A DNA stretch of 64,000 bases from Zymoseptoria tritici IPO323 (taxonomy: Eukaryota > Ascomycota > Dothideomycetes > Mycosphaerellales > Mycosphaerellaceae). Positions 1 to 64,000 of the stretch are shown here, piece by piece. The notes beneath the pieces are model-generated. The model saw nothing but the letters and a program-made list of their open reading frames with translations, was not told the origin of the DNA and ran no database searches. The first letter of the stretch is position 1. The number at the start of each line of letters is the position of its first letter. Made by a program: the position numbers and the translations under genes. The stretch is from contig NC_018213.1 of assembly GCF_000219625.1 (NCBI RefSeq), positions 1 through 64,000 of the forward strand. The letters are read 5' to 3'.

Positions 1-135
1 ACCCTAACCCTAACCCTAACCCTAACCCTAACCCTAACCCTAACCCTAACCCTAACCCTAACCCTAACCCTAACCCTAACCCTAACCCTAACCCTAACCC
101 TAACCCTAACCCAAACCCTACCCTAAACCCCTAAA
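1..135 (+). repeat. Telomere repeat (CCCTAA)n at chromosome left end
   Basis: Uninterrupted CCCTAA units fill bases 1 to about 111, then degenerate (CCAAACCCTACCCTAAACCCC) until about 135. The C-rich strand is 5' on the plus strand, so the G-rich 3' overhang would lie to the left and the centromere to the right. This is the canonical TTAGGG telomere of filamentous fungi and fixes the polarity of the window. Confidence 0.98.
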
Positions 136-529
136 GGCTATTTACGTAGATATCTACTCTTAATTTTTCTAAGCTCTAATCTTTTTTTCTAGCCCTTATT
201 CTATTTTTCTCTTCTTTCTTTAAGTATTCTAATTCTAATAAAAATACTAGCTAAGGATTCTAAATTATAGTAAGCTCTAGAAAATTATATCTAGAATACC
301 GATTATCTTAAAATAATTTTAGCTTCCCGAAGAGAGTACTTTTTCGACGTCTCTTATTTTTTCCTTAATCTATAAGCCTTAAGGGCTTATAGAAAAATCC
401 CCGAAGCCCTCTCGAACGACTCGTCGCTTCGCGAAAAATCGCCTTATAGCTCCGCTCGGGTCGACTTCGTCGACCCGAGCTACGCTATAAGTAGGCTTCT
501 TGTTTCATATTATAAAGGACTACTAGAGG
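136..529. other. AT-rich telomere-proximal spacer
   Basis: AT-rich sequence dominated by TA, CTA and TAG up to about 330, then a GC-richer stretch with a short palindromic GTCGACTTCGTCGAC core near 469-485. No reading frame is recognisable. It resembles the AT-rich sequence at the far right of the window in composition, and looks like RIP-mutated repeat DNA. Confidence 0.6.
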
Positions 530-2145
530 TGGAGGTAAGCCCCCTTTACCCCTACCCCTCTCCGGCGCGTCCGGGCGTCCGCGCGGTCCCCGGTGCGAAT
601 CGCGGTGAAATCCCTCCCCTCCGGCACGCTCTCCGTGACGTCGACCCCCCCTAAACGGACAGGGTCACCCCGGGCGGCTCTGACTATGCGCAACCCCTAC
701 ATATTAGTAACGTAGGGATAGAAGGAGTAGAACTACTAGAGGTAGAGGTGAGCCCCCTTTACCCTCCACCCCCCTCCGGCGCCCCGGGTGGCATTCTGAC
801 GTGCATTGGCGGGCGAGCGGTCTGCCCGCAGTCGCTTTTCTGCGTCTGATGTTGGAGGTTAGAAACAATCGTCCGGAGGTAAGCCCCCTTTACCCCCCCC
901 CGACTCCCTCCGGCGCGTCTACGCGTCCGCGCGGTCCTGGGTGCGAATCGCGGTGAAATTCTTCTCCTCGTAAACGCTCTCCGTAACATCGACACCCTTT
1001 AAACGGACAGCGTCACCGCGAGCGGCGCGGTCGGTCGCTCGGGCTTAAAGTTGGTGCATAGGGTTCCCCTTACCTCCCATCCTCCTGGAAACGAATCGAA
1101 CGTTTCCTGCATCGATGCTAGCAGCGTCTTCCAGACAGGAGAGGCTCTTTCTTAACTAGAGGTCGAGGTAAGCCCCCTTTACTCCCTACCCCCCTCCGGC
1201 GCGTCCACGCGTCCGCGCGGTCCTGGGTGCGAATCGCGGTAAAATTCTTCTCCTCGTAAACGCTCTCCGTAACATCGACACCCTTTAAACGGACAGCGTT
1301 ACCGCGGGCGGCGCGGTCGGTCGCTCGGGCTTAAAGTTGGTGCATAGGGTTCCCCTTACCTCCCATCCTCCTGGAAACGAATCGAACGTTTCCTGCATCG
1401 ATGCTAGCAGCGTCTTCCAGACAGGAGAGGCCATCTGAGCGTATGATCGCTAAGGTTAGGAAACAATCGTCTAGAGGTAAGCCCCCTTTACCCTCCATTC
1501 CCGTCCCGCGCGTCCAGGCGTCCGCGCGGTCCTGGGTGCGAATCGCGGTGAAATTCTTCCCCTCGTAAACGCTCTCCGTAACATCGACACCCTTTGAACG
1601 GATGGGGTCGCCCCGGCCGACACGGACCGTTCCACAACTCGGCTTTGGCGGTCGATAATGAAAGAACAGAGAGAGAAGGACTACTAGAGGTGGAGGTGAG
1701 CCCTGTTTACCTACTACTATACGTCTACGCGTCCGTACGGTCCTAGGTGCGACTCGCGGTGAAATCCCTCCCCTCCGAAACGCTCTCCGTAGCGTCGACC
1801 CCCCTTGGACCGTCAGCGTTACCGTGAGCGGCGCGGTCGAGAGCGGCCGCGAATTGGCGCGGTAAAAGCTAGGTAAGCTCCCCTATAGCTCCTCGCTTCA
1901 CTTCGTCCCTCGCTTCACCCGCGAATTGATACTGAAACAAGTGATACCCGCCAATGATCTTAAGGTGATTGAAGGAGTAAAGTGTGGTCCACGCGTCCGC
2001 GCGCTCCTAGGTGCGAATCGGGGTAAAATCCCTCCCCTCCGGAACGCTCTCCGTAACGTCGACCCCCCCTGAATAGACAGCGTTACCGTGAGCGGCGCGG
2101 TCGTTCGCGTAGGGTTAGAGTTAGCCCTTACCGCTCCTGCCGGTC

Positions 2146-2262
2146 GGACCACCTTACGTCCACTTATCGTCCTCGTCATCAAATTCACCATCGCTCTTAC
2201 TACTGTCCGGTAAAAGGGCTACTAAAGGTAGAGGTAAGCCCTATTTACCCTCTACTACACGT
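2146..2262 (-). pseudogene. Captured acidic coding fragment, copy 1
   Basis: Nearly the same sequence occurs at 3623-3733. The better preserved second copy reads on the minus strand as an acidic Ser/Asp/Glu stretch (SPDSSESDGDSDDEDKW), typical of disordered regions of nuclear proteins. Here C->T changes have altered several codons. Source gene unknown. It lies between array cassettes, like the dim-2 fragment. Confidence 0.5.
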
Positions 2263-2542
2263 CTACGCGTCCGCGCGGTCCTAGGTGCGAATCGCTCCCC
2301 TATAGCTCCTCGCTTCACTTCGTCCCTCGCTTCACCCGCGAATTGATACTAAAACAAGTGATACCCGCCAATGATCTTGAGGTGATTGAAGGAGTAAAGT
2401 GTGGTCCACGCGTCCGCGCGGTCCTCGGTGCGAATCGCGGTGAAATCCGTCCCCTCCGGAACGCTCTCCGTAACAGAGACCCCCCCTAAACGTATAGGGT
2501 TACCCCGGCCGGCTCTGACTATGCGGAACCCGAAGGACTGCT

Positions 2543-2616
2543 CGTTCTGCTTGGATTGCTCGCTAAGCTTGAAGAGCTGCAGCATTAAGAACCCGGGGTA
2601 TGGAATATCTCCTAGG
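2543..2616 (-). pseudogene. dim-2 methyltransferase fragment inside the subtelomeric array
   Basis: This stretch is closely similar to 19228-19320 of the dim-2 pseudogene in the same orientation. Read on the minus strand it gives GDI, then PYPGF, then LMLQLFKLSEQSKQNEQ, which covers the catalytic motif IV region. Compared with the longer copy it lacks 21 bp, an in-frame loss of the seven codons before the Pro-Cys-Pro motif, and Cys has become Tyr. It sits between two array cassettes, and the minus frame stays open from 2894 to 2349 across both cassettes and this fragment (181 codons). It is a captured gene fragment, not a functional enzyme. Confidence 0.85.
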
Positions 2617-2817
2617 AGGACGGCTGGAGGTAGAGGTAATCCCCCTTTACCCTCCATTCCCGTCCCGCGCGTCCACGCGTCCGCGCGGTCCCCGGTGCGA
2701 ATCGGGGGGAAATCCCTCTCCTCTCGCTCGCTCTCCGTAACATCGACCCCTACTAAACGAACAGGGTCGCCCCGAGCGGCTCTGACTACGCACTCCCCTT
2801 CGGGGGAAGAGTGATAT

Positions 2818-2900
2818 CCTTCCGCAGTTTGTGCCGACAACGCGGCAGCATATTGTTCTTCGGCGTTCGTGTAGCTTTCCGGGCCAGGCTTCAAGAAAGG
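2818..2900 (-). pseudogene. Captured coding fragment (ESYTNAEEQYA), copy 1
   Basis: On the minus strand this reads KPGPESYTNAEEQYAAALS followed by AQTAEGYHSSPEGE. A near-identical piece is at 3396-3486. It is open, of normal amino-acid composition, and joined to a cassette on each side. Source gene not recognised. Confidence 0.45.
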
Positions 2901-3395
2901 ACTAGTGTAGTTCGAGGTGAGCCCCCTTCACCCTACTCCCGTCGCGCGCGTCCACGCGTCCGCGCGGTCCTAGGTGCGAATCGCGGTGAAATCCCTCCCC
3001 TCCGGAACGCTCTCCGTGACGTCGACCCCCCCTAAACGAACAGGGTCGCCCCGAGCGGCTCTGACCATTCGAGGCCCTACATATTAGTAACGTAGGAGGA
3101 ACCACTAGAGGTAGACCCCCTTTACCCTCCACCCTCGTCCGGCGCGCGGCGCCGAGCTCGACGAAGCGTGTGGCGCATCTGAGCGTATGATCGCTGAGGT
3201 TAGGAAACAATCGTCTAGAGGTAAGCCCCCTTTACCCTCCACCCCCGTCCGGCGCATCTACGCGCCCGCGCGGTCCTGGGTGCGAATCGCGGCGAAATTC
3301 TTCTCCTCGCAAACGCTCTCCGCAACATAGATACCCTTTAAACGGACAGGGTCGCCCCGAGCGGCTCTGACCCTACACTCCCCTTCGGGGGAAGA

Positions 3396-3486
3396 GTGAT
3401 ATCCTTCAGCGGTTTGTGCCGACAACGCGGTAGCATATTGTTCTTCGGCGTTCGTGTAGCTTTCCGGGCCAGGCTTCAAGAAAGGA
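3396..3486 (-). pseudogene. Captured coding fragment (ESYTNAEEQYA), copy 2
   Basis: Repeat of the fragment at 2818-2900, with an Ala->Thr change after EEQY. The minus reading frame continues into the adjoining cassette to about 3258 (73 codons). As in copy 1, the joint with the next cassette is AGTGTAGTTC..GGTGAGCCCCC. Confidence 0.45.
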
Positions 3487-3622
3487 CCAGTGTAGTTCAG
3501 GGTGAGCCCCCTTCACCCTACTCCCGTCCCGCGCGTCCACGCGTCCGCGCGGTCCCCGGTGCGAATCGCGGTGAAGTTCTTCTCCTCTTGCTCGCTCTCC
3601 TAGCCTGGTCCTTAACCGACTC

Positions 3623-3733
3623 GGACCACCTCACGTCCACTTATCGTCCTCGTCATCGGAATCACCATCGCTCTCACTACTGTCCGGTGAAAGGGCTACC
3701 AAAGGTAGAGGTGAGCCCTGTTCACCCTCTACT
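3623..3733 (-). pseudogene. Captured acidic coding fragment, copy 2
   Basis: Second copy of the fragment at 2146-2262, less mutated. The minus-strand reading is a Ser/Asp/Glu-rich segment of about 20 residues ending in DEDKW. Both copies run directly into a GGTRAGCCCT cassette boundary, so fragment and cassette were probably duplicated together. Confidence 0.5.
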
Positions 3734-3850
3734 ACCCTAAACGAGTCCGCGCGGCCCTAGGTGCGAATCGGGGTGAAATCCCTCCCCTCCGGGACGCTCC
3801 CTGTAACGTCGACCCCCCCTGAACCGTCCGCGTTACCGCGAGCGACGCGG

Positions 3851-4237
3851 TCGGTCGCTTAGGCTTAAAGTTGGTGCCTGGGGTTTAGGCTGAGGGCTAC
3901 GACTAGGACCGAGCATCCTAGACCGAGTCTCTTTCCGGATACCCTACCGAATCTAGACTTCTTAGACTGGATTATCCCCTCCTTTCCATAGCAACAATCT
4001 CTTCATCCACCGCCCCCTTCTCCGCTAGAGCATAGGTATCTACCGACACCTAACAAACGTCGTGCTGGGATTGCCTCGCCGGGATCCTAGCTTTAAGCAT
4101 CTTATCTAGAGAACAATAAGGAGAACGGAGAATGCCCCAGCTCCACCTCTGTTCTGGATTGAACCGGGAGCTTTATAGTAGGTAGGAATGTACGTACCAA
4201 GGGAAATAGCAAGGAGGTACTTAGTACTATTGGCTAT
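3851..4237. other. Spacer between subtelomeric arrays
   Basis: No gene is recognisable. The stretch starts with the end of the last cassette (TTAGGCTTAAAGTTGGTG, also seen near 1040 and 1330) and continues as non-repetitive sequence up to the 185-bp repeat. Confidence 0.5.
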
Positions 4238-4897
4238 GCGATTCCAACGCCGTGGTCCCTTTGTCGACCCAACTAGTATCCGCGGAGATGCCGGCGCCAA
4301 CACCCTCGACCGAGGCCGTGAAGGCGTTGGTCAGGGTCGCCCCAGGGGCGGATTTTGAGACGGCGAGGTAGCAAGAATCCGATGGGCAGAGCGGGGTAAC
4401 CGACCCGCGCGACTCCAACGCCGTTGTCCGTTGGTCGATCCGACCATCGCCCGTAACGATATCGTCGCCAACACCCTCGACCAACACCTACCCGGTTTTC
4501 GCGGAGGCGTTGGTCAGGGTCGCCCCGGGGGCGAGATTTGAGACGGCGAGCTAGGAAGAATCCGGAGGGCGAAACAGGGTAACCGACCCGCGCGACTCCA
4601 ACGCCGTCGTCCGTTCCGCCGTCCGACCTCTCCCCGCCGAGATATCGCCGCCAGCACCCTCGGACCAACGCCCCCTGGGGTTTCGAGGGCGTTGGGCGTT
4701 GGTCAGGGTCGCCCCGGGGGCGAAATTTGAGACGGCGAGGTAGAACAAAACCGATGGCCCAGGTGGGGTAACCGACCCGCGCGATTCCAACGCCGTCGTC
4801 CGTTCGTCGATCTGACTATCGCCCGTGAAGATATCGTCGCCAACACCCTCGACCAACACCTACCCGGTTTTCGCGGAGGCGTTAGTCGGGGTCACTA
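4238..4897. repeat. 185-bp tandem repeat (left part)
   Basis: Units begin with GAYTCCAACGCCGTNGTCC near 4238, 4410, 4593 and 4782, giving periods of about 172-189 bp. Each unit carries ATATCGTCGCCAACACCCTC, a GCGTTGGTCAGGGTCGCCCC block and a GAGACGGCGAG block. The array breaks at about 4897 and resumes at 6251, so the intervening DNA is an insertion. No protein is recognisable; the minus-strand frames across it simply repeat with the unit. Confidence 0.85.
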
Positions 4898-5111
4898 GGT
4901 GTTTTTCTTATAGTTTCTTAGATGCTTTTGTAGAGGTGTGTAGTTGCCTCCTTTCCTTTGTACAGATGAGAATAAAATAAGTGTTCTGAGTGTTATGCTT
5001 CTCAGTTTTGTGACAAATAAAATAGTGTAATTCTAGGGAGGGAATCCTTCTTAGGTGGGAATGCAGGTATTAAGGCATAAATTTGAGAGCAATTTCCCTC
5101 TTCTCATTAAG
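4898..5111. other. Left part of the copia-bearing insertion
   Basis: This sequence is richer in CA and TG than its surroundings, so it has seen little RIP. It lies between the broken 185-bp repeat and the tRNA-like sequence and could contain the copia 3' LTR read on the minus strand. I could not identify a second LTR to prove this. Confidence 0.4.
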
Positions 5112-5183
5112 GGCTAGTTGGTCTAGTAGTATAATTTCTGACTACAAATCAGAAGGTCACAGGTTCAATTCCTGTATCAGCCT
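5112..5183 (+). tRNA. tRNA-Cys-like sequence, anticodon ACA, probably non-functional
   Basis: A 72-nt cloverleaf can be drawn. The acceptor GGCTAGT pairs with ATCAGCC with one A-C mismatch. The D-arm is GGTCTAGTAGTATAA, the anticodon stem TCTGA/TCAGA encloses CTACAAA, and the T-arm is ACAGG-TTCAATT-CCTGT. Discriminator base 73 is T, as in tRNA-Cys. The anticodon reads ACA; a G->A change from GCA (TG->TA, a RIP-type change) would explain it. It lies at the edge of a truncated copia element. A related, more damaged copy is at 15930-16006. Confidence 0.6.
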
Positions 5184-5185
5184 CT

Positions 5186-5225
5186 CTTATGTGTCTATAT
5201 TAGCTGCCTAACATAGACACATAAG
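5186..5225. repeat. Perfect 13-bp inverted repeat (hairpin)
   Basis: CTTATGTGTCTAT at 5186-5198 is matched by ATAGACACATAAG at 5213-5225 around a 14-nt loop. It lies between the tRNA-like sequence and the 3' end of the copia frame, where a copia LTR boundary is expected. A TGTGTC start on the minus strand would fit an LTR terminus. Confidence 0.7.
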
Positions 5226-6250
5226 TATCTTTTTGCTGGATTTATAGATCTATACATTAGAGGATGGTGTTTAGGGATTTTGGTTTTGTTAGACAGTCTG
5301 CAAGCTGCATGTCTGTCCTTACAAACTCCACCTTAATACTCCCCTTGTTATGTTGTTCTCTGCAGTAATAGTTCCTGAGAGAGACATGTCTCGATCTTTT
5401 GGAGTTAGCATGGTTTTCTACAAGGCTGATAGCTGATTAATTGTCTACTTTGATAAGGATAGTAGAAATGCTTTTGGCCTAGGTAAAGGGCTAGAGCTTA
5501 TTAATAAGATTCCTCACCTAATTTACTTCTCTTGTTGCCTTAGTAAGAGAGAGGTACTCTGCCTTAGTGCTAGACAGCACTACTTCTTTCTGCAGTTAAG
5601 ATCTCTAGACAACTAGGCCTCCTGCAATTTTGCCGAACATTCCTAAGGTAGACCTAGATGTGCTAGGATTACTAGCAAAGTTAGAGTCTAAGAATGCTTT
5701 AATCTGAATTTACTCCTTAGTTTTCCTGTATACAAGGCACTTGTTAATTGTGCCTATAACATATCTCTAGATGTGTTTAGCTGCCTAAACATGCAAAGGT
5801 CCTAGGTTCTAAAGGAACCTTGCATAGTAGTTAACAGCAAAACTAATGTCTGGTCTAGTATAGTTTAACAGATGTTGCAGTTCCCTAATAATCTTGTTAA
5901 AGAGATTATAGTCCTCCTTTGTTCCCTTATCCTAGAGGGGTTTAAGGAGGGTGTTAAGGGGGTACTTAACACTCTTTGCATTGCTAAGACTATGTCCTTA
6001 AAGTTTGTCTCTAGAATAGTGTTCCTAAGAGATAGACATAGAGCTATCTTTCCCTTCCTTTAGGTAAAGTCTAAGAAAGACATTAGTATTAACAACCTTA
6101 ATTGTGTACTTCTGCTCCAATCCCTTAATTAGCTTGTTAATCTTATGGTCTGACTGTCTAAAGATCTGGAAGTTATCTATATGAAGGAGAACAAGGATGC
6201 CTTTCCCTTGAAAGAGGCAAGCATCGCTAACAGTTCTTGTTAGACTAAGG
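5226..6250 (-). pseudogene. Ty1/copia pol remnant: C-terminal reverse transcriptase and RNase H
   Basis: The minus strand reads as copia Pol from the late RT region to the end of RNase H. Recognisable pieces in order are DACLFQ, then ILVLLHIDN (the YVDD block, changed), FLRLYLKE, RPDISFAVNYYARFL, AFLDSNFAS, STKAEYLSL, KRSRHVSLRNYYCRE and DMQLADCLTKP. All are canonical copia landmarks. The frame is broken by many TAG codons. It is 5'-truncated exactly where the 185-bp repeat resumes (6251), so no gag, protease, integrase or 5' LTR is present. It is dead, but less RIP-mutated than neighbouring elements. Confidence 0.85.
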
Positions 6251-6440
6251 GATTTTGAGACGGCGAGGTAGAACAAAACCGACGGCTAAGGTGGGGTAAC
6301 CGACCCGCGCGACTCCAACGCCGTCGTCCGTTTCGCTGTCCGACGTCTCCCCGCGGCGATATCGTCGCCAACACCCTCGACCGAGGCCGTTTAGGCGTTA
6401 GTTAGGGTCGCCCCGGGGACGGAATCTTGGACCGTTAAAG
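6251..6440. repeat. 185-bp tandem repeat (right part)
   Basis: The unit resumes at GATTTTGAGACGGCGAGG, about 12 bp after the point in the unit where the left part broke off at 4897. One more copy with GACTCCAACGCCGTCGTCC and the CCAACACCCTCGACC block follows. The missing ~12 bp suggest a small deletion on insertion of the copia fragment. Confidence 0.8.
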
Positions 6441-6539
6441 TGGAACAATCTAGAGTTGGAGTTAGACCTGGTCAGCATTAACAACTCTACTCTAGGTCTT
6501 ATCTTAGCGATTGGTTGCCCTGTTTAGCAGGCATTAATA

Positions 6540-7010
6540 CAGACGCGGCCCCTAACCGACACGGCACGAGCTCGGCGGACTTAGCAGAGCCGAGCGCGGC
6601 TTTGTTAACGGTCACAGCGCGACTAGTCTCGATGTCGATGCGATGCTAGAAGGCCTGACGCTGCTCATTTGCTAGGCGTTTGAACAGGGTAAGCAGTGTC
6701 TGGCGGGCAGCTTTGTACAGCAGGGTGGCCGAGAGATGGCCGAGTAAGGCTTGGAGAGTGGAGGCGAGCATACGACGGACTGCGGTCTCGATCTTGGTAA
6801 GTATAAACTCAGCAACGTGGTACTACTCGGGGAGGGGCTGCAGGCAGAGCTTCTAGTCTACAACGGATGAGGTCTCGCTAGCAATGTCTGCGCCGGGAGC
6901 GGAGTCGTACTCGTGTTGGACCTGATCCAGCTTGAACACTATGCGCACCGGTTGCCGAAGCAGCACGGCAGGCTCCAGCTTTGGCTGCAGCGTTTCCGAT
7001 CGGTCCGTCC
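6540..7010 (-). pseudogene. Decayed reading frame, unknown function
   Basis: One minus-strand frame reads sensibly across about 155 codons with only a few TAG stops. Examples are PVRIVFKLDQVQHEYDSAPG, then VAEFILTKIETAVRRMLAST and LYKAARQTLLTLFKRLANEQ. The composition is that of a soluble, partly helical protein. No family is recognised. The TAG codons sit where TGG or CAG are plausible, as expected from RIP. Confidence 0.4.
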
Positions 7011-7089
7011 GGCTCCTCCGTAACCTACCCTTCTGACGACACCTCTAGAGACCCGGACCGATAGCGGTGCTAACACGGCATACTACAGA

Positions 7090-8070
7090 GCAGGACGAGG
7101 GGGGGATTGTCTGGGTCTTTCGCGGAAAAGTATAGTTTCGGGTATAGCTTAGGCGTTCGGAAGTATAGTAGGAAGCTTTAGGTACGATCGGGGAGAGTAG
7201 AAGGTACTAGCCCTACGGCCTCCTCCCCCGTTCCGGTAGTTAATCTTTCCTTTCTTCCTAGTTCCTCCCGCCCCGACGACGAATTCTTCGAGAATTGTTT
7301 AGGGTATATAGGCGAGCTATAGGAAAGAGTTCTCCACGGTGCTAGGATAGATCCTTCCGAGTATTAAACACCGGAACAAAATAAAGGCCGGCTTCTCCTA
7401 ATCGTCTTCTATCGTTCGTAATGTTTTAGTACGGGTTCGTTAACTCGTAGGACTTCTATATCGACGAGGTAACGTCGGAGATTACCGGATAGAGCTAGTA
7501 TATAAGTCTAGTACGGTAGAGCCTTAATGCGGGGAAGTTTAACTTTACTCGCTTATCGACTTTACCTCCCGGTTAGTTTTCTTAATCGTAGTCGCTCGGA
7601 AAAGATCTTATACTACTGTAGACCGAGGATCCTTATAGGTCTATCGGCTAGTATCTCCTTAGCCTAAAGCTATAGTATATTAATCCCTCCTTACTTATAT
7701 TCCCGATACGGCTAACCCCGATAAATATAAACGTAGCGAAGTATAGTTCGAACCTTTCTAACCTTAGACGGTATAATCCTTAGCGTCTACCACCTCGATT
7801 CCAGACGTGGCGCGGACCACTAGTATAAGTCTCAGTACCTTCGCCGCAACGGTCGAGGTATATATATCGAGATCGGTGGTCCGAAGATCTCCTCTAGTAT
7901 AGATCCTCGCGTTAAACTTTGTAGGTTTTCCTCCTCCGTCTCCCTTCTACTTTAAGACCTATATAAGGGCGAGAGGTTTCGCGGTGGAATTCTCGACCGC
8001 TTCCGAGGCATCGGCTTCCTCGAGTGTTCCTCTCTCGATTACTCTTACGTATTCCTCTCCCGCGGCCTTA
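7090..8070 (-). pseudogene. Ty1/copia 3' remnant, copy 1
   Basis: On the minus strand, 7300-7800 carries the C-terminal RNase H signature of copia in damaged form: TLRIIPSKVRKV, then LRYVYIYRG, then EILADRPIRIL (compare LRYVDIHxxWLRxEV and MPADGLTKAL). The flank at 7090-7330 matches 13560-13810, including GACGAATTCTT and a CCGGRRCRAAATAAAGGYCGGCTTC block, so the two loci are copies of one family including non-coding 3' sequence. It is heavily mutated and truncated on the 5' side. Confidence 0.7.
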
Positions 8071-8459
8071 AGCTAGTAGTCTCTAGATCGATGCCGGGGA
8101 GCCTCCCTCTGGGTCCTCGGTTCCGGTAAAGGGTCTAAGATTGGAGGTCCCCATCGTCCTTGGAAGGGAGTCGGCGGTTTCTCTGGGTTCCTGGAATTGG
8201 TTTACTCTACTACAAAGACTACGTGTAGAAGTATGCTTAAGGATAAGAAGCAAGTGTCGACTCTGGGATTCTACGCTCTGTCGTCCTACCTGTCGTCCTA
8301 TCGACTTACTACCCTCCTAGCGCATCGATAGCGCGCCGGGTAGTACCGCCGTCCCCACCCCATCCTAGAACCCCTAACCCCGAGCACTCGGCTCTACATC
8401 GGGCGGCGTAGCGGCGAACTCAAATCTCTAAAGTAGTTCATCCCCTCCGCCACGCTCCC
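8071..8459. other. Spacer, no recognisable gene
   Basis: RIP-mutated sequence between the copia remnant and the next decayed frame. A short CCCCTAACCCC at about 8368 resembles the telomere repeat but is too short to call. Nothing else seen. Confidence 0.4.
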
Positions 8460-8479
8460 GCCTCTTAACCTCCGATACA

Positions 8480-9150
8480 CCCTACATTAACTGCTTAAGA
8501 TCGCCCATCGGCGCGGAAAAATACCGACTCCCTACTCGACATCTCGTCGGTAACCCCGAATGTCCCTCCTTACCGATATATAGCGCGCGCGAGAATTCGC
8601 TGCCGGCTACTAGTCGTTTAGGCAGCAGCGACGCCCGGACGACCCACCTCGCCTTGTGGCCGGATACGACGGCGCCGCCCTTTAACACGTAGTAGAAAAC
8701 TACATCGGAGACTTCCGCCACCTCCGCGAGGGAGCACTCGACCGCGTCGTGTTCCTCGAATTCAATCGCGCCCTCGCCAACCTCGACGCCTGGTACGAGA
8801 GCGTCATCCACTTCGCGCGACGACTCGGACCTACCTAGGATAAGGTCCTACGATCACCGGACAGGCTGCCTATATCCCTTAGGTCGAACGAAGAATTCGA
8901 CGAGGACCAGACTCGAAACCGATTGGCCTGGGAGAGAGCCTGCTGGAACCAGAGGAACACGGTGCTAGTCGAAGTAATCAAGGGCTTAGTCGATCCACGC
9001 TTTCACGGATACTTTACCCGGAGACCTCTAGCCTAGGACCTGCTCTACGGCATAATCCTAGCCGACTTTAGAACACCGGCGTTTCGGGACAATACTCACG
9101 AGAGGTAGTCGGCGGAGCTGGCCGAATTCCCCGGGATCGAGTAATAGGAT
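8480..9150 (+). pseudogene. Decayed reading frame, unknown function
   Basis: A plus-strand frame of about 220 codons reads coherently, broken by TAG. It includes SPIGAEKYRLPTRHLVGNPE, YIGDFRHLREGALDRVVFLE, NLDAWYESVIHFARRLG, VLVEVIKGLVDPRFHGYF and LLYGIILADFRTPAFRDNTH. The text has normal protein composition and an aromatic, helical pattern, but I recognise no domain. The region to the right of it runs in the opposite direction, so the two may be divergent. Confidence 0.4.
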
Positions 9151-9369
9151 CGCGCGGATAAGTAGCAATACGGTTTCTGGACGAGGCGGCAGGACACGGG
9201 GAGCTAGGGCGTTAGGGTTTCGATTGCAACGTAACCGACTAACGGTCCAAGAGGAGTGCTATACTGTCGGGTAGATGGTTGCGTCTAGGATAGAAGGGTC
9301 TACGATCTTCCACCTTCGGCGCCGGCGAGCGTAGCTAGAGGGTACATAGTTACATCTTCAATCTAAGGG

Positions 9370-10300
9370 TCTACGGTCTTTGACCTTTGTCCACGCGCCA
9401 ACTCCGCCGCATCCCAGGGTTGTGCCGTCCACCGGTGAGCGGCACGGATGGCCCGCTCCTACATCTCCTGCCCGTTGGCGGCGTAGGTCGGCGAGGCGCC
9501 GAGGCAGTTGTTCCGGACCGCCTTCCGCTAATAGTACGAGAGGCTCCAGCGCTGATCCGCCTCGCAATCGCCGTCGACGGCCGCTATAGCGTAGGTCAAG
9601 CTGTTCGTCTAGAAGATCACGAGGTCGTAGGGCTAGAGGTGGACGCGGAGCTAGAGCTCGGGCAGGACGAGCCAGCAGCCGGCACCAAAGTTAGCGAGGA
9701 TAGAGTAGTCCGTGTCGCTAGTGTCCCGGTGCTCCCGCGGCGAGAAGGTCGTGAAGGGAGTAACCATGCTATATAAGGGGTAGAGGAGGCCATCCGCGCC
9801 GGGAAACGTACGCTAGAGGACAGCGAAGACGTCGGCGCGAGACCGCAGCTCCGCCTAGATCTCCTCCGGTATTCTGTAGCGGTTGGTCCGGCTGTAGAGG
9901 TACCGGGCGATGTGGTCCTCTATGTACTACCGCGCGAAGAGGAGGACGTCGTCTACCCGATCCCGACGAGTCGTACGGGTAGCGGCCGGTCCGCCGCTCT
10001 GTTTCGTGTCGGAGGTCCAGACGGGTATAGTTTGGCCCTATCCCGCCCAGATGCCAAGGTAGTAGACCGGATGTCTTACCTCGCTGTTCCTCGAATCCGG
10101 TCTCCCCGGGATCGCATCGCGCTACATAGCTTCTACTACTTGCCGGCCGCGCTTGACAAGCGCCCCTTGCTGCGCCCTTATGTTCCACTCCGGCTGCCCG
10201 ATCCGCTAGAGAACAATCTCTCTGCCGAGCGAGAGAAGGAGATTCCGTCGGTAGACCCGAGGTTTTCCGGTCGAGCTGGAAGGTAGGAGTATACCGTAGC
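9370..10300 (-). pseudogene. Decayed frame, possible 2OG-Fe(II)/TET-JBP-like oxygenase
   Basis: The minus strand reads through about 300 codons with TAG interruptions. The upstream part includes REIVL, RIGQPEWNIRAQQGALVKRG and YLYSRTNRYRIPEEI. The downstream part includes NFGAGCWLVLPELELRVHL, then PYDLVIFQTNSLTYA and RWSLSYYWRKAV (reading TAG as lost Gln/Trp codons). The run of a Pro-Glu-Leu strand, a hydrophobic strand before the distal metal ligand and a final R.SL.YY strand recalls fungal 2OG-Fe(II) oxygenases of the TET/JBP type that travel with transposons. The HxD and the distal His are not clearly present. This is a hypothesis; it may be an unrelated beta-rich fold. Confidence 0.3.
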
Positions 10301-10489
10301 CCCAGACGTCGGTTATTCCGTCGCTGGTGTAGGTGTCGGGGATGTCGCTGTTGTCGCCTCGGCGCACGGAGATAGTTAGGGGATTAGAGACGCTATAGAT
10401 AATTTCCCGCCGGCTACGCTACCGCTAGTCGAAGGTAGTCCACTTCGTAAGGTCTATGCCGAGCGAGAGGGGGTAATATAGTCCAGGAA
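10301..10489. other. Spacer, no recognisable gene
   Basis: Sequence between the decayed oxygenase-like frame and the minisatellite. No feature seen. Confidence 0.4.
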
Positions 10490-11245
10490 GAACAGTAGGG
10501 CAGGAAACCCGGCAGAACGGGAAAGATAGCAGAGGAAAGATAGCAGAGCAGGAAGCTAGCCGTCCTAGGGAGATAGCAGTCCAGGAAAAAGAACAGTCTA
10601 GGAAAAGGAACAGTCTAGGAAAAGGAACAGTCTAGGAAAAGGAACAGTCCAGGAAAAGGAACAGTCTAGGAAAAGGAACAGTCTAGGAAAAAGAACAGTC
10701 TTAGAAAGCTAGCAGAGGAAAGATAGTAGAGGAAAGATGCCGGTGCAGAAAGCTAGCAGTCCTAGGAAAATAGCAGTCCTAGGAAGATAGCAGTCCTAGG
10801 AAGATAGCAGTCCTAGGAAAATAGTAGTCCTAGGAAGATAGCAGTCCTAGGAAAATAGCAGTCCTAGGAAAATAGCAGTCCTAGGAAGATAGCAGTCCTA
10901 GGAAGATAGCAGTCCTAGGAAAATAGCAGTCCTAGGAAAATAGCAGTCCTAGGAAAATAGCAGTCCTAGGAAGATGGCAGTCCTAGGAAGATGGCAGTCC
11001 TAGGAAGATGGCAGTCCTAGGAAGATAGCAGTCCTAGGAAAATAGCAGTCCTAGGAAGATAGCAGTCCTAGGAAGATGGCAGTCCTAGGAAAATAGCAGT
11101 CCTAGGAAGATAGCAGTCCTAGGAAAATAGCAGTCCTAGGAAAATAGCAGTCCTGGAAGAATAGCAGTCTTAGGAAGATAGCAGAGTAGAAAGATAGCAG
11201 AGCAGAAAGCTAGCAGAGCAGAAAGCTAGTACTAGGAGGAAAATT
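10490..11245. repeat. Minisatellite, AGCAGTCCTAGGAAAAT-type unit
   Basis: About 40 tandem units of 17-18 bp, mostly AGCAGTCCTAGGAARAT, preceded by shorter variants of the form AACAGTCTAGGAAAAGG (10580-10690). Units differ by single transitions (A/G at one site) and the edges are degenerate. There are no spacers of constant length, so this is a minisatellite and not a CRISPR array. Confidence 0.95.
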
Positions 11246-11271
11246 AGGTGGGCTAGGCCCTAACCTATATA

Positions 11272-11523
11272 GTGCCAAGCCTAAAACCCTTACCTACTGC
11301 TATCTTTCTACTACTATCTGCATCTCTATTTCTTCCATCTTTCTTCCTTAACCTGCATACTCTTCTTCTACCTACACCCTTCTTGTCTAAACTACCTGCC
11401 AGACTACCTGCTAGACTACCTACTAGATTACCTGCTACACTACCTGCTATACTACCTGCTAGATTACCTGCTAGATTACCTACTAGATTACCTGCCAGAT
11501 TACCTGCTAAACTACCTGCCTAA
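11272..11523 (+). repeat. 12-bp coding-like minisatellite with short open frame
   Basis: From 11390 to 11550 a unit of the form TACCTGCTAGAT is repeated about 13 times. The plus frame from an ATG at 11272 is open for 83 codons: a hydrophobic N-terminus (PTAIFLLLSASLFLPSFFL, signal-peptide-like) followed by PARL/PTRL tetrapeptide repeats, then TAA. It could be the start of a repeat protein or simply an open minisatellite; nothing supports expression. The TA-rich unit is consistent with RIP. Confidence 0.45.
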
Positions 11524-11569
11524 TTACTAGCCAGACTACTAGCCAAATTACTAGCCTACTACCCTCCTA

Positions 11570-12385
11570 CCCTACAGAAAGAGCAATAGATTATACCCTA
11601 GGACAGCTACACAGCTAATAGGCCTACAAGGAGGAGCTGGGATACTAGGTAGAGATGTCTGCCCTACTAGGAGCCTAGCTAGACTAGATAAAGGGACTAG
11701 GAAGGGAGGAGGTAGTCCTAGAGAGTATAAGGATAGGAGTTTAGATAGCAGATAAGCTAGTAGCCTACTACACAGCAGCTCTTTAGCAGATCTAGGCCTA
11801 GGAGAGCCTAAAGAGGGAGAAGGAGCAAGAGAGGGCTAAGGGAGTAGTACAGATGCTAGAGGGTAACTTTAAGTATAACATTAAGCCCTATAAGGTATAT
11901 AGAGAGATCCTAAAGGGTCTAGTTAAGGCCAGGGAGAACAGGGACCTAGAGGGAGTAGAGTTCTAGCAGGGGCTAGAGGACTAGTACATATATAGGATAT
12001 AGAGAGAGCAGGAGTACCTAGAGGGGACTTTCTAGCTAGAGCAGCTAGGTAAGGAGGTAGAGCAGAGCTTTACTAGTCCTTAGGAGCAGTAGGCTTAGTT
12101 CTAGAAGAACAGAGGTAGTTAATACTAGAAGGGTAGGAAGCTAAGAGCCTAGAGGGAGGAGGAGCAGGACAGAAGGGAGGAGAAGTTTAAGGAGGTCCAG
12201 ATAGCTAAGCTAGATAAGAGGATGCAGGACAGGGAGAGGTACTACTAGCAGGGCCTAGAGCTTATTAAGGGGCAGCAGAGGAAAGAGAGGCAGATAAGGG
12301 AGAGGGGGGAGGAGAGGGAGAGGGAGACCCTAGTAGCAGAGGCTACTAGCAGAGGGTTAGCTAGGTTTAGCAGGTTAAACACATT
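11570..12385 (+). pseudogene. Decayed charged coiled-coil reading frame
   Basis: One plus frame runs about 270 codons with only TAG stops (about 20). Segments include MLEGNFKYNIKPYKVYREIL, LVKARENRDLEGVEF, EEEQDRREEKFKEVQIAKLD, RMQDRERYY and KGQQRKERQIRERGEERERE. It is rich in Glu, Lys, Arg and Gln with heptad-like spacing, indicating a coiled coil in the C-terminal half. The central segment around NIKPYKVYREILKGL could be a folded unit. The family is not recognised. The frame ends near AEATSRGLARFSRLNT, just before the next minisatellite. Confidence 0.5.
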
Positions 12386-12394
12386 AGGGTAGAG

Positions 12395-12750
12395 CACATC
12401 TATTTCCCTTAGATAGAACAGACAATTTGCCTTTAGATAGAACAGTTCACTTCCCTTAGATTAATTTGCCTTTAGACAGAGCAGTTTACTTCCCTTAGAT
12501 TGATTTCCCTTAGGACAGAGCAGATCCATTTCCCCGTAGATTCGTTTCCCTTTCGACAGAACAGATGACTTCCCTTAGATCGATTTCCCTTTAGACAGAA
12601 CAGATCTATTTCCCTGTGGACAGAATAGATAATTTCCCTCCGATAGAGCAGATAACTTCCCTTGGACGGATAAGATCCATTTCCCTTTAGACGGAACAGA
12701 TAGCTCCCCTAGAATAGAACAGATTATTTCCCTGTGGACGAAACAGGACC
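12395..12750. repeat. Minisatellite, about 35-bp unit (AGACAGAACAGAT..TTTCCCTT)
   Basis: About ten tandem units alternate a GAYAGARCAGAT block with a TTTCCCTTAGA block. The period is near 35 bp with many transitions. Non-coding. Confidence 0.85.
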
Positions 12751-13368
12751 TGGGCCATCGTCCTTACGGCTTTTAGGACTTCCGGCGGCCGCGTTGTCGG
12801 CGGGTAGTGTCGGACTCGCCGTATCTACGATCTCGTGCGGTTTCGTCGGTTACGACCCGAGATATCGCCGCCGCAAGTCGCCCCGGCCACTGGCGACGGC
12901 GGGGTAAGGTTGTTCTGGATCCGATAGCGGATACGACACGACATAGAGACGCCTGGAGGAATGGATAAGGAGGTGTAGTGGAAGGGGTGTTGTGGATCAC
13001 CCGCCGGTTTAGCTGTGGGGCGGAGGCACGCGACCCTAACTACGTAACGAGTGCCAAGGCGAAGAGTTTTCCAGCGGGGAGAAACTCCTCCCGGTTTTCT
13101 CTCTGCAAGACGATATATATCGACCGATCAAAGGGTGTCCTTCCTCTCGGCTTGAATCTAATTATAACTACTTATAAGCCCGGCGGAACTACTATATACA
13201 TAGAGAATAGGAAGGATCCGGAGACCCCAAGGCTACAACCCCCACCCCAAAACCGATGTGAGCCTACGAACGGACTTATAACATGTTCACAATGGCCTTC
13301 GGGGTGCCTATTAAGTCGAACAAGTCCGACGGCACCTACTCGACCAGCCTAACTACTATCCCCGACCT
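12751..13368. other. Region without a recognised gene
   Basis: The minus frame 12773-13000 (75 codons, Arg-rich) and a plus frame 12978-13352 are open but look like GC-driven chance frames. Near 13290-13340 the plus strand reads FGVPIKSNKSDGTYSTSL just before the interstitial telomere tract; possibly a real protein remnant, not identified. Confidence 0.35.
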
Positions 13369-13388
13369 CCTAACCCTAACCCAAACCC
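13369..13388 (+). repeat. Interstitial telomere tract (CCTAACCCTAACCCAAACCC)
   Basis: Two full CCCTAA-type units plus degenerate flanks, in the same orientation as the chromosome-end telomere. Confidence 0.8.
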
Positions 13389-13539
13389 CGACCCGCTCCG
13401 TGCCTTACCCCTAGCCAGAACTAACCGGCACACATACTACACAGCCGGGACAGTTGGGGGGGGGTCGAAAAGGCCACCGAGATCTTTTGGGAGAGCGGCC
13501 TTTCTTGGTTGCTGCATTAGCACATGACTTTTCTTCTGT

Positions 13540-14340
13540 TTCGCTTAAAGGCTTAGATTTTTAGTGTGTTAGGCAGCTCTAGGAGGCTTTAGGACGCCTG
13601 GGATAGATCGGGGAGGGTAGAAGGCACCGGCATCGAAGCCTCTATCCCCGATCTTGTCGTTGTTCTTTAACCCTCTCCTGGTCCTCCCTGCCCGAAGGAC
13701 GAATTCTTTTATAATTTAGGAGGGTAGATAGGTAGACCAGAGGAAAAGTAATTCGGATAGATTCTCCTAAGCGTTAAATACCGGGGCGAAATAAAGGTCG
13801 GCTTCCCTTACTTCTCTCTCTACTTCCTATAACTTATAAATGCCTCGGGGTTAGTACTAATCCTCGGCGAGTTCTTGTTTTTCTTCTGGCGGATTTTGAA
13901 GTCAAATTTTAATCCCACCTCTAGGAGGTAACGTTAGTCGGCTTCCCAATAGAGCCGATGCACTCTCGAGTTACGTCTTAATATAGAAAATAGAGAGTAA
14001 AAAGTGGGTCTTATCTGTAGGGAAGTTCGACATTACCTCGTAAATTATGTTTGTTTAACTTTACTTACTCCTAGCTTTCCAAGTCGCGGTTGCTCTATAG
14101 AGGTACCGTGCTGCTATAGGCAGAGGAGTATAGTCGATCCATCTGCAGGCATCTCTTTTGTAGGCGGCCACGGTGTGTTAATACGCCCTTGCTCGACTTC
14201 CGGTCGTGGCCAGCACGGATAAATGTCTACATAGCGAAGGTTTGTGTTAGGCTTGCCTACGTTAAACGGTATCATCCTTAGTGTCTGACGATTGTCACAG
14301 AAGAGCAACAGAAATCTCCTATTGAGCTTTAGGCGGATGT
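13540..14340 (-). pseudogene. Ty1/copia 3' remnant, copy 2
   Basis: The minus frame 14308-14114 is open and shows the copia RNase H C-terminus: DNRQTLRMIPF, then NLRYVDIYPCWPRPEVEQGR, then KEMPADGSTI. The 3' flank 13560-13810 matches 7110-7390 of copy 1. The 5' side stops abruptly at an inverted telomere tract at 14341, so this fragment was joined there by recombination or end repair. It is less damaged than copy 1. Confidence 0.8.
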
Positions 14341-14360
14341 TTAGGGTTAGGGTTATAGGG
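14341..14360 (-). repeat. Interstitial telomere tract in inverse orientation (TTAGGGTTAGGG)
   Basis: The plus strand reads TTAGGGTTAGGGTTATAGGG, opposite to the chromosome-end telomere and to the other interstitial tracts. It sits exactly between the copia remnant and an unrelated decayed frame. Confidence 0.85.
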
Positions 14361-14365
14361 TTGTT

Positions 14366-14720
14366 TCCGAGCTAGATCCTGGGTCTTCCCGCCTCGGTAC
14401 TTTGGAAGACTTCTTCTTAGTCTTTGGTTCCTCCTTGTAGTAGTCCTTAAGGATCTTCTAAGCAGGTGGATCTTTATGTGTGTCGCTTGCACGCTTACGA
14501 TACCCGGGGTTTTCCCTACGGGACCTCTTCCACTCCTTCAGCTTCGCCTTATAGACCAGGAACTGTTCTGCATCCTTTAAGACCCGTGCTCGAAGTCTAT
14601 AGTCTACAACAGTACATTCCGAGCGTTTTTCGCAAATGTTCTTGCCTTTTACTTCGGTAAGATCTTACTAAGACGGTCGTGTATACTTCCCGTCTTTGCC
14701 TAAAGGTTTGTTAGACGAGC
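14366..14720 (-). pseudogene. Decayed charged reading frame ending at the telomere tract
   Basis: The minus strand reads AEQFLVYKAKLKEWKRSRRE, then NPGYRKRASDTHKDPP, KILKDYYKEEPKTKKKSSKV and PRREDPGSSSETT before running into CCCTATAACCCTAACCCTAA. It is very basic, as in the C-terminus of a DNA-binding protein or a retroelement Gag. No family is recognised. As with the LINEs at 30.7-43.2 kb, the sense strand is followed at its 3' side by CCCTAA, but here the whole unit is inverted. Confidence 0.45.
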
Positions 14721-15929
14721 TCGGCCTTAAGTTCATAGCTTTCCTTTTCCAACTGTTCTCGTTGCGGCCGAGTTCTTGTACTTGTCTTCAATCTTGCCGT
14801 AACCGTGACATCGGAGCAAAGGCTATTCTTCCACCTTTGTTTCTTTCAAATGTTTCGAAGAGTCGAATAGGGTTGTCCGGTGGAATCTCCTTGTCTAGCT
14901 CGTTATAAAGCATCCGGTCTCTTCATGCAGTAGGTGGATTCGCGCGGTCTAGTTCTATAAGACCCGAGAAAATCGTCCTATAGCGGCGTTGTGGCGTTGC
15001 GTGGTTGTTCGTCGAATTAATGTAGTCGAATTGAAGGTCGAAGTGCCGGATTTCCCGTCGGGAGGTGACGTTCGGATTTGAGTTTGCCCCTGGTGGACGA
15101 TGTCCGCAAGTTGCCCGATCCGGTATAGGCCGGCGTTCAAATCCGGGGCTGCAAAGACCGCTTTTGGACTTGGTCGATTTCTGAACCGGCGTTCGGAGCG
15201 TTCTCGAATATTTGGGTGTTCTCAGATGTACAGAGTCGAAAGATGCGCTGCTTCCGGGCTCATAACGTTTGGAAAAACGAGTAGGTTGTCGATTATCTAC
15301 CGGTGCGAACGAGGGCTATATATATCCGTAACTACCGCATCCGAAAGGTTCCACGAAGGCGTTAGCCGACGTCGGAAGGCGTTGTATTTGTAGGCAGAAA
15401 CGCAGTAAAGGTTCGATGCATTTCCGACAAAGCGCTTACTAGAGGTTGACCGCTGTCAATTGCCGATGCATACGAGTGTCTCCTTGCTACTCCCTAAGAC
15501 TGTCTCGACCCTCTTGTTAAAGATTAAGCCTAGAACGGAATGGCCTTGACCTATAGAGTTAATAAGACCGACCTGTGTTTCTACATTCTAGACAGAGTCG
15601 CGGTAATACTCGGGGGACAGATCGATGTCATTTAGTACATTAAACAGTCCTATTGGATCTCGTGGAGTATGCTTTCGTTCTTCGCATCGCGGCGGAGTGC
15701 GAGAGACTCGAGAGCTATCCTGGTCGTAAAAGGTCGCCAATTAATCCTCGAACTCTTCGTTACTCGTGTTATCGAGCGTGCCGAGGCGGGTAAGGACAGA
15801 CCTACACCTCGCAGACCGTCCGATAGAACCGAAATCACCAACGCTATCCCGTGATGTAGGCGTCTACCAAAAAGAGCATCTCGTGCGAGCACGAGAGGAA
15901 CACATCCTGACGTAGTCGCACGAAATAAG
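14721..15929. other. Decayed sequence, no recognised gene
   Basis: Open frames of 60-100 codons occur on both strands and none resembles a known family. The minus frame at 14955-15140 (LYRIGQLADIVHQGQTQIRT) and the minus frame near 15240-15390 may belong to one old protein. Composition is mixed, with moderate TA excess. Confidence 0.3.
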
Positions 15930-16006
15930 AGGCCGATACGGGGATTAAACCTGTAACCTTCTGTGCACTGCTGTAGACAGAAATCATACTACTTGACCAA
16001 CTAGCT
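15930..16006 (-). tRNA. tRNA-like sequence related to the 5112-5183 copy, probably a pseudogene
   Basis: The minus strand gives TAGTTGGTCAAGTAGTATGA (D-arm), a TCTGT/ACAGA anticodon stem around an enlarged 12-nt loop beginning CTACA, the T-arm ACAGG-TTTAATC-CCCGT, and acceptor end ATCGGCC followed by T73. Length is 77 nt; the larger loop could be a short intron or an insertion. It shares the unusual CTACA loop start with the 5112 copy. Two acceptor mismatches argue for decay. Confidence 0.5.
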
Positions 16007-16401
16007 ATAGATAAGAAACAGGGGATTTCCCCGACCTTATACACCCTCACATCAGCACTCGCATTCCAACCCTAGATAACTCCCTACCTAGGGTTAAAAC
16101 TACTCCGACGAGGACTCCGAGGAGCTCTCCGATCCAGACCTCCCCTTCTCCTCGGAAGGGAACATTTCCTACTTGGATCCGGTTTCTAATGTAAGAAGGG
16201 AGGAGATTTCCTCTTATTCGATAGCATATATATTGGTCGAAGCTCTAAATTCATTTGACTTTCTACGTAGGATCGGCCGCATTCCGGCTAGAACGAGGAG
16301 CTAAACCCCTTAAATCGAGAGCAACAGATGCAGAAAATCTCTAGAGATAAGAGTTAAGGTAAGGCGGAAAGCAGGAAAGAACACCTCGAGATTCCCGTCA
16401 C
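16007..16401. other. Spacer, no recognisable gene
   Basis: No supported gene. The stretch ends at the interstitial telomere tract. Confidence 0.4.
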
Positions 16402-16416
16402 AACCCTAACCCTAAG
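16402..16416 (+). repeat. Interstitial telomere tract (AACCCTAACCCTAAG)
   Basis: Two CCCTAA units in the same orientation as the chromosome-end telomere, joining unrelated sequences. Confidence 0.8.
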
Positions 16417-16479
16417 CACAACACGGCAGCCCACATCGAAGGAAAGGAGAAGCGCTCCTCGGATCTTGCGCCCTTTCCC

Positions 16480-17170
16480 CCCGTTCCGGAGGAAGACTTC
16501 TCCCTTTTATAGCTGCGGGACGAGGTTAGGTCGGCGTTGCGTAGAGGATAGGGGGAGTGCGTACTATTACAATATAAGCCTAGGCTAGTCCCTAGTCGTG
16601 GAGATCCATCCTCTGCTTGTGCACCGCTCTCCGGATGAGATTGTCGCGCGCCCTGCCTAGGTAACCGGCCGCCACCCCCTGCTCCGCGGGAGTAAGGGCT
16701 ACATAGCTAGGCCGAAACACAAAGCGGGAGATGTCCCGCTCCGCTTAAGCCCGAGTCTTTCCCTACACCTAGGGAGTCCGGCAGAGGTTGGAGAAATCCA
16801 GCTAGTTTATGTACTCCACCGCAGCCCTCTTATAATCCCAAGTCTCCTCGTAGACTAGGGCCCCACACAGCCGAAGAGCACCGGGAAGCAGCACCAAGTT
16901 GTCCTCATTTTCCTCCGACCCAAAGAGTAGGAATCTGGTCTAGGTGTTACATGCTCCGCCCGGCACACCGGTCATTCCGGGAATAATGGGTTTGTCCCGG
17001 GCGGCGGTCTCGTAGACCTACCGTAGGAGATCTCTCTTGAATTTAGTCAGACTAGCGGGAGCATAGTTGGGGAAGTTCTGCTCTATTTAGCGCTCGTCCA
17101 GAGTTTGGTTTAGGGCATACATATTAGGGAAGACCGGAGCAGCTATGTCGATAATAGTGTAGACGATTGT
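16480..17170 (-). pseudogene. Decayed reading frame, unknown function
   Basis: A minus frame of about 210 codons reads coherently with about ten stops. Pieces are VFPNMYALNQTLDER, NFPNYAPASLTKFKRDLL, VYETAARDKPIIPGMTGVPG, LLFGSEENEDNLVLLPGALR, LCGALVYEETWDYKRAAVEY, ISRFVFRPSYVALTPAEQGV and GYLGRARDNLIRRAVHKQRM. The stops fall where Trp or Gln codons fit. The family is unknown. A GKTRA segment is not enough for a P-loop call. Confidence 0.45.
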
Positions 17171-17359
17171 CGATGTAGGAGTAGAGTCGTGGTAGAAGGT
17201 ATAGGTATGTAGTTGCTAGAGGTGAGGGGTAGTGTGTTGTCGTAAGAGGTAGTAATCGTGGACTATATGAAGGTCCAAGGGAAAGGGAAGGAAAGGATTG
17301 CGGAAGTTAATAAAAGAGAGAGGGTTTAAAAAGAAGAACGCAGTCGCTTTTGTGCCCTT

Positions 17360-17480
17360 AGAGGGGTGACCTGCTAGTAAATTCGACCACGTGCTAGCAG
17401 TCACCAGCTTAAGGCTTGTAATAGTACGTGAATTGGAGCATTTACCTGCTGGAATTAGCTGGACGATTGCACTTGAGCCC
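17360..17480. repeat. 120-bp direct repeat, copy 1
   Basis: GACCTGCTAGTAAATTC, AGTCACCAGCTTAAGGCTTG and ACCTGCTGGAATTAGCTGGA are repeated at 17803-17920 with mostly C/T and G/A differences. Downstream of the dim-2 pseudogene. Confidence 0.8.
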
Positions 17481-17529
17481 TTACCTTCCGAGCAATTACG
17501 GACCTCCTAGATCACGCTCGTTCATTCGA

Positions 17530-17615
17530 GATCACGCACACCTACTTAAGAGCATTAGCATATGACCTGAGCCTTTAATTAAGGTTGTTACGAACGCTTA
17601 AGGTTACGCATTCAC
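17530..17615. repeat. Direct repeat flanking the dim-2 pseudogene (3' side)
   Basis: CACGCACACCTACTTAAGAGC through TTACGAACGCTTAAGGT is similar to 22345-22430 in the same orientation. The two copies bracket dim-2 about 4.8 kb apart, an LTR-like or unequal-recombination arrangement. Confidence 0.65.
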
Positions 17616-17802
17616 CAAAGGGGAGGATGTTCAAAAACACCAAAAACCTCGCTTAGGTTTACTTGAACCCTTAAAGCCTCGGGCACCGTTTCACTTAAAG
17701 GCTCGTTATTATCACATAACTCGCTCGTTTCAGTTAGTCTATATAGCTTGAGGGCCTTCGCCCTTATAAATCAGTATTATTCTTTTCCGCTTTTTGATCA
17801 GA

Positions 17803-17920
17803 AGGGCGACCTGCTGGTGAATTCCACCCCGTGCCGGCAGTTACCAGCTCGAGGCTTGTGATAGTACGTAAATTCGATTATTCACCTGCTGGAATCAGCT
17901 GGACGATTATGATACTTTAG
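17803..17920. repeat. 120-bp direct repeat, copy 2
   Basis: Second copy of the 17360-17480 repeat, same orientation, starting 443 bp after it. The less mutated copy keeps CTGGTGAATTCC where copy 1 has CTAGTAAATTCG. It lies directly 3' of the dim-2 frame. Confidence 0.8.
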
Positions 17921-17986
17921 CTACGCTGTTGCACTTACTTCGACCTCGAATTTGCACATCTGCTCTATATGTGCGAGCTTTTATTC

Positions 17987-20900
17987 TCAGAGCAATTCAA
18001 GGCTCTCCTAGAACTCTCCGCCTTCGAGGCTATTAACGTCGCCGACCTCTTCCGGCATAAACAACAGCATTTTGGCGGTACGATTGTCCAATTCTTCAAT
18101 ATTTAGGCGAGCGCTAGGACTAACTTGAGGTGTCGATGGTGCCATTAGGGCTCGTGACTGCTCTTCTTCTTCAAGCGCACCTCTAGTAGCGACCGAGCTT
18201 GAATTTCCTTCGATCTCGACGTCTTCGTCCTTGGTCGGCGTTGCAGGTTACGAAGCCTCTACAGTAATATCGGTTCCTATCTCTTCTTCGACATGCTCGT
18301 CACGGATCTCACTTACTCTTGGAAACAATAACTGCAATCGAGCTCACTCCTACGACTCTCGCAAAGACAGACCTAGCACGAGCGCTACTTTCCTATTAAC
18401 GCTGTTGCCGACGATCTTGTGTTGCTAAGCAGGGCTACCTATCAGAACCTCCCAGTCTTAATAGCCCTAAGCTCGCCTCGCTTCTATGACAGTCCAGATC
18501 CGATTCTGAGACCAGTGCATAAAACATCTATTGATGCTATCTCCGATGGCGGTCTTAGTAACGATAGTTGGAAAGAGGCCATTTGGGAACATTCGCGAAA
18601 ACATTCTCGAGTTCTCCTGCCGACAGGTTGCGTTAACGTTGTCGCAGAATGTTAAGGGTTCTCCGCGTAGAAGCCCGAGCAATTTAGCCTGCATAAGACC
18701 TATCCTATACGGTCGAGTAGGCACAGCCGCCATCCGTGTTCGGTTTGTTGCCGACTCTAGCGACATAGTCCGATAGTCTAGGAATTGCGGGCAAAGCTGC
18801 GGTTGCGCATCTCCGATGTCTAGCAAGTCGGCGCAAGCCTGCGCCGGAGTAACGTATAGGAACGCAGTAAACTCGTCTTTGCGACTGCCGAAAGGCAGGC
18901 CGTTGCTCGAGAGGCCAAGTGCACGACTTCTAAAGCTTATGTTTAGATAACTATAGCTGTGAGGAATTGGCAATAGTAGCAGCAGACCAGGAGCGGAAGC
19001 AGAGATAAACACTTATGATCGTTGCTGTGGACTGCCGTGCGACCAGGCATCGCCTAGGAATTGCTAAACTTAATAACTAAGTGCGACTAAGGCCGCAACG
19101 ATTTGTGAAAACACATTCTGATCTTTATTCGGTCCCATCCCGGCCGTTATCGTAACAACGTTCTTAAGGAGGAAGTACCGCGGGACGTAGAAGTCTACAA
19201 ATGACACGATCGACGCTACTAGCGAAGCGTTCTGCTTAGACTGCTCGCTAAGCTTAAAGAGCTGCAGCATCGAAAATCCGGGGCATGGACTTCCGCCTGT
19301 GAGAATGTGAATATCTCCTGGCCGCGCGATGTTCGACTTTGGGTCGCCTGCTATAGCTCTGGCAAGCAAGTCGTTAACTAAGCCCAGGAAATACTCCATT
19401 CTATCCGGCCGTCGAACGTTTGCCCGGTAGCTGTGTAACGCATGTTCATTCTAGTCGGCGGCATACTTAAATCTAGCGATACCGGCTTCTTCTAAGCCAC
19501 AGTCAAAGGTTCCACCACCGTAGAAGAGACTCATCCCGACCATTTTCTCGCCGTAGTGCATATTAGGATTCCATCCTTCTTTTATTAGTGGGAAACTATC
19601 TCGTGCTACAGAAAGGTCTTCGGCGAGGTAAAAGAAATCGCCAGTCCTGTCTCGGTTGTATAGCGTGACAATGTCTCCAGAATCGATTTGGTCTTGACGA
19701 AAGCAGCGCACATAGCACTTCCGGATGATTTTGTCGCATGCTTTGTTAAACACGACGTCCGTAAGTACTAGCTCGTTCGGCCTAGCTTTCGCGCCCGTCT
19801 GCTGCTCGCTCTTCCGCAAGAATTGACGCAGAACGACGCGCCGCTTCTGGGTATCGAACTCGATAATTTAGGTAGGCTAGAGCCGGTCCTCGTCAAGGTC
19901 GTTATTCCATTCGCGGACGAGGACGGTGTTACTAATTACATATTTGCTCCGGCACTCGTCGAATATAGGAACGTCATGCTTATACTGGCACCTGAAGTCG
20001 CTTGCTTAAATTACAACGAAGTCGTATATGTCTTGCTCGTAAACTATGCGGAACTTCTGGCGCACGAAGTGTCCTCCCTGCTGATATAGATCCTTAGCAT
20101 ACTAATATACGTCTGCCTTATCTAAGACGCAATCTAGGTCGAGAGCCGATGTGCCGCAGCTATAGTTATCGGACAAGAAGAGCTCATTCGCAAAAGGGTA
20201 ATAGGCTTTGCTAAGTGTAGTGTCCTTTAGCTCGTACAGCCAGAGAACATCGAGCGAAGTACGATCTTTGCGAGTATACACGTTCTGAACATAGGCATAC
20301 TATGTATACGCTTTAATCCCCTATTTAGTACTAACATCCGGCGCGACGCATACGACATCCCCTATGTTCACCGTAACTGCTTTGTTCCCCTCTTAAGATT
20401 CGCTTCGGCTCATACTCCTAGGCGTTAAGGTTTGCATTGGCAGTGCACTCGGAGATGCTCGTCGCGGCGTCAGTCTGAGCCTTGCTTTTAGCTTATCCGA
20501 CTTCTTTAGCACATTTCGGTCCGTAATCGTCCACTCTTCTAGCTGGTCACCGAAGTACATATGTCGAAAGCACTAGTAGACAAAAGGCGTGACGATCGTT
20601 CGCAACTCCTTGTTTAGCTGCGCTAGGATAGCTGTAAGATTATAAGGATCGACTTCACCCCAGATCGGTTGTCGGCACAATCCAGACTCTTTGTCATCGA
20701 TATCCTAGCATTCTTTCCAAAGGAAGCCGACATTTGCAGCAATGGTCGTGCGGAAGTCTTTAAGTTTGCATTTAGCTAGCTATTAGTTAAAGCTAGTGTT
20801 ATCGCCGTAGAGTCCAGTTAGCTATTAGTAAAATCGTCTGCGGAAATGTCTAAGGGTGATCTGCTAGTTGCTGAGGAGGTAGTCGACGAAGTGCTTCCCG

Positions 20901-21853
20901 AACTGTGCTAGCTAAAGGAACGGCTCGTAGAATCGACGATATTCCAGTGCAGGCGTTCCCAGCTCGTACTAATAACTAAATAGAGCGGACGCTTTCGACT
21001 GCAGCTTCGATTAAATGCAGATGCTACCGGCAAAATCTGTAAAGTCCAGGTCGCCGTACCTACTAATAGCTAAGATCTCGAACTGTACGCCCTACACGTA
21101 GCGCTTTTTGTTGCCTACCGACAGAATGCCATCGAAACAGAACTCTGCATAGTTTAATTGCCGCAGTTTCTTAAGAGTGACGAGGTCCGATGCGCGTCGT
21201 CCGTCCGCTATATATACCGAGAATTAATCGAGTTTGAAAGTAGCACATTCCAGAGTTTCGGTGCTAGCAGACTTCGCAGCTGCGAAGAAGCCTACACTCA
21301 AGTCTAGGCTTACTTCGACCTCGTTCACAGGTTGCAAAGGAGGTTTGTATCCGTAGTAAGCGCTTCTCGGAAATGCTGGTCCTGCAATAGAGATGTGGCT
21401 TAAGTAGCGAAGCTACTGTCGTTTCCCGGAACGAGCTATGGCCTTAGGCTCTGCTCTAGCAGCAGGCTCGTCCCCTAGTTCTGTTTCGGTCGCTAGAGGA
21501 GTAAGTGCAGTCCTAAGCCTTTATTGTCTGGGCGTACGCAGTAGGCCCTAGTCCTTAACTTCCCGATCTCCGACTGTTTAGCTCGTCTGCTCCTTGCCCG
21601 ATTCTATCTTATACTAAACCGCTCTCTGCACTCCATCTTCTTCTTGTTGTTTCGACTCGCCTCGGTCCTACTTAGAAGCCGCAGGACTAATCACAATCGC
21701 ATTGCTTAGGGAAGCTCTAGCGCGCAAAATGTCTATCTGCAATTGTCCATTCTAAAGCCGCGGCTTCTTAGAAGGCCTCGAAGTAGGTCCTACTACAATG
21801 TTGTCCTCGTCATCCTTAATAACAATCGTGTCGCTGCTAATCTGTCTCTTCAT
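17987..21853 (-). pseudogene. dim-2: DIM-2-type DNA (cytosine-5) methyltransferase, full-length RIP-inactivated copy
   Basis: One continuous minus frame of 1,289 codons runs from ATG at 21853 (MKRQISSDTIVIKDDED) to TGA at 17987, with no frameshift but many stops, almost all TAG. The domain order matches Neurospora DIM-2: an N-terminal conserved region (DQFSVYIADGRRASDLVTL, FCFDGILSVG), a BAH-like region ending at about 19820 (CQYKHDVPIFDECRSKYVIS), then the catalytic domain with motif I FYGGGTFDCGLEEAGI (about 19480-19530), motif IV GGSPCPGFSML (about 19265-19300), motif VI, a target-recognition region, FPTIVTKTAIGD (motif IX region) and KIVGNSVNRKVAL (motif X). Motif VI reads KNV instead of ENV. 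The codon is 19163-19165 and a plus-strand C->T at a CA site explains Glu->Lys, which removes the catalytic Glu. The active enzyme would methylate cytosines in RIP-mutated DNA; this copy cannot. It is flanked by direct repeats, and a 74-bp piece is at 2543-2616. Confidence 0.93.
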
Positions 21854-22344
21854 AGTTGCCGTGCTACTTAATGCCGTCGTATGCGAGGTAGTAATAGGGT
21901 TAAGAATGCCGCTGTCTCGCTACAAAGGCGCTATGTTCTTTTCGTTGCTCGAAGCAGTCCGTCCGCGGTAAGTGTGCCAAATCGCACAATGCGAGTGCTA
22001 GAGCTACAAGTAAAGTCCAAGAGTGAATGCACCAACTATTTAACTTACAAGCCGTGCACGCAGTGTAATAATCTGCCGAAGCAAAGAAGAAATAGCAGAC
22101 CAAGATATCCGCAAAACGAATATCCGTAGAGGTAAAAAGGAATGCGCGCAACTTGCCGGTAAAACGTTACTTCGTAAGGTAGTTAATAAAGTGTAGTCTG
22201 GAAGCTTTGAAGTGCGACCAAGGATGTTCCAGCTATTAACTTTTAACCGCGCCTGCACCTTAATGCCCGTAATGGCCGCCATCGCGAATAGCATGTGTTA
22301 GCGCTGTCAAATTCAAACAGTGGAAGTAAGACAGATTATATTCG

Positions 22345-22430
22345 AGATTACTTACGCACGCCTACTTAAGGGCGGTAGCATGTAACCCGAGTCTTCGCTT
22401 AAGTGTTATTACGAACGCTTGAGGTCCTCC
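22345..22430. repeat. Direct repeat flanking the dim-2 pseudogene (5' side)
   Basis: Similar to 17530-17615 in the same orientation (CGCCTACTTAAGGGCGGTAG and TTACGAACGCTTGAGGTCC). Upstream of the dim-2 start codon by about 0.5 kb. Confidence 0.65.
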
Positions 22431-22947
22431 TCGACTGTTCCTTGTCCGGCTACGGCATCGCGCTGGGCCCAGGCCTCTTGTATTCGGGGTTTAGCGTCCC
22501 TTACTCTTTCGTATACTCGGAGAAGGCGGCTCAAAAGTCCTTGCTCTCGCGGATAGTTCTCTACAGCGGTTCTCGCCGCTGGGGGCGTAGCTTTCGAAGT
22601 GGAGGGCTGGACAGCACAGAGGGTTATCCGTGCCTAAGAGAACTGAGGCACCTCCAGGAACCGTGTCTGGTTAGGCTTTGTTACCCTACCCTGGGCCTAG
22701 CTTAGGGTTTCTGCCGAACCCAGCGGAGAGGGATGATCCCTACGAGTTTACGCTGTTGTTGCCTGTGCCGTGCACTCTCTCCTCCTCTTCGTAATCTTCC
22801 TCCTCGGAGTTCTCTTCTCTGTAACTATTCTGTTTCTAACAAGTTACGAACCGAATCGCAATTCTCCTCCCTACAGCCTTCTTCCTCCTTACCTCTTCTC
22901 TCGCATTGTAGCCGCCTTAATTAACCCGATCCTCCGAAGAGCCTTTG
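22431..22947. other. Spacer, open frames without recognised function
   Basis: Plus frames 22403-22705 (100 codons) and 22770-22967 are open but match nothing recognised. CA and TG are better preserved than in the flanking elements. Confidence 0.35.
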
Positions 22948-23260
22948 TTGTCGCAATCGCAGCGTAGTCGCATCTAGCGCGATCGCCTCCTCCCTCCTCG
23001 AATCCTCCGTAGTCGCATCTGTCGCAATCGTAGCGCAGTCGCATCTAGTACGATCGCCTCCTTCCTCCTCGAATCCTCCGTAGTTGCATCTGTCGCAATC
23101 GTAGCGCAGTCGCATCCAGCGCAATCGCCTCCTTCCTCCTCGAATCCTCCGCGGTTGCATCTGTTGTAATCGTAGCGCAGTCGCATCTACTGTAATCGCC
23201 TCCTCCCTAATCGAATTCTCCGCAGTCCTATCTGTTGCAGTCGCCTCCTCCTATAACCTT
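22948..23260. repeat. 72-bp minisatellite
   Basis: Units contain CAATCGCCTCCTTCCTCCTC and GAATCCTCCGTAGTCGCATC. Starts near 22981, 23052, 23124 and 23195 give a period of about 72 bp, 4.3 copies, with a shorter TCGCATCTGTCGCAATCGTAG subrepeat. The minus strand reads as an Asp/Arg-rich repeat (RRIRGGRRRS, RLRYDCDRC) but nothing suggests a gene. Confidence 0.85.
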
Positions 23261-23282
23261 CCTAACCGCCTACTTACTAACA

Positions 23283-25872
23283 ATGCTCGACAAAGTAGAC
23301 AGAGTAGTGCGAATTCCCTTGGACATCCTAGACGCGCTCTTCCGGGCGACCGAACAGCGAGCCGGCGATGCGAACGACTTCGTTATTGTTCGCGCTAACG
23401 AGGCCTAGGACCGCCGCGAGGTCTGCTGTCTCTCTCGAGGATCCCAACGCCTTCGGGAACCGTTTGCCGTCTCCGAGGCTCAGGCTAAGGAGCGACTAAG
23501 GCCACATACGGAGAAAGAGATAGAGACTCGTGTGAACAAGGAGGTCCGCTAGCGCATGTCGCGATATTTCGAAGAGAAGGCCTGCCGACAGATCTCGTTA
23601 GCAGTAGGAGCGGAAAGGCGGGGACAACAACGCCTACGCGCGACCTCCTCGCCTCCGCCGGCGTATACGGAGTATCCCTCCTCTGCGTAGCCGGCACTAG
23701 GCAGAGCGGGTAGTAAGGAGACAGCTCCTACGTCGGGAAGAAAGCGAAAGCAGGACGACTGCCGCGTACGGAGCTGCCTAGCGACGTTACCCCTTCGACG
23801 CTCTCCTCGTCGAGAGAAGTACTCCAAACCTACTATAGAAGACGGGGTGGAGGAAGACCAGCCGGCAGAGAGCGACGGGGAAGAAAACGAGCCGGAAGAC
23901 AAGCAGCTGTTGAAGAAGCGCCGGAAGCCCATTTCGCCGCGGCAGGTAGTAGAAAGCGACGCCGACGAAGACGCTGTTAACAACGGCAGCGACGACGGCA
24001 ACAGGGAGCCCGAGGAGATCATGGTCGCCAAGGTAAGGGCCGCCTCCTTATTCTGTCGCCCAAAAAGGTATCCGAAGCAGAGGCCGATGTAGCTTAAGGT
24101 ACTAAAGGACCTACTGCTATAGAAGCGCAAGTCTGGCAAGGGGACCCTAAGATCGACTATTTCCCGTAAGACTATAGACGAGATAATAGGTCGAGAACCG
24201 GGAGCAGCGGCGGAAGCGAGAGAGTAGGACCCTGCGGATCCGGAGGGGAATAGCGGACTGGAGAACGCTAGAGGAGGGCTAGACCTACCTAGAAGCGATA
24301 GAGAAGGGTCAGATCCTCCCGAGAACGCTGGAGGAGGGCTAGACCTACCTGGAAGCGACAGAGAAGGGTTAGATCCTCCCGAGAACGCTAGAGGAGGGCT
24401 AGACCCACCTAGAAGTACTAGAGGGACGTCGGATGTTCCGGAGAACACTGGGGAAAGACCAGACCCTCCTAGAAGCGATAGAGGAGGACCAGATCCTCCT
24501 ATAAGCACTAGAGGGACGTCGGATGTTCCAGAGAACACTAGGGAAAGACCAGACCCTCCTAGAAGCGATAGAGGAGGACTAGATCCTCCTGTAAGCACTA
24601 GAGGGACGTCGGATGTTCCGGAGAACACTAGGGAAAGACTAGACCCTCCTAGAAGCGATAGAGGAGGACCAGATCCTCCTGTAAGCACTAGAGGGACGCC
24701 GGATTCTTAGGAAGATACTCGCCAGCCGCCCTGTAGTACGTTGAAACCCTCCGCCCTACACTGTCCGCTGCTAACTATCCGAAGCCGGCGCTAAGGCCCG
24801 ATGTGCGGAGGGCCTCCTATAGCTCCGCTAGCATCCTACGGCGGCGGGCGCCGTGTCTAGTGTGGAGGGAGTAGGAGGCATTTCCCCCACCTACCCGGAT
24901 TACCGCCTCTGGTATGACTTTGTTTAGGACGTCGCCGACAACGCCGGCAGCGCCGAGGACCATTACGTAAGCGCGTAAAGCCTACGGAAAACACGGGAGG
25001 TCGACCTAGGTCTCTAGAAGCACTTCGAGAAATGCCTCGCTATTACTCGTAGGACCATAGGAACAACCGTAATCGACGAGTAGCGAGGCTTTTTGTAACA
25101 GAGTCGAGACCTATGCCGGCGGGATAGGGACGAGGGGGAGACAGCGTTCGTCAAGGACGAGAGGTAGGAGGAGAGGCGGGAGGTAGTCGCCGCGGCATAT
25201 CGGGAGTACCGTACAGCCGTAGATTGCGAGGTGGGGATCTAGCAGTCGAACTTTGAGTTTCGCCGCGCGACGGTGCGCCTAGCGGACTAGCTAGACCTCT
25301 ATAAGAAGCTCCCGCCGCGAGGATCGTCGCAGACGACAGCGATAGTACTTCCGGACAAAACGCCCTCTGCGAGGGGGGCCCTCTTCCGGGAGATGCGTCC
25401 GGACTAGACCAACAGACTCCCCGCCGGCTTTACGAAAGAGGACGTAGTGCAGGAGGGCCTAGGGACGGAATGGAACGCCTTTGAGCGTGCGATTAAGGTG
25501 GGGAGGCGCTAGAGGAGGTTCGTAAGGGTTCTAAACCTTGACGCCCTGCTCCTTATCGACCTCGGGAGGGATCTGTCCTATATCCAGCACACCATCCTAC
25601 TTCCCGTCTTTGTCGCCTAGGTCCATCTCATCTATCGAGTGCGGCCGGAGATTACGCCGACGGCCGAGCGACTCCAGAGGTGGAGGTACTACGACCGTGC
25701 GCGAACCGCCGCGAAACTGTACATAGCGAACCTACGGCTCGAGATACGCAGGTATCGCGAGCTGTCGCCAACGCAGCAGTTTGAATTCTCGGGCAGCGAG
25801 GACGGCGGGCCGCGGACGTGCGATCCGAGTGTCCTGTCGCAGCCCAGCGATGCGGTAACCGACGTCGACTAG
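23283..25872 (+). pseudogene. Decayed unknown gene with internal coding repeats
   Basis: ATG at 23283 starts MLDKVDRVVRIPLDILDALF, then RATEQRAGDANDFVIVRANE, HTEKEIETRVNKEV, a Ser/Pro linker, a KRKQDD basic motif, and an acidic stretch (VEEDQPAESDGEENEPEDKQ) ending near 24092. The centre (24229-24710) encodes 16- and 32-residue repeats of the form RGTSDVPENTRERPDPPRSD. The C-terminal part, after a frame change or lost intron, reads on to TAG at 25872 with YREYRTAVDCEVGI, DLYKKLPPRGSSQTTAIVLP, NAFERAIKVGRR, LNLDALLLIDLGRDLSYIQH and PTAERLQRWRYYDRARTAAK. Nearly all stops are TAG. About 850 codons in total. It looks like a nuclear protein with disordered repeats, or Gag-like; I do not recognise it. 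Confidence 0.5.
24229..24710 (+). repeat. Coding tandem repeat, 48- and 96-bp units
   Basis: Units such as GAGAACACTAGGGAAAGACC, CCTCCTAGAAGCGATAGAGG and ACTAGAGGGACGTCGGATG are repeated. The period of 48 or 96 bp is a multiple of three and the plus frame is open through all of it, which supports coding on the plus strand. The long open minus frame here (24688-23549) is a by-product of the repeat. Confidence 0.75.
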
Positions 25873-25937
25873 GGTTCGTCGTTTTCGACCTTTCTGAACA
25901 ACGAGGACATAGGCGGAAGGGCTACGGAGGGACAGGA

Positions 25938-26617
25938 TGGTTAAGAGGAAGCGCGGAGGAGATGAGGTCCAGCGAGTTATCCAAGTATAGATTTGATCCG
26001 GACCGGTCCGGCTCCTCTGATTCGTCGACTGCAAACTCTGAGCCCCACGTCTTGGTTAATTGACCAAGGTGGGTCCGTGTCCGGTTGTGTGGACGAATCG
26101 GCCGCGACAGGAGGGCCGCTGCGTCCTCCCCTGCCCATTGGCTGGCCGCAAACTCTAAGCCCCACGTCTTGGTTAATTGACCAAGGTGGGTCCGTGCCCG
26201 GTCACGTAGGCCCAGAAGCGCACTGCTGAACTGTCCTACCCGGACTCCTCCCTCCCTTCTACGACCTCCTCCGCGGTAATTGCCTCTATCTCCTGCACGG
26301 CGAACTCCTCCGTCTCGTCCGCCTCGACGCGGATTTCGTTAAATCCGAGTCTGCTTAAGGGTAAAACAAGCTCTTATAGATACGACATCGAAGATTTTTA
26401 ATAGACAGTTCTTCTCGTAATTGCCCGGTCTCGGAGCCCGTCTTTGTTGCGAAAGAAACCGTCACAAGGTTCAGAAGTAAGGTTTTCCAAGTATGCGACG
26501 AGCGTCGGATTCGTCTTGCTGCCCCGACTTGCCGGCAGACCCTTTACGAAGGATTTTCGGGTTTCGACCACAACTAACAACACCCGAGCAAGACATAGTA
26601 CTGCCGCGGAAGAGGAT
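25938..26617 (+). repeat. 680-bp repeat family, unit 1
   Basis: Starts GATGGTTAAGAGGAAGCGCG. It holds two copies of a segment with GCAAACTCTGAGCCCCACGT followed by a near-perfect palindrome CTTGGTTAATTGACCAAG (26051-26068 and 26168-26185), then a TCCTCCGCGGTAATTGCC block and an AT-rich block ending in CTTGCCGGCAGACCC. The short open frames in it repeat with the unit and are not supported as genes. Confidence 0.85.
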
Positions 26618-27214
26618 AGTTAAGAGGAAGCGCGGAGGAGATGAGGTCCAGCGAGTTATCCAAGTATAGATTCGATCCAGACCGGTCCGGCTCCTCTAAT
26701 TCGTCGACCGCAAACTCTGAGCCCTACGTCTTGGTCAATTAACCAAGGTGGGTCTGTGTCCGGTCGCGTAGACGAATCGGCCGCGACGGGAGGGCCGCTA
26801 CGTCCTCCCCTGCCCATTGGCTGGCTGCAAACTCTGAGCCCCACGTCTTGGTCAATTAACTAAGGTGGGTCCGTGCCCGGTCACGTAGGCCCAGAAGCGC
26901 ACTACTGAACTGTCCCACCCGGACTCCTCCCTCCCTTCTACGACCTCCTCCGCGGTAATTGCCTCTATCTCCTGCACGGCGAACTCCTCCGTCTCGTCCG
27001 CCTCGACGCGGATTTCGTTAAATCCGAGTCTGCTCGAGGGTAAAACAAGCTCTTATAGATACGACATGGAAGATTTTTAATAGACAGTTCTTCTCGTAAT
27101 TGCCCGGTCTCGGAGCCTATCTTTGTTGCGAAAGAAACCGTTACAAGGTTCAGAAGTGAGGTTTTCCAAGTATGCGACGAGCGTCGGATTCGTCTTGCTG
27201 CCCTAACTTGCCGG
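26618..27214 (+). repeat. 680-bp repeat family, unit 2 (split by a hAT element)
   Basis: Starts GATAGTTAAGAGGAAGCGCG at 26617 and follows unit 1 closely, with palindromes at 26730-26747 and 26847-26864. It is interrupted at CTTGCCGG (27207-27214) by the hAT insertion and resumes at 28205. Confidence 0.85.
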
Positions 27215-28204
27215 CAGTAAGCTTGTTATATTGGATTGTATTGTATATAAGGGTGGTGACAATACAATACAACGTGTATCTTGGCAACATATAGTGGATA
27301 TTTACTGTATACAACACTCTTAGACCTTATCGTCCACTACTGTTGCTTATAAGTCTCCTTAAGCAGTGCAGAAGGTTGTAAAGCCGGCTGTTGTATCGCT
27401 TATGAATGAGCTTGTTGTCTGACCATCTATAGACTTCTTAATGTCCTCGTCGTCGTCAAATGCTAGTGTTGTTGCTCCGGCTCTTGTTGTCTTAATTAGA
27501 GGTCCATATGCACTGCGAAGGAACGCATAAGCCTCGATAATATCGCCATAGAGCTATAAACGGCGGTAGTTAATTATATCTCTGCCGGAGCTGAATAAGC
27601 GCTTAGGGTTGTCGCTCATGAGGGGGACTAAAAGGCAGTCGAGTGCCATTCGTAAGAGGCATAGCTACTGACGGCGACGAGCCATCTACCAAGCAATAGC
27701 GTCGAATAGTAGTATGCGTTCGCACAACGAGTGTATTTAGTGCCCTTGATCTGAGAGGAGTCCGGCTAAAGGGCCTTATCGAATATAGCGCTGCTCTCAC
27801 AGAGCGTAACATAGTCGGAGGTGCGATCCTTGCGTGGTGGCAGTTGCCAGCCTGCTGTCGAGGGTGTTAAGGCTGAAGATAAGGCCATGTTTATGGCAAT
27901 AGTGTTGTTACGATAGTCACAAGAGTAGTAGATTGATAGCTAACTTCTCAGGTGCAGACTCTGTTTATACAGTGCAACAACACCGGCGCAGACTCCGAAT
28001 ACACCTCTAAAAACACCACCTCCGAATACACCACCATAAACATGGCCCTTAAAACCATGCCTACCATCACCGGATACAGCTATATTATATCCAGCCGTAC
28101 AGCACGACAATACAATACACCAGCCTTAAGGTAAGGATCTACGACAGCTGTATATACGACAATACAATACAATACAACAAGGATATAATACAACAAGCTC
28201 ACTG
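27215..28204 (-). mobile_element. hAT-family DNA transposon, internally deleted, 990 bp
   Basis: The element is bracketed by an exact 8-bp target duplication CTTGCCGG (27207-27214 and 28205-28212). Its ends are inverted: CAGTAAGCTTGTTATATT at the left against CAGTGAGCTTGTTGTATT (reverse complement) at the right, followed inside by TTGTATTGTATTG runs. An 8-bp duplication with CAG-starting termini is typical of hAT. It inserted into unit 2 of the 680-bp repeat. Length shows it is a non-autonomous remnant. Confidence 0.92.
27440..27640 (-). pseudogene. hAT transposase C-terminal dimerisation-domain remnant
   Basis: The minus strand reads SDNPKRLFSSGRDIINYRR, then LYGDIIEAYAFLRSAYGPL. This corresponds to the hAT C-terminal block (xPxRLFSxAxxIxxxRRxxLxxxxIExxxxLxxW). 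The catalytic domain is missing. The open minus frame 27812-27603 is in another frame and is not the protein. Confidence 0.7.
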
Positions 28205-28896
28205 CTTGCCGGCAGACCCTTTATGAAGGATTTTCGGGTTTCGACCACAACTAACAACACCCGAGCAAGACATAGTACTACCGCGGAAGAGGATAGTTAA
28301 GAGGAAGCGCGGAGGAGATAAGGTCCAGCGAGTTATCCAAGTATAGATTCGATCCAGACCGGTCCGGCTCCTCTAATTCGTCGACCGCAAACTCTAAGCC
28401 CTACGTCTTAGTTAATTAACCAAGGTGGGTCCGTGTCCGGTCGCGTAGATAAATCGGCCGCGACGGGAGGGCCGCTGCGTCCTCCCCTACCCATTAGCTG
28501 GCCGCAAACTCTAAGCCCCACGTCTTGGTCAATTAACCAAGGTAGGTCCGTGCCTGGTCACGTGGACATAGAAGCGCACTACTGAACTTTCCTACCCGGA
28601 CTCCTCCCTCTCTGCTACGACCTCGCCGTCTCCTCCGCTCCGAACTCCTCCATCTCCTAGACTCCGACGTAGATTTCGTACAATCCAAATCTGCTAGCGG
28701 GCGAAGGAAGATCTAATATATACGATATCGAAGATTAAAAACAGACAATTCTTCTTGTCATAACCCGCACTCGGAGCTTATATTAGTTTCGAAAGAACCC
28801 GTCGTAAGGTTAAGAAGTTGGGTTCTAAAAGTATACGACGAGCCTCGAATTCGTCTGTTCGCCCCGACTGGTCGGCAGACCCTTAAGAAGGATTTT
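28205..28896 (+). repeat. 680-bp repeat family, end of unit 2 and unit 3
   Basis: After the hAT target duplication unit 2 finishes, and unit 3 starts GATAGTTAAGAGGAAGCGCG at about 28292, with palindromes at 28407-28424 and 28523-28540. Its right half is more diverged than in units 1 and 2. Confidence 0.8.
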
Positions 28897-29200
28897 CGAT
28901 AGTTAAGAGGAAGCGCGAAGGAGACGAGGTCTAGCGAGTTGTCGAAAGAGCCCTGCTCCAGACCCGTCCGGCTCCTCTAATTAGTCGACCGCAAACTCTG
29001 AGCCCTACGCCTTAGTTAATTAACCAAGGAGGGTCCGTGTCCGGTCGCTGGGACCAATTGGCGCACCGCTGAACTTCCCGCTAAGACTCCTCCCTCTCTG
29101 CTACAACCTCGCCGTCTCCTCCGCTAGGATTGCCTCTATGGCCTACACTGCGAACTGCTCTACCTCCTCCGCCTAAACGCGGATTGTATCGCTTTCCGGA
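28897..29200 (+). repeat. 680-bp repeat family, unit 4 (truncated)
   Basis: Starts GATAGTTAAGAGGAAGCGCG, contains one palindrome CTTAGTTAATTAACCAAG (29011-29028) and stops at about 29200. Confidence 0.75.
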
Positions 29201-29269
29201 GCTATAGCTGAAGTCTACCCTTCTCACGATATAGACGATGCTAGGGCAGGCCGGCTACGGATTACGGGT

Positions 29270-29950
29270 GTGGGCGGATTTCTCGCCCAATGCCGGGATG
29301 GGCGGATTTCTAGCCCACCTTGCCGCTAGGCGGATTTCTCGCCTAATGCCGGGATGGGTAGATTTCCAGCCCACCTTGCTGCTGGGCGGATTTCTCGCCT
29401 AATACCGGGATAGGCGGATTTCCAGCCCACCTTGCCGCTAGGCGGATTTCTCGCCTAATGCCGGGATAGGTGGATTTCCAGCCCACCTTGCTGCTAGGCG
29501 GATTTCTCGCCCAATGCCGGGATGGGTGGATTTCCAGCCCACCTTGCCGCTAGGCGGATTTTCCGCCCAATGCCGGGATAGGCGGCCTCCGCCTAAAAGC
29601 AAAACGGAAACTTCCAAGAATTATAGCTTTCTGCTTTCACCTCTCGTATCTCGCGCACATAGCTAATTTCAAAGATTCTAAGAACACGGAGAGTAACTCT
29701 AGTATAAGAAGTTCCTTTCTATGTGTCTATATTTAATTTAAGATCGTTGTTGTAGTGTTAAAAAAGGTCGAGAAACTTGAGGTGTCGCTACTAGACTATA
29801 TGTCGGAATTTCCGTTTTAGCTTCCACACCTTAGGCGGATTTCCAGCCCACCTTGCCGCTAGGCGGATTTCTCGCCTAATGCCGGGATAGGTAGATTTCC
29901 AGCCCACCTTGCCGCTAGGCGGATTTTCCGCCCAATGCTAGGATAGGCGG
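29270..29950. repeat. 57-bp minisatellite (GGCGGATTTCTCGCCTAATG), split by an insert
   Basis: Units alternate GGCGGATTTCTCGCCTAATG and GGATTTCCAGCCCACCTTGC with CCGGGATA and CGCTA linkers. About 5.5 units lie at 29270-29595 and 2 more at 29831-29950. Each half-unit holds GGCGGATTTCTCGCC, which is partly palindromic. The gap is the 218-bp insert at 29601-29818. Confidence 0.9.
29601..29818. mobile_element. MITE-like insert of 218 bp
   Basis: Termini AAAACGGAAACTTCC (29601) and GGAATTTCCGTTTT (ending 29818) form an inverted repeat of about 14 bp with one mismatch. AGC flanks both sides and may be a 3-bp target duplication. The inside is AT-rich and non-coding. It interrupts the 57-bp minisatellite, which proves insertion. 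The superfamily is not determined. Confidence 0.6.
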
Positions 29951-30695
29951 AGAGCTAACCCAGCAGCCAAACACGTAAGCGGCATACACCTCCTACTCGA
30001 CGCTTAAGAACAGCCACCGCAGAAACCTCTACGGACATAGAAGTCCTACGATATAAGAGCCTGCGACGCTAGCGCTACTACGTGCAGCTTTGTTACGCTT
30101 TCCACCGGGTGCCCGATAAGGAGGGGGTAGTGCTGAATGTAGGCAGGAATTACTACGACGGGAGAGCACTACACCACGTCGTCGAGCTCCTCGTTAGCAA
30201 AAATACGCGGATGGCGAGTCCAACGTAGATTTAACGGCCTACAGAGGACGGCTCGGGCACGAGAACGGCACGAGGGAGAACAGATTAACGAGAGTAGGGC
30301 GGAGGAGGAGGAGGGAGAAGACGTAGACACAGGAGATTCGAAAGCGAGACGGTAAGGCAACAGACGAGACCGGAGACGAGCTAGGCGAAGGGAGAGGAAG
30401 ACGGGAGGATAAAGAGGATATAGGCCTAGCAGGACGGGATAGCATCGAGATAAGGACGATGTAACGATGCCTAGAGAGGACGATATAACGATGCCGGGGA
30501 TAGCCCATTCTCGGACCGGGGAGTAGAGGAAGAGACGACGAGCAGGACGAGTAAGTACGGAGGGGAGGGTAGCCCTTTATACCACCACCTCGTCGAGTGC
30601 GACGATTATAATCAAGCCGTGGACCCTAGTAGACGGCGAGATAAGAGGATGGCCATCGACGATAACTATCGACGATCGTAAGGCTAACCCTGCTC
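29951..30695 (+). pseudogene. Decayed region, short unknown coding remnant
   Basis: The plus strand at 30030-30230 reads RYYVQLCYAFHRVPDKEGVV, LNVGRNYYDGRALHHVVELL and VSKNTRM, which looks like real protein but matches no family I know. After 30240 the sequence is Arg/Glu-rich and GA-biased, without a convincing frame. It may include the 5' UTR of LINE copy A. Confidence 0.35.
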
Positions 30696-32652
30696 GTGAT
30701 TGTAAGAAGGACGACCACACCCCGGCCCTATAAGAGCCGGATGTGTTCCCCCCTCTCTAGAGCCTCGCTACTACCCGTTTACGCTCTTAGCCTCGGTTTT
30801 CCTCTACGGTGGAGACTTCGAACTATCCGTAAGCACTCTCTGCCTAGGTTGCCCTCTCCTTCGAGTGCCTCCTACTACCGATCCCGACTCGTTACTTCGC
30901 CGACCTCTCCCTCGACGTTCCTCGTAGCTTCCTCCTCCCCTCTACCCTCGGCGTCGCCCTCTCTGCCCTCTAACCCTCGGATGTTATCCAAACTGTCGAC
31001 AAGCGCGGTACGGCCCTAGGAAGGTCTGACGGCCTTTGCCGACGCCCTCTGGGAGCTCTATAAGGGCGTCATCCCGTGCGGCGGCGAGATCGACTACTTT
31101 GGCGTCCTAAGGAACAAGACCGGACATCCCAACACGGAAGGACGATACTACTGCACCTTCGAGTGTAAGAAGTGTTGTACGAACAAAAGGCGTACCGTTA
31201 AGGCGTAGATTAAGAGCGTCACTGCGGAAATCGGCCGGTCGAGACTTACGCTTGTGGCGCAAACGATCCTGGACTAGCTTCGTAACTGTAGTAAGGATAC
31301 GGCCTAGCTCGTTGCCTAGATTGAAGATCGACTAGAGGAGCCGGTGACCGCGCTAGCGAAGCGAGCACTAGAGTCCGAGTCTTCGATCGAGACGGCGTCC
31401 GCGGATTGTTGGTTAAGGAAGACGATCCGGCGTGAGGAGGACGTGTTCCTAGATATTGTCTCTATAGATCTTCCTTCTACGAGCATCCCTTCGACGAAGA
31501 TTCCGTCGACGAATCTTCCTTCTACGGACATTCCTTCTACGGACATTCCTTCTACGAGGCTCCCTACCGACATCCCTTTGACTAGGCTGCCTTCGATCGA
31601 CATCCCCTTAACGATCCCTACTATCCTCGTCCCGGAGACCGACCCTGCCGCGATTCCAGTCGACCCTGTACCGAAGCCTATCGTACAGATACCCTTCTTT
31701 TAGAAATACGCCGAGGCCTGCCTGATCTGCGCGGCGAAGGAGACGAAGCGATCGGTTAACCGCCTCCTATACACCCTGGGCGAAGGTCCTCTTTATTGCT
31801 CGGACGAAGGTCCTCCTTATTGCTCGAGTGAAGATCCTCCGGACCCTCCTAGACCTAAAGACGGCGCGAGCGAGCACCGGAAGGAATCGAGACCCGCTAC
31901 GAACGGAGCCCCACCGCCTAGCTGGAACGACGCGCGAGCAGAGTCGATCGAGGAGAAACAGCGGAGGAAGAGTCTTCCGCACTATTCCGTCGAGGAGAAG
32001 CGCGGAGGGAAGAGTGTTCCTCCCGAGGTGCGACCCTACGACCTCTTTCCTAGTAAGGACTACGACCTTCTCTCGCCCTTTTCTACGGCATCCGTCCCTC
32101 CTCCCCTTATGCCCTCTCCGGACACGCCCTCTCCCGCAAAGGCGAAGGAGCTTACTCCCTTTCCGTTCTCTTCGTCGGGACAGTAGAGGCTATAGATCGC
32201 GGACCTAGCCGCGCGTACCGAACCGGTAACGCCCTCCCTAAAAGCGAAGACCTTCCGGATTCTCTCTGCGGAGCCGAAGCCACGAACAAAACCGACCTCT
32301 CCTTTAGCGGACCATAAGCGGAAACTACTCTAACCCTGCTCTGTAAACCTTCCCGGGAGATCGTCTACGGATTAGGTCCGCGAGTTCGTCGATCGCTATC
32401 GAGAAGCTAATAACAAATTCAAAAGGCAAGTAGTACGGCAGAAGGCAAAGAGTGCCGGCGTCTTCGACGAGTTCAAAGCCGAGCTAATATAGCAGGGGCT
32501 AGAAGAGGAGCCGGCGGGACAGGAGGATAGCCCAGGCTCGAAGAGAGAGACTCGAGGAGCATCCTCTAAGAGAGAGAGTCGAGAGGCATCCGGGGGAGGC
32601 GAGTCCTCTTGCGGGTCGCGAGACCAGGAGGAATGCTAGGATTGGATATATT
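30696..32652 (+). pseudogene. LINE copy A ORF1 (Gag-like)
   Basis: About 650 codons in one frame. A Ser/Pro/Arg-rich N-terminus is followed by ADALWELYKGVIPCGGEIDY and a Cys cluster (YYCTFECKKCC, CxxxCxxCC). A repeat STDIPSTDIPSTRLPTDIP (31470-31620) leads to a long disordered, charged C-terminal part (EKRGGKSVPPEVRPYDLFPS, PFSTASVPPPLMPSPDTPS). Stops are almost all TAG. Role by analogy with LINE ORF1: RNA binding and nuclear targeting. No RRM or classic CCHC knuckle is seen. The end overlaps the start of ORF2. Confidence 0.65.
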
Positions 32653-35600
32653 AACATCCGGGGCTTAGGGGATAATAGGTAGCCGATCCTGGCGGCGCTA
32701 ATTAACGACGACGTCCTCGACTACCTCTTTATCGTCGAGACCTAGTTCGTCGAGCATAAGAAGCGCCGAGCGGATTACCGCGTAATTGCGACTACGGTGA
32801 AGCCCGATATAGTGCCGAGAAAGGGTCGCTTGGGCTGTAGGATTCTAGTAATAGGGACAGTACGCGCGCGAAGTTGGCTCACCGGCGAGGCGCAGATCAT
32901 TAGGACGGATGCTATAACCCTACCGACGGACCAGGGAACGATTAGCGGAGTCTACTTTCCCCCCAAGCGGAAGCCGGATGAGGTCCGGTCTACGCTTTAG
33001 GCAGTTGCCGGCTCCGATGTCGTTCTCGGAGATATTAACGTCCGCTTTAGTAAGATGTCTCTCTAGAGCAGGAAGGCGTTGCCGCTTCCAAGACGGAAGG
33101 TCGTCTCGCAATAGATCGAGGACTCCGCGATAACCTATCTGAAGCCGATCTAGGAGCCGATTACGATTGCGGACGCCGTATGTGAGAAACAACTAACGAC
33201 TGACCACTGCTTTGTCCGCCGGACGCTGCCGCATGCGACGCTAGCTCTACCGCGACCGACGGAGAAGATGAATACCGACTATATCTACTAGCTCTACCTC
33301 CAGCTGGACCCGACTGCGGGTACTCCAGGTAGATTAGCCGTGCCGTATCAACTTCGACGCTATGCAATAAGCCGGCTGAACGACGACGATACGGCGCAGG
33401 CGCTCTGCTATAGCTGGGAGAGAAGGGCGCGGCATCGACGGCATCTGTACTATATAAGCGCCGATGTAGACAAGCGGAATGCGGAAATCGTGTCGCTCTG
33501 CCAGCAGGTAAGCGAAGCCGTGCTAGGACTCGCCTCTGCGCGTCGTCGAAATCGTCCTCCGGGTAGACGAAAGGCGGAGGATATAAGTAACGGAGGCGGA
33601 GAGAAGAAGAATGGAGGCGGAGAGAAGAAGGATCGAGACGGAGAGAAGAAGGATAGAGGTAGAGAGAAGAACAACGGGCCTCGAAAGGCGATAACAGACC
33701 TAAAGCGAAAGCGAGCTAAGGATGATGACAACGCCGCTCGCAAGCCAAAGCCGCTACGCCGCCGTAGCAAGAAGAAGAAGGACTAGCGTCTTAAGGCGAT
33801 GGCGAAGCCGAATCTAGACGCCGATGGCGGGACGCTCGAGACAGTCCGTCTCTATAAGAGAGCGCAGCGCCGCGCGAACGAGAACATACCGCTGGTGCCG
33901 ACCCCGGCGGGGAAGGCGAGAGGGATGACGGCAATCGACGAGGTAACAGAGGGATTTGCCGGTCGATTTGTCTTAACAGCGACCCTCCTGGTACAGGAGA
34001 TGTTTCCTATCGACGATCGATCTACCTCGCTCTCCTTCTCGATCGACGAGATAATATAGGAGCTTACCTACTAGGATGCTACGAAGGCCTGCGGAAACGA
34101 TAGGGTACACATCTGTCTAATAAAAACCCTCGCGACGACGAGCTTCCTCCGGATCCTGGCCGCCCTCTACAATTCCTGTCTCCGGAATAGTAAGACGCCG
34201 CGGAGCTAGAACGAAACTGTCGTCTGTCTGGTCGTTAAGGACAAGACCCGACGGGAGGATGGTACAATACCGGCGAAGGACGCCAACAACGTTCGTCCGA
34301 TCTCGCTGGTAACGATGTTTCGAAAGGTCTTCGAGCGCCTGCTCCTCCAGCGCTTTAATAGCAGGACATAGGCGAGGATGCATCCTAACCAGGCGGGATT
34401 TCGAAGTTACCACTCTACTATAACGAACGCTGCGGTCGTCCACGCCCTCCTCGAATCGAGCCGGATTACACACGCTATGTTCCTCGATTTTCAAGCTGCC
34501 TTTAACGTCGTAGATTATGTACTGCTCGCGGACGTTCTACGCCGGCGGAGATGTCCGGAGAACATGCTAGCTCTAATTGCGAGCCTCTGCTTTTTCGACG
34601 TCTGGTCCTTTGTCGTTTCGGATAGTACGGCTTCTTAGTGGTTTCCGCGGACGAGGGGAGTTCTGCAGGGCTTACCCCTCTCGCCCTATCTGTTTAACAT
34701 CTTTATCGATAGCTTGCTCGAGGACTTGAATCGACCTAGGACACTCGCCCTAGCCGGCTCTTCCGACGTAATGCCCGCGGCGCCGCCGATTCCTTGCGCG
34801 CTGTTCTTCGCCGATAATAGTGTTCTCCTCGCTAGCAACTTAGACGAGGTGCGTCTACTAATCCAGATCCTCGAGTGCTGGTCCTCTGCCAACCGCATCG
34901 CCCTAAACATTAAAAAATGCGCCTATCTAGCTTCGGCGTCTTCGTAGGAGGCGATCTACCTCTTTAGTGCGGAGGTACCGAGGAGAGAGGTATATACCTA
35001 CCTCGGATTTCCCGTGACGGCGCGAGGGATTAACTTGAGGAGGCACCTTAAGAGCCGGCTCGAACAGGCTAGGAAACGAAGCGACTTCCTAACCCTCGAC
35101 GCGGACGGTTAGGGCTTTACGCATCGCCTGCGAGTCTATCGGCAGTATCTCGCACTAATGTTCGAGTATAGCGCGCCTCTCCTCGCGGCGTTTGCCGAGG
35201 ACTCTCCTAAGTTCTGGGACGAGACGACTAAGGACGTTGCGAAGCTAACAAAGTGGATCTCGGGTTATACTTCTAACCCTTACTTTACTCGCAATCTCCT
35301 AGGAATCTCCGCCCTACCCTCGCGATTTAAGGTACTAAAAACTAGCTTTCAGGTTGTAAAGAAGCACACTCCGGAAGAAAGTCCGCTGCGGAAGTTAGGA
35401 TTACTAATCTGGAAACCCAAAGCGTTCTTCCGGCGCTTAACGGAGGACAAGCTCTACGAGAAGTACCGCGAGACACCCGAGTCCTAGCCTCGCGACCGAA
35501 GCCTTAGCGAAGACCGCCGTTCTGTCCAGCGGTTCCTACGCTAGGAGAGAGAGGAAGATATGGCCGAAGAGGCCAAGAAGTGGAGCCTAACCCGGATTAT

Positions 35601-35990
35601 ACCGGGAGAAAGCCGCCTAAAGCAGGACTTACGAGGAGCCGATCACTTTTTAAAGGCGCCGCGGTCCTTCCAGAAGCGCTTCCTCTAGTATCGGCGTAGA
35701 ACCTTCTATACCTATAGTTTCTGCGTCTGTACGAGCAAATTCATCTAAGGACACGAGACTTGCTACTAGGAAAACAGGACGAGCTGGCTCTCGAGGAAGG
35801 AACGACGGGCGAAGCAGAAGATGCATACGAAAATAGGCACTACGAACACGAAGTTTACTAAGGTAGACTTCCTTCTAAATACAGGATGCTAGGAGCGAGC
35901 TAACGAGATCCTTGAGCGAATCTCGACGAAGATTACAAAGGAGGAAGCTGCGAAGGAGGAAGCGGAGGAAGCGGCGGCACAGACCTAGTG
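32640..35990 (+). pseudogene. LINE copy A ORF2 (AP endonuclease and reverse transcriptase)
   Basis: The N-terminus shows AP-endonuclease blocks RIGYINIRGLGDNR, YLFIVET, SGVYFPPKRKPDEV, VVLGDINVRFSKM and TTDHCFVRRTLP. A Lys/Glu-rich GEKKDR repeat linker (about 33590-33680) follows. RT blocks are NNVRPISLVTMFRKVFERLL, HPNQAGFRSYHSTITNAAVV, MFLDFQAAFNVVDYVLLADV, GVLQGLPLSPYLFNIFIDSL and FFADNSVLLAS. The catalytic pair should be FADD; here codon 34816-34818 is AAT, so the second Asp is Asn. The C-terminal Cys/His cluster CVCTSKFI, GHETC lies near 35730-35765. There are many TAG stops; the protein is dead. No RNase H and no restriction-like endonuclease is seen. Confidence 0.85.
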
Positions 35991-35992
35991 CA

Positions 35993-36150
35993 CACTGTCC
36001 TAAGTAGGACGTTAAAAGGCTCGGTCCGATGAGTAGGACGTAAAGTAGCTCCGTCCGATAAGTAGGACGTAAAGTGGCTCAGTCCGATGGGTAGGACGTA
36101 AAAAGGCTCCGTCCGATAGGTAGGACGTAAAGTGGCTCTGTCGACCCGGG
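35993..36150. repeat. 27-bp tandem repeat in LINE A 3' region
   Basis: Units of GTAGGACGTAAAGTGGCTCN plus GTCCGAT, about 5.5 copies. The same repeat has more copies in LINE B (41252-41485), so the number varies between copies, as in 3' regions of other telomeric LINEs and DNA satellites. Confidence 0.9.
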
Positions 36151-37058
36151 ACGTAAAAGCGGAGATCATCCCTCGAGGATAAATTAGGCGTTTACCCTAT
36201 CGAAAAGGAGTCTCTTCCCTCGAGATGAAAGTAGGCGTCCGATCGGTAGGACGTTAAAAGGCTGCGCTGCGACGTAGGAGACGTAGGCGACTAGCGAGGC
36301 CCGGACTAGCTCCGCACTGGACGATCAACTCTATCCGGAAGGCCTAGCAGTAGATGTAAGGCGTGTACCCTAGATCTGCGGCTGCTTCCTCTTAAAGCTG
36401 GGGAGCAGGAGGAAGAAAACTAGTACCTCTGCAGAGCAGTAGGAGGCTTAGAGGAATGCGAAGGCAACAGCGTAGTAGGGGAGAGGAGTAGACGACGACG
36501 ATCGCTAGAGGAGGAATTCTAGCCGAAGGGAAGACAGCTCTCCCCAAACTGTTTAGGAAGCACTTATAGACTAGTGTGTAAGCGGCTCGATCGGAATCAA
36601 ATATCTCCGACAGTAGATACGCCAGACGGAGGGAGGACAGAGCTCTACCGAACGGTCTTAAAGCGGGATGTTCCCCCTTAACGAGACGGGGTTACAGTTT
36701 CGGGCGGATGAGGAGACGCACACCTCGTCCGTCACCTGGGAGGTTTGGAAACCCAAGGTACGATAGATAGTGAGCAATTGCCGGAGCGATATTGTGCGTT
36801 AGGATGCGGACTAGCCCATCGGTGGTCTCTCTTTTTGGCGGTTGGTTAACTCGGGAGATGATAAAAAGGACACCGTAAAACGTAGTTGGGCTGGGAGTAG
36901 CTGCGGTGCTGTGCATCGCGAGGCGCTTTACATAGGAGCGTGGGTCTGTTTCCTCCCCTCTAAAGACGGCCAAAAGAGCCGGGAGCAAGGGCTTGGATGG
37001 GGCTTCAGTTCAGATCAGGTGCAAAGGTAGACTAGCCTATATAAACAAGTACAATAAA

Positions 37059-37077
37059 CCCCTAACCCTAACCCTAA
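37059..37077 (+). repeat. Interstitial telomere tract between LINE A and LINE B
   Basis: CCCCTAACCCTAACCCTAA, three units, directly after the LINE A 3' end and directly before the truncated LINE B 5' end. Same orientation as the chromosome-end telomere. Confidence 0.97.
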
Positions 37078-37860
37078 GCGCGAGCGAGCACCGGAAGGAA
37101 TCGAGACCCGCCACGAACGGAGCCCTACCGCCTGGCCGGAACAACGCGCGAGCGGAGTCGATCGAGGAGAGACAGCGGAGGAAGAGTCTTCTGCACTGTT
37201 CTGTTAAGGAGAAGCGCGGAGGGAAGAGTGTTCCTCCCGAGGTGCGACCCTACGACCTCTTTCCTAGTAAGGACTACGACCTTCTCTCGCCCTTTTCTAC
37301 AGCATCCGTCCCTCCTCCCCTCGTGCCCTCTCTAGACACGCCCTCTCCCGCAAAGGCGAAGGAGCTTACTCCCTTTCCGTTCTCTTCGTCAGGACGGTAG
37401 AGGCTGTAGGTTACGGACCTAGCCGCGCGTGCCGAACCGGTAACGCCCTCCCTAAAAGCGAAGACCTTCCGGATTCTCTCCGCGGAGCCGAAGCTACGAA
37501 CGAAACCGACCTCTTCTTTAGCGGACCGTAAGCGGAAACCACTCTAACCCCACTCTGTAAACCTTCCTAGGAGATCGTCTGCGGATTAGGTCTACGAGTT
37601 CGTCGATCGCTATCGAGAAGCCGATAACAAATTTAAAAGGCAAGTAGTGCGGCAGAAGGCGAAGAGTACTAGCGTCTTCGACAAGTTCAAAGCCGAGCTA
37701 ATACGGCAGGGGCTAGAAGGGGAGCCGGCGGGACGGGAGGATAGCCTAGGCTCGAAGAGAGAGACTTAGGGAGCATCCTCTAAGAGAGAGAGTCGAGAGG
37801 CATCTAGGGAAGGCGAGTCCTCTCGCGGGTCGCGAGACCAGGAGGAATGCTAGGATTGGA
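37078..37860 (+). pseudogene. LINE copy B ORF1 (C-terminal part)
   Basis: Starts at ASEHRKESRPATNG and continues to REASREGESSR near 37850, matching the last 260 codons of copy A ORF1. It is open from 36993 to 37400 and then broken by TAG. The N-terminal Cys cluster is absent because of the 5' truncation. Confidence 0.7.
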
Positions 37861-40800
37861 TGTATTAACATCTAGGGCTTAGGGGATAATAGGTAGCCGA
37901 TCCTAGCGGCGCTAATTGACGACGACGTCCTTAACTACCTCTTTATCGTCGAGACCTGGTTCGTCGAGTATAAGAAGCGCCGAGCAGATTACTGCGTAAT
38001 TGCGACTACAGTAAAGCCCGATACGGTGCCGAGAAAGGGTCGCTTGGGCTCTAGGATTCTAGTAATGGGGACGGTACGCGCGCGAAGTTAGCTTACCGGC
38101 GAGGCGCAGATCATTAGGACAGACGCTATAACCCTGCCGACGGACTGGGGAACGATTAGCGGAGTCTACTTTCCCCCCAAGCGGAAGCCGGATAAGGTCC
38201 AGTCTACGCTTGAGGCGGTTGCCGGCTCCGATGTCGTTCTCGGAGATATTAACGTCCACTTTAGTAAGATGTCTCTCTAGAGCGGGAAGGTGTTGCTGCT
38301 TCCGAGACGGAAGGTCGTCTCGCGATAGATCGAGGACTCCGCGATAACCTATCTGATACCGATCCAGGAGCCGATTACGATTGCGGACACTGTATGCGAG
38401 AAATAACTGACAACTAACTACTGCTTTGTCCGCCGGACGCTGCCGCATGCGACGCTAGCTCTACCGCGACCGACGGAGAAGATGAATACCGACTATGTCT
38501 ACTAGCTCTACCTCCAGCTAGACCCGACTACGGGTACTCCAGGTAGATTAGCCGTGCCGTATCAACTTCGACGCTATATAATAAGCCGGCTAAACGACGA
38601 CGATACGGCGTAGGCGCTCTGCTATAGCTAGGAGAGAAGGGTGCGGCATCGACGGCATCTGTACTATATGAGCGCCGATGTGGACAAGTAGAATGCGGAA
38701 ATTGTGTTGCTCTACCAGCAGGTAAGCGAAGCTGTGCTAGGACTCGCCTCTGCGCGTTGTCGAAATTGTCCTCCGGGTAGACGAAAGGCGGAGGATATAA
38801 GTGACGGAGGTAGAGAGAAGAAGAATCGAGAGGGAGAGAAGAAGGATCGAGAGGGAGAGAAGAAGGATCGAGAGGGAGAGAAGAAGGATCGAGAGGGAGA
38901 GAAGAAGGATCGAGAGGGAGAGAAGAACAACAGGCCTCGAAAGGCGATAACAGACCTAAAGCGAAAGCGAGCCGAGGATAATAACAACGCTGCTCGCAAG
39001 CCAAAGCAGCTACGCCGCTGTAGCAAGAAGAAGAAGGACTGGCGTCTTAAGGCAATAGCGAAGCCGAATCCGGACGCTGATAGCGGGACGCTCGAGACGG
39101 TCCGTCTCTATAAGAGAGCGTAGCACTGCGCGAACGAGAACACACCGCTAGTGCCGACCCCGGCGGGGAAGGCGAGAGGGATAACAGCAATCGACGAGGT
39201 AACGGAGGGATTTGCCAGTCGATTCGTCTCGACAGCGACCCTCCCGGTACAGGAGATGTTTCCTATCGACGATCGATCCACCTCGCTCTCCTTCTCGATC
39301 GACGAGATAATGCAGGAGCTTACCTACTAGGATGCTATAAAGGCCTGCGGAAACAATGGGGTACACATCCGTCTAATAAAAACCCTCGCGACGACGAGCT
39401 TCCTCCGGATCCTGGCCGCCCTCTACAATTCCTATCTCCGGAATAGTAAGACGCCGCGGAGCTAGAACGAAACTGTTATCTGTCTGGTCGTTAAGGACAA
39501 GACCCGACGGGAGGATAGTACGATGCCGGCGAAGGACGCTAACAACGTTCGTTTAATCTCGCTAGTAACGATGTTTTAAAAGGTCTTCGAGCGCCTGCTC
39601 CTCCAGCGCTTTTATAGCAGGACATAGGCGAGGATGCATCCTAACTAGGCGGGATTTCGAAGTTACTACTCTACTATAACGAACGCCGCGGTTGTCCACG
39701 CCCTCCTCGAATCGAGCCGGATTACACACGCTATGTTCCTCGATTTTTAAGCCGCCTTTGACGTCGTCGATCATGTACTGCTTACAGACGTTCTATGCCG
39801 GCAGAGATGTCCGGAGAACATGCTAGCTCTAATTGCGAGCCTCTGCTTTTTCGATGTCTAGTCCTTTGTCGTTTCAGATAGTACAGCTTCTCGGTAGTTT
39901 CCGCGGACGAGGGGAGTTCTGCAGGGCTTACCCCTCTTGCCCTATCTGTTTAACATCTTCATTAATAGCTTGCTCGAGGACTTGAATCGACCTAGGACAC
40001 TCGCCCTAGCCGGCTCTTCCAACGTGATGCCCGCGGCGCCGCCGATTCCTCGCGCGCTGTTCTTTGCTAATGATAGTGTTCTCCTCGCTAGCGACTTAGA
40101 CGAGGTGCGTGTACTAATCCAGATCCTCGAGCGCTGGTCCTCCGCTAACCGCATCGCCCTGAATATTAAAAAATGCGCCTATCTAGCTCCGGCGTCTTCG
40201 CAGGAGGCGATCTACCTCTTTAGTGCGGAGGTACCGAGGAGAGAGGTATATACCTACCTCGGATTTCCCGTAACGGCGCGAGGGATTGACTTGAGGAGGC
40301 ACCTTAAGAGCCGGCTCGAACAGGCCGGGAAACGAAGCGACTTCCTGACCCTCGACGCGGACGGTTGGGGCTTCGCGCATCGCCTGCGAGTCTATCGGCA
40401 GTATCTCGCACCGATGTTCGAGTATGGCGCGCCTCTCCTTGCGGCGTTTGCTAAGGACTCTCCTAAGTTCTGGGACGAGACGACCAAGGACGTTGCGAAG
40501 CTAACGAAGTGGATCTCAGGTTATGCTTCTAACCCTCACTTTACTCGCAATCTCCTGGGAATCTCCGCCCTACCCTTGCGATTTAAGGCACTAAAAACTG
40601 GCTTTCAGGTTATAAAGAAGCACGCTCCGGAAGAAAGTCCGCTGCGGAAGTTGGAATTACTAATCTGGAAACCCAAAGCGTTCTTCCGGCGCTTAACGGA
40701 GGACAAGCTCTACGAGAAGTACCGCGAGACACCCGAGTCCTAGCCTCGCGACCGAAGCCTCAGCGAAGACCGCCGTTCTGTCTAGCGGTTCCTGCGCTAG

Positions 40801-41245
40801 GAGAGAGAGGAAGATATAGCCAAAGAGGCCAAGAAGTGGAGCCTAACCCGGATTATACCGGGAGAAAGCCGCCTAAAGCGGGACTTACAAGGAGCCGATC
40901 ACTTTTTAAAGGCGCCGCGGTCCTTCCAGAAGCGCTTCCTCCAGTATCGGCGTGGAACCTTCTATACCTATGGTTTCTGCGTCTGTACGAGCAAATTCAT
41001 CTGAGGACACGAGACTTGCTACTAGGAAAACAGGACGAGCTGGCTCTCGAGGAAGGAACGACAGGCGAAGCAGAAGATGCATACGAAAATAGGCACTACG
41101 AACACGAAGTTTACCGAGGTAGACTTCCTTCTAAATATAGGATGCTAGGAGCGAGCTAACGAGATCCTCGAGCAAATCTCGACCAAGATTACGAAGGAGG
41201 AAGCTACGAAGGAGGAAGCGGAGGAAGCGGCGGCACAGACCTAGT
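37850..41245 (+). pseudogene. LINE copy B ORF2 (AP endonuclease and reverse transcriptase)
   Basis: Same architecture as copy A ORF2. The longest intact piece is 39937-40743 (268 codons), from LPYLFNIFINSLLEDL through the RT palm and thumb to KLYEKYRETPES. The palm motif reads FFANDSVLLAS. Here the first Asp of FADD is Asn (codon 40069-40071), whereas in copy A it is the second, so the two copies were inactivated independently. The GEKKDREGEKKDR linker repeat (38810-38930) has more units than in A. The C-terminal CVCTSKFI..GHETC cluster is retained. Confidence 0.85.
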
Positions 41246-41251
41246 GCACAC

Positions 41252-41485
41252 TGTCCTGAGTAGGACGTTAAAAGGCTCCGTCCGATGAGTAGGACGTTAA
41301 AAGGCTCCGTCCAATGGGTAGGACGTAAAGTGGCTCCGTCCAATAGGTAGGACGTTAAAAGGCTCTGTCCGATGGGTAGGACGTAAAGTGGCTCGGTCCG
41401 ATGAGTAGGACGTAAAGTAGCTCGGTCCGATAGGTAGGACGTAAAGTGGCTCCGTCCGATGGGTAGGACGTAAAGTAGCTCCGTC
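41252..41485. repeat. 27-bp tandem repeat in LINE B 3' region
   Basis: About nine units alternating AGGACGTTAAAAGGCTCCGT and AGGACGTAAAGTGGCTCCGT with CCGATGGGT linkers. Open minus frames across it (41131-41512) are repeat by-products. Confidence 0.9.
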
Positions 41486-42402
41486 GACCCGGGACGCAAA
41501 AGCGGAGATCATCCCTCGAGGATAAATTAGGCGTTTACCCTATCGAAAAGGAGTCTCTTCCCTCGAGATGAAAGTAGGCGTCCGATCGGTAGGACGTTAA
41601 AAGGCTGCGCTGCGACATGGGAGACGTAGGCGACTAGCGAGGCCCGGACTGGCTCCGCACCGGACGATCAACTCTATCCGGAAGGCCCAGCGGTAGATGT
41701 AAGGTGTGTACCCTAGATCTGCGGCTGCTTCCTCTCAAAGCCGGGGAGCGGGAGGAAGAAAACTAGTACCTCTACAGAGTAGTAGGAGGCTTGGAGGAAT
41801 GCGAAGGCAACAGCGTAGTAGGGGAGAGGAGTGGACGACGACGATCGCTAGAGGAGGAATTCTAGCCGAAGGGAAGACGGCTCTCCCCAAACCGTTTAGG
41901 AAGCACTTGTGGACTGGTATGCAAGCGGCTCGATCGGAATCGAATATCTCCGACAGTAGATACGCCGGACGGAGGGAGGACAGAGCTCTACCGAACAGTC
42001 TTAAAGCGGGATGTTCCCCCTTAACGAGACGGGGTTACAGTTTCGGGCGGATAAGGAGACGCACACCTCGTCCGTTACCTGGGAGGTTTGGAAACCTAAG
42101 GTACGATAGACGGTAAGCGATTGCCGGAGCGATATTGTACGTTAGGATGCGGATTAGCCCATCGGTGGTCTCTCTTTTTGGCGGTTTGGTTAACTCGGGA
42201 GATAGTAAAAAGGACACCGTAAAACGTAGTTGGGCTAGGAGTAGCTGCGGTGCTGTGCATCGCGAGGCGCTTTACGTGGGAGCGTAGGTCTATTTCCTCC
42301 CCTCTAAAGACGGCCAAAAGAGCCGGGAGCAAGGGCTTGGATGGGGCTTTAGTTCAGATCAGGTGCAAAGGTAGACTAGCCTATATAAACAAGTACAATG
42401 AA

Positions 42403-42429
42403 CCCCCTAACCCTAAACCCTAACCCTAA
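42403..42429 (+). repeat. Interstitial telomere tract between LINE B and LINE C
   Basis: CCCCTAACCCTAAACCCTAA plus CCCTAA: four units, one with an extra A. It directly follows the LINE B 3' end and precedes the truncated LINE C. Confidence 0.97.
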
Positions 42430-43191
42430 GGCCCGGACTGGCTCCGCACCGGACGATCAACTCTATCCGGAAGGCCCAGCGGTGGATGTGAGGCGTGTAC
42501 CCTAGATCTGTGGCTGCTTCCTCTCAAAGCCGGGGAGCGGGAGGAAGAAAACTGGTACCTCTGTAGAGCAGTAGGAGGCTTAGAGGAAAGCGAAGGCGAC
42601 GGCGTAGTAGGGGAGAGGAGTAGACGACGACGATCGCTAGAGGAGGAATTCTAGCCGAAGGGAAGACGGCTCTCCCTAAACCGTTCGGGAAGCACTTATA
42701 GACTAGTATACAAGCGGCTCGATCGGAATCGAATGTCTCCGACAGTAGATACGCCGGACGGAGGGAGGACAGAGCTCCACCGGACAGTCTTAAAGCGGGA
42801 TGTTCCCCCTTAACGAGACGGGGTTACAGTTTCGGGCGGATAAGGAGACGCACACCTCGTCCGTCACCTGGGAGGTTTGGAAACCTAAGGTACAATAGAC
42901 GGTAAGCAATTGCCGGAGCGATATTGTGCGTTAGGATGCGGACTAGCCTATCGGTAGTCTCTCTTTTTGGCGGATTAGTTAACTTGGGAGATGGTAAAAA
43001 GGACACCGTAAAACGTAGTTGGGCTGGGAGTAGCTGCGGTGCCGTGCATCGCGAGGCGCTTTACGTGGGAGCGTAGGTCTGTTTCCTCCCCTCTAAAGAC
43101 GGCCAAAAGAGCCGGGAGCAAGGGCTTGGATAGGGCTTCAGTTCAGATCAGGTGCAAAGGTAGACTAGCCTATATAAACAAGTACAATGAA
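42430..43191 (+). mobile_element. Telomere-associated LINE, copy C (3' end only)
   Basis: Starts GGCCCGGACTGGCTCCGCAC, equal to 41641 of copy B, and runs 762 bp to the common 3' end AAGTACAATGAAC. It contains only the 3' non-coding region. Its strong 5' truncation and its own telomere tract show an independent integration. Confidence 0.92.
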
Positions 43192-43213
43192 CCCCCTAAC
43201 CCTAACCCTAACC
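43192..43213 (+). repeat. Interstitial telomere tract at the inner edge of the LINE array
   Basis: CCCCCTAACCCTAACCCTAACC follows LINE C and abuts unrelated sequence (TAGTCTAAGTTC). This is the most centromere-proximal telomere tract seen, and is best explained as a former chromosome end. Confidence 0.95.
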
Positions 43214-43499
43214 TAGTCTAAGTTCAAAATACAAAGTACCTTAATACACAAATCGCTGTATGCACATTGCTAGATCTACTACCGAATACACCCTACCTTA
43301 ATGCACAAATCGCTATGTGCACATTGCTGGATCTACTACCGAATACACCCTAAATACACGAACACACGAACATACACACACATTCCCTATACCCTACCGA
43401 GCTGCACACCCTACGCCGAGCAGCTCGTCGATATAGCCTAAGAAGGAGAAGGAAGAAACCGAGGGAGCGAAAGAGTATATAAAAAAAAAAAAAAAAGGG
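43214..43499. repeat. Short tandem duplication next to the former telomere
   Basis: TACCTTAATACACAAATCGC, then GTGCACATTGCTRGATCTAC and TACCGAATACACCCTA occur twice (43237-43293 and 43294-43352). An A-run follows at 43479-43496 (AAAAAAAAAAAAAAAA). No gene. Confidence 0.7.
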
Positions 43500-44230
43500 A
43501 CACTAATATCGCATAGAGTCTCGGTATAAAGCGCTCTCGCACTAATGCATGCAACCGCGCTACCGGACTCGGATGCACGCCCTTAAAGCGCAACGCTATC
43601 GCAGAGAGTATATCAACTACAATAGGCGCGATTTAGGGTGAAAACAAGCCTCCTAGGGCCAAAATCGTACTGCTATAGCTTTTCCTATGCCCGACTACCT
43701 GCCGGTGAAGGTAAGCGAGACGAGCGGCGACCGCATTTTATCTCTTGTTTGGCGGCCGCCGTGCCCTGCATGCTCCGAAAAGAAGGAAGAGCAAGTAAAT
43801 ATGCCCCCTTAAGTACCTGGAATATCGCACCAGTCGCGGTAAAGGTTATAATAGACATAATAGACATTGGAGATTATCGCTCCTACACCTGTACGAGCGA
43901 CTACGCTACCGAGCTTAGCTGCACGCCTTTAAAACGCGATACTGCTACAGAGATAATATCGACTCTAGCGGATGCAAAATAGGGTGAAAACAAGCCTCCT
44001 AGGGCTAAAATCGTACGGCTATAGCTTTTCCTATGCCCGACTACCTACCGAGGCAGGTACGCTAGGCGTGCGGTAAACCCTATACGAGGCGCTCGTAAAG
44101 AAAAGAAAGAGAAACAGGGTAAAAAAAAAGAGCCCTTAAGTACCTAGAAAACTTCACCGACCGCCGTAGTAGCTATAATAGACATACTAGATATTAGAGA
44201 ATACTCGGTTACGTAAGCCGTCCCGCGCTC
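43500..44230. repeat. About 350-bp tandem duplication
   Basis: AGGGTGAAAACAAGCCTCCT, then AAAATCGTAC and TTTTCCTATGCCCGACTACC occur at about 43635 and 43982. TTAAGTACCTRGAA and ATAATAGACATA follow each at about 43810 and 44133. The period is about 347 bp. Open frames in it (43638-43982, 43685-43867) are not supported as genes. Confidence 0.75.
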
Positions 44231-44517
44231 TCGATAGAATGGCCATAAGAAACGAGACTAACCAGCTATTATAGTGTAGGCGTCGCGAATACCCTAAGAA
44301 ACGTCGCCCTATTGCACCGATCGTCCGACCGCTCCTTAGTATTGCTTTCCGAGGTAATAGTAGATAATATCGCTACGAACCCGGCACTAGAACTAGGGAG
44401 CACATAAGCCCTGCCTAGATCTACCGACACTAGGTTCTCGGTACGAGAATGCGATGTATAGTTCTCGGCTCTAGCTAGCTAGAATAGTCTAAGAGGTGCG
44501 ACCTTTCGAGGATGCGA
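44231..44517. other. Spacer, no recognisable gene
   Basis: Moderately TA-rich sequence. May belong to the gypsy 5' flank or LTR, but no LTR pair could be confirmed. Confidence 0.35.
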
Positions 44518-44556
44518 TGTTTCCTAGACTAAATTAGGAAGAGGGTCTGGTAAACA
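44518..44556. repeat. Dispersed palindrome, copy 1
   Basis: TGTTTCCTAGACT and GGTCTGGTAAACA, inverted arms of 13 nt around a 13-nt loop. Confidence 0.75.
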
Positions 44557-44792
44557 AATAATACCGAGCTACGGACCCTAGACGCATCCCTAGTCCTTAT
44601 TTCCCTACCCTGGACTCTTCTACACTACACGAGAAGCGATCCCGCCTTAGTCTCGAGTTTCTGGATACTTAGCCGTCCTACGTGCCCGGAATATACGATT
44701 ACACCCTGCCTGTACTAAGGAGACTATCGAATATAGCCCTAGACTATGTGTGAACAGCATAATTAGCTGTAGTGCACTACTAGTAGTAATAA

Positions 44793-44820
44793 TGTTTCCT
44801 AGACTAATAGTCTGGCAAAC
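44793..44820. repeat. Dispersed palindrome, copy 2
   Basis: TGTTTCCTAGACTA directly followed by ATAGTCTGGCAAAC. It lies 148 bp upstream of the gypsy gag ATG. Confidence 0.8.
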
Positions 44821-44967
44821 CCTCGAGAGCTTTAAATAGCCTACTCCCGCCGCCCCGGTATTAACGACGACTTGCCAACCTTTTCCTATACGCCTTCCGA
44901 ACACGTATCTGCACTCCTTACTTCCTATTTCCCTATTTGCGATACTAAGCTGCATATCGCTATTACG

Positions 44968-47900
44968 ATGTCTCCTAATAATACTCCTAACAACGGCCCG
45001 GACGGACCCTCCCGTCGTAGCTATCTTAATACTCCCTCGGAGATTCTCCGCAACACCCTAAGCACCGGCGAGGCTTCCGGAACTAATAGCCCTATCTAGG
45101 CACCTTCCGATGCTTGCGCCTTCCGCGATAGTAATAGGATTCTATTAGCTCGCTTTGCGACTAATTCGACTAAAGGGTCGACTAATAAGGCTCTCCCTTA
45201 AGCCGAAGGGATTACTACTGTAGCAACCTATAGTATAGTTCCTACTCCCTAGCCTACTAACCTAAACATCGCAGATCTTGTTACTACCCTTACCGCGGCT
45301 ACTTATAATAATAGAGCCCCTGCTTACCGTAGTCGCGTACCCTTCCCTAGAGAGCCTAGTACTCTATCCTTCGACGGTAAGGATGCCTCGACTTTCTTCT
45401 AGACTATAGCCGACTTCTTCGATTCGTACTTTAAAGGATTACGCACTCCTAATAGGGAAAGGATCCGACTTGCTACTCGACACTTAGTGCCGGATGTTCG
45501 AGCTTAGCTCGAGAGTCTTTTAGGCTTTAATAGCAAAAGCTACGAAGCTTTTAAGGAAGAGGCTCTTTCCTACTATCGGTGCTACGATAGCTAGGTGTAT
45601 AAGTACAGCCTCCCTTTCCTCGAGGAGCTGTGCGCAAAGGAAAGAGTCTAGGATGTCTCCGGACAGAAGGATAACCTACGCTAGTACGTTATAACGTTTA
45701 AAGCGGTCTCGAAAAGGATACCTCTTAAACAGTGTAACGAAGTCGCTCGATACTACCTCTTCCTTAAAGGCTTGCCCTCCGAGGTAGGACAGGAAATTAT
45801 GAACAAGCTCGAAGTAGACGTCTCGAACCTAGCCTCCTGTACTTAGCTTCCTCTATTATACGATACGACACTTAAGTACGTTATAAGCCGCATAGCTTAC
45901 TAGGAGTTATACGGCAAGGGCAAGAGCTAGGTTACTAGCTAGCTTGTTAACTAGACTAAGAAGAGGTATCCGAAGCTAGATGCATCGAACGATAGAGTCT
46001 AGTCGTTACGCGTACTAAAAGAGAAGCTGCCGGATATAGAGGACCTGTCTAAAAAGCTTTCTAAGATAACTATTACTAAGATTAAGCGTGTAAGAGCTAA
46101 GAGAAGTGCACGTGTAGCTATTAATCTACCTAGAGACTTTCCGAAGTCTTATATAGCTACGCTGCATACTAATAACACCCCTAATTCTCCTAAGTACTAC
46201 TCGTATAATATCGCTAGACCTAGACTAGTGCCCTATTAGTCGTCTAGCAGCTCGAACCCCTTCTACTAGGAAGCCTCTAAGTATATATGCTTTTATTGCT
46301 TTAAACCCGATTATAGTATTTACGAATGTAAGTATATAAACTACCTCCTAAGTGCGGGCTAGACACACCGCGACAGTAAAAAGAAGTAGTATATCGGACG
46401 AGAAGGTAATATTAACAGACGAAAGGTGCAGTTCAGGAACTAGCCGGATTAGCCTAAGCTCCGGATAATAGCTCCCGCTATCGAGAAAGCATAGGGAAGG
46501 GCTATTACTTGGCCTGCTAATGCGAATCTTGAGGATGCTAAGAAGTACTAGCTAGCTTATAAACCACCTGCAGCTGCCTTTGCTCCTCGGACACGTGTAC
46601 CGAGTACACCTCTTAATCCGGCACTTGTTCCTAGCCCTGTTCCACCGACCTTAAAATCTGCACCCTCGTTACCAGCAGGTCCCCCTGCAGGACCCGCACT
46701 AGCGACGAACATAAATAGAAACTGGTGCAACATCGTCGCTAGAAGTACGGTTCCTAAGGATCTGGTGTATATTAATAAGCGAGACCCTCGTGCCCCCTAT
46801 ATAAATCAGATCCGTACTAACTCTCTATCTGCGAACGCTACGACTAGGCTAACAAGCACGACTAAGGGAAAGGAGCTAGCCGCTAAGCCGAGTAATAATA
46901 CTAGCCGTGTTGTAAAGCCAAAGAAGACAGTGTCTATCGAGATCGATGCCCGCAAGATCCCTAATACGGAAGAGTATATAAAGGTAGTCGAAGAAGGCTC
47001 GCAGTCGATATAGGGCACTCTTACTAGTAATAGTATATTTAACACTAGTAACCAGCCGCAGTCCGCAAACGACAGCTAGACCTAGGACCCTACTAGAAGC
47101 ATAGATCTAGATCCTACCCCTCCTTCTTAGGGCTTCGTTAACCCCCCGCTACTAAAGAAAAAGAAGAACTAGAAGCCTGCTACGACTAGGAAGGGTGCGT
47201 AGAGAAGGGATATTTACCTTTAAGAGCGGCTAGACATAGAAAAAGTGCTGCTCGACAGGATACTAGCGCAGCTGTCTAATATCCCTATTAGGGAGCTTCT
47301 CGCTACCTCGCCTACTATAGCTAGGGGACTTCTTAAGCGCTATACTTAGAACTAAGAAGACTTCGTAATAGCTACTAAGGAAGCCGGGCTGTCGATTATC
47401 GTTAAGGAGGACAACATTACTACTACTACAGCATACTAGTATAATATAGACGAGCCGCTTCGTTCTTATAGGGTACGAGTCGAGTTTAAACTTAGCAGTA
47501 CTACCGCTAAGTATATCCTGCCCTCTGGATTTTATATACGCAATAGGTTCGTAGAAGAGATAGAAGACGATAACCCTACTTTCCTCGGTCCTATAGTTAA
47601 GGAGCTATATATTACGATACCCCCGAGACTAATGCAGGACCTATACGAAGACCCTAAGGACGCGAGGTTGTCCTTTAACGACCGAGACTATATTATTATA
47701 CCCTCGCCTATTATAGAATGCATTATTAGTCTAAAACGACATAGGGAGCGTCGTGCTATAATTAACGAAGGATCTAAAGGGAACATTATAAGCTAGTCTG
47801 CGGTAAAGCGAGCGGGTGTTAGTATACACACCTGTCGGCTAATATAGATAAATATAGTTAGTAGCTGTGCGGATTTCCTAGGTATTGTAGAGCAGGTACC

Positions 47901-48070
47901 GATTAAGGTTATAGGAGTTCTTACCTACTCGTCGTTTCTTATTATACGGACTGCACCTTTCCTTCTCGGCCGACTATAGACTAGACAGGTGCGGCTTAGA
48001 TCTGTAAACTACGACGACGGGTCCCTCAAGTGCATAATCGCGATACCGGATAGAACAACGATTACCTTTA
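44968..48070 (+). pseudogene. Ty3/gypsy element, gag and N-terminal pol (left part)
   Basis: ATG at 44968 begins MSPNNTPNNGPDGPSRRSYL. A Gag core follows (LSFDGKDASTFF, TIADFFDSYFKGLRTPNRER, YYLFLKGLPSEVGQEIMNKL), then a zinc-knuckle remnant ICFYCFKPDYSIYECKY near 46290 in which the expected His appears as Tyr (CAC->TAC). The aspartic-protease region would lie in the segment 47200-48060, but no DTG or DSG is clear. Dozens of TAG stops, Trp or Gln in origin, show heavy RIP. The frame is broken at 48070 by LINE D and continues at 53677. Confidence 0.8.
48057..48070. repeat. LINE D target-site duplication, left
   Basis: AACGATTACCTTTA, identical to 53663-53676. The first two A may belong to the LINE tail. 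Confidence 0.9.
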
Positions 48071-49026
48071 TCGACATCCGCACTTCCATTGCACACCCAA
48101 TATTGACCCGATCATCACCAAACACGCACCATTCGAAAGCCCTTATTAAGGCCGTTCCAACGAACCCGCATTCACCTCGCTGCCCTCAAAACCTACGCCG
48201 CTACTAGAGTTCAAAGATTTACCTTGTTGCCCCCTTTGGGGTGCAAATTTTGACCCTGAACTCCGGGATTTGGCCCCCACCTCCGAAACCTTATTCCGAC
48301 CTTACCTCCCCCACACTCGAAATATTCCCTGTTTAGGGCATTGCACAAGGAAGGTTTACAACCTGTACTACAACACAACACTACAACACTTCAACACACC
48401 ACAACACAACCAATACGCCGCCGATTCGGACGCCGTGTAGCCCGTTTGAAAGCCCTCGACGAGAGCTTTTATTCTAGCTATCAAACGCCTAATTTGGTCG
48501 AATTCTAAAAGAGCCAAAGGCCAAACAAGAGCAGTGTTCCCAGGATACACAAACATACACATACACTTAGTTCTCTCTACACTAGAGTTACCTGTTGTCC
48601 TACGCCGCCGAGAGAGGAAGCTAAAGGAGCAGTGTGGCTTAGTAAGGACGAATTTGCACCTCTAGGGATTAGAGTAGTAGTACTAGCTATATAGCTAGAT
48701 ACTCTGTATAGAGTATAGGCCTACCTTTCCCTAGAGACAAAGGTTGTCCCGAACCTGCTACGGCTACCCGCAGAACGCCTCTAAAGCCTGCTATAAAGAC
48801 GCACGTTGCTGCAGGCCAGAGTACTTCCTAGAAGCAGAGGTATATTTATATATCTCTTCTCTCCTCTTTAAAGTATACCTTCTCCTACTTTGTATAGTAG
48901 GGAGAAGAGTGCCCTAGTGTCGCAAGTAGGCTAGGACCCGAACGCGATTAGAAATAGAGACGAACAAGCAGCCCTCTCGGCGTAAGACTGCTAAGCCTCT
49001 TTTCAAACAACAACAACAACAAGACA

Positions 49027-50199
49027 ATGTCTACCGAGACGGAAATGACAGACGCAGGCTCAGCCCCTCAGACTCTAAAAGCTACGGCTAGAGGGGACGA
49101 GGAAGTTACGTTTGAGTCTCTTAAAACCCTGCCGTTGCCGGAGGAACTACTAAAAAGAACCGGCTTTCCTTTCCTACCTAGGAAAAGGCAAAACCCCTTC
49201 GATTTTAGTAACTCCCCGACTCGCAGCCCTTCTCTCGGAAAGAAACAAACACTCTCTTACACGCCCGCGAACGAGAAGATCCTACAAGCCCGACAGCTAC
49301 TAGTCGAAGCGGCGGGGGATCTAGTCGGGTTTCCAGGAGAACAAACCTAGGTTCTCGACCTTCTCGAAGTCTTTCGGCACTTTACCGAGCGTACAGACTT
49401 TAGGACAACGTCCCAAATCCTCGCAAAGCAAGTCTCGAACCTAGAAATAACAACAAAGAAACTAGTAGCATAGGCGAAGAAGCCTACTTTCGCAGACGTT
49501 GTTAAGGGAGACAGCGGATCCGCTACCTCTACCTCTACCTCCTCGACAACAAAGACAACACAACAACGACAACAACAACAACAACAACAATAGTAGACGA
49601 CCGTCTCCCGGAGGGCTAGCAAGCCGAAAGAACAAGCAGAACCGATGCCTCTTATCCTTGTACCAAAGGATAAAGAGAAGGAACTCGACTAGATCGCAAC
49701 CCGAGACAAAATTAACAACGCTCTTAAAGGCGAAGACCAAGAGCTAGCTGTCCTTGCGATAAAGAAATCATTTCGGGGTAACATTGTCCTAAACTTTGCA
49801 ACAGAGAAAGCCCGCTAACGAACGATCGATAGCCTTACTAAGGTTACCGATATCGTAGGCGAGGCACAGGTAATAGAGGACTCTCTCTAGCATAAGGTCG
49901 TAGTCTACGGCGTCTCGACCGCGAACTTTAATACGCCAACGGGCCTACAGGACATTTAACGAGAAATTGAGACCTTTAATAGAGGTCTTAAACTCGCAGG
50001 CACCCCGATTTGGCTAACAAACGAAGAGAGAAGAAGGACTCTTACTAGGGCGACAGTTCTAGTAGGTTTTGCCACCGAGGAGGAGGCAAAAAGGGCTATT
50101 TAAAACCGTCTATACGTAGGCGCGGACAGCCTAAGAGTCGAGAAGGCGAAGGATCGTATACAACAGAAAGGGAGGCCCCTAGAACGTTCTACATGTTAG
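49027..50199 (+). pseudogene. LINE D ORF1 (Gag-like)
   Basis: 391 codons from MSTETEMTDAGSAPQTLKAT to TAG at 50197, with about eight in-frame TAG or TAA stops, the first at 49348. Features in order are a Ser/Thr-rich linker with a polyglutamine run of CAA codons (49551-49591) ending in two TAG, then a region with KINNALKGEDQELAVLAIKK, NIVLNFATEKAR and TVLVGFATEEEAKRAI, whose pattern suggests an RNA-binding fold as in Tad-type ORF1. It overlaps the ORF2 start (ATG 50193), which suggests termination-reinitiation or slippage. Confidence 0.7.
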
Positions 50200-53100
50200 A
50201 ACACTCTCTACGGATTTTCCACGTTAATCTTAACCGATCTATCGAGGCTACAGAGTCTACCTTAGACGTCGCGGTTAAGCAGAAAGCCGACCTTCTACTA
50301 GTCCAGGAACCGTGGACTATAGAAGACCCGATAACAGGCTACAAAGAGACAAGATCTATCGCACACCGGGAGTACAACCAGCTATTCCCAACGACTACGG
50401 ATTCGACGATCCGGCCAAGAACAATGCTATATATTAGCACAAGACTCAACGTTAATATCTCTCCTATTTTATTAGACGACAGCGACATACTTTCCTTTGT
50501 TATTTCAGACAAGAAGGGCAACAAGATCCAGATAGTTAATCTCTACAACGAGAAGGACCTTCGGGATACCAAGAACCCGCAAAACCGACGAACAACAGAG
50601 AGAAGCCTCTACTCTCTACGCAACACGTTCCTTCCAAACACTCTACTAGTAGGAGACTTTAACCTTAGACACCCGTCCTGGGATCCGAGGGGAAAGGATA
50701 CTACTAGCGCCCGCGAATTTATAGAGTGGATAGAAGACCAGGGCTTTACTCTACGTAATACGATAGGTGTCGGGACCTTCTATAGGCCGCACCTAGACGC
50801 AGAGTCGGTCCTAGACCTTACGTTCACAAGAGGATCCTTATCTACGAAAGAAATCGACTGGAGAACGATTCCGACAGGCTTAGACCATAAGGCTATATCT
50901 ATAGACCTTATTGGCGCGCAAGATCGAGCCCAACAGAAGAAAGTAGTTCTAGATATAGCTTCCGCGGATTGGGAACTGTTTACAGATCTCCTAATAAGCA
51001 AGGCGACGTCTATTGACTATACGAACTCCCTCGACGACATCGCAGACTCCTTTACCTCGTGTATTACCGAATCGATGCGGGGAGCAATCCCAGAGAAAGT
51101 AGTACACGCCTGCGCAAAACCTTGGTGGAACAGAGAGCTACGCACGCTACGCCGTACAATGTCTAGAACATATAGACAGACTTTTACCTGCGGACGTACG
51201 CCGACGCTAGACGAGAAGGAGGCATATACGAAAGCGAGAAACGAGTACTTCCAAGCTATTAAAACAGCTAAGAAGAACCACTAGAACGCTTTCCTCGAAA
51301 AAGAAGACTCGAAATCTATCTTTAAAGCTATGTCCTATACTAGGAATAGCAGCCGAAGACAGATACCTACGATAAACAACGAAGATTCTTTCGAGGGGAA
51401 ATGTAAGGCCTTCTCCGAAGCCTTATTTCCGCGCCCTCCTGCCGAGGAACCTCTACCTAGCCGTTGGGAAGCGTATACAGCCGGGGATTGGGGCTGGACT
51501 ACGCTAACCGAAGAGGAACTCGCTGCCGCCTATAGCACGAAGATAGTAAAAGGAAAAACGCCGGGCCCAGACGGCATTACGCAAGCTATTATTAGTAAAG
51601 CGTACGGCGCTATTCCTATTACCTTTCTACGTATATACAGTAGGCTACTCGACGAAGGACACCACCCCCGTTGCTGGAAAGTTGCGACAGGCGCAGTTCT
51701 AGCAAAGCCGGGAAAACCAGACTATTCGGTCCCTAAGGCCTACCGAGTTATCTCTCTCCTAAACTGCCTCAGCAAGATTAGCGAGAGAATACTCGCAAAA
51801 CGCCTAGGGATTATCGCAGAGACGAAGCCCCTTCTACACGACTCGCAGTTAGGAGGGCGAAAGAAGAAATCGGCTATCGATACGGTGCTTCTCTTAACAA
51901 ACGAAATCGAGGAGAATCGAAGAAAGAAAAAGAAGACTTCGGTTATCTTCCTCGACGTAAGAGGAGCATACGACTACGTTGCAAAGAACCGACTGTTAAG
52001 AATAATAATCCAGTTAAGGCTTCCGCACAGCCTTATATGTTGGGTTCAGTCGTTTATAAGCAATAGACGCCTACGAATAGCATTCGACGGACAGATACAG
52101 GAATTCCAGGACGTAGAGATCGGCGTTCCGCAAGGCAGCCCGATGTCTCCTATCCTCTTTCTTATCTATACGCGCGATATATTCTTCTCGCTACAAGGAG
52201 TTACTCCTAGTTCCTACGTCGACGACATTAGACTATCTACCTCGTCTACGTCCCTTAAGAAGAACTCTAAGGTACTAGAACGTAAGGCAAGAAGGCTAAT
52301 AGACCTAGGAAAGAAGAACTCGATTACTTTCGACCTAGCAAAGACAGACCTAGTACACTTCTCGAAAGGGAAAGGGTCCGATTGCCCGGTAATTCTTCCA
52401 AACGGCGATATTGTTCGCCCGGCGAAGAAAGCGATAAGGTGGCTTGGGATTTGGCTAGATGCCGGTCTTACCTTTAAGGAGCACATTGCAATAAGATCGG
52501 CACAAGCACAAGCAGCATTCTATCGATTAGAAAGACTAGCAAATACCGAACGCGGTCTGTCTTCTATATCGTTAAGAAAGATCTACCTAGCCTGCGTTAC
52601 TACAATAGCAGACTACGGGGCCCCGGTTTGGTAGCGGTCGAAAAAGAGCATAAAACCTCTAGTATCTCTACAAAGTAAAGCTTGTAGAAAGATCCTAGGC
52701 GTTTTCCGTACCGCCCCAAACGTCCCGTCCGAAGTAGAGTCAAATCTCTTCCCCCCGGATCTACGCCTAGAGAGACAGTTAATTTTATACTCTCTACGCG
52801 CAGCAAAGCTACCCGAAAACCACCCCGTAAGACTCGCTATCCAAAGCGCGCCTTCGGATACGCGAGAAGTCCAACACGAGGACTCGAGAGAGATACTTCC
52901 GCAAAAACGACAGAGAACACAGATACAACTACTCTGTTATCGACTCCGACAATACAAGCATTTCGTAGAACACGAGAGGGCTAACTACGCAAAAGACGAT
53001 CTCTTTAGCGTCTGGAAAACCCGATACGAAATAGCAAGACAACGGGAGATTAATAAGGTACCTAGGAATACAAATAGCTACCTTAGTCGATTTCCATGGA

Positions 53101-53438
53101 GCTCGCCAGGAAAACATAGAATAGGAGGAAGACGCGCTTTAACTAGTGCCTTCTATACTATCCTATTAGGACACGGATACCTAAAGTCCTATCTCTATCG
53201 CTTTGGACACGCAACGACGCCAGACTGCCCTTGCGGACGACGAGAAACAGCAGAACACCTCGTATGTAGCTGCCCTATCTACGATGTATTTAGGCCACTA
53301 CCGCTACGACAAGCACAATCTCTACTAGAAATAGTAGAAGATAAGGAACTCCGGAAACACCTCACTACCTTTCTCTCGGATACAAAGATTGCTTCTAGGT
53401 CCTGGCACCTAGCAAGAGGCGAAGACGAGACCGTCTAG
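50193..53438 (+). pseudogene. LINE D ORF2 (AP endonuclease, reverse transcriptase, C-terminal Cys cluster)
   Basis: 1,082 codons with only two in-frame stops, both TAG at likely Trp codons: 51282 (KKNH-NAFLEK) and 52632 (APVW-RSKK). Endonuclease blocks are RIFHVNLNRS, LLLVQEPW, TLLVGDFNLRHPSWD and GLDHKAISI. RT blocks are GKTPGPDGITQAII, YRVISLLNCLSKISERIL, SQLGGRKKKSAIDTVLLL, VIFLDVRGAYDYV, GVPQGSPMSPILFLIY and the intact catalytic SYVDDIRL (YVDD at 52215-52226). The C-terminus has CPCGRRETAEHLVCSCP, a CCHC-type cluster found in many LINEs. No RNase H domain was seen. Reverting two bases would open the frame on paper, so this family may still have active members elsewhere. Confidence 0.92.
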
Positions 53439-53662
53439 CCTACACTCCTTTTACTTTTCCTTATTTGTCTTTCTTTAAAGTCCTTCGATACTAGCTTGCT
53501 ACTATCCTAGGCACGGGTCTTTCCCTAAGGTCAAGAGATACGAGAGAACAACGATTGTACATAGATAGACTGCTGTCGCGAGACAGCCGTCCTACATAGT
53601 CATAGACTCCTACAGGACGTAAATGGAACAAACAAACAAACAAACAAACAAACAAACAAACA

Positions 53663-53676
53663 AACGATTACCTTTA
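53663..53676. repeat. LINE D target-site duplication, right
   Basis: AACGATTACCTTTA directly after the (AAAC)n tail; the gypsy sequence continues from here. Confidence 0.9.
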
Positions 53677-56600
53677 CTAGAGTTAAGGGATACGGAGACA
53701 GGTACGGTCCGACCGAGGCATTTTATACGACTAAGCCTAAGGAGTCGGGAAACGAGTAGGCTGCCGACACCCTAGTAACGCAGTAGCATTATTCAACTAT
53801 CTAGAGGATTACTTACAGTCGTCTAGAACGAGACTGCTAGTCGAAGTCGACCCGAAACCTTTCCTAGACCCCGGGTCTAGCAAACATTTCCTTAGCACCT
53901 AGGATAAAGTAAGGGCTTAGGAGGAGTTCTGGACTATTACCTCGACAAAATACACCCTTAATCCCTCGGATATAGTCTAGGAAACTACCTTACAAGCTCG
54001 AGTAGCGTCGCTGCTTATTAAGTAGGCAGATATTCTCTAGTTAGATTACCTCTAGCGTAAAGCGGAATAGAAGGCAGGATCCGCTCCGAATGCATATACT
54101 ATGTACAAACGCAAGGCGGACAAGATTAGACCCGTTAATAGTAGTATTTACGATACTAGAAGCAAGCCCCCTAGTAGTACTTTTAACTAGCGGCAGAGAT
54201 GTCTTGAAAATAAGGCCAAACTTATACTAAGCACGCACCCCTAGGATAACAAGTACCTTATCCCTAAGTTTTCCGACATCGAGAAGGGTTCGAGACTTAC
54301 CCCTAAACGCATAAACAGCTTTAAGACTACGATCGAACTAAAGCCGAAGGAACTTAAGCTTTTTTATGCCTGTCTCTTCCGACGAGAGAAGTCTCTTACT
54401 TGGGATTTCTTATATATCGGTCGCCTTAACAAGGATGTTTCCCTACTAGTAGAGATCCGCACGATTCCGCATAAGGCCTAGTAGTGCAAGAACTTCCCTA
54501 TCCCCGCAGCCCTCGAGAAGGTAGTAATACAGATAGTTAGTAAGCGAGCCTGTAATAGAGTAATCGAGCTATCCTATAGTACATACCGGAACCCCTAGTT
54601 TATTATGCAAAAGAAGCTAGACAACCTAAAGCTACTAAAAGCTAAGGACTCTATGCCGGAAGGGGAGCGTGTCTAGGAACAGAAGGAGGAGAAGAAGTAC
54701 CGACTTATTAACTTAGCTATAGAAGTAAACCGTGTTACGCTAAGAGATGCTAATATGCTACCGGACGCAGACTCCTTTTCCGCAGACTTCGCAGGGTGCA
54801 CTACTACCTCGCTTATAGACCTCTTCTCTAGATACGACTAAATACCCCTAGCCGAATACTATCGGGACCTTACCTCCTTTTATATACCGCTTAGGCTGTT
54901 TAGGCACACAGGGATTCCTATAGGCGGAACGAATTCGGTCGCTTAGTTCTAAAGGATTATAACTACTATCCTTTAGGAGCACATAAATTACCGAGCTCGC
55001 CCCTTTCTAGACGACATTAGAGTTAAAGGTCCACGCACTACGTACGATAACGAGGAAACCGAGCCCGGCATCCGACGTTAGGTTGCTAAACATGTTACGA
55101 ACCTTAACGTAGTCCTTGCCGACATTAAGAGAGCCGGACTTACTATATTAGCTCTTAAGTCGCAATAGTTCTCGATAGGGGTACTAATTATCGGGTATGT
55201 TTGTAATATGCATAGCCGTTACCCTAATAAAGCACGAGTCGTTAAGATTACTAAGTAGCCTGCTCTAGACAACCCTAAGGAGGTTCGAGTATTCCTAGGC
55301 GTAGTCGTGTACTTCCGCATCTAGATTAAGAAGTATGCACAGGTATTAGCTCCGCTGTATAATCTACTAAAGCCTAATGTGTGCTAGTATTAGACCGCCG
55401 AGCATAACGCATCGATAGAGAAATTAAAGAAGGCTCTCGTTACTATACCGGCTCTTAAGACTATAGACTACGTTTTAGGAGGACAGATTATCCTTACTAT
55501 TAATACATCCGGGGATAGGTTCGGAGCAGTCCTTATACAACGAGATGTCGACAACTACAAGACAAGACACCTATCTCGGTATAAAAGCGGTATCTAGAAG
55601 CCGAACGAGCGAAAGTTCGACACTAGGAAACTTAAGTATCTCAGTGTTTTAAAGGCATTAAAGAAACTAAAGCACTATCTCTACGGTATTTACTTCCTAC
55701 TTAAGCTAGATGCGAATACTCTAGTCTATTAGTTAAACCGACTACCGACCGACTTGCCTAACGCAGTAATAACAAGGTAGCTTTTATAGATACGACTGTT
55801 TTATTTCGATGTAAAGCATATTCCCGGCCGACTGCATAGTGCTGCAGATGCGCTATCTTAACAACTGCGTACTTAGTCCGATAACATCGACGAGGAGTAT
55901 AAGCAGGACTACGAAGAAATAATTAATAGTACGCTATATGCAGTGTACGCGAATCGTGTCGAGGCCGAAGAGATTACCCCTAATCTAGAAGAGGAACTTG
56001 TTCGGAATAGCATTAACAGCTTCCTCTCGGACTTCTACTGCGATATAACATACTACCTCCTAACCCTTCGACGACCGGTAGGAGTAAACAGGAATAGCTA
56101 GTATGCCTTTAAGAAACGGGCATCTCGCTACTTAGTTAGGGAGCGCCGCCTGTAGTACTAGAAAAGAATTAATAAGCTGCTATGCAGAGTTATCGACAAG
56201 GAGTCTAAGCAGAAGTTAATTATCCGTACCCTCTATAGGGACCCTACCTCCGGCTATAGAGGGCGTAAAGGGACCTATATAAAGATCGCTTGTCGGTATT
56301 ACTAGCAGGGACTGTATAAGCAGGTCCGAGATTTCGTCGGAAAGTGCCCTAAGTGTCTTCTTCGATCGTCCGGACTAGCAAGTATGTCGGAACTGCACCT
56401 AAGATACAATAGCTATGTTAGCGAGTCGTAGTATATAGACGTCGTTTATGTCGATAGCTCCGGAAGCATTATTATAGCTAGGGAGTCTCTCTCTAGATAG
56501 CCGGAAGGAAGGATCGTAAACAAGGGGCAGAATTAAGGTATAAGCTTAAAGTAGGTCGCGAAGTTTCTTTTTAAGGACGTCTTCTTACGCACTAGAGCCT

Positions 56601-57480
56601 ATAACCGGATCTTCTTTAATAGAGGGCCTAAGAACTACGGCGATATGCTAGTACTACTAGCTTAAATAGATACAAACCTTAGTCGTATGTCCGCCTACTA
56701 CCCTAAAGCGAACAGTCTAGTCGAGCGTAGACATCCTAACATCCTAGACGTCCTCTTAAAGTATACGTAGGGCAAGCTAAAGGGCTGGAGATCCTTTTTC
56801 TACGTAGCACTATAGGCAGACCGCACTACTATTCGCAGGTCTACGGGATATACGCCGGCAAGTCTTTTCTATATATTTAATGTCGTCCTACCTATTAAGC
56901 TGCGGTACGACACTTAGAAAACAATTAACTAGAAGATAGTTCGTACAACTAAAGACTTGCTAGCCGCTCGAGTAAGGCAGATCTTCTGCTCTAAGAAGGA
57001 TGTTAGAGAAGTTACCGCCCTACAGCGCAGGCTACGAGATGCCTAGAAGGAGTACTAGGATATAAACTATAATGTCGACAACAAGCCGCTTAAGAAGGGG
57101 CAGCTCGTACTGTTAAAAAGAGGCGAGCGAAAGTCTACCTACGAGAAGCTGTCCTTTCGATAGAAGGGACCCTACCGAGTAACAAGTATAAGCCTAGACA
57201 CTAGCACCTATAAGATTACAGAGCTAGACGAGGTAGAGCTCTAAGGCACATAGTCTAGGGACATACTTCGGGTAGTCCCTACAGACTACCTTAAGCATGT
57301 TAATAAGCTCGAAAAGCTAACACGCAGGGACTTAAACCCTAAATAGCTTACAAGTATTAAGAGTAAGGATAAAGAGCCGGTATTACCTTAGGGCGACGAC
57401 CCTGCTGCCGAATAGTATAGAGAACCGGCTCCCGGACCTCCGAACATCGTATAGGGGGTAAGGGAATCCTCGCTGTCCCC
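53677..57480 (+). pseudogene. Ty3/gypsy element, pol (right part: RT, RNase H, integrase)
   Basis: Order of domains: RT with RYRLINLAI-type block (KKYRLINLAIEVNRVTLRD), FAGCTTTSLIDLFSRYD, TGIPIGGTNSVA and the active site PFLDDIRVKGP (FLDD at 55004-55015, intact); RNase H with TINTSGDRFGAVLIQRDV and KFDTRKLKYLSVLKALKKLK; integrase with VGKCPKCLLRS (zinc Cys pair at 56345-56356), YIDVVYVDSS, MSAYYPKANSLVERRHP; then a C-terminal GPYRVTSISLDTSTYKITEL. This Gag-RT-RNase H-integrase order is gypsy, not copia. Dozens of TAG stops. The frame from 53677 to about 54280 is poorly preserved. Confidence 0.88.
53857..53888. repeat. Dispersed palindrome, copy 3
   Basis: TTTCCTAGACC and GGGTCTAGCAAACA arms with almost no loop, inside the gypsy pol region. 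Confidence 0.75.
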
Positions 57481-57535
57481 GGAAGAACGATTATAGTACC
57501 TAAGAATCTAAGTGCGGCTATAATTCGCATTAAAA

Positions 57536-57564
57536 TATTTCCTAGACTAAAGGTCTGGCAAACA
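57536..57564. repeat. Dispersed palindrome, copy 4
   Basis: TATTTCCTAGACTAA and AGGTCTGGCAAACA. The initial TG has become TA, as RIP would do. Lies just 3' of the gypsy pol. Confidence 0.75.
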
Positions 57565-57594
57565 TAGCGACGTATGCTCTCGGCTTACTATAGT

Positions 57595-57621
57595 TGTTTT
57601 CTAGACCGTTAGTCTAGCAAA
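57595..57621. repeat. Dispersed palindrome, copy 5
   Basis: TGTTTTCTAGACC and TAGTCTAGCAAA, 31 bp after copy 4. Confidence 0.7.
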
Positions 57622-57774
57622 GGCTCTGCTCGCTCTCTTAGGCAAATATTATTATTACCTAAAGAGACACACACATTTCTTTATGTTAAAGGGAGCTCTT
57701 TTCGCCTATAACAAGACTCCCCCGGCACGACCTTATCTCCGTCCTCGCCGCTAGTACTGCCGGATAGGCCTAGT

Positions 57775-57813
57775 TGTTTGCCAGACTATTTAGAAAAAGG
57801 GGTCTAGTAAACA
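57775..57813. repeat. Dispersed palindrome, copy 6
   Basis: TGTTTGCCAGACTA and GGTCTAGTAAACA around a longer loop. It may mark the left limit of the module that ends with copy 7. Confidence 0.75.
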
Positions 57814-58569
57814 TTTGCGAAGGATAGGACATTACCTAGGTGTCTCTGCTAGCTACGACTAATCTACTATTGTTCAGAGCGTACTAAACATACGTTCTCT
57901 ACCCTAAAGGGGAGGGAGTTACAATTTACGAAGCTTAGTCGCCCTTTTGGACATTTAGGGGCTAGGCTGCCTTTTCCTGGACAATTATGCATATTCTGCT
58001 ACAATTACGAGACTGCTAATGCGAGCACCTGCGTGCGCAACAATTACCGACATAACAATTACAGGCCTTTCCTAACAATTACGAGCTCTTCTAACAATTA
58101 CGAACACAAGTACGCACACAATTCACGAACTAACAATTACCGACATAACAATTACCGATATAACAATTACAGGCCTTTCCTAACAATTACGAGCTCTTCT
58201 AACAATTACGAGCACAAGCACATACACAATTTACAAACAAGCAAGGGACCCGCTTTCTACCTGCTCGCCCTACTTAAAAGCCTTAATCTTCTCTATACCT
58301 CCGACTTCCCTATAACATCTACTACATCTTCTTTCTTTCCTATCTCCTTGCACCTCCCCTAACGACTCCTTTTCCTCCTGGACGAACCTTATCTGCGTCC
58401 TCGCAGACCTTCGACCTAATTAAACACCCTCTACGAGCCCCCCCCCTCGACACACTTACTAACCGAGCGCATTAGCGCAAAACAACACACATACTAACCG
58501 AGCGCATTAGCGCAAAACAACACACATACTACCTAAGCGCATTAGCGCAAAAACAGCTTCGAAACAATA
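57814..58569. repeat. Upstream region with short direct repeats
   Basis: AACAATTAC is repeated many times between 57980 and 58230, organised as two ~100-bp direct repeats (58039 and 58142) with CCTTTCCTAACAATTACGAG. From 58463 to 58553 a 34-bp unit CCGAGCGCATTAGCGCAAAA plus CAACACACATACTA occurs three times. It may be the 5' region of the decayed gene that follows. Confidence 0.75.
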
Positions 58570-61410
58570 CGAGCGCACCGAGCGCACACAACACACCTTA
58601 ATAACGAGCGTAGCTGCGCATACTACTACCGATATAGACAACATCCTAGCTCGCCTCCGGAGCGCACCCTTAACAAACAATAAAGAAATGCGTATAGCCT
58701 TCTCGACTGCGTAGAATACTAGAGAGCTAGGAAAACTCGAGAGTCTTCTTAAGAGCATGCTAGACGCGGACCGCGAGCGAGTAGTGTTAGACATCGTTAA
58801 TACCTTGGAATTAGGATTAAAAAAAGCAGCAGAGTTTGCAGTAGGCATGTAGGATTTCGTGCAGATAAACCGGGTCCCTATTACCTTAGGAACCGGGAGG
58901 ATTACTAGATAGGACAGTATTGCAGCTGCTTATCCGAGGCTGGTGGCGGCAGCTACGGATAGCAGGAGGACCCGCAACCGTAAGAAGGGCATTTACGACG
59001 CCCTTACAAAAGAATAGGGACAGGACGTAATAGATGCAAACCCGGAACTAAGGCAATACATATACAAATCCGAGAACATGGCAAAAGAGATTCGAAAGCT
59101 GTCTTCGAAGTACAAGACGTAGTCCGATAAGGGTACGACAGTAGCTATGCTTATTTTACGAGAATACATTCGTCGGTATAGTTAGGGCGCTAGATAGGGA
59201 CATGTAGATCCGAGAGGGACTAAGTACACTACCAAGGACTTCTTTATAGTCGCTAAACTAGGAGGAATCGATCGCCCTACGTAGGAGCAGATTAACATCG
59301 TGCGCAACACGTACAACCGGCACATAGATAGTCGTAGGTAGATAGTGCCCTACAAGCCTAAGGGAAAGGAGAAGGAAATTGCGTCTAGATCCAACACTTA
59401 GAAGCAGATCGAAGCACCCCCCGCCATAAGCACGCGGTCCAAAACTAAGGAAAAGCCAGCTAATCTCGGCAGTCTTCCTATCCGCGGTACCCCTTCCGAG
59501 AGTAGCTCCGGCCGCCCCCAAACACTATACTCCGGCAGATCTATTTCTAGCCCTAGTCTCGGAGGGAGTATCTACGCGTCTCCTATTGTTCGCACTACGG
59601 GAAGGGCTCGCTTAGTAAGTTAGGTAGTAACTGAAATACAGATCGCTCTCGGCATGCCTATTACGGAACCTACGAACACGACCTGTAATTATAAGGACGC
59701 CTTACCTCAAATCATCGCTACGATTAATAGCCTAAGGAGGCTTCCGCTTTCGCAACGTCTTGCTACCCCGAACTAGCTGTTTCGATGCCTGTAGCTGCTG
59801 TATCCGGACAGTACGAAGCCAAAGGATAAGTGCACGTTCCTGTGCTACAATTATGCGAGGGACCTGCTTCGATACTTCGGAATTAAGGTAAAGGCCGGGA
59901 ATGTAATAGCAAAGAATAACACGCTCTTTAGACTTACTACCCTTAAGTACAATACGTATAAGCTTAGCTAGCTAAAGACAGGTTCCGAGACGTACAAGAT
60001 GTAGTTTAAGGATGCTCGTCCGGCTCGACTATCGGACTTCCTTAGGCCGTACCGCTTCGATAATAACGTCCTACGTAGAGAACTCGGCTAGCTCAACTTT
60101 GACGGCTTCTTTAACAAGGCTCGCTAAGCGATATACTTAACGGCCGGTTAGGAGAACGAGTTCAAGAGAAATAGCACGCTTAACATTCCCCTCTTCGCGT
60201 AGATCGGACAGGACAAGGCCCTTTGCAAGATTATTAATAAGGAAATGGACATGTACTTATAGTATTAGCGCGAAATTAATAGCTAGCCTAACTACGGATA
60301 GCTTCGCACGATATGCTACTCTCAGATCTAGCAGCTTATCCGCTAGGACATCTTATACTAGCTGCTATATGTTCTTCTACGAGGTAACTATAAGCACCGG
60401 CTAGTGTCGTACCTATACTACGCTAAAAGCACTAAGAAGGGCAACAATACTACCTTTAAGCATATCGACCTTACGGTGAGCTATATAGTCGAGGAGAATC
60501 GTAGTATTAACCAGATTTAAGGTACGGTCTCCTTAATAGACGAGGGCAAGAAGGACTATACAGTGCTCGTTAAGAGGATGTACGAGAAGGAGATCTTTCA
60601 GGAATAGTACTAGTAGATAAGGGCTAACAACTGCGTAGACGGAGCAGTACAGAAGATTAATAACACAGTGCTGCCGCAACACTTCCTAGATCGCTATAAG
60701 CTTAAGTAGGAACATGTTCCTTACAAGGCATTTAATGTTCGCATTACGGTTCCGCATCTACTACATAGTGTCGATACTAAGGCAGAGACCGAACGTCGAA
60801 CGATTCTTCCCTAGTTCGTAGCTATACATATAGATAGTTCTCTCGAATGTGCCGAAGCTAGTAACTAGGAGATGCTGCGCAAAGCTTACATAGACCTAAC
60901 CGCCCCCGACAAGACACCCTCCGGGCTTATTAACAAGTACGGCAAGATTCCTTACGCCTTCCCTACGGCTATGTCTTTAACACCTAACAACTACATCGCT
61001 ACTACACTTATTACTTACGAGAAGTAGGAGAGCCCTAGAGTCGTTATCGAATTAGAGAAGCTTATACGCCTTAATGTTGTCGATCTAAGGGCATAGATTA
61101 AGAAGCAGCGAGATGCGACTATAGCTTAAGTGAAGGCAAACTATAAGGACATTAAGTACGCGGAGAGGAATACGTTCGGTAACCGGTCGTACTATAACGC
61201 TAAGGACAAGCATCCGACCGACTTCTGGAAGCACTAACCTCTACTAGCTAAAGTCGCTCCTAACGATATAGACGACAGGGAACGTAAGCTACTTAGGCAG
61301 GGAGATACGGACATCGTAGTACCCTAGGAAGTCCCCGACTTACTTATCGGCAAGGATAGCAAGCGCGTACCTAGACGCGACATGTAGTAGGAGGATAGTA
61401 CTTAGCGATA
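58570..61410 (+). pseudogene. Decayed frame, putative 2-oxoglutarate/Fe(II) oxygenase-like protein
   Basis: About 940 codons read in one plus frame with stops almost all TAG. The N-terminal part has LGKLESLLKSMLDADRERVV, AAYPRLVAAATDSRRTRNRK and a Ser/Pro linker. The C-terminal 400 codons include LRGNYKHRLVSYLYYAKSTK, NTTFKHIDLTVSYIVEENRS, GTVSLIDEGKKDYTVLVKRM, AFNVRITVPHLLHSV and ERRTILP. The HxD in FKHID, the distal His in VPHLLH and the following RRT fit the iron and 2-oxoglutarate ligands of a cupin-type 2OG oxygenase. This agrees with my memory of long uncharacterised fungal proteins with a KHIDL...GSVSLDDE layout. The module lies between palindrome copies 6 and 7. Confidence 0.45.
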
Positions 61411-61417
61411 GGTTTAC

Positions 61418-61460
61418 AATGTTTCCTAGACCAAAATCCGCATCGGGTCTAGGAAACATT
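61418..61460. repeat. Dispersed palindrome, copy 7 (best preserved)
   Basis: AATGTTTCCTAGACC (61418-61432) and GGTCTAGGAAACATT (61446-61460) are perfect 15-nt inverted arms around a 13-nt loop. It lies right after the decayed oxygenase-like frame. Confidence 0.9.
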
Positions 61461-62674
61461 TAGTGCGAACAAGACATAAGGAGCGGCTGTTTTCTGCACT
61501 AGCGCTTGTTTTAAGGTTCTTTTTTCTTTTTGTTGTTTCTTTTGTTTTGTTTCTTTTGTTTTGGCTACAATGCATACGATAGACATACGTGGTAGGTACA
61601 AAACCCGAGGATAGGGACAGTCTACGTTAGCAACAAGTTGAAAAGAACGACGCTAGTGCTAGATCTGGAGGGTTTTCACGCTATAAGCGTGCACAATAGT
61701 ATAGTTTAGGTTCTTACAGTGTCTAGGTTAGACACTATAGGAGGGGGACGGATATAGTGGGGAATATCGCACTGTCACGTGCGGTCTATATCTAGCTTTA
61801 GCTTCGTGTGCAGGTCGGAGGATCAGGAAGACATCTACCTACGGAGAAACAGGACACCGACTACTAGCACCTCCGGAAGGACCTTCGACACGTACACGAG
61901 GCCTAACAGTACAGAGCTCTTAATACTACCTCTTTTGCCCCCCTACCTTCTACTCTAATTGTACAGTTTACCGCCCTTTTTGCCCCCTATGCTACCTCGT
62001 ACGTCCGCACTGCTACTATCCGCGGGAGATCGGAACCTTTGGAAGTTCCCCCCTCACACTACTCTTTATTAGAATCTTAACTAATCTTTATTAGATCTTC
62101 TCTATATTACGAATAAGAAGAGTCGAGTTATAGATCTCGACTATACTAAGGACCTACTACTTAGTACTCGGGATCTAGAGCTAGAGTATAAGTATAACTC
62201 TCTAAACGAGTATATACTATTATATTCTCTTATCTTTAAAGATAATAGTAAGTAAATCTTATCTAACTTTTTAACTTTACTAATATATCTTAGATCTTAT
62301 CCGGAGTTTTATCGGGAAAGGAGTTTATACTATTCCTTTTATTAATAAACAAAGAGAGTCTCTATTTACAAATAATGTTTTAGAGACTTCTACTAAGGTT
62401 AATCTACTTCTTAGAGATTATACCTTTCTAAAAAGCTATAATTACTCTAATAACTATTATACTACGGAGGATATCGAATATATTTTACTTAATCTAGATA
62501 AGGGGGAGGACTTTCTAGCTATTATTAAAGGATTAGAGAATTTCGAAGGAGAGAGAATAGTAGAAGATATCGAATAGATCTCTTAGTTATCTTAATTTTA
62601 TTTCTTTCTTAATAATCTTTCCTAGGGTTAGAATTTAGAGGTTATATTTTAAATATATCTAACTCTTATATATA
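61461..62674. other. Spacer, T-rich tract then AT-rich RIP-mutated DNA
   Basis: A TTTTGTTTCTTTTGTTTTG run lies at 61520-61562 and unremarkable sequence follows to about 62050. From 62060 the DNA is strongly AT-rich, with no frame. Confidence 0.5.
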
Positions 62675-62855
62675 TCTCTATCTACTTTAAATAACCTTAA
62701 CTACTTTAAATAGCTCTAATTACTTTAGATAATATTAACTACTTTAGATAGGTATAACTACTTTAGATAGGCCTAGCTACTTTAGATAACCCTAGCTATT
62801 TTAGATAACTACTTTAGATAATCCTAACTACTTTAAATAACTACTTTAAATCTTA
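62675..62855. repeat. About 25-bp minisatellite (AACTACTTTAGATAA)
   Basis: About nine units of TAACTACTTTAGATAA with 5-9 bp linkers, differing by transitions. Non-coding. Confidence 0.85.
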
Positions 62856-62946
62856 AGCTATCTTAAGTAGTTCTTTTATTAGATATATATATTATTATAT
62901 CTTCTCTTCTCTTTCTCTTTCTTTTATCTTTTTCTATTACTTTAAG

Positions 62947-63129
62947 ATGTCTTCCTCGACCTCTCTAACCCTTCCTATTTCCGGAGCTTTACCTACGGCC
63001 TTAGTCGACTTTATAACTACTCTTAAATCTAAGAGTAAAGAAAACCCGGAGCTAAATACCGACCTCGATCTATTATTACGAGCATTTTTAATTACTTCTA
63101 CCCGGATGTCGAAAAGTAAGTTACTCTAG
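62947..63129 (+). pseudogene. Short open frame, start of a decayed gene
   Basis: ATG at 62947 opens 60 codons (MSSSTSLTLPISGALPTALV, DFITTLKSKSKENPELNTDL) ending in TAG. It is preceded by a pyrimidine-rich stretch (TCTTCTCTTCTCTTTCTC, about 62901-62925), as at many fungal transcription starts. The N-terminus resembles Gag N-termini of fungal retroelements, but the match is weak. Downstream the sequence is AT-rich and without frame. Confidence 0.35.
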
Positions 63130-63539
63130 CTTTATAGACTCTAATATACTAATATATTTATTAGGCCGAATTAGAGATCTACCGGATTATAATCGAGCTA
63201 TATCTAATATTTATACGAAGTATAACCTTAAGAAAGAGGTAGTTATATTAGAGCTATATACTCTTATAGAGAGTAGCTATTACTCTACGACTAGTACGCC
63301 CTTCCTTCCTTTTATTATTTATTTTACTAACTATCTTTATTTCTAAACGATTTAATTAATAAGATAACTCTAAGCTTATAGTCTATTATCTTAATATTAG
63401 TTCCTAGACTATAGTATATATAGTTATAGCTTTTAATACCTCTTATACTATATACTACTTCTATTAGACTAATATAAGTAAGAAGAAAATATAAAACAAA
63501 GGTAAAGTAGATAGAATTTCTACTTTATTCTAAGTTAGG
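63130..63539. other. AT-rich spacer
   Basis: RIP-type AT-rich DNA, no frame recognised. Confidence 0.45.
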
Positions 63540-63921
63540 AAAATTAAGACCTAGATCTTCTAGAGTTAAAGAAGGATCCTCCGCCGGTAGAGCTAAAGTA
63601 GAAGTAAGATTAGTATTATATTTAAATAGAACCTTATTAACTTACTAGTAGAAGGAATAGAAAATTCTAAAAAGAGAACCCGGTTCTCTAATTCTAGAAT
63701 TATCTTCTTGTCCTCCTTTCTTTCTTCCTTCTCTTTCTCGAGTTCGGCCTTAAGGCTATTAATAGCCTTATTTAGATCGGCGAAAAGAGAGGTAACGTAA
63801 GCCTTAGTAATCTTATTCGGCTTTCCGGTTCGTACGGCGACTCCCCTAGAAAGTATTAGTAAAGTAAAGTAAAAGAAGAAGTAGTACTAAGCTACTTAGG
63901 AGGGCCCGGCTTTTTCGGCAT
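63540..63921 (-). pseudogene. Decayed small coiled-coil frame
   Basis: The minus strand starts MPKKPGPPK at 63921. After one frame change it reads VRTGKPNKITKAYVTSLFAD, then NKAINSLKAELEKEKEERKE and DKKIILELENRVLFLEF: a clear coiled coil with Leu/Ile heptads. A Gag-like or other structural protein is possible. It faces the short frame at 62947. Confidence 0.4.
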
Positions 63922-64000
63922 TACAAAAGAGATTTAAAGAAGAAAGAGGAAAGAGAGGAAGAGGGCTTCCTATATAGATAGAGAAGGAATTTCGATTAGT
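63922..64000. other. Window edge, AT-rich
   Basis: A 5' flank of the minus-strand frame with GA-rich sequence; nothing more can be said before the window ends. Confidence 0.4.

Follow-up and report, generated by a model that had tools for sequence, protein, structure and literature searches.

A telomere-associated LINE at the inner edge of terminal blocks on Zymoseptoria tritici chromosome ends

A LINE that forms a three-copy array at the left end of contig 6 of Zymoseptoria tritici IPO323 is specific to telomeres by its location, its constant junction and its single polarity, and it marks the inner edge of long terminal blocks that other chromosome ends share. We favor, at a probability of roughly 0.57, a model in which the junctions arose by telomere-primed retrotransposition and whole chromosome ends, copies of the DNA methyltransferase gene dim2 included, were later copied by recombination at interstitial telomere tracts.

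The array at the left end of contig 6

The window, meaning the whole stretch of 64,000 nucleotides that was analyzed (NC_018213.1), contains the following features.

1..134, + strand: terminal telomere of contig 6 left, (CCCTAA)n
133..495, + strand: X module, a telomere-adjacent block with a perfect hairpin and then a constant proximal end ..CTATAAGTAGG
496..30696, + strand: outer portion of the terminal block, found in colinear order on other chromosome ends, with nested dispersed repeats
14341-14352: interstitial TTAGGGTTAGGG tract within the block
16404..16415, + strand: interstitial CCCTAACCCTAA tract within the block
18001..22334, - strand: inactivated dim2-type DNA methyltransferase copy; 18001 is the edge of the query and an unproven border
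31002..32635, + strand: candidate ORF1 frame of LINE copy 1, containing stops, with no convincing Pfam match
32632..33320, + strand: AP-endonuclease-like domain of ORF2 (motifs IN.RGL, ..ETW, GDIN, TDHCFV), frame broken by stops
34267..35013, + strand: reverse transcriptase (RT) domain RVT_1 (93.6 bits), interrupted by TAG stops in its frame
36001..36142, + strand: 29-bp tandem repeat in the 3′ UTR of copy 1 (counterpart in copy 2 at 41260-41485)
37059..37077, + strand: junction 1, ACAATAAA (LINE 3′ end) and next CCCCTAACCCTAACCCTAA
37078..42403, + strand: LINE copy 2, 5′-truncated, starting at the counterpart of 31864
42403..42429, + strand: junction 2, telomere tract
42430..43192, + strand: LINE copy 3 (0.78 kb), 5′-truncated, starting at the counterpart of 36297
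43192..43211, + strand: junction 3, telomere tract; the sequence beyond has no match to the block

As originally predicted, the three LINE copies share one orientation, each 3′ end is fused to CCCTAA repeats (the tracts of junctions 1 to 3, with repeats at 37060-37077, 42405-42429 and 43194-43211), and all three 3′ ends point away from base 1, where the terminal telomere lies. Compared pairwise, the three copies are 91-95% identical. The prediction that their 5′ ends differ held for copies 2 and 3 but not for copy 1, which had been taken for a discrete 6.4-kb unit starting at 30696. Apart from the window itself, 30697-31700 has 35 genome matches. Twenty of them were fetched, each with 300 upstream bases, and all 20 keep following the window's sequence upstream, at 89-97% identity, as far as about 30375-30404; the 6.4-kb unit was rejected, since the homology has no border at 30696. 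With larger query pieces, colinear homology reaches window positions 10-24 kb on many ends and about position 135 on C2R and C17L. Because this homology continues outward to the telomere, copy 1 is the inner end of a telomere-reaching block. The X module is also joined to unit positions 20195 (C16L), 25567 (C3L) and 36741 (C7R). An Rfam search of window positions 1-45000 returned one tRNA and nothing else.

Placement, junctions and class of the element

The genome was searched with the element's RT. All 51 close matches (78-100% identity; a lower bound, from 78 of 120 candidates scored, in which some copies count as two pieces, e.g. on C19L and C18R) begin no more than about 68 kb from a contig end, with the 3′ end inward. 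The same search supplied a control of 27 weaker LINE matches, 3 of which lie within 70 kb of an end and 11 of which have that polarity; by this comparison, end location and polarity exceed chance. A search with the LINE 3′ end (40 of 73 candidates scored) found at least 44 ends, of which 30 were fetched, 6 were read in the flanks of neighbors and 8 were left unread. Telomere repeats in one polarity follow the LINE, as the original prediction anticipated, at 36 of 36 junctions read, where ACAAT[GA]AA is followed by CCCC(C)TAACCCTA; this count leaves out four further junctions from a motif search that itself required AACC, and likewise one more. Among 63 mapped units, 19 have no matched 3′ end, and the CCCTAA ending is therefore not shown for every copy.

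The map holds 250 of 397 listed matches. Of these, all but one internal match (249) are near an end and have the expected polarity, a ratio reached after dropping self-matches of the window, the 27 weaker LINE matches, nested dispersed repeats and short or overlapping fragments. It keeps 44/44 matches from the 3′-end search, 51/78 for the RT, 36/36 for 30697-31700, 63/82 for 24-30.7 kb, 29/47 for 18-24 kb, 18/47 for 10-18 kb and 9/63 for 0.1-10 kb. The counts are lower bounds because candidates were scored in part, in the 3′-end and RT searches as given above and in four others (27/55 for 24-30.7 kb, 40/44 for 18-24 kb, 40/217 for 10-18 kb and 40/136 for 0.1-10 kb). On contigs 2, 11, 13 and 18 the nearer end was decided with sizes that we take to be correct and that served no other use.

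The prediction that this telomere-associated LINE carries an AP-type endonuclease and a reverse transcriptase is supported by motifs, by RVT_1 and by the predicted fold of a homologue. The catalytic AP-endonuclease motifs are kept across the family in an alignment of 15 sequences, and the family profile aligns with L1 ORF2p 13-774 (E 2.6e-31, PDB sequence search). For the RT, the best PDB sequence matches are R2 and L1. The predicted fold of the homologue P0001 (mean pLDDT 80.8) has full-length L1 ORF2p as its top match, with human APE1 and the L1 endonuclease lower among the structure matches. Pfam alone was negative for an AP endonuclease in the window's domain and two other copies, and its AP-endonuclease score was below cut-off in 2 of 8 homologues. 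Support for ORF1 is weak: z-alpha is the sole Pfam match in its frame, below cut-off. No Pfam match to GIY-YIG was found in the window's frames or in 8 homologues, and the C-terminus, in an alignment read by eye against the quoted motif, has a CCHC-like end without RHD in place of a MoTeR-type restriction-like endonuclease. Together, the sequence and the modeled fold point to an AP-endonuclease LINE of the L1-like group in the broad sense. It is thus not of the MoTeR/FoTeR type, as had been claimed from the outset for MoTeR. A scan for relatives in viral contigs gave 0 among 27 stretches, and a scan of contigs from other genomes gave 15 loci, all with distant RTs (22-32% identity).

The suggestion of an undescribed family did not hold, as the element is already in print. 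Dhillon 2014 (PMC4522978) describes a "family 4" that is subtelomere-only, has 3′ telomere repeats and a 3′ end away from the telomere, forms tandem truncated copies (telomere repeats at 38/49), is 3.4-3.5 kb at full length without an endonuclease, and is classed there as Penelope-like. Schotanus 2015 (PMC4589918) reports an "L1-like RIL2" in 34/42 subtelomeres. Matched by location, abundance and class, the window's LINE is almost certainly both family 4 and RIL2. In contrast to family 4 as described, its ORF2 has an AP endonuclease and its homology has no border at 6.4 kb. New relative to the published element are the AP endonuclease with a LINE-class RT, the outward homology through dim2, a terminal block common to C9L and C21L that ends in a CCCTAA tract, and an excess of short copies. 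A titles-level literature search for AP-endonuclease telomere LINEs in fungi gave no lead.

Terminal blocks, truncated copies and dim2

Homology of the terminal block extends outward up to 27-37 kb, through the inactive dim2 copy. The dispersed repeats that lie within the block, at about 17.24-17.80 kb and 4.90-6.25 kb, also occur chromosome-internally, in both orientations. Starts of units with the 3′ end are spread over the whole of 13-35 kb (about 1.2 per kb), and a distinct 5′ end of the LINE near 25.3 or 28.7 kb was rejected on that ground; among the mapped units of this one genome, no pile-up of starts was found at any LINE 5′ end. Unit starts do cluster at 25327, 25372, 28682, 28723 and 28769. 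Short copies are in excess, with 12 of 44 unit starts within the last 1.56 kb against 1.9 expected (p ~1e-6; p ~4e-5 with just the 10 read starts, some unit starts being query borders such as 30697/30699). C7R carries a run of three very short copies, among them one of about 15 nt with a telomere tract on either side. Preferential end breakage next to interstitial telomeres could produce the excess. Microhomology at healed junctions is weak, at 2 nt or more in 7 of 29 against 6% expected (p 0.0014; the window's 3 self-matches dropped, the tract end set by a simple pattern).

The terminal 18.5 kb is common to C9L and C21L, 99.8-100% identical where compared (three inner stretches; 9 mismatches over 4668 bases, 2 over 1977), and the identity ends inside the CCCTAA tract beyond the LINE tail. 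Their first 260 bases are identical, telomere and variant repeats included, and their inner flanks differ, both being continuous. Among 30 RT loci compared, out of 51 matches, this is the one near-identical inter-chromosomal pair; adjacent C2R units share 99.3% identity, whereas the median of the 435 pairs of these loci is 91.3%. Other chromosome pairs also share long end blocks.

In the window's dim2 copy the DNA_methylase domain (PF00145) scores 57.7 bits and BAH, below cut-off, 24.5 bits; the copy has one internal counterpart, C6:1266277-1270610. In 19 of 21 dim2-bearing units, by a division that merges adjacent units and was rechecked by eye against the map, the LINE lies downstream within the same unit. 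Moller 2021 noted that most extra dim2 copies have LINEs next to them and suggested that TEs mediated the amplification; our map puts dim2 inside terminal blocks with a LINE-tail inner edge, a concrete route for this puzzle. We tentatively propose, at a little under even odds, a joint reading in which the LINE 3′ end makes all outward sequence, host genes included, a mobile end cassette, and copying from LINE-tail tracts spread dim2 to about 21 terminal units, exposing it to RIP and so leading to loss of the main DNA methyltransferase.

Origin of the blocks and comparison with known systems

Under the favored model, the AP-endonuclease LINE would insert at telomeres by target-primed reverse transcription, each insertion setting a fixed 3′ end on a short CCCTAA tract and often leaving a severely 5′-truncated copy. 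The interstitial telomere tract could then serve as the constant inner limit at which recombination or break-induced replication acts: an end that broke and healed would pair with a tract on another end and copy outward to the donor's telomere. With outward copying of this kind, the LINE tail would bound, on the proximal side, a mobile block of up to about 27-37 kb, which may have moved dead dim2 copies between ends. The order of events, telomere priming and break-induced replication over other recombination routes are what we infer from these patterns.

An alternative, which we consider unlikely, is wholly passive: one ancestral LINE insertion into a telomere, followed by breakage, healing and tract recombination in the manner of yeast Y′ elements, with no telomere targeting by the LINE. 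Homology that runs far past any LINE and the C9L/C21L sharing agree with it, as do ends healed outside the LINE (e.g. C8L at 10020), a C7L junction with a nested Tad-like LINE on its proximal side, and the single phase of the junctions read, expected from common descent. However, the excess of copies under 1.56 kb and the short-copy run on C7R are hard to derive from uniform erosion, and homologous LINE proteins with the same domains are present elsewhere.

Still less probable is pure telomere-targeted retrotransposition with every copy an independent insertion, the view of the original prediction. The fixed 3′ end, telomere tract, single polarity and variable 5′ ends fit it, but one and the same LINE tail terminates blocks of 20-37 kb that hold antisense dim2 and nested repeats, C9L and C21L share a telomere-capped 5′ start with its variant repeats, and starts do not pile up at a LINE 5′ end; a single giant retrotranscript seems unlikely. 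Of the original prediction, the telomere association and the single polarity stand, whereas many long copies look more like DNA-level copying of whole ends than like retrotransposition.

An assembly artefact at C9L/C21L, one end's sequence having been used to finish the other, is very improbable. Base-equal telomere tracts, odd for living telomeres, do raise it, and Dhillon 2014 states that in the finished assembly chromosome 21 lacks one telomere, at an end that the passage does not name; the equal tract somewhat lowers the odds of the favored model and of the dim2 reading. Against it, the 9 differences in 4668 bases argue against a single sequence used twice, the inner flanks are different and continuous, and long end blocks are shared by other pairs. 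Finally, the endonuclease-lacking Penelope-like element of Dhillon 2014 shares 3′ telomere repeats and subtelomeric confinement with telomeric Penelope elements (PMC4522978), but the LINE-type RVT_1, the homologues' match to L1 ORF2p over AP endonuclease and RT, the conserved catalytic motifs and the lack of GIY-YIG refute that label for the window's sequence, if this is family 4.

SART/TRAS of Bombyx and Zepp of Chlorella are AP-endonuclease LINEs at telomeres, like the Z. tritici element by description and of other lineages and hosts. Yeast Y′ elements are terminal blocks between short telomere tracts, spread by recombination; the Z. tritici block differs in that its inner border is a LINE 3′ end. 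MoTeR of Magnaporthe and FoTeR of Fusarium are also LINEs at fungal telomeres; their 5′ ends face the terminus, and telomere repeats stand at their 3′ junctions. The precedent for tract-based copying of chromosome ends comes from MoTeR, in which, according to PMC7367193, interstitial tracts suffer breaks that healing or break-induced replication repairs. Unlike MoTeR and FoTeR, which carry a restriction-like endonuclease, the Z. tritici LINE has an AP endonuclease at the N-terminus, and a host gene lies in its terminal blocks. With the published Penelope label corrected, if this is family 4, a fungal AP-endonuclease telomere LINE now stands beside the restriction-like-endonuclease elements MoTeR and FoTeR.

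A telomere-tailed LINE and its 3′ junctions

The window (bases 1-64000 of contig 6) belongs to a genome of 39,686,251 bases in 21 contigs, of which C1 has 6,088,797 bases and C21 409,213. Its three same-sense LINE copies each terminate in a telomere tract, as the original prediction had stated; these tracts were located as follows.

37060-37077, + strand, telomere tract terminating the first LINE copy
42405-42429, + strand, telomere tract terminating the second copy
43194-43211, + strand, telomere tract terminating the third copy

The second copy begins at the point corresponding to window 31864, the third at that corresponding to 36297. Across 5196 aligned bases, 313 transitions and 16 transversions separate copy 1 from copy 2, a RIP-like pattern; TAG predominates among the stop codons of the copies' reverse transcriptase (RT) frames, TAA being less frequent and TGA rare.

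Genome-wide, the 3′ 461 bases of the LINE have at least 44 matches and its RT at least 51 (78-100% identity), some of the latter being two pieces of one copy. Among the matches listed, all 44 and all 51 lie near a contig end with the 3′ end centromere-ward, the most distant RT match beginning 67,565 bases from an end, and at least 29 of the 42 contig ends carry one or the other. In contrast, only 3 of 27 weaker LINE matches from the same RT search fall within 70 kb of an end, and 11 of the 27 have this polarity. All 36 junctions read, out of 44, run from ACAAT[GA]AA into CCCC(C)TAACCCTA; an irregular telomere tract, variable in length, comes next, and the flanks beyond it differ. The observation behind the original prediction is real except for its 5′ border. 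That border had been placed at 30696; homology continues about 300 bases upstream at 89-97% in 20 of 20 copies compared, drawn from 35 other genome matches to window 30697-31700. Just outside the LINE frames, ~680-base tandem blocks and a 56-base minisatellite (window 25922-29185 and 29273-29947) are possibly 5′ UTR monomers of the LINE.

Protein class of the LINE

The LINE encodes a reverse transcriptase domain (RVT_1, 93.6 bits), and scoring of 7991 candidates gave 16 close relatives (38-55% identity, E ≤2.9e-141) and 4 distant ones. Across 15 sequences the family alignment retains AP-endonuclease motifs, its GD.N and DH columns being invariant, and the family profile aligns with residues 13-774 of human L1 ORF2p, endonuclease included (E 2.6e-31). 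Because the window's own frame is broken, the fold was taken from a homologue, P0001 (mean pLDDT 80.8). Full-length L1 ORF2p was the top match to this predicted structure (E 1.7e-24), with a TM-score by query of only 0.43, so that domain placement differs; human APE1 and the L1 endonuclease ranked lower. Pfam detected no endonuclease either in the domain of the window itself or in two further copies, and of 8 homologues 2 had matches, all of them below cut-off. Motifs, profile alignment and predicted fold nevertheless point to the AP endonuclease originally proposed.

The family is not undescribed, as had been thought possible, since it is known from publications; passages of Schotanus 2015 (PMC4589918) place the L1-like RIL2 in 34 of 42 subtelomeres. 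The class published for the family calls for correction. A literature search, with thin coverage of subscription journals, found no description of an AP-endonuclease LINE at fungal telomeres and no paper putting dim2 in LINE-bordered terminal blocks.

Terminal blocks and their probable copying

Larger query pieces revealed blocks colinear with the window out to 10-24 kb on many ends, reaching window ~135 at the right end of contig 2 (C2R) and the left end of contig 17 (C17L); this map retains 250 of 397 listed matches, dispersed repeats lying within the block being among those removed. On its inner side a block is bounded by the LINE tail wherever a 3′ end was found, and its outer border is variable. 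At C4L, C5L, C5R, C7L, C8L, C9L, C10R, C12R, C15L, C16R, C19R and C21L a truncated block abuts the telomere itself, at positions between ~10.0 and 36.8 kb, and inner units likewise start at variable points after the preceding telomere tract. Two further interstitial telomere tracts in the block, in opposite orientations (window 16404-16415 and 14341-14352), hint at older junctions. A tRNA-like sequence (5112-5183; Rfam tRNA, 51.9 bits) lies inside a 1.36-kb dispersed repeat at ~4895-6249. The block also carries a dead gene.

18001-22334, - strand, broken dim2-type methyltransferase (DNA_methylase, 57.7 bits)

Among the 40 of 44 candidates scored, its sole match away from chromosome ends is C6:1266277-1270610, in keeping with the native dim2 locus that passages of Moller 2021 (PMC8016269) describe on chromosome 6. 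Of 21 terminal units with a dim2 region, 19 have the LINE further inward on the same unit (all but C1L and C8L), and in 16 a LINE 3′ end was matched. The same passages count 23 nonfunctional dim2 copies in IPO323, report that LINEs adjoin most extra copies and that the extra alleles do not derive from the present native one, and suggest TE-mediated amplification; the present map gives that suggestion a physical unit and a border.

The first 260 bases of C9L and C21L are the same, including telomere and CCCTCA variant repeats, and inner stretches of 4668, 1977 and 500 bases agree at 99.8%, 99.9% and 100%, the sequence between being covered by match mapping rather than base by base. The match breaks off within the CCCTAA tract that follows the LINE tail. 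RT loci have a median identity of 91.3% (435 pairs of 30 loci), and next in rank after C9L/C21L come adjacent units of C2R (99.3%) and of C7R (97.2%). Passages of Dhillon 2014 give chromosomes 9 and 21 19 kb in common and state no exact inner border. The sharing is best explained by copying, which would run from the LINE-tail tract outward to the telomere. Because the two telomere tracts are equal in length to the base, an assembly artefact is possible, although 9 mismatches in 4668 bases argue against one sequence used twice. Retrotransposition does not easily account for the sharing, as a telomere-capped start is hard to copy that way. More interesting is that the LINE tail forms the inner edge of apparently mobile chromosome ends.

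Start positions of the 44 units that have a 3′ end fall into the final 1.56 kb in 12 cases, into the adjoining 3.8 kb in 5 and further outward in 27. The 12 short units compare with 1.9 expected at a background of 1.24 starts per kb (p ~1e-6; ~4e-5 for the 10 with a start read exactly), and C7R has three in succession, one leaving only ~15 nt between telomere tracts. Abortive reverse transcription would fit this excess more easily than erosion, and breakage adjoining interstitial telomeres could mimic it.

Other end structures and precedents

A telomere-adjacent module (window 133-495; also C16L, L101; C3L, L089; C7R, L022) has a perfect hairpin and then a constant proximal end, ..CTATAAGTAGG, fused without a telomere tract to differing block positions, and is a possible second end-capping element. 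An ordinary LINE with an (AACA)n tail contrasts with the telomere-tailed one: it is inserted in the C1L dim2 region (C1:604-1409, L001) with a 14-base target duplication, has a similar copy at window 52.8-53.7 kb, and adjoins LINE tails on C9L and C7L (L016 near 3010; L093 near 2250).

In Magnaporthe, according to passages of Rahnama 2020 (PMC7367193), MoTeR insertion creates interstitial telomeres, which break and are mended by healing or break-induced replication. Runs of CCCTCA variant repeats lie here between normal CCCTAA and healed breakpoints at C1L (L001), C9L (L098), C21L (L119), C10R (L094) and junction C4:7603, and resemble the variant tracts at MoTeR 5′ ends. The Fusarium FoTeRs are described in passages of PMC12857005 as of the restriction-like-endonuclease type.
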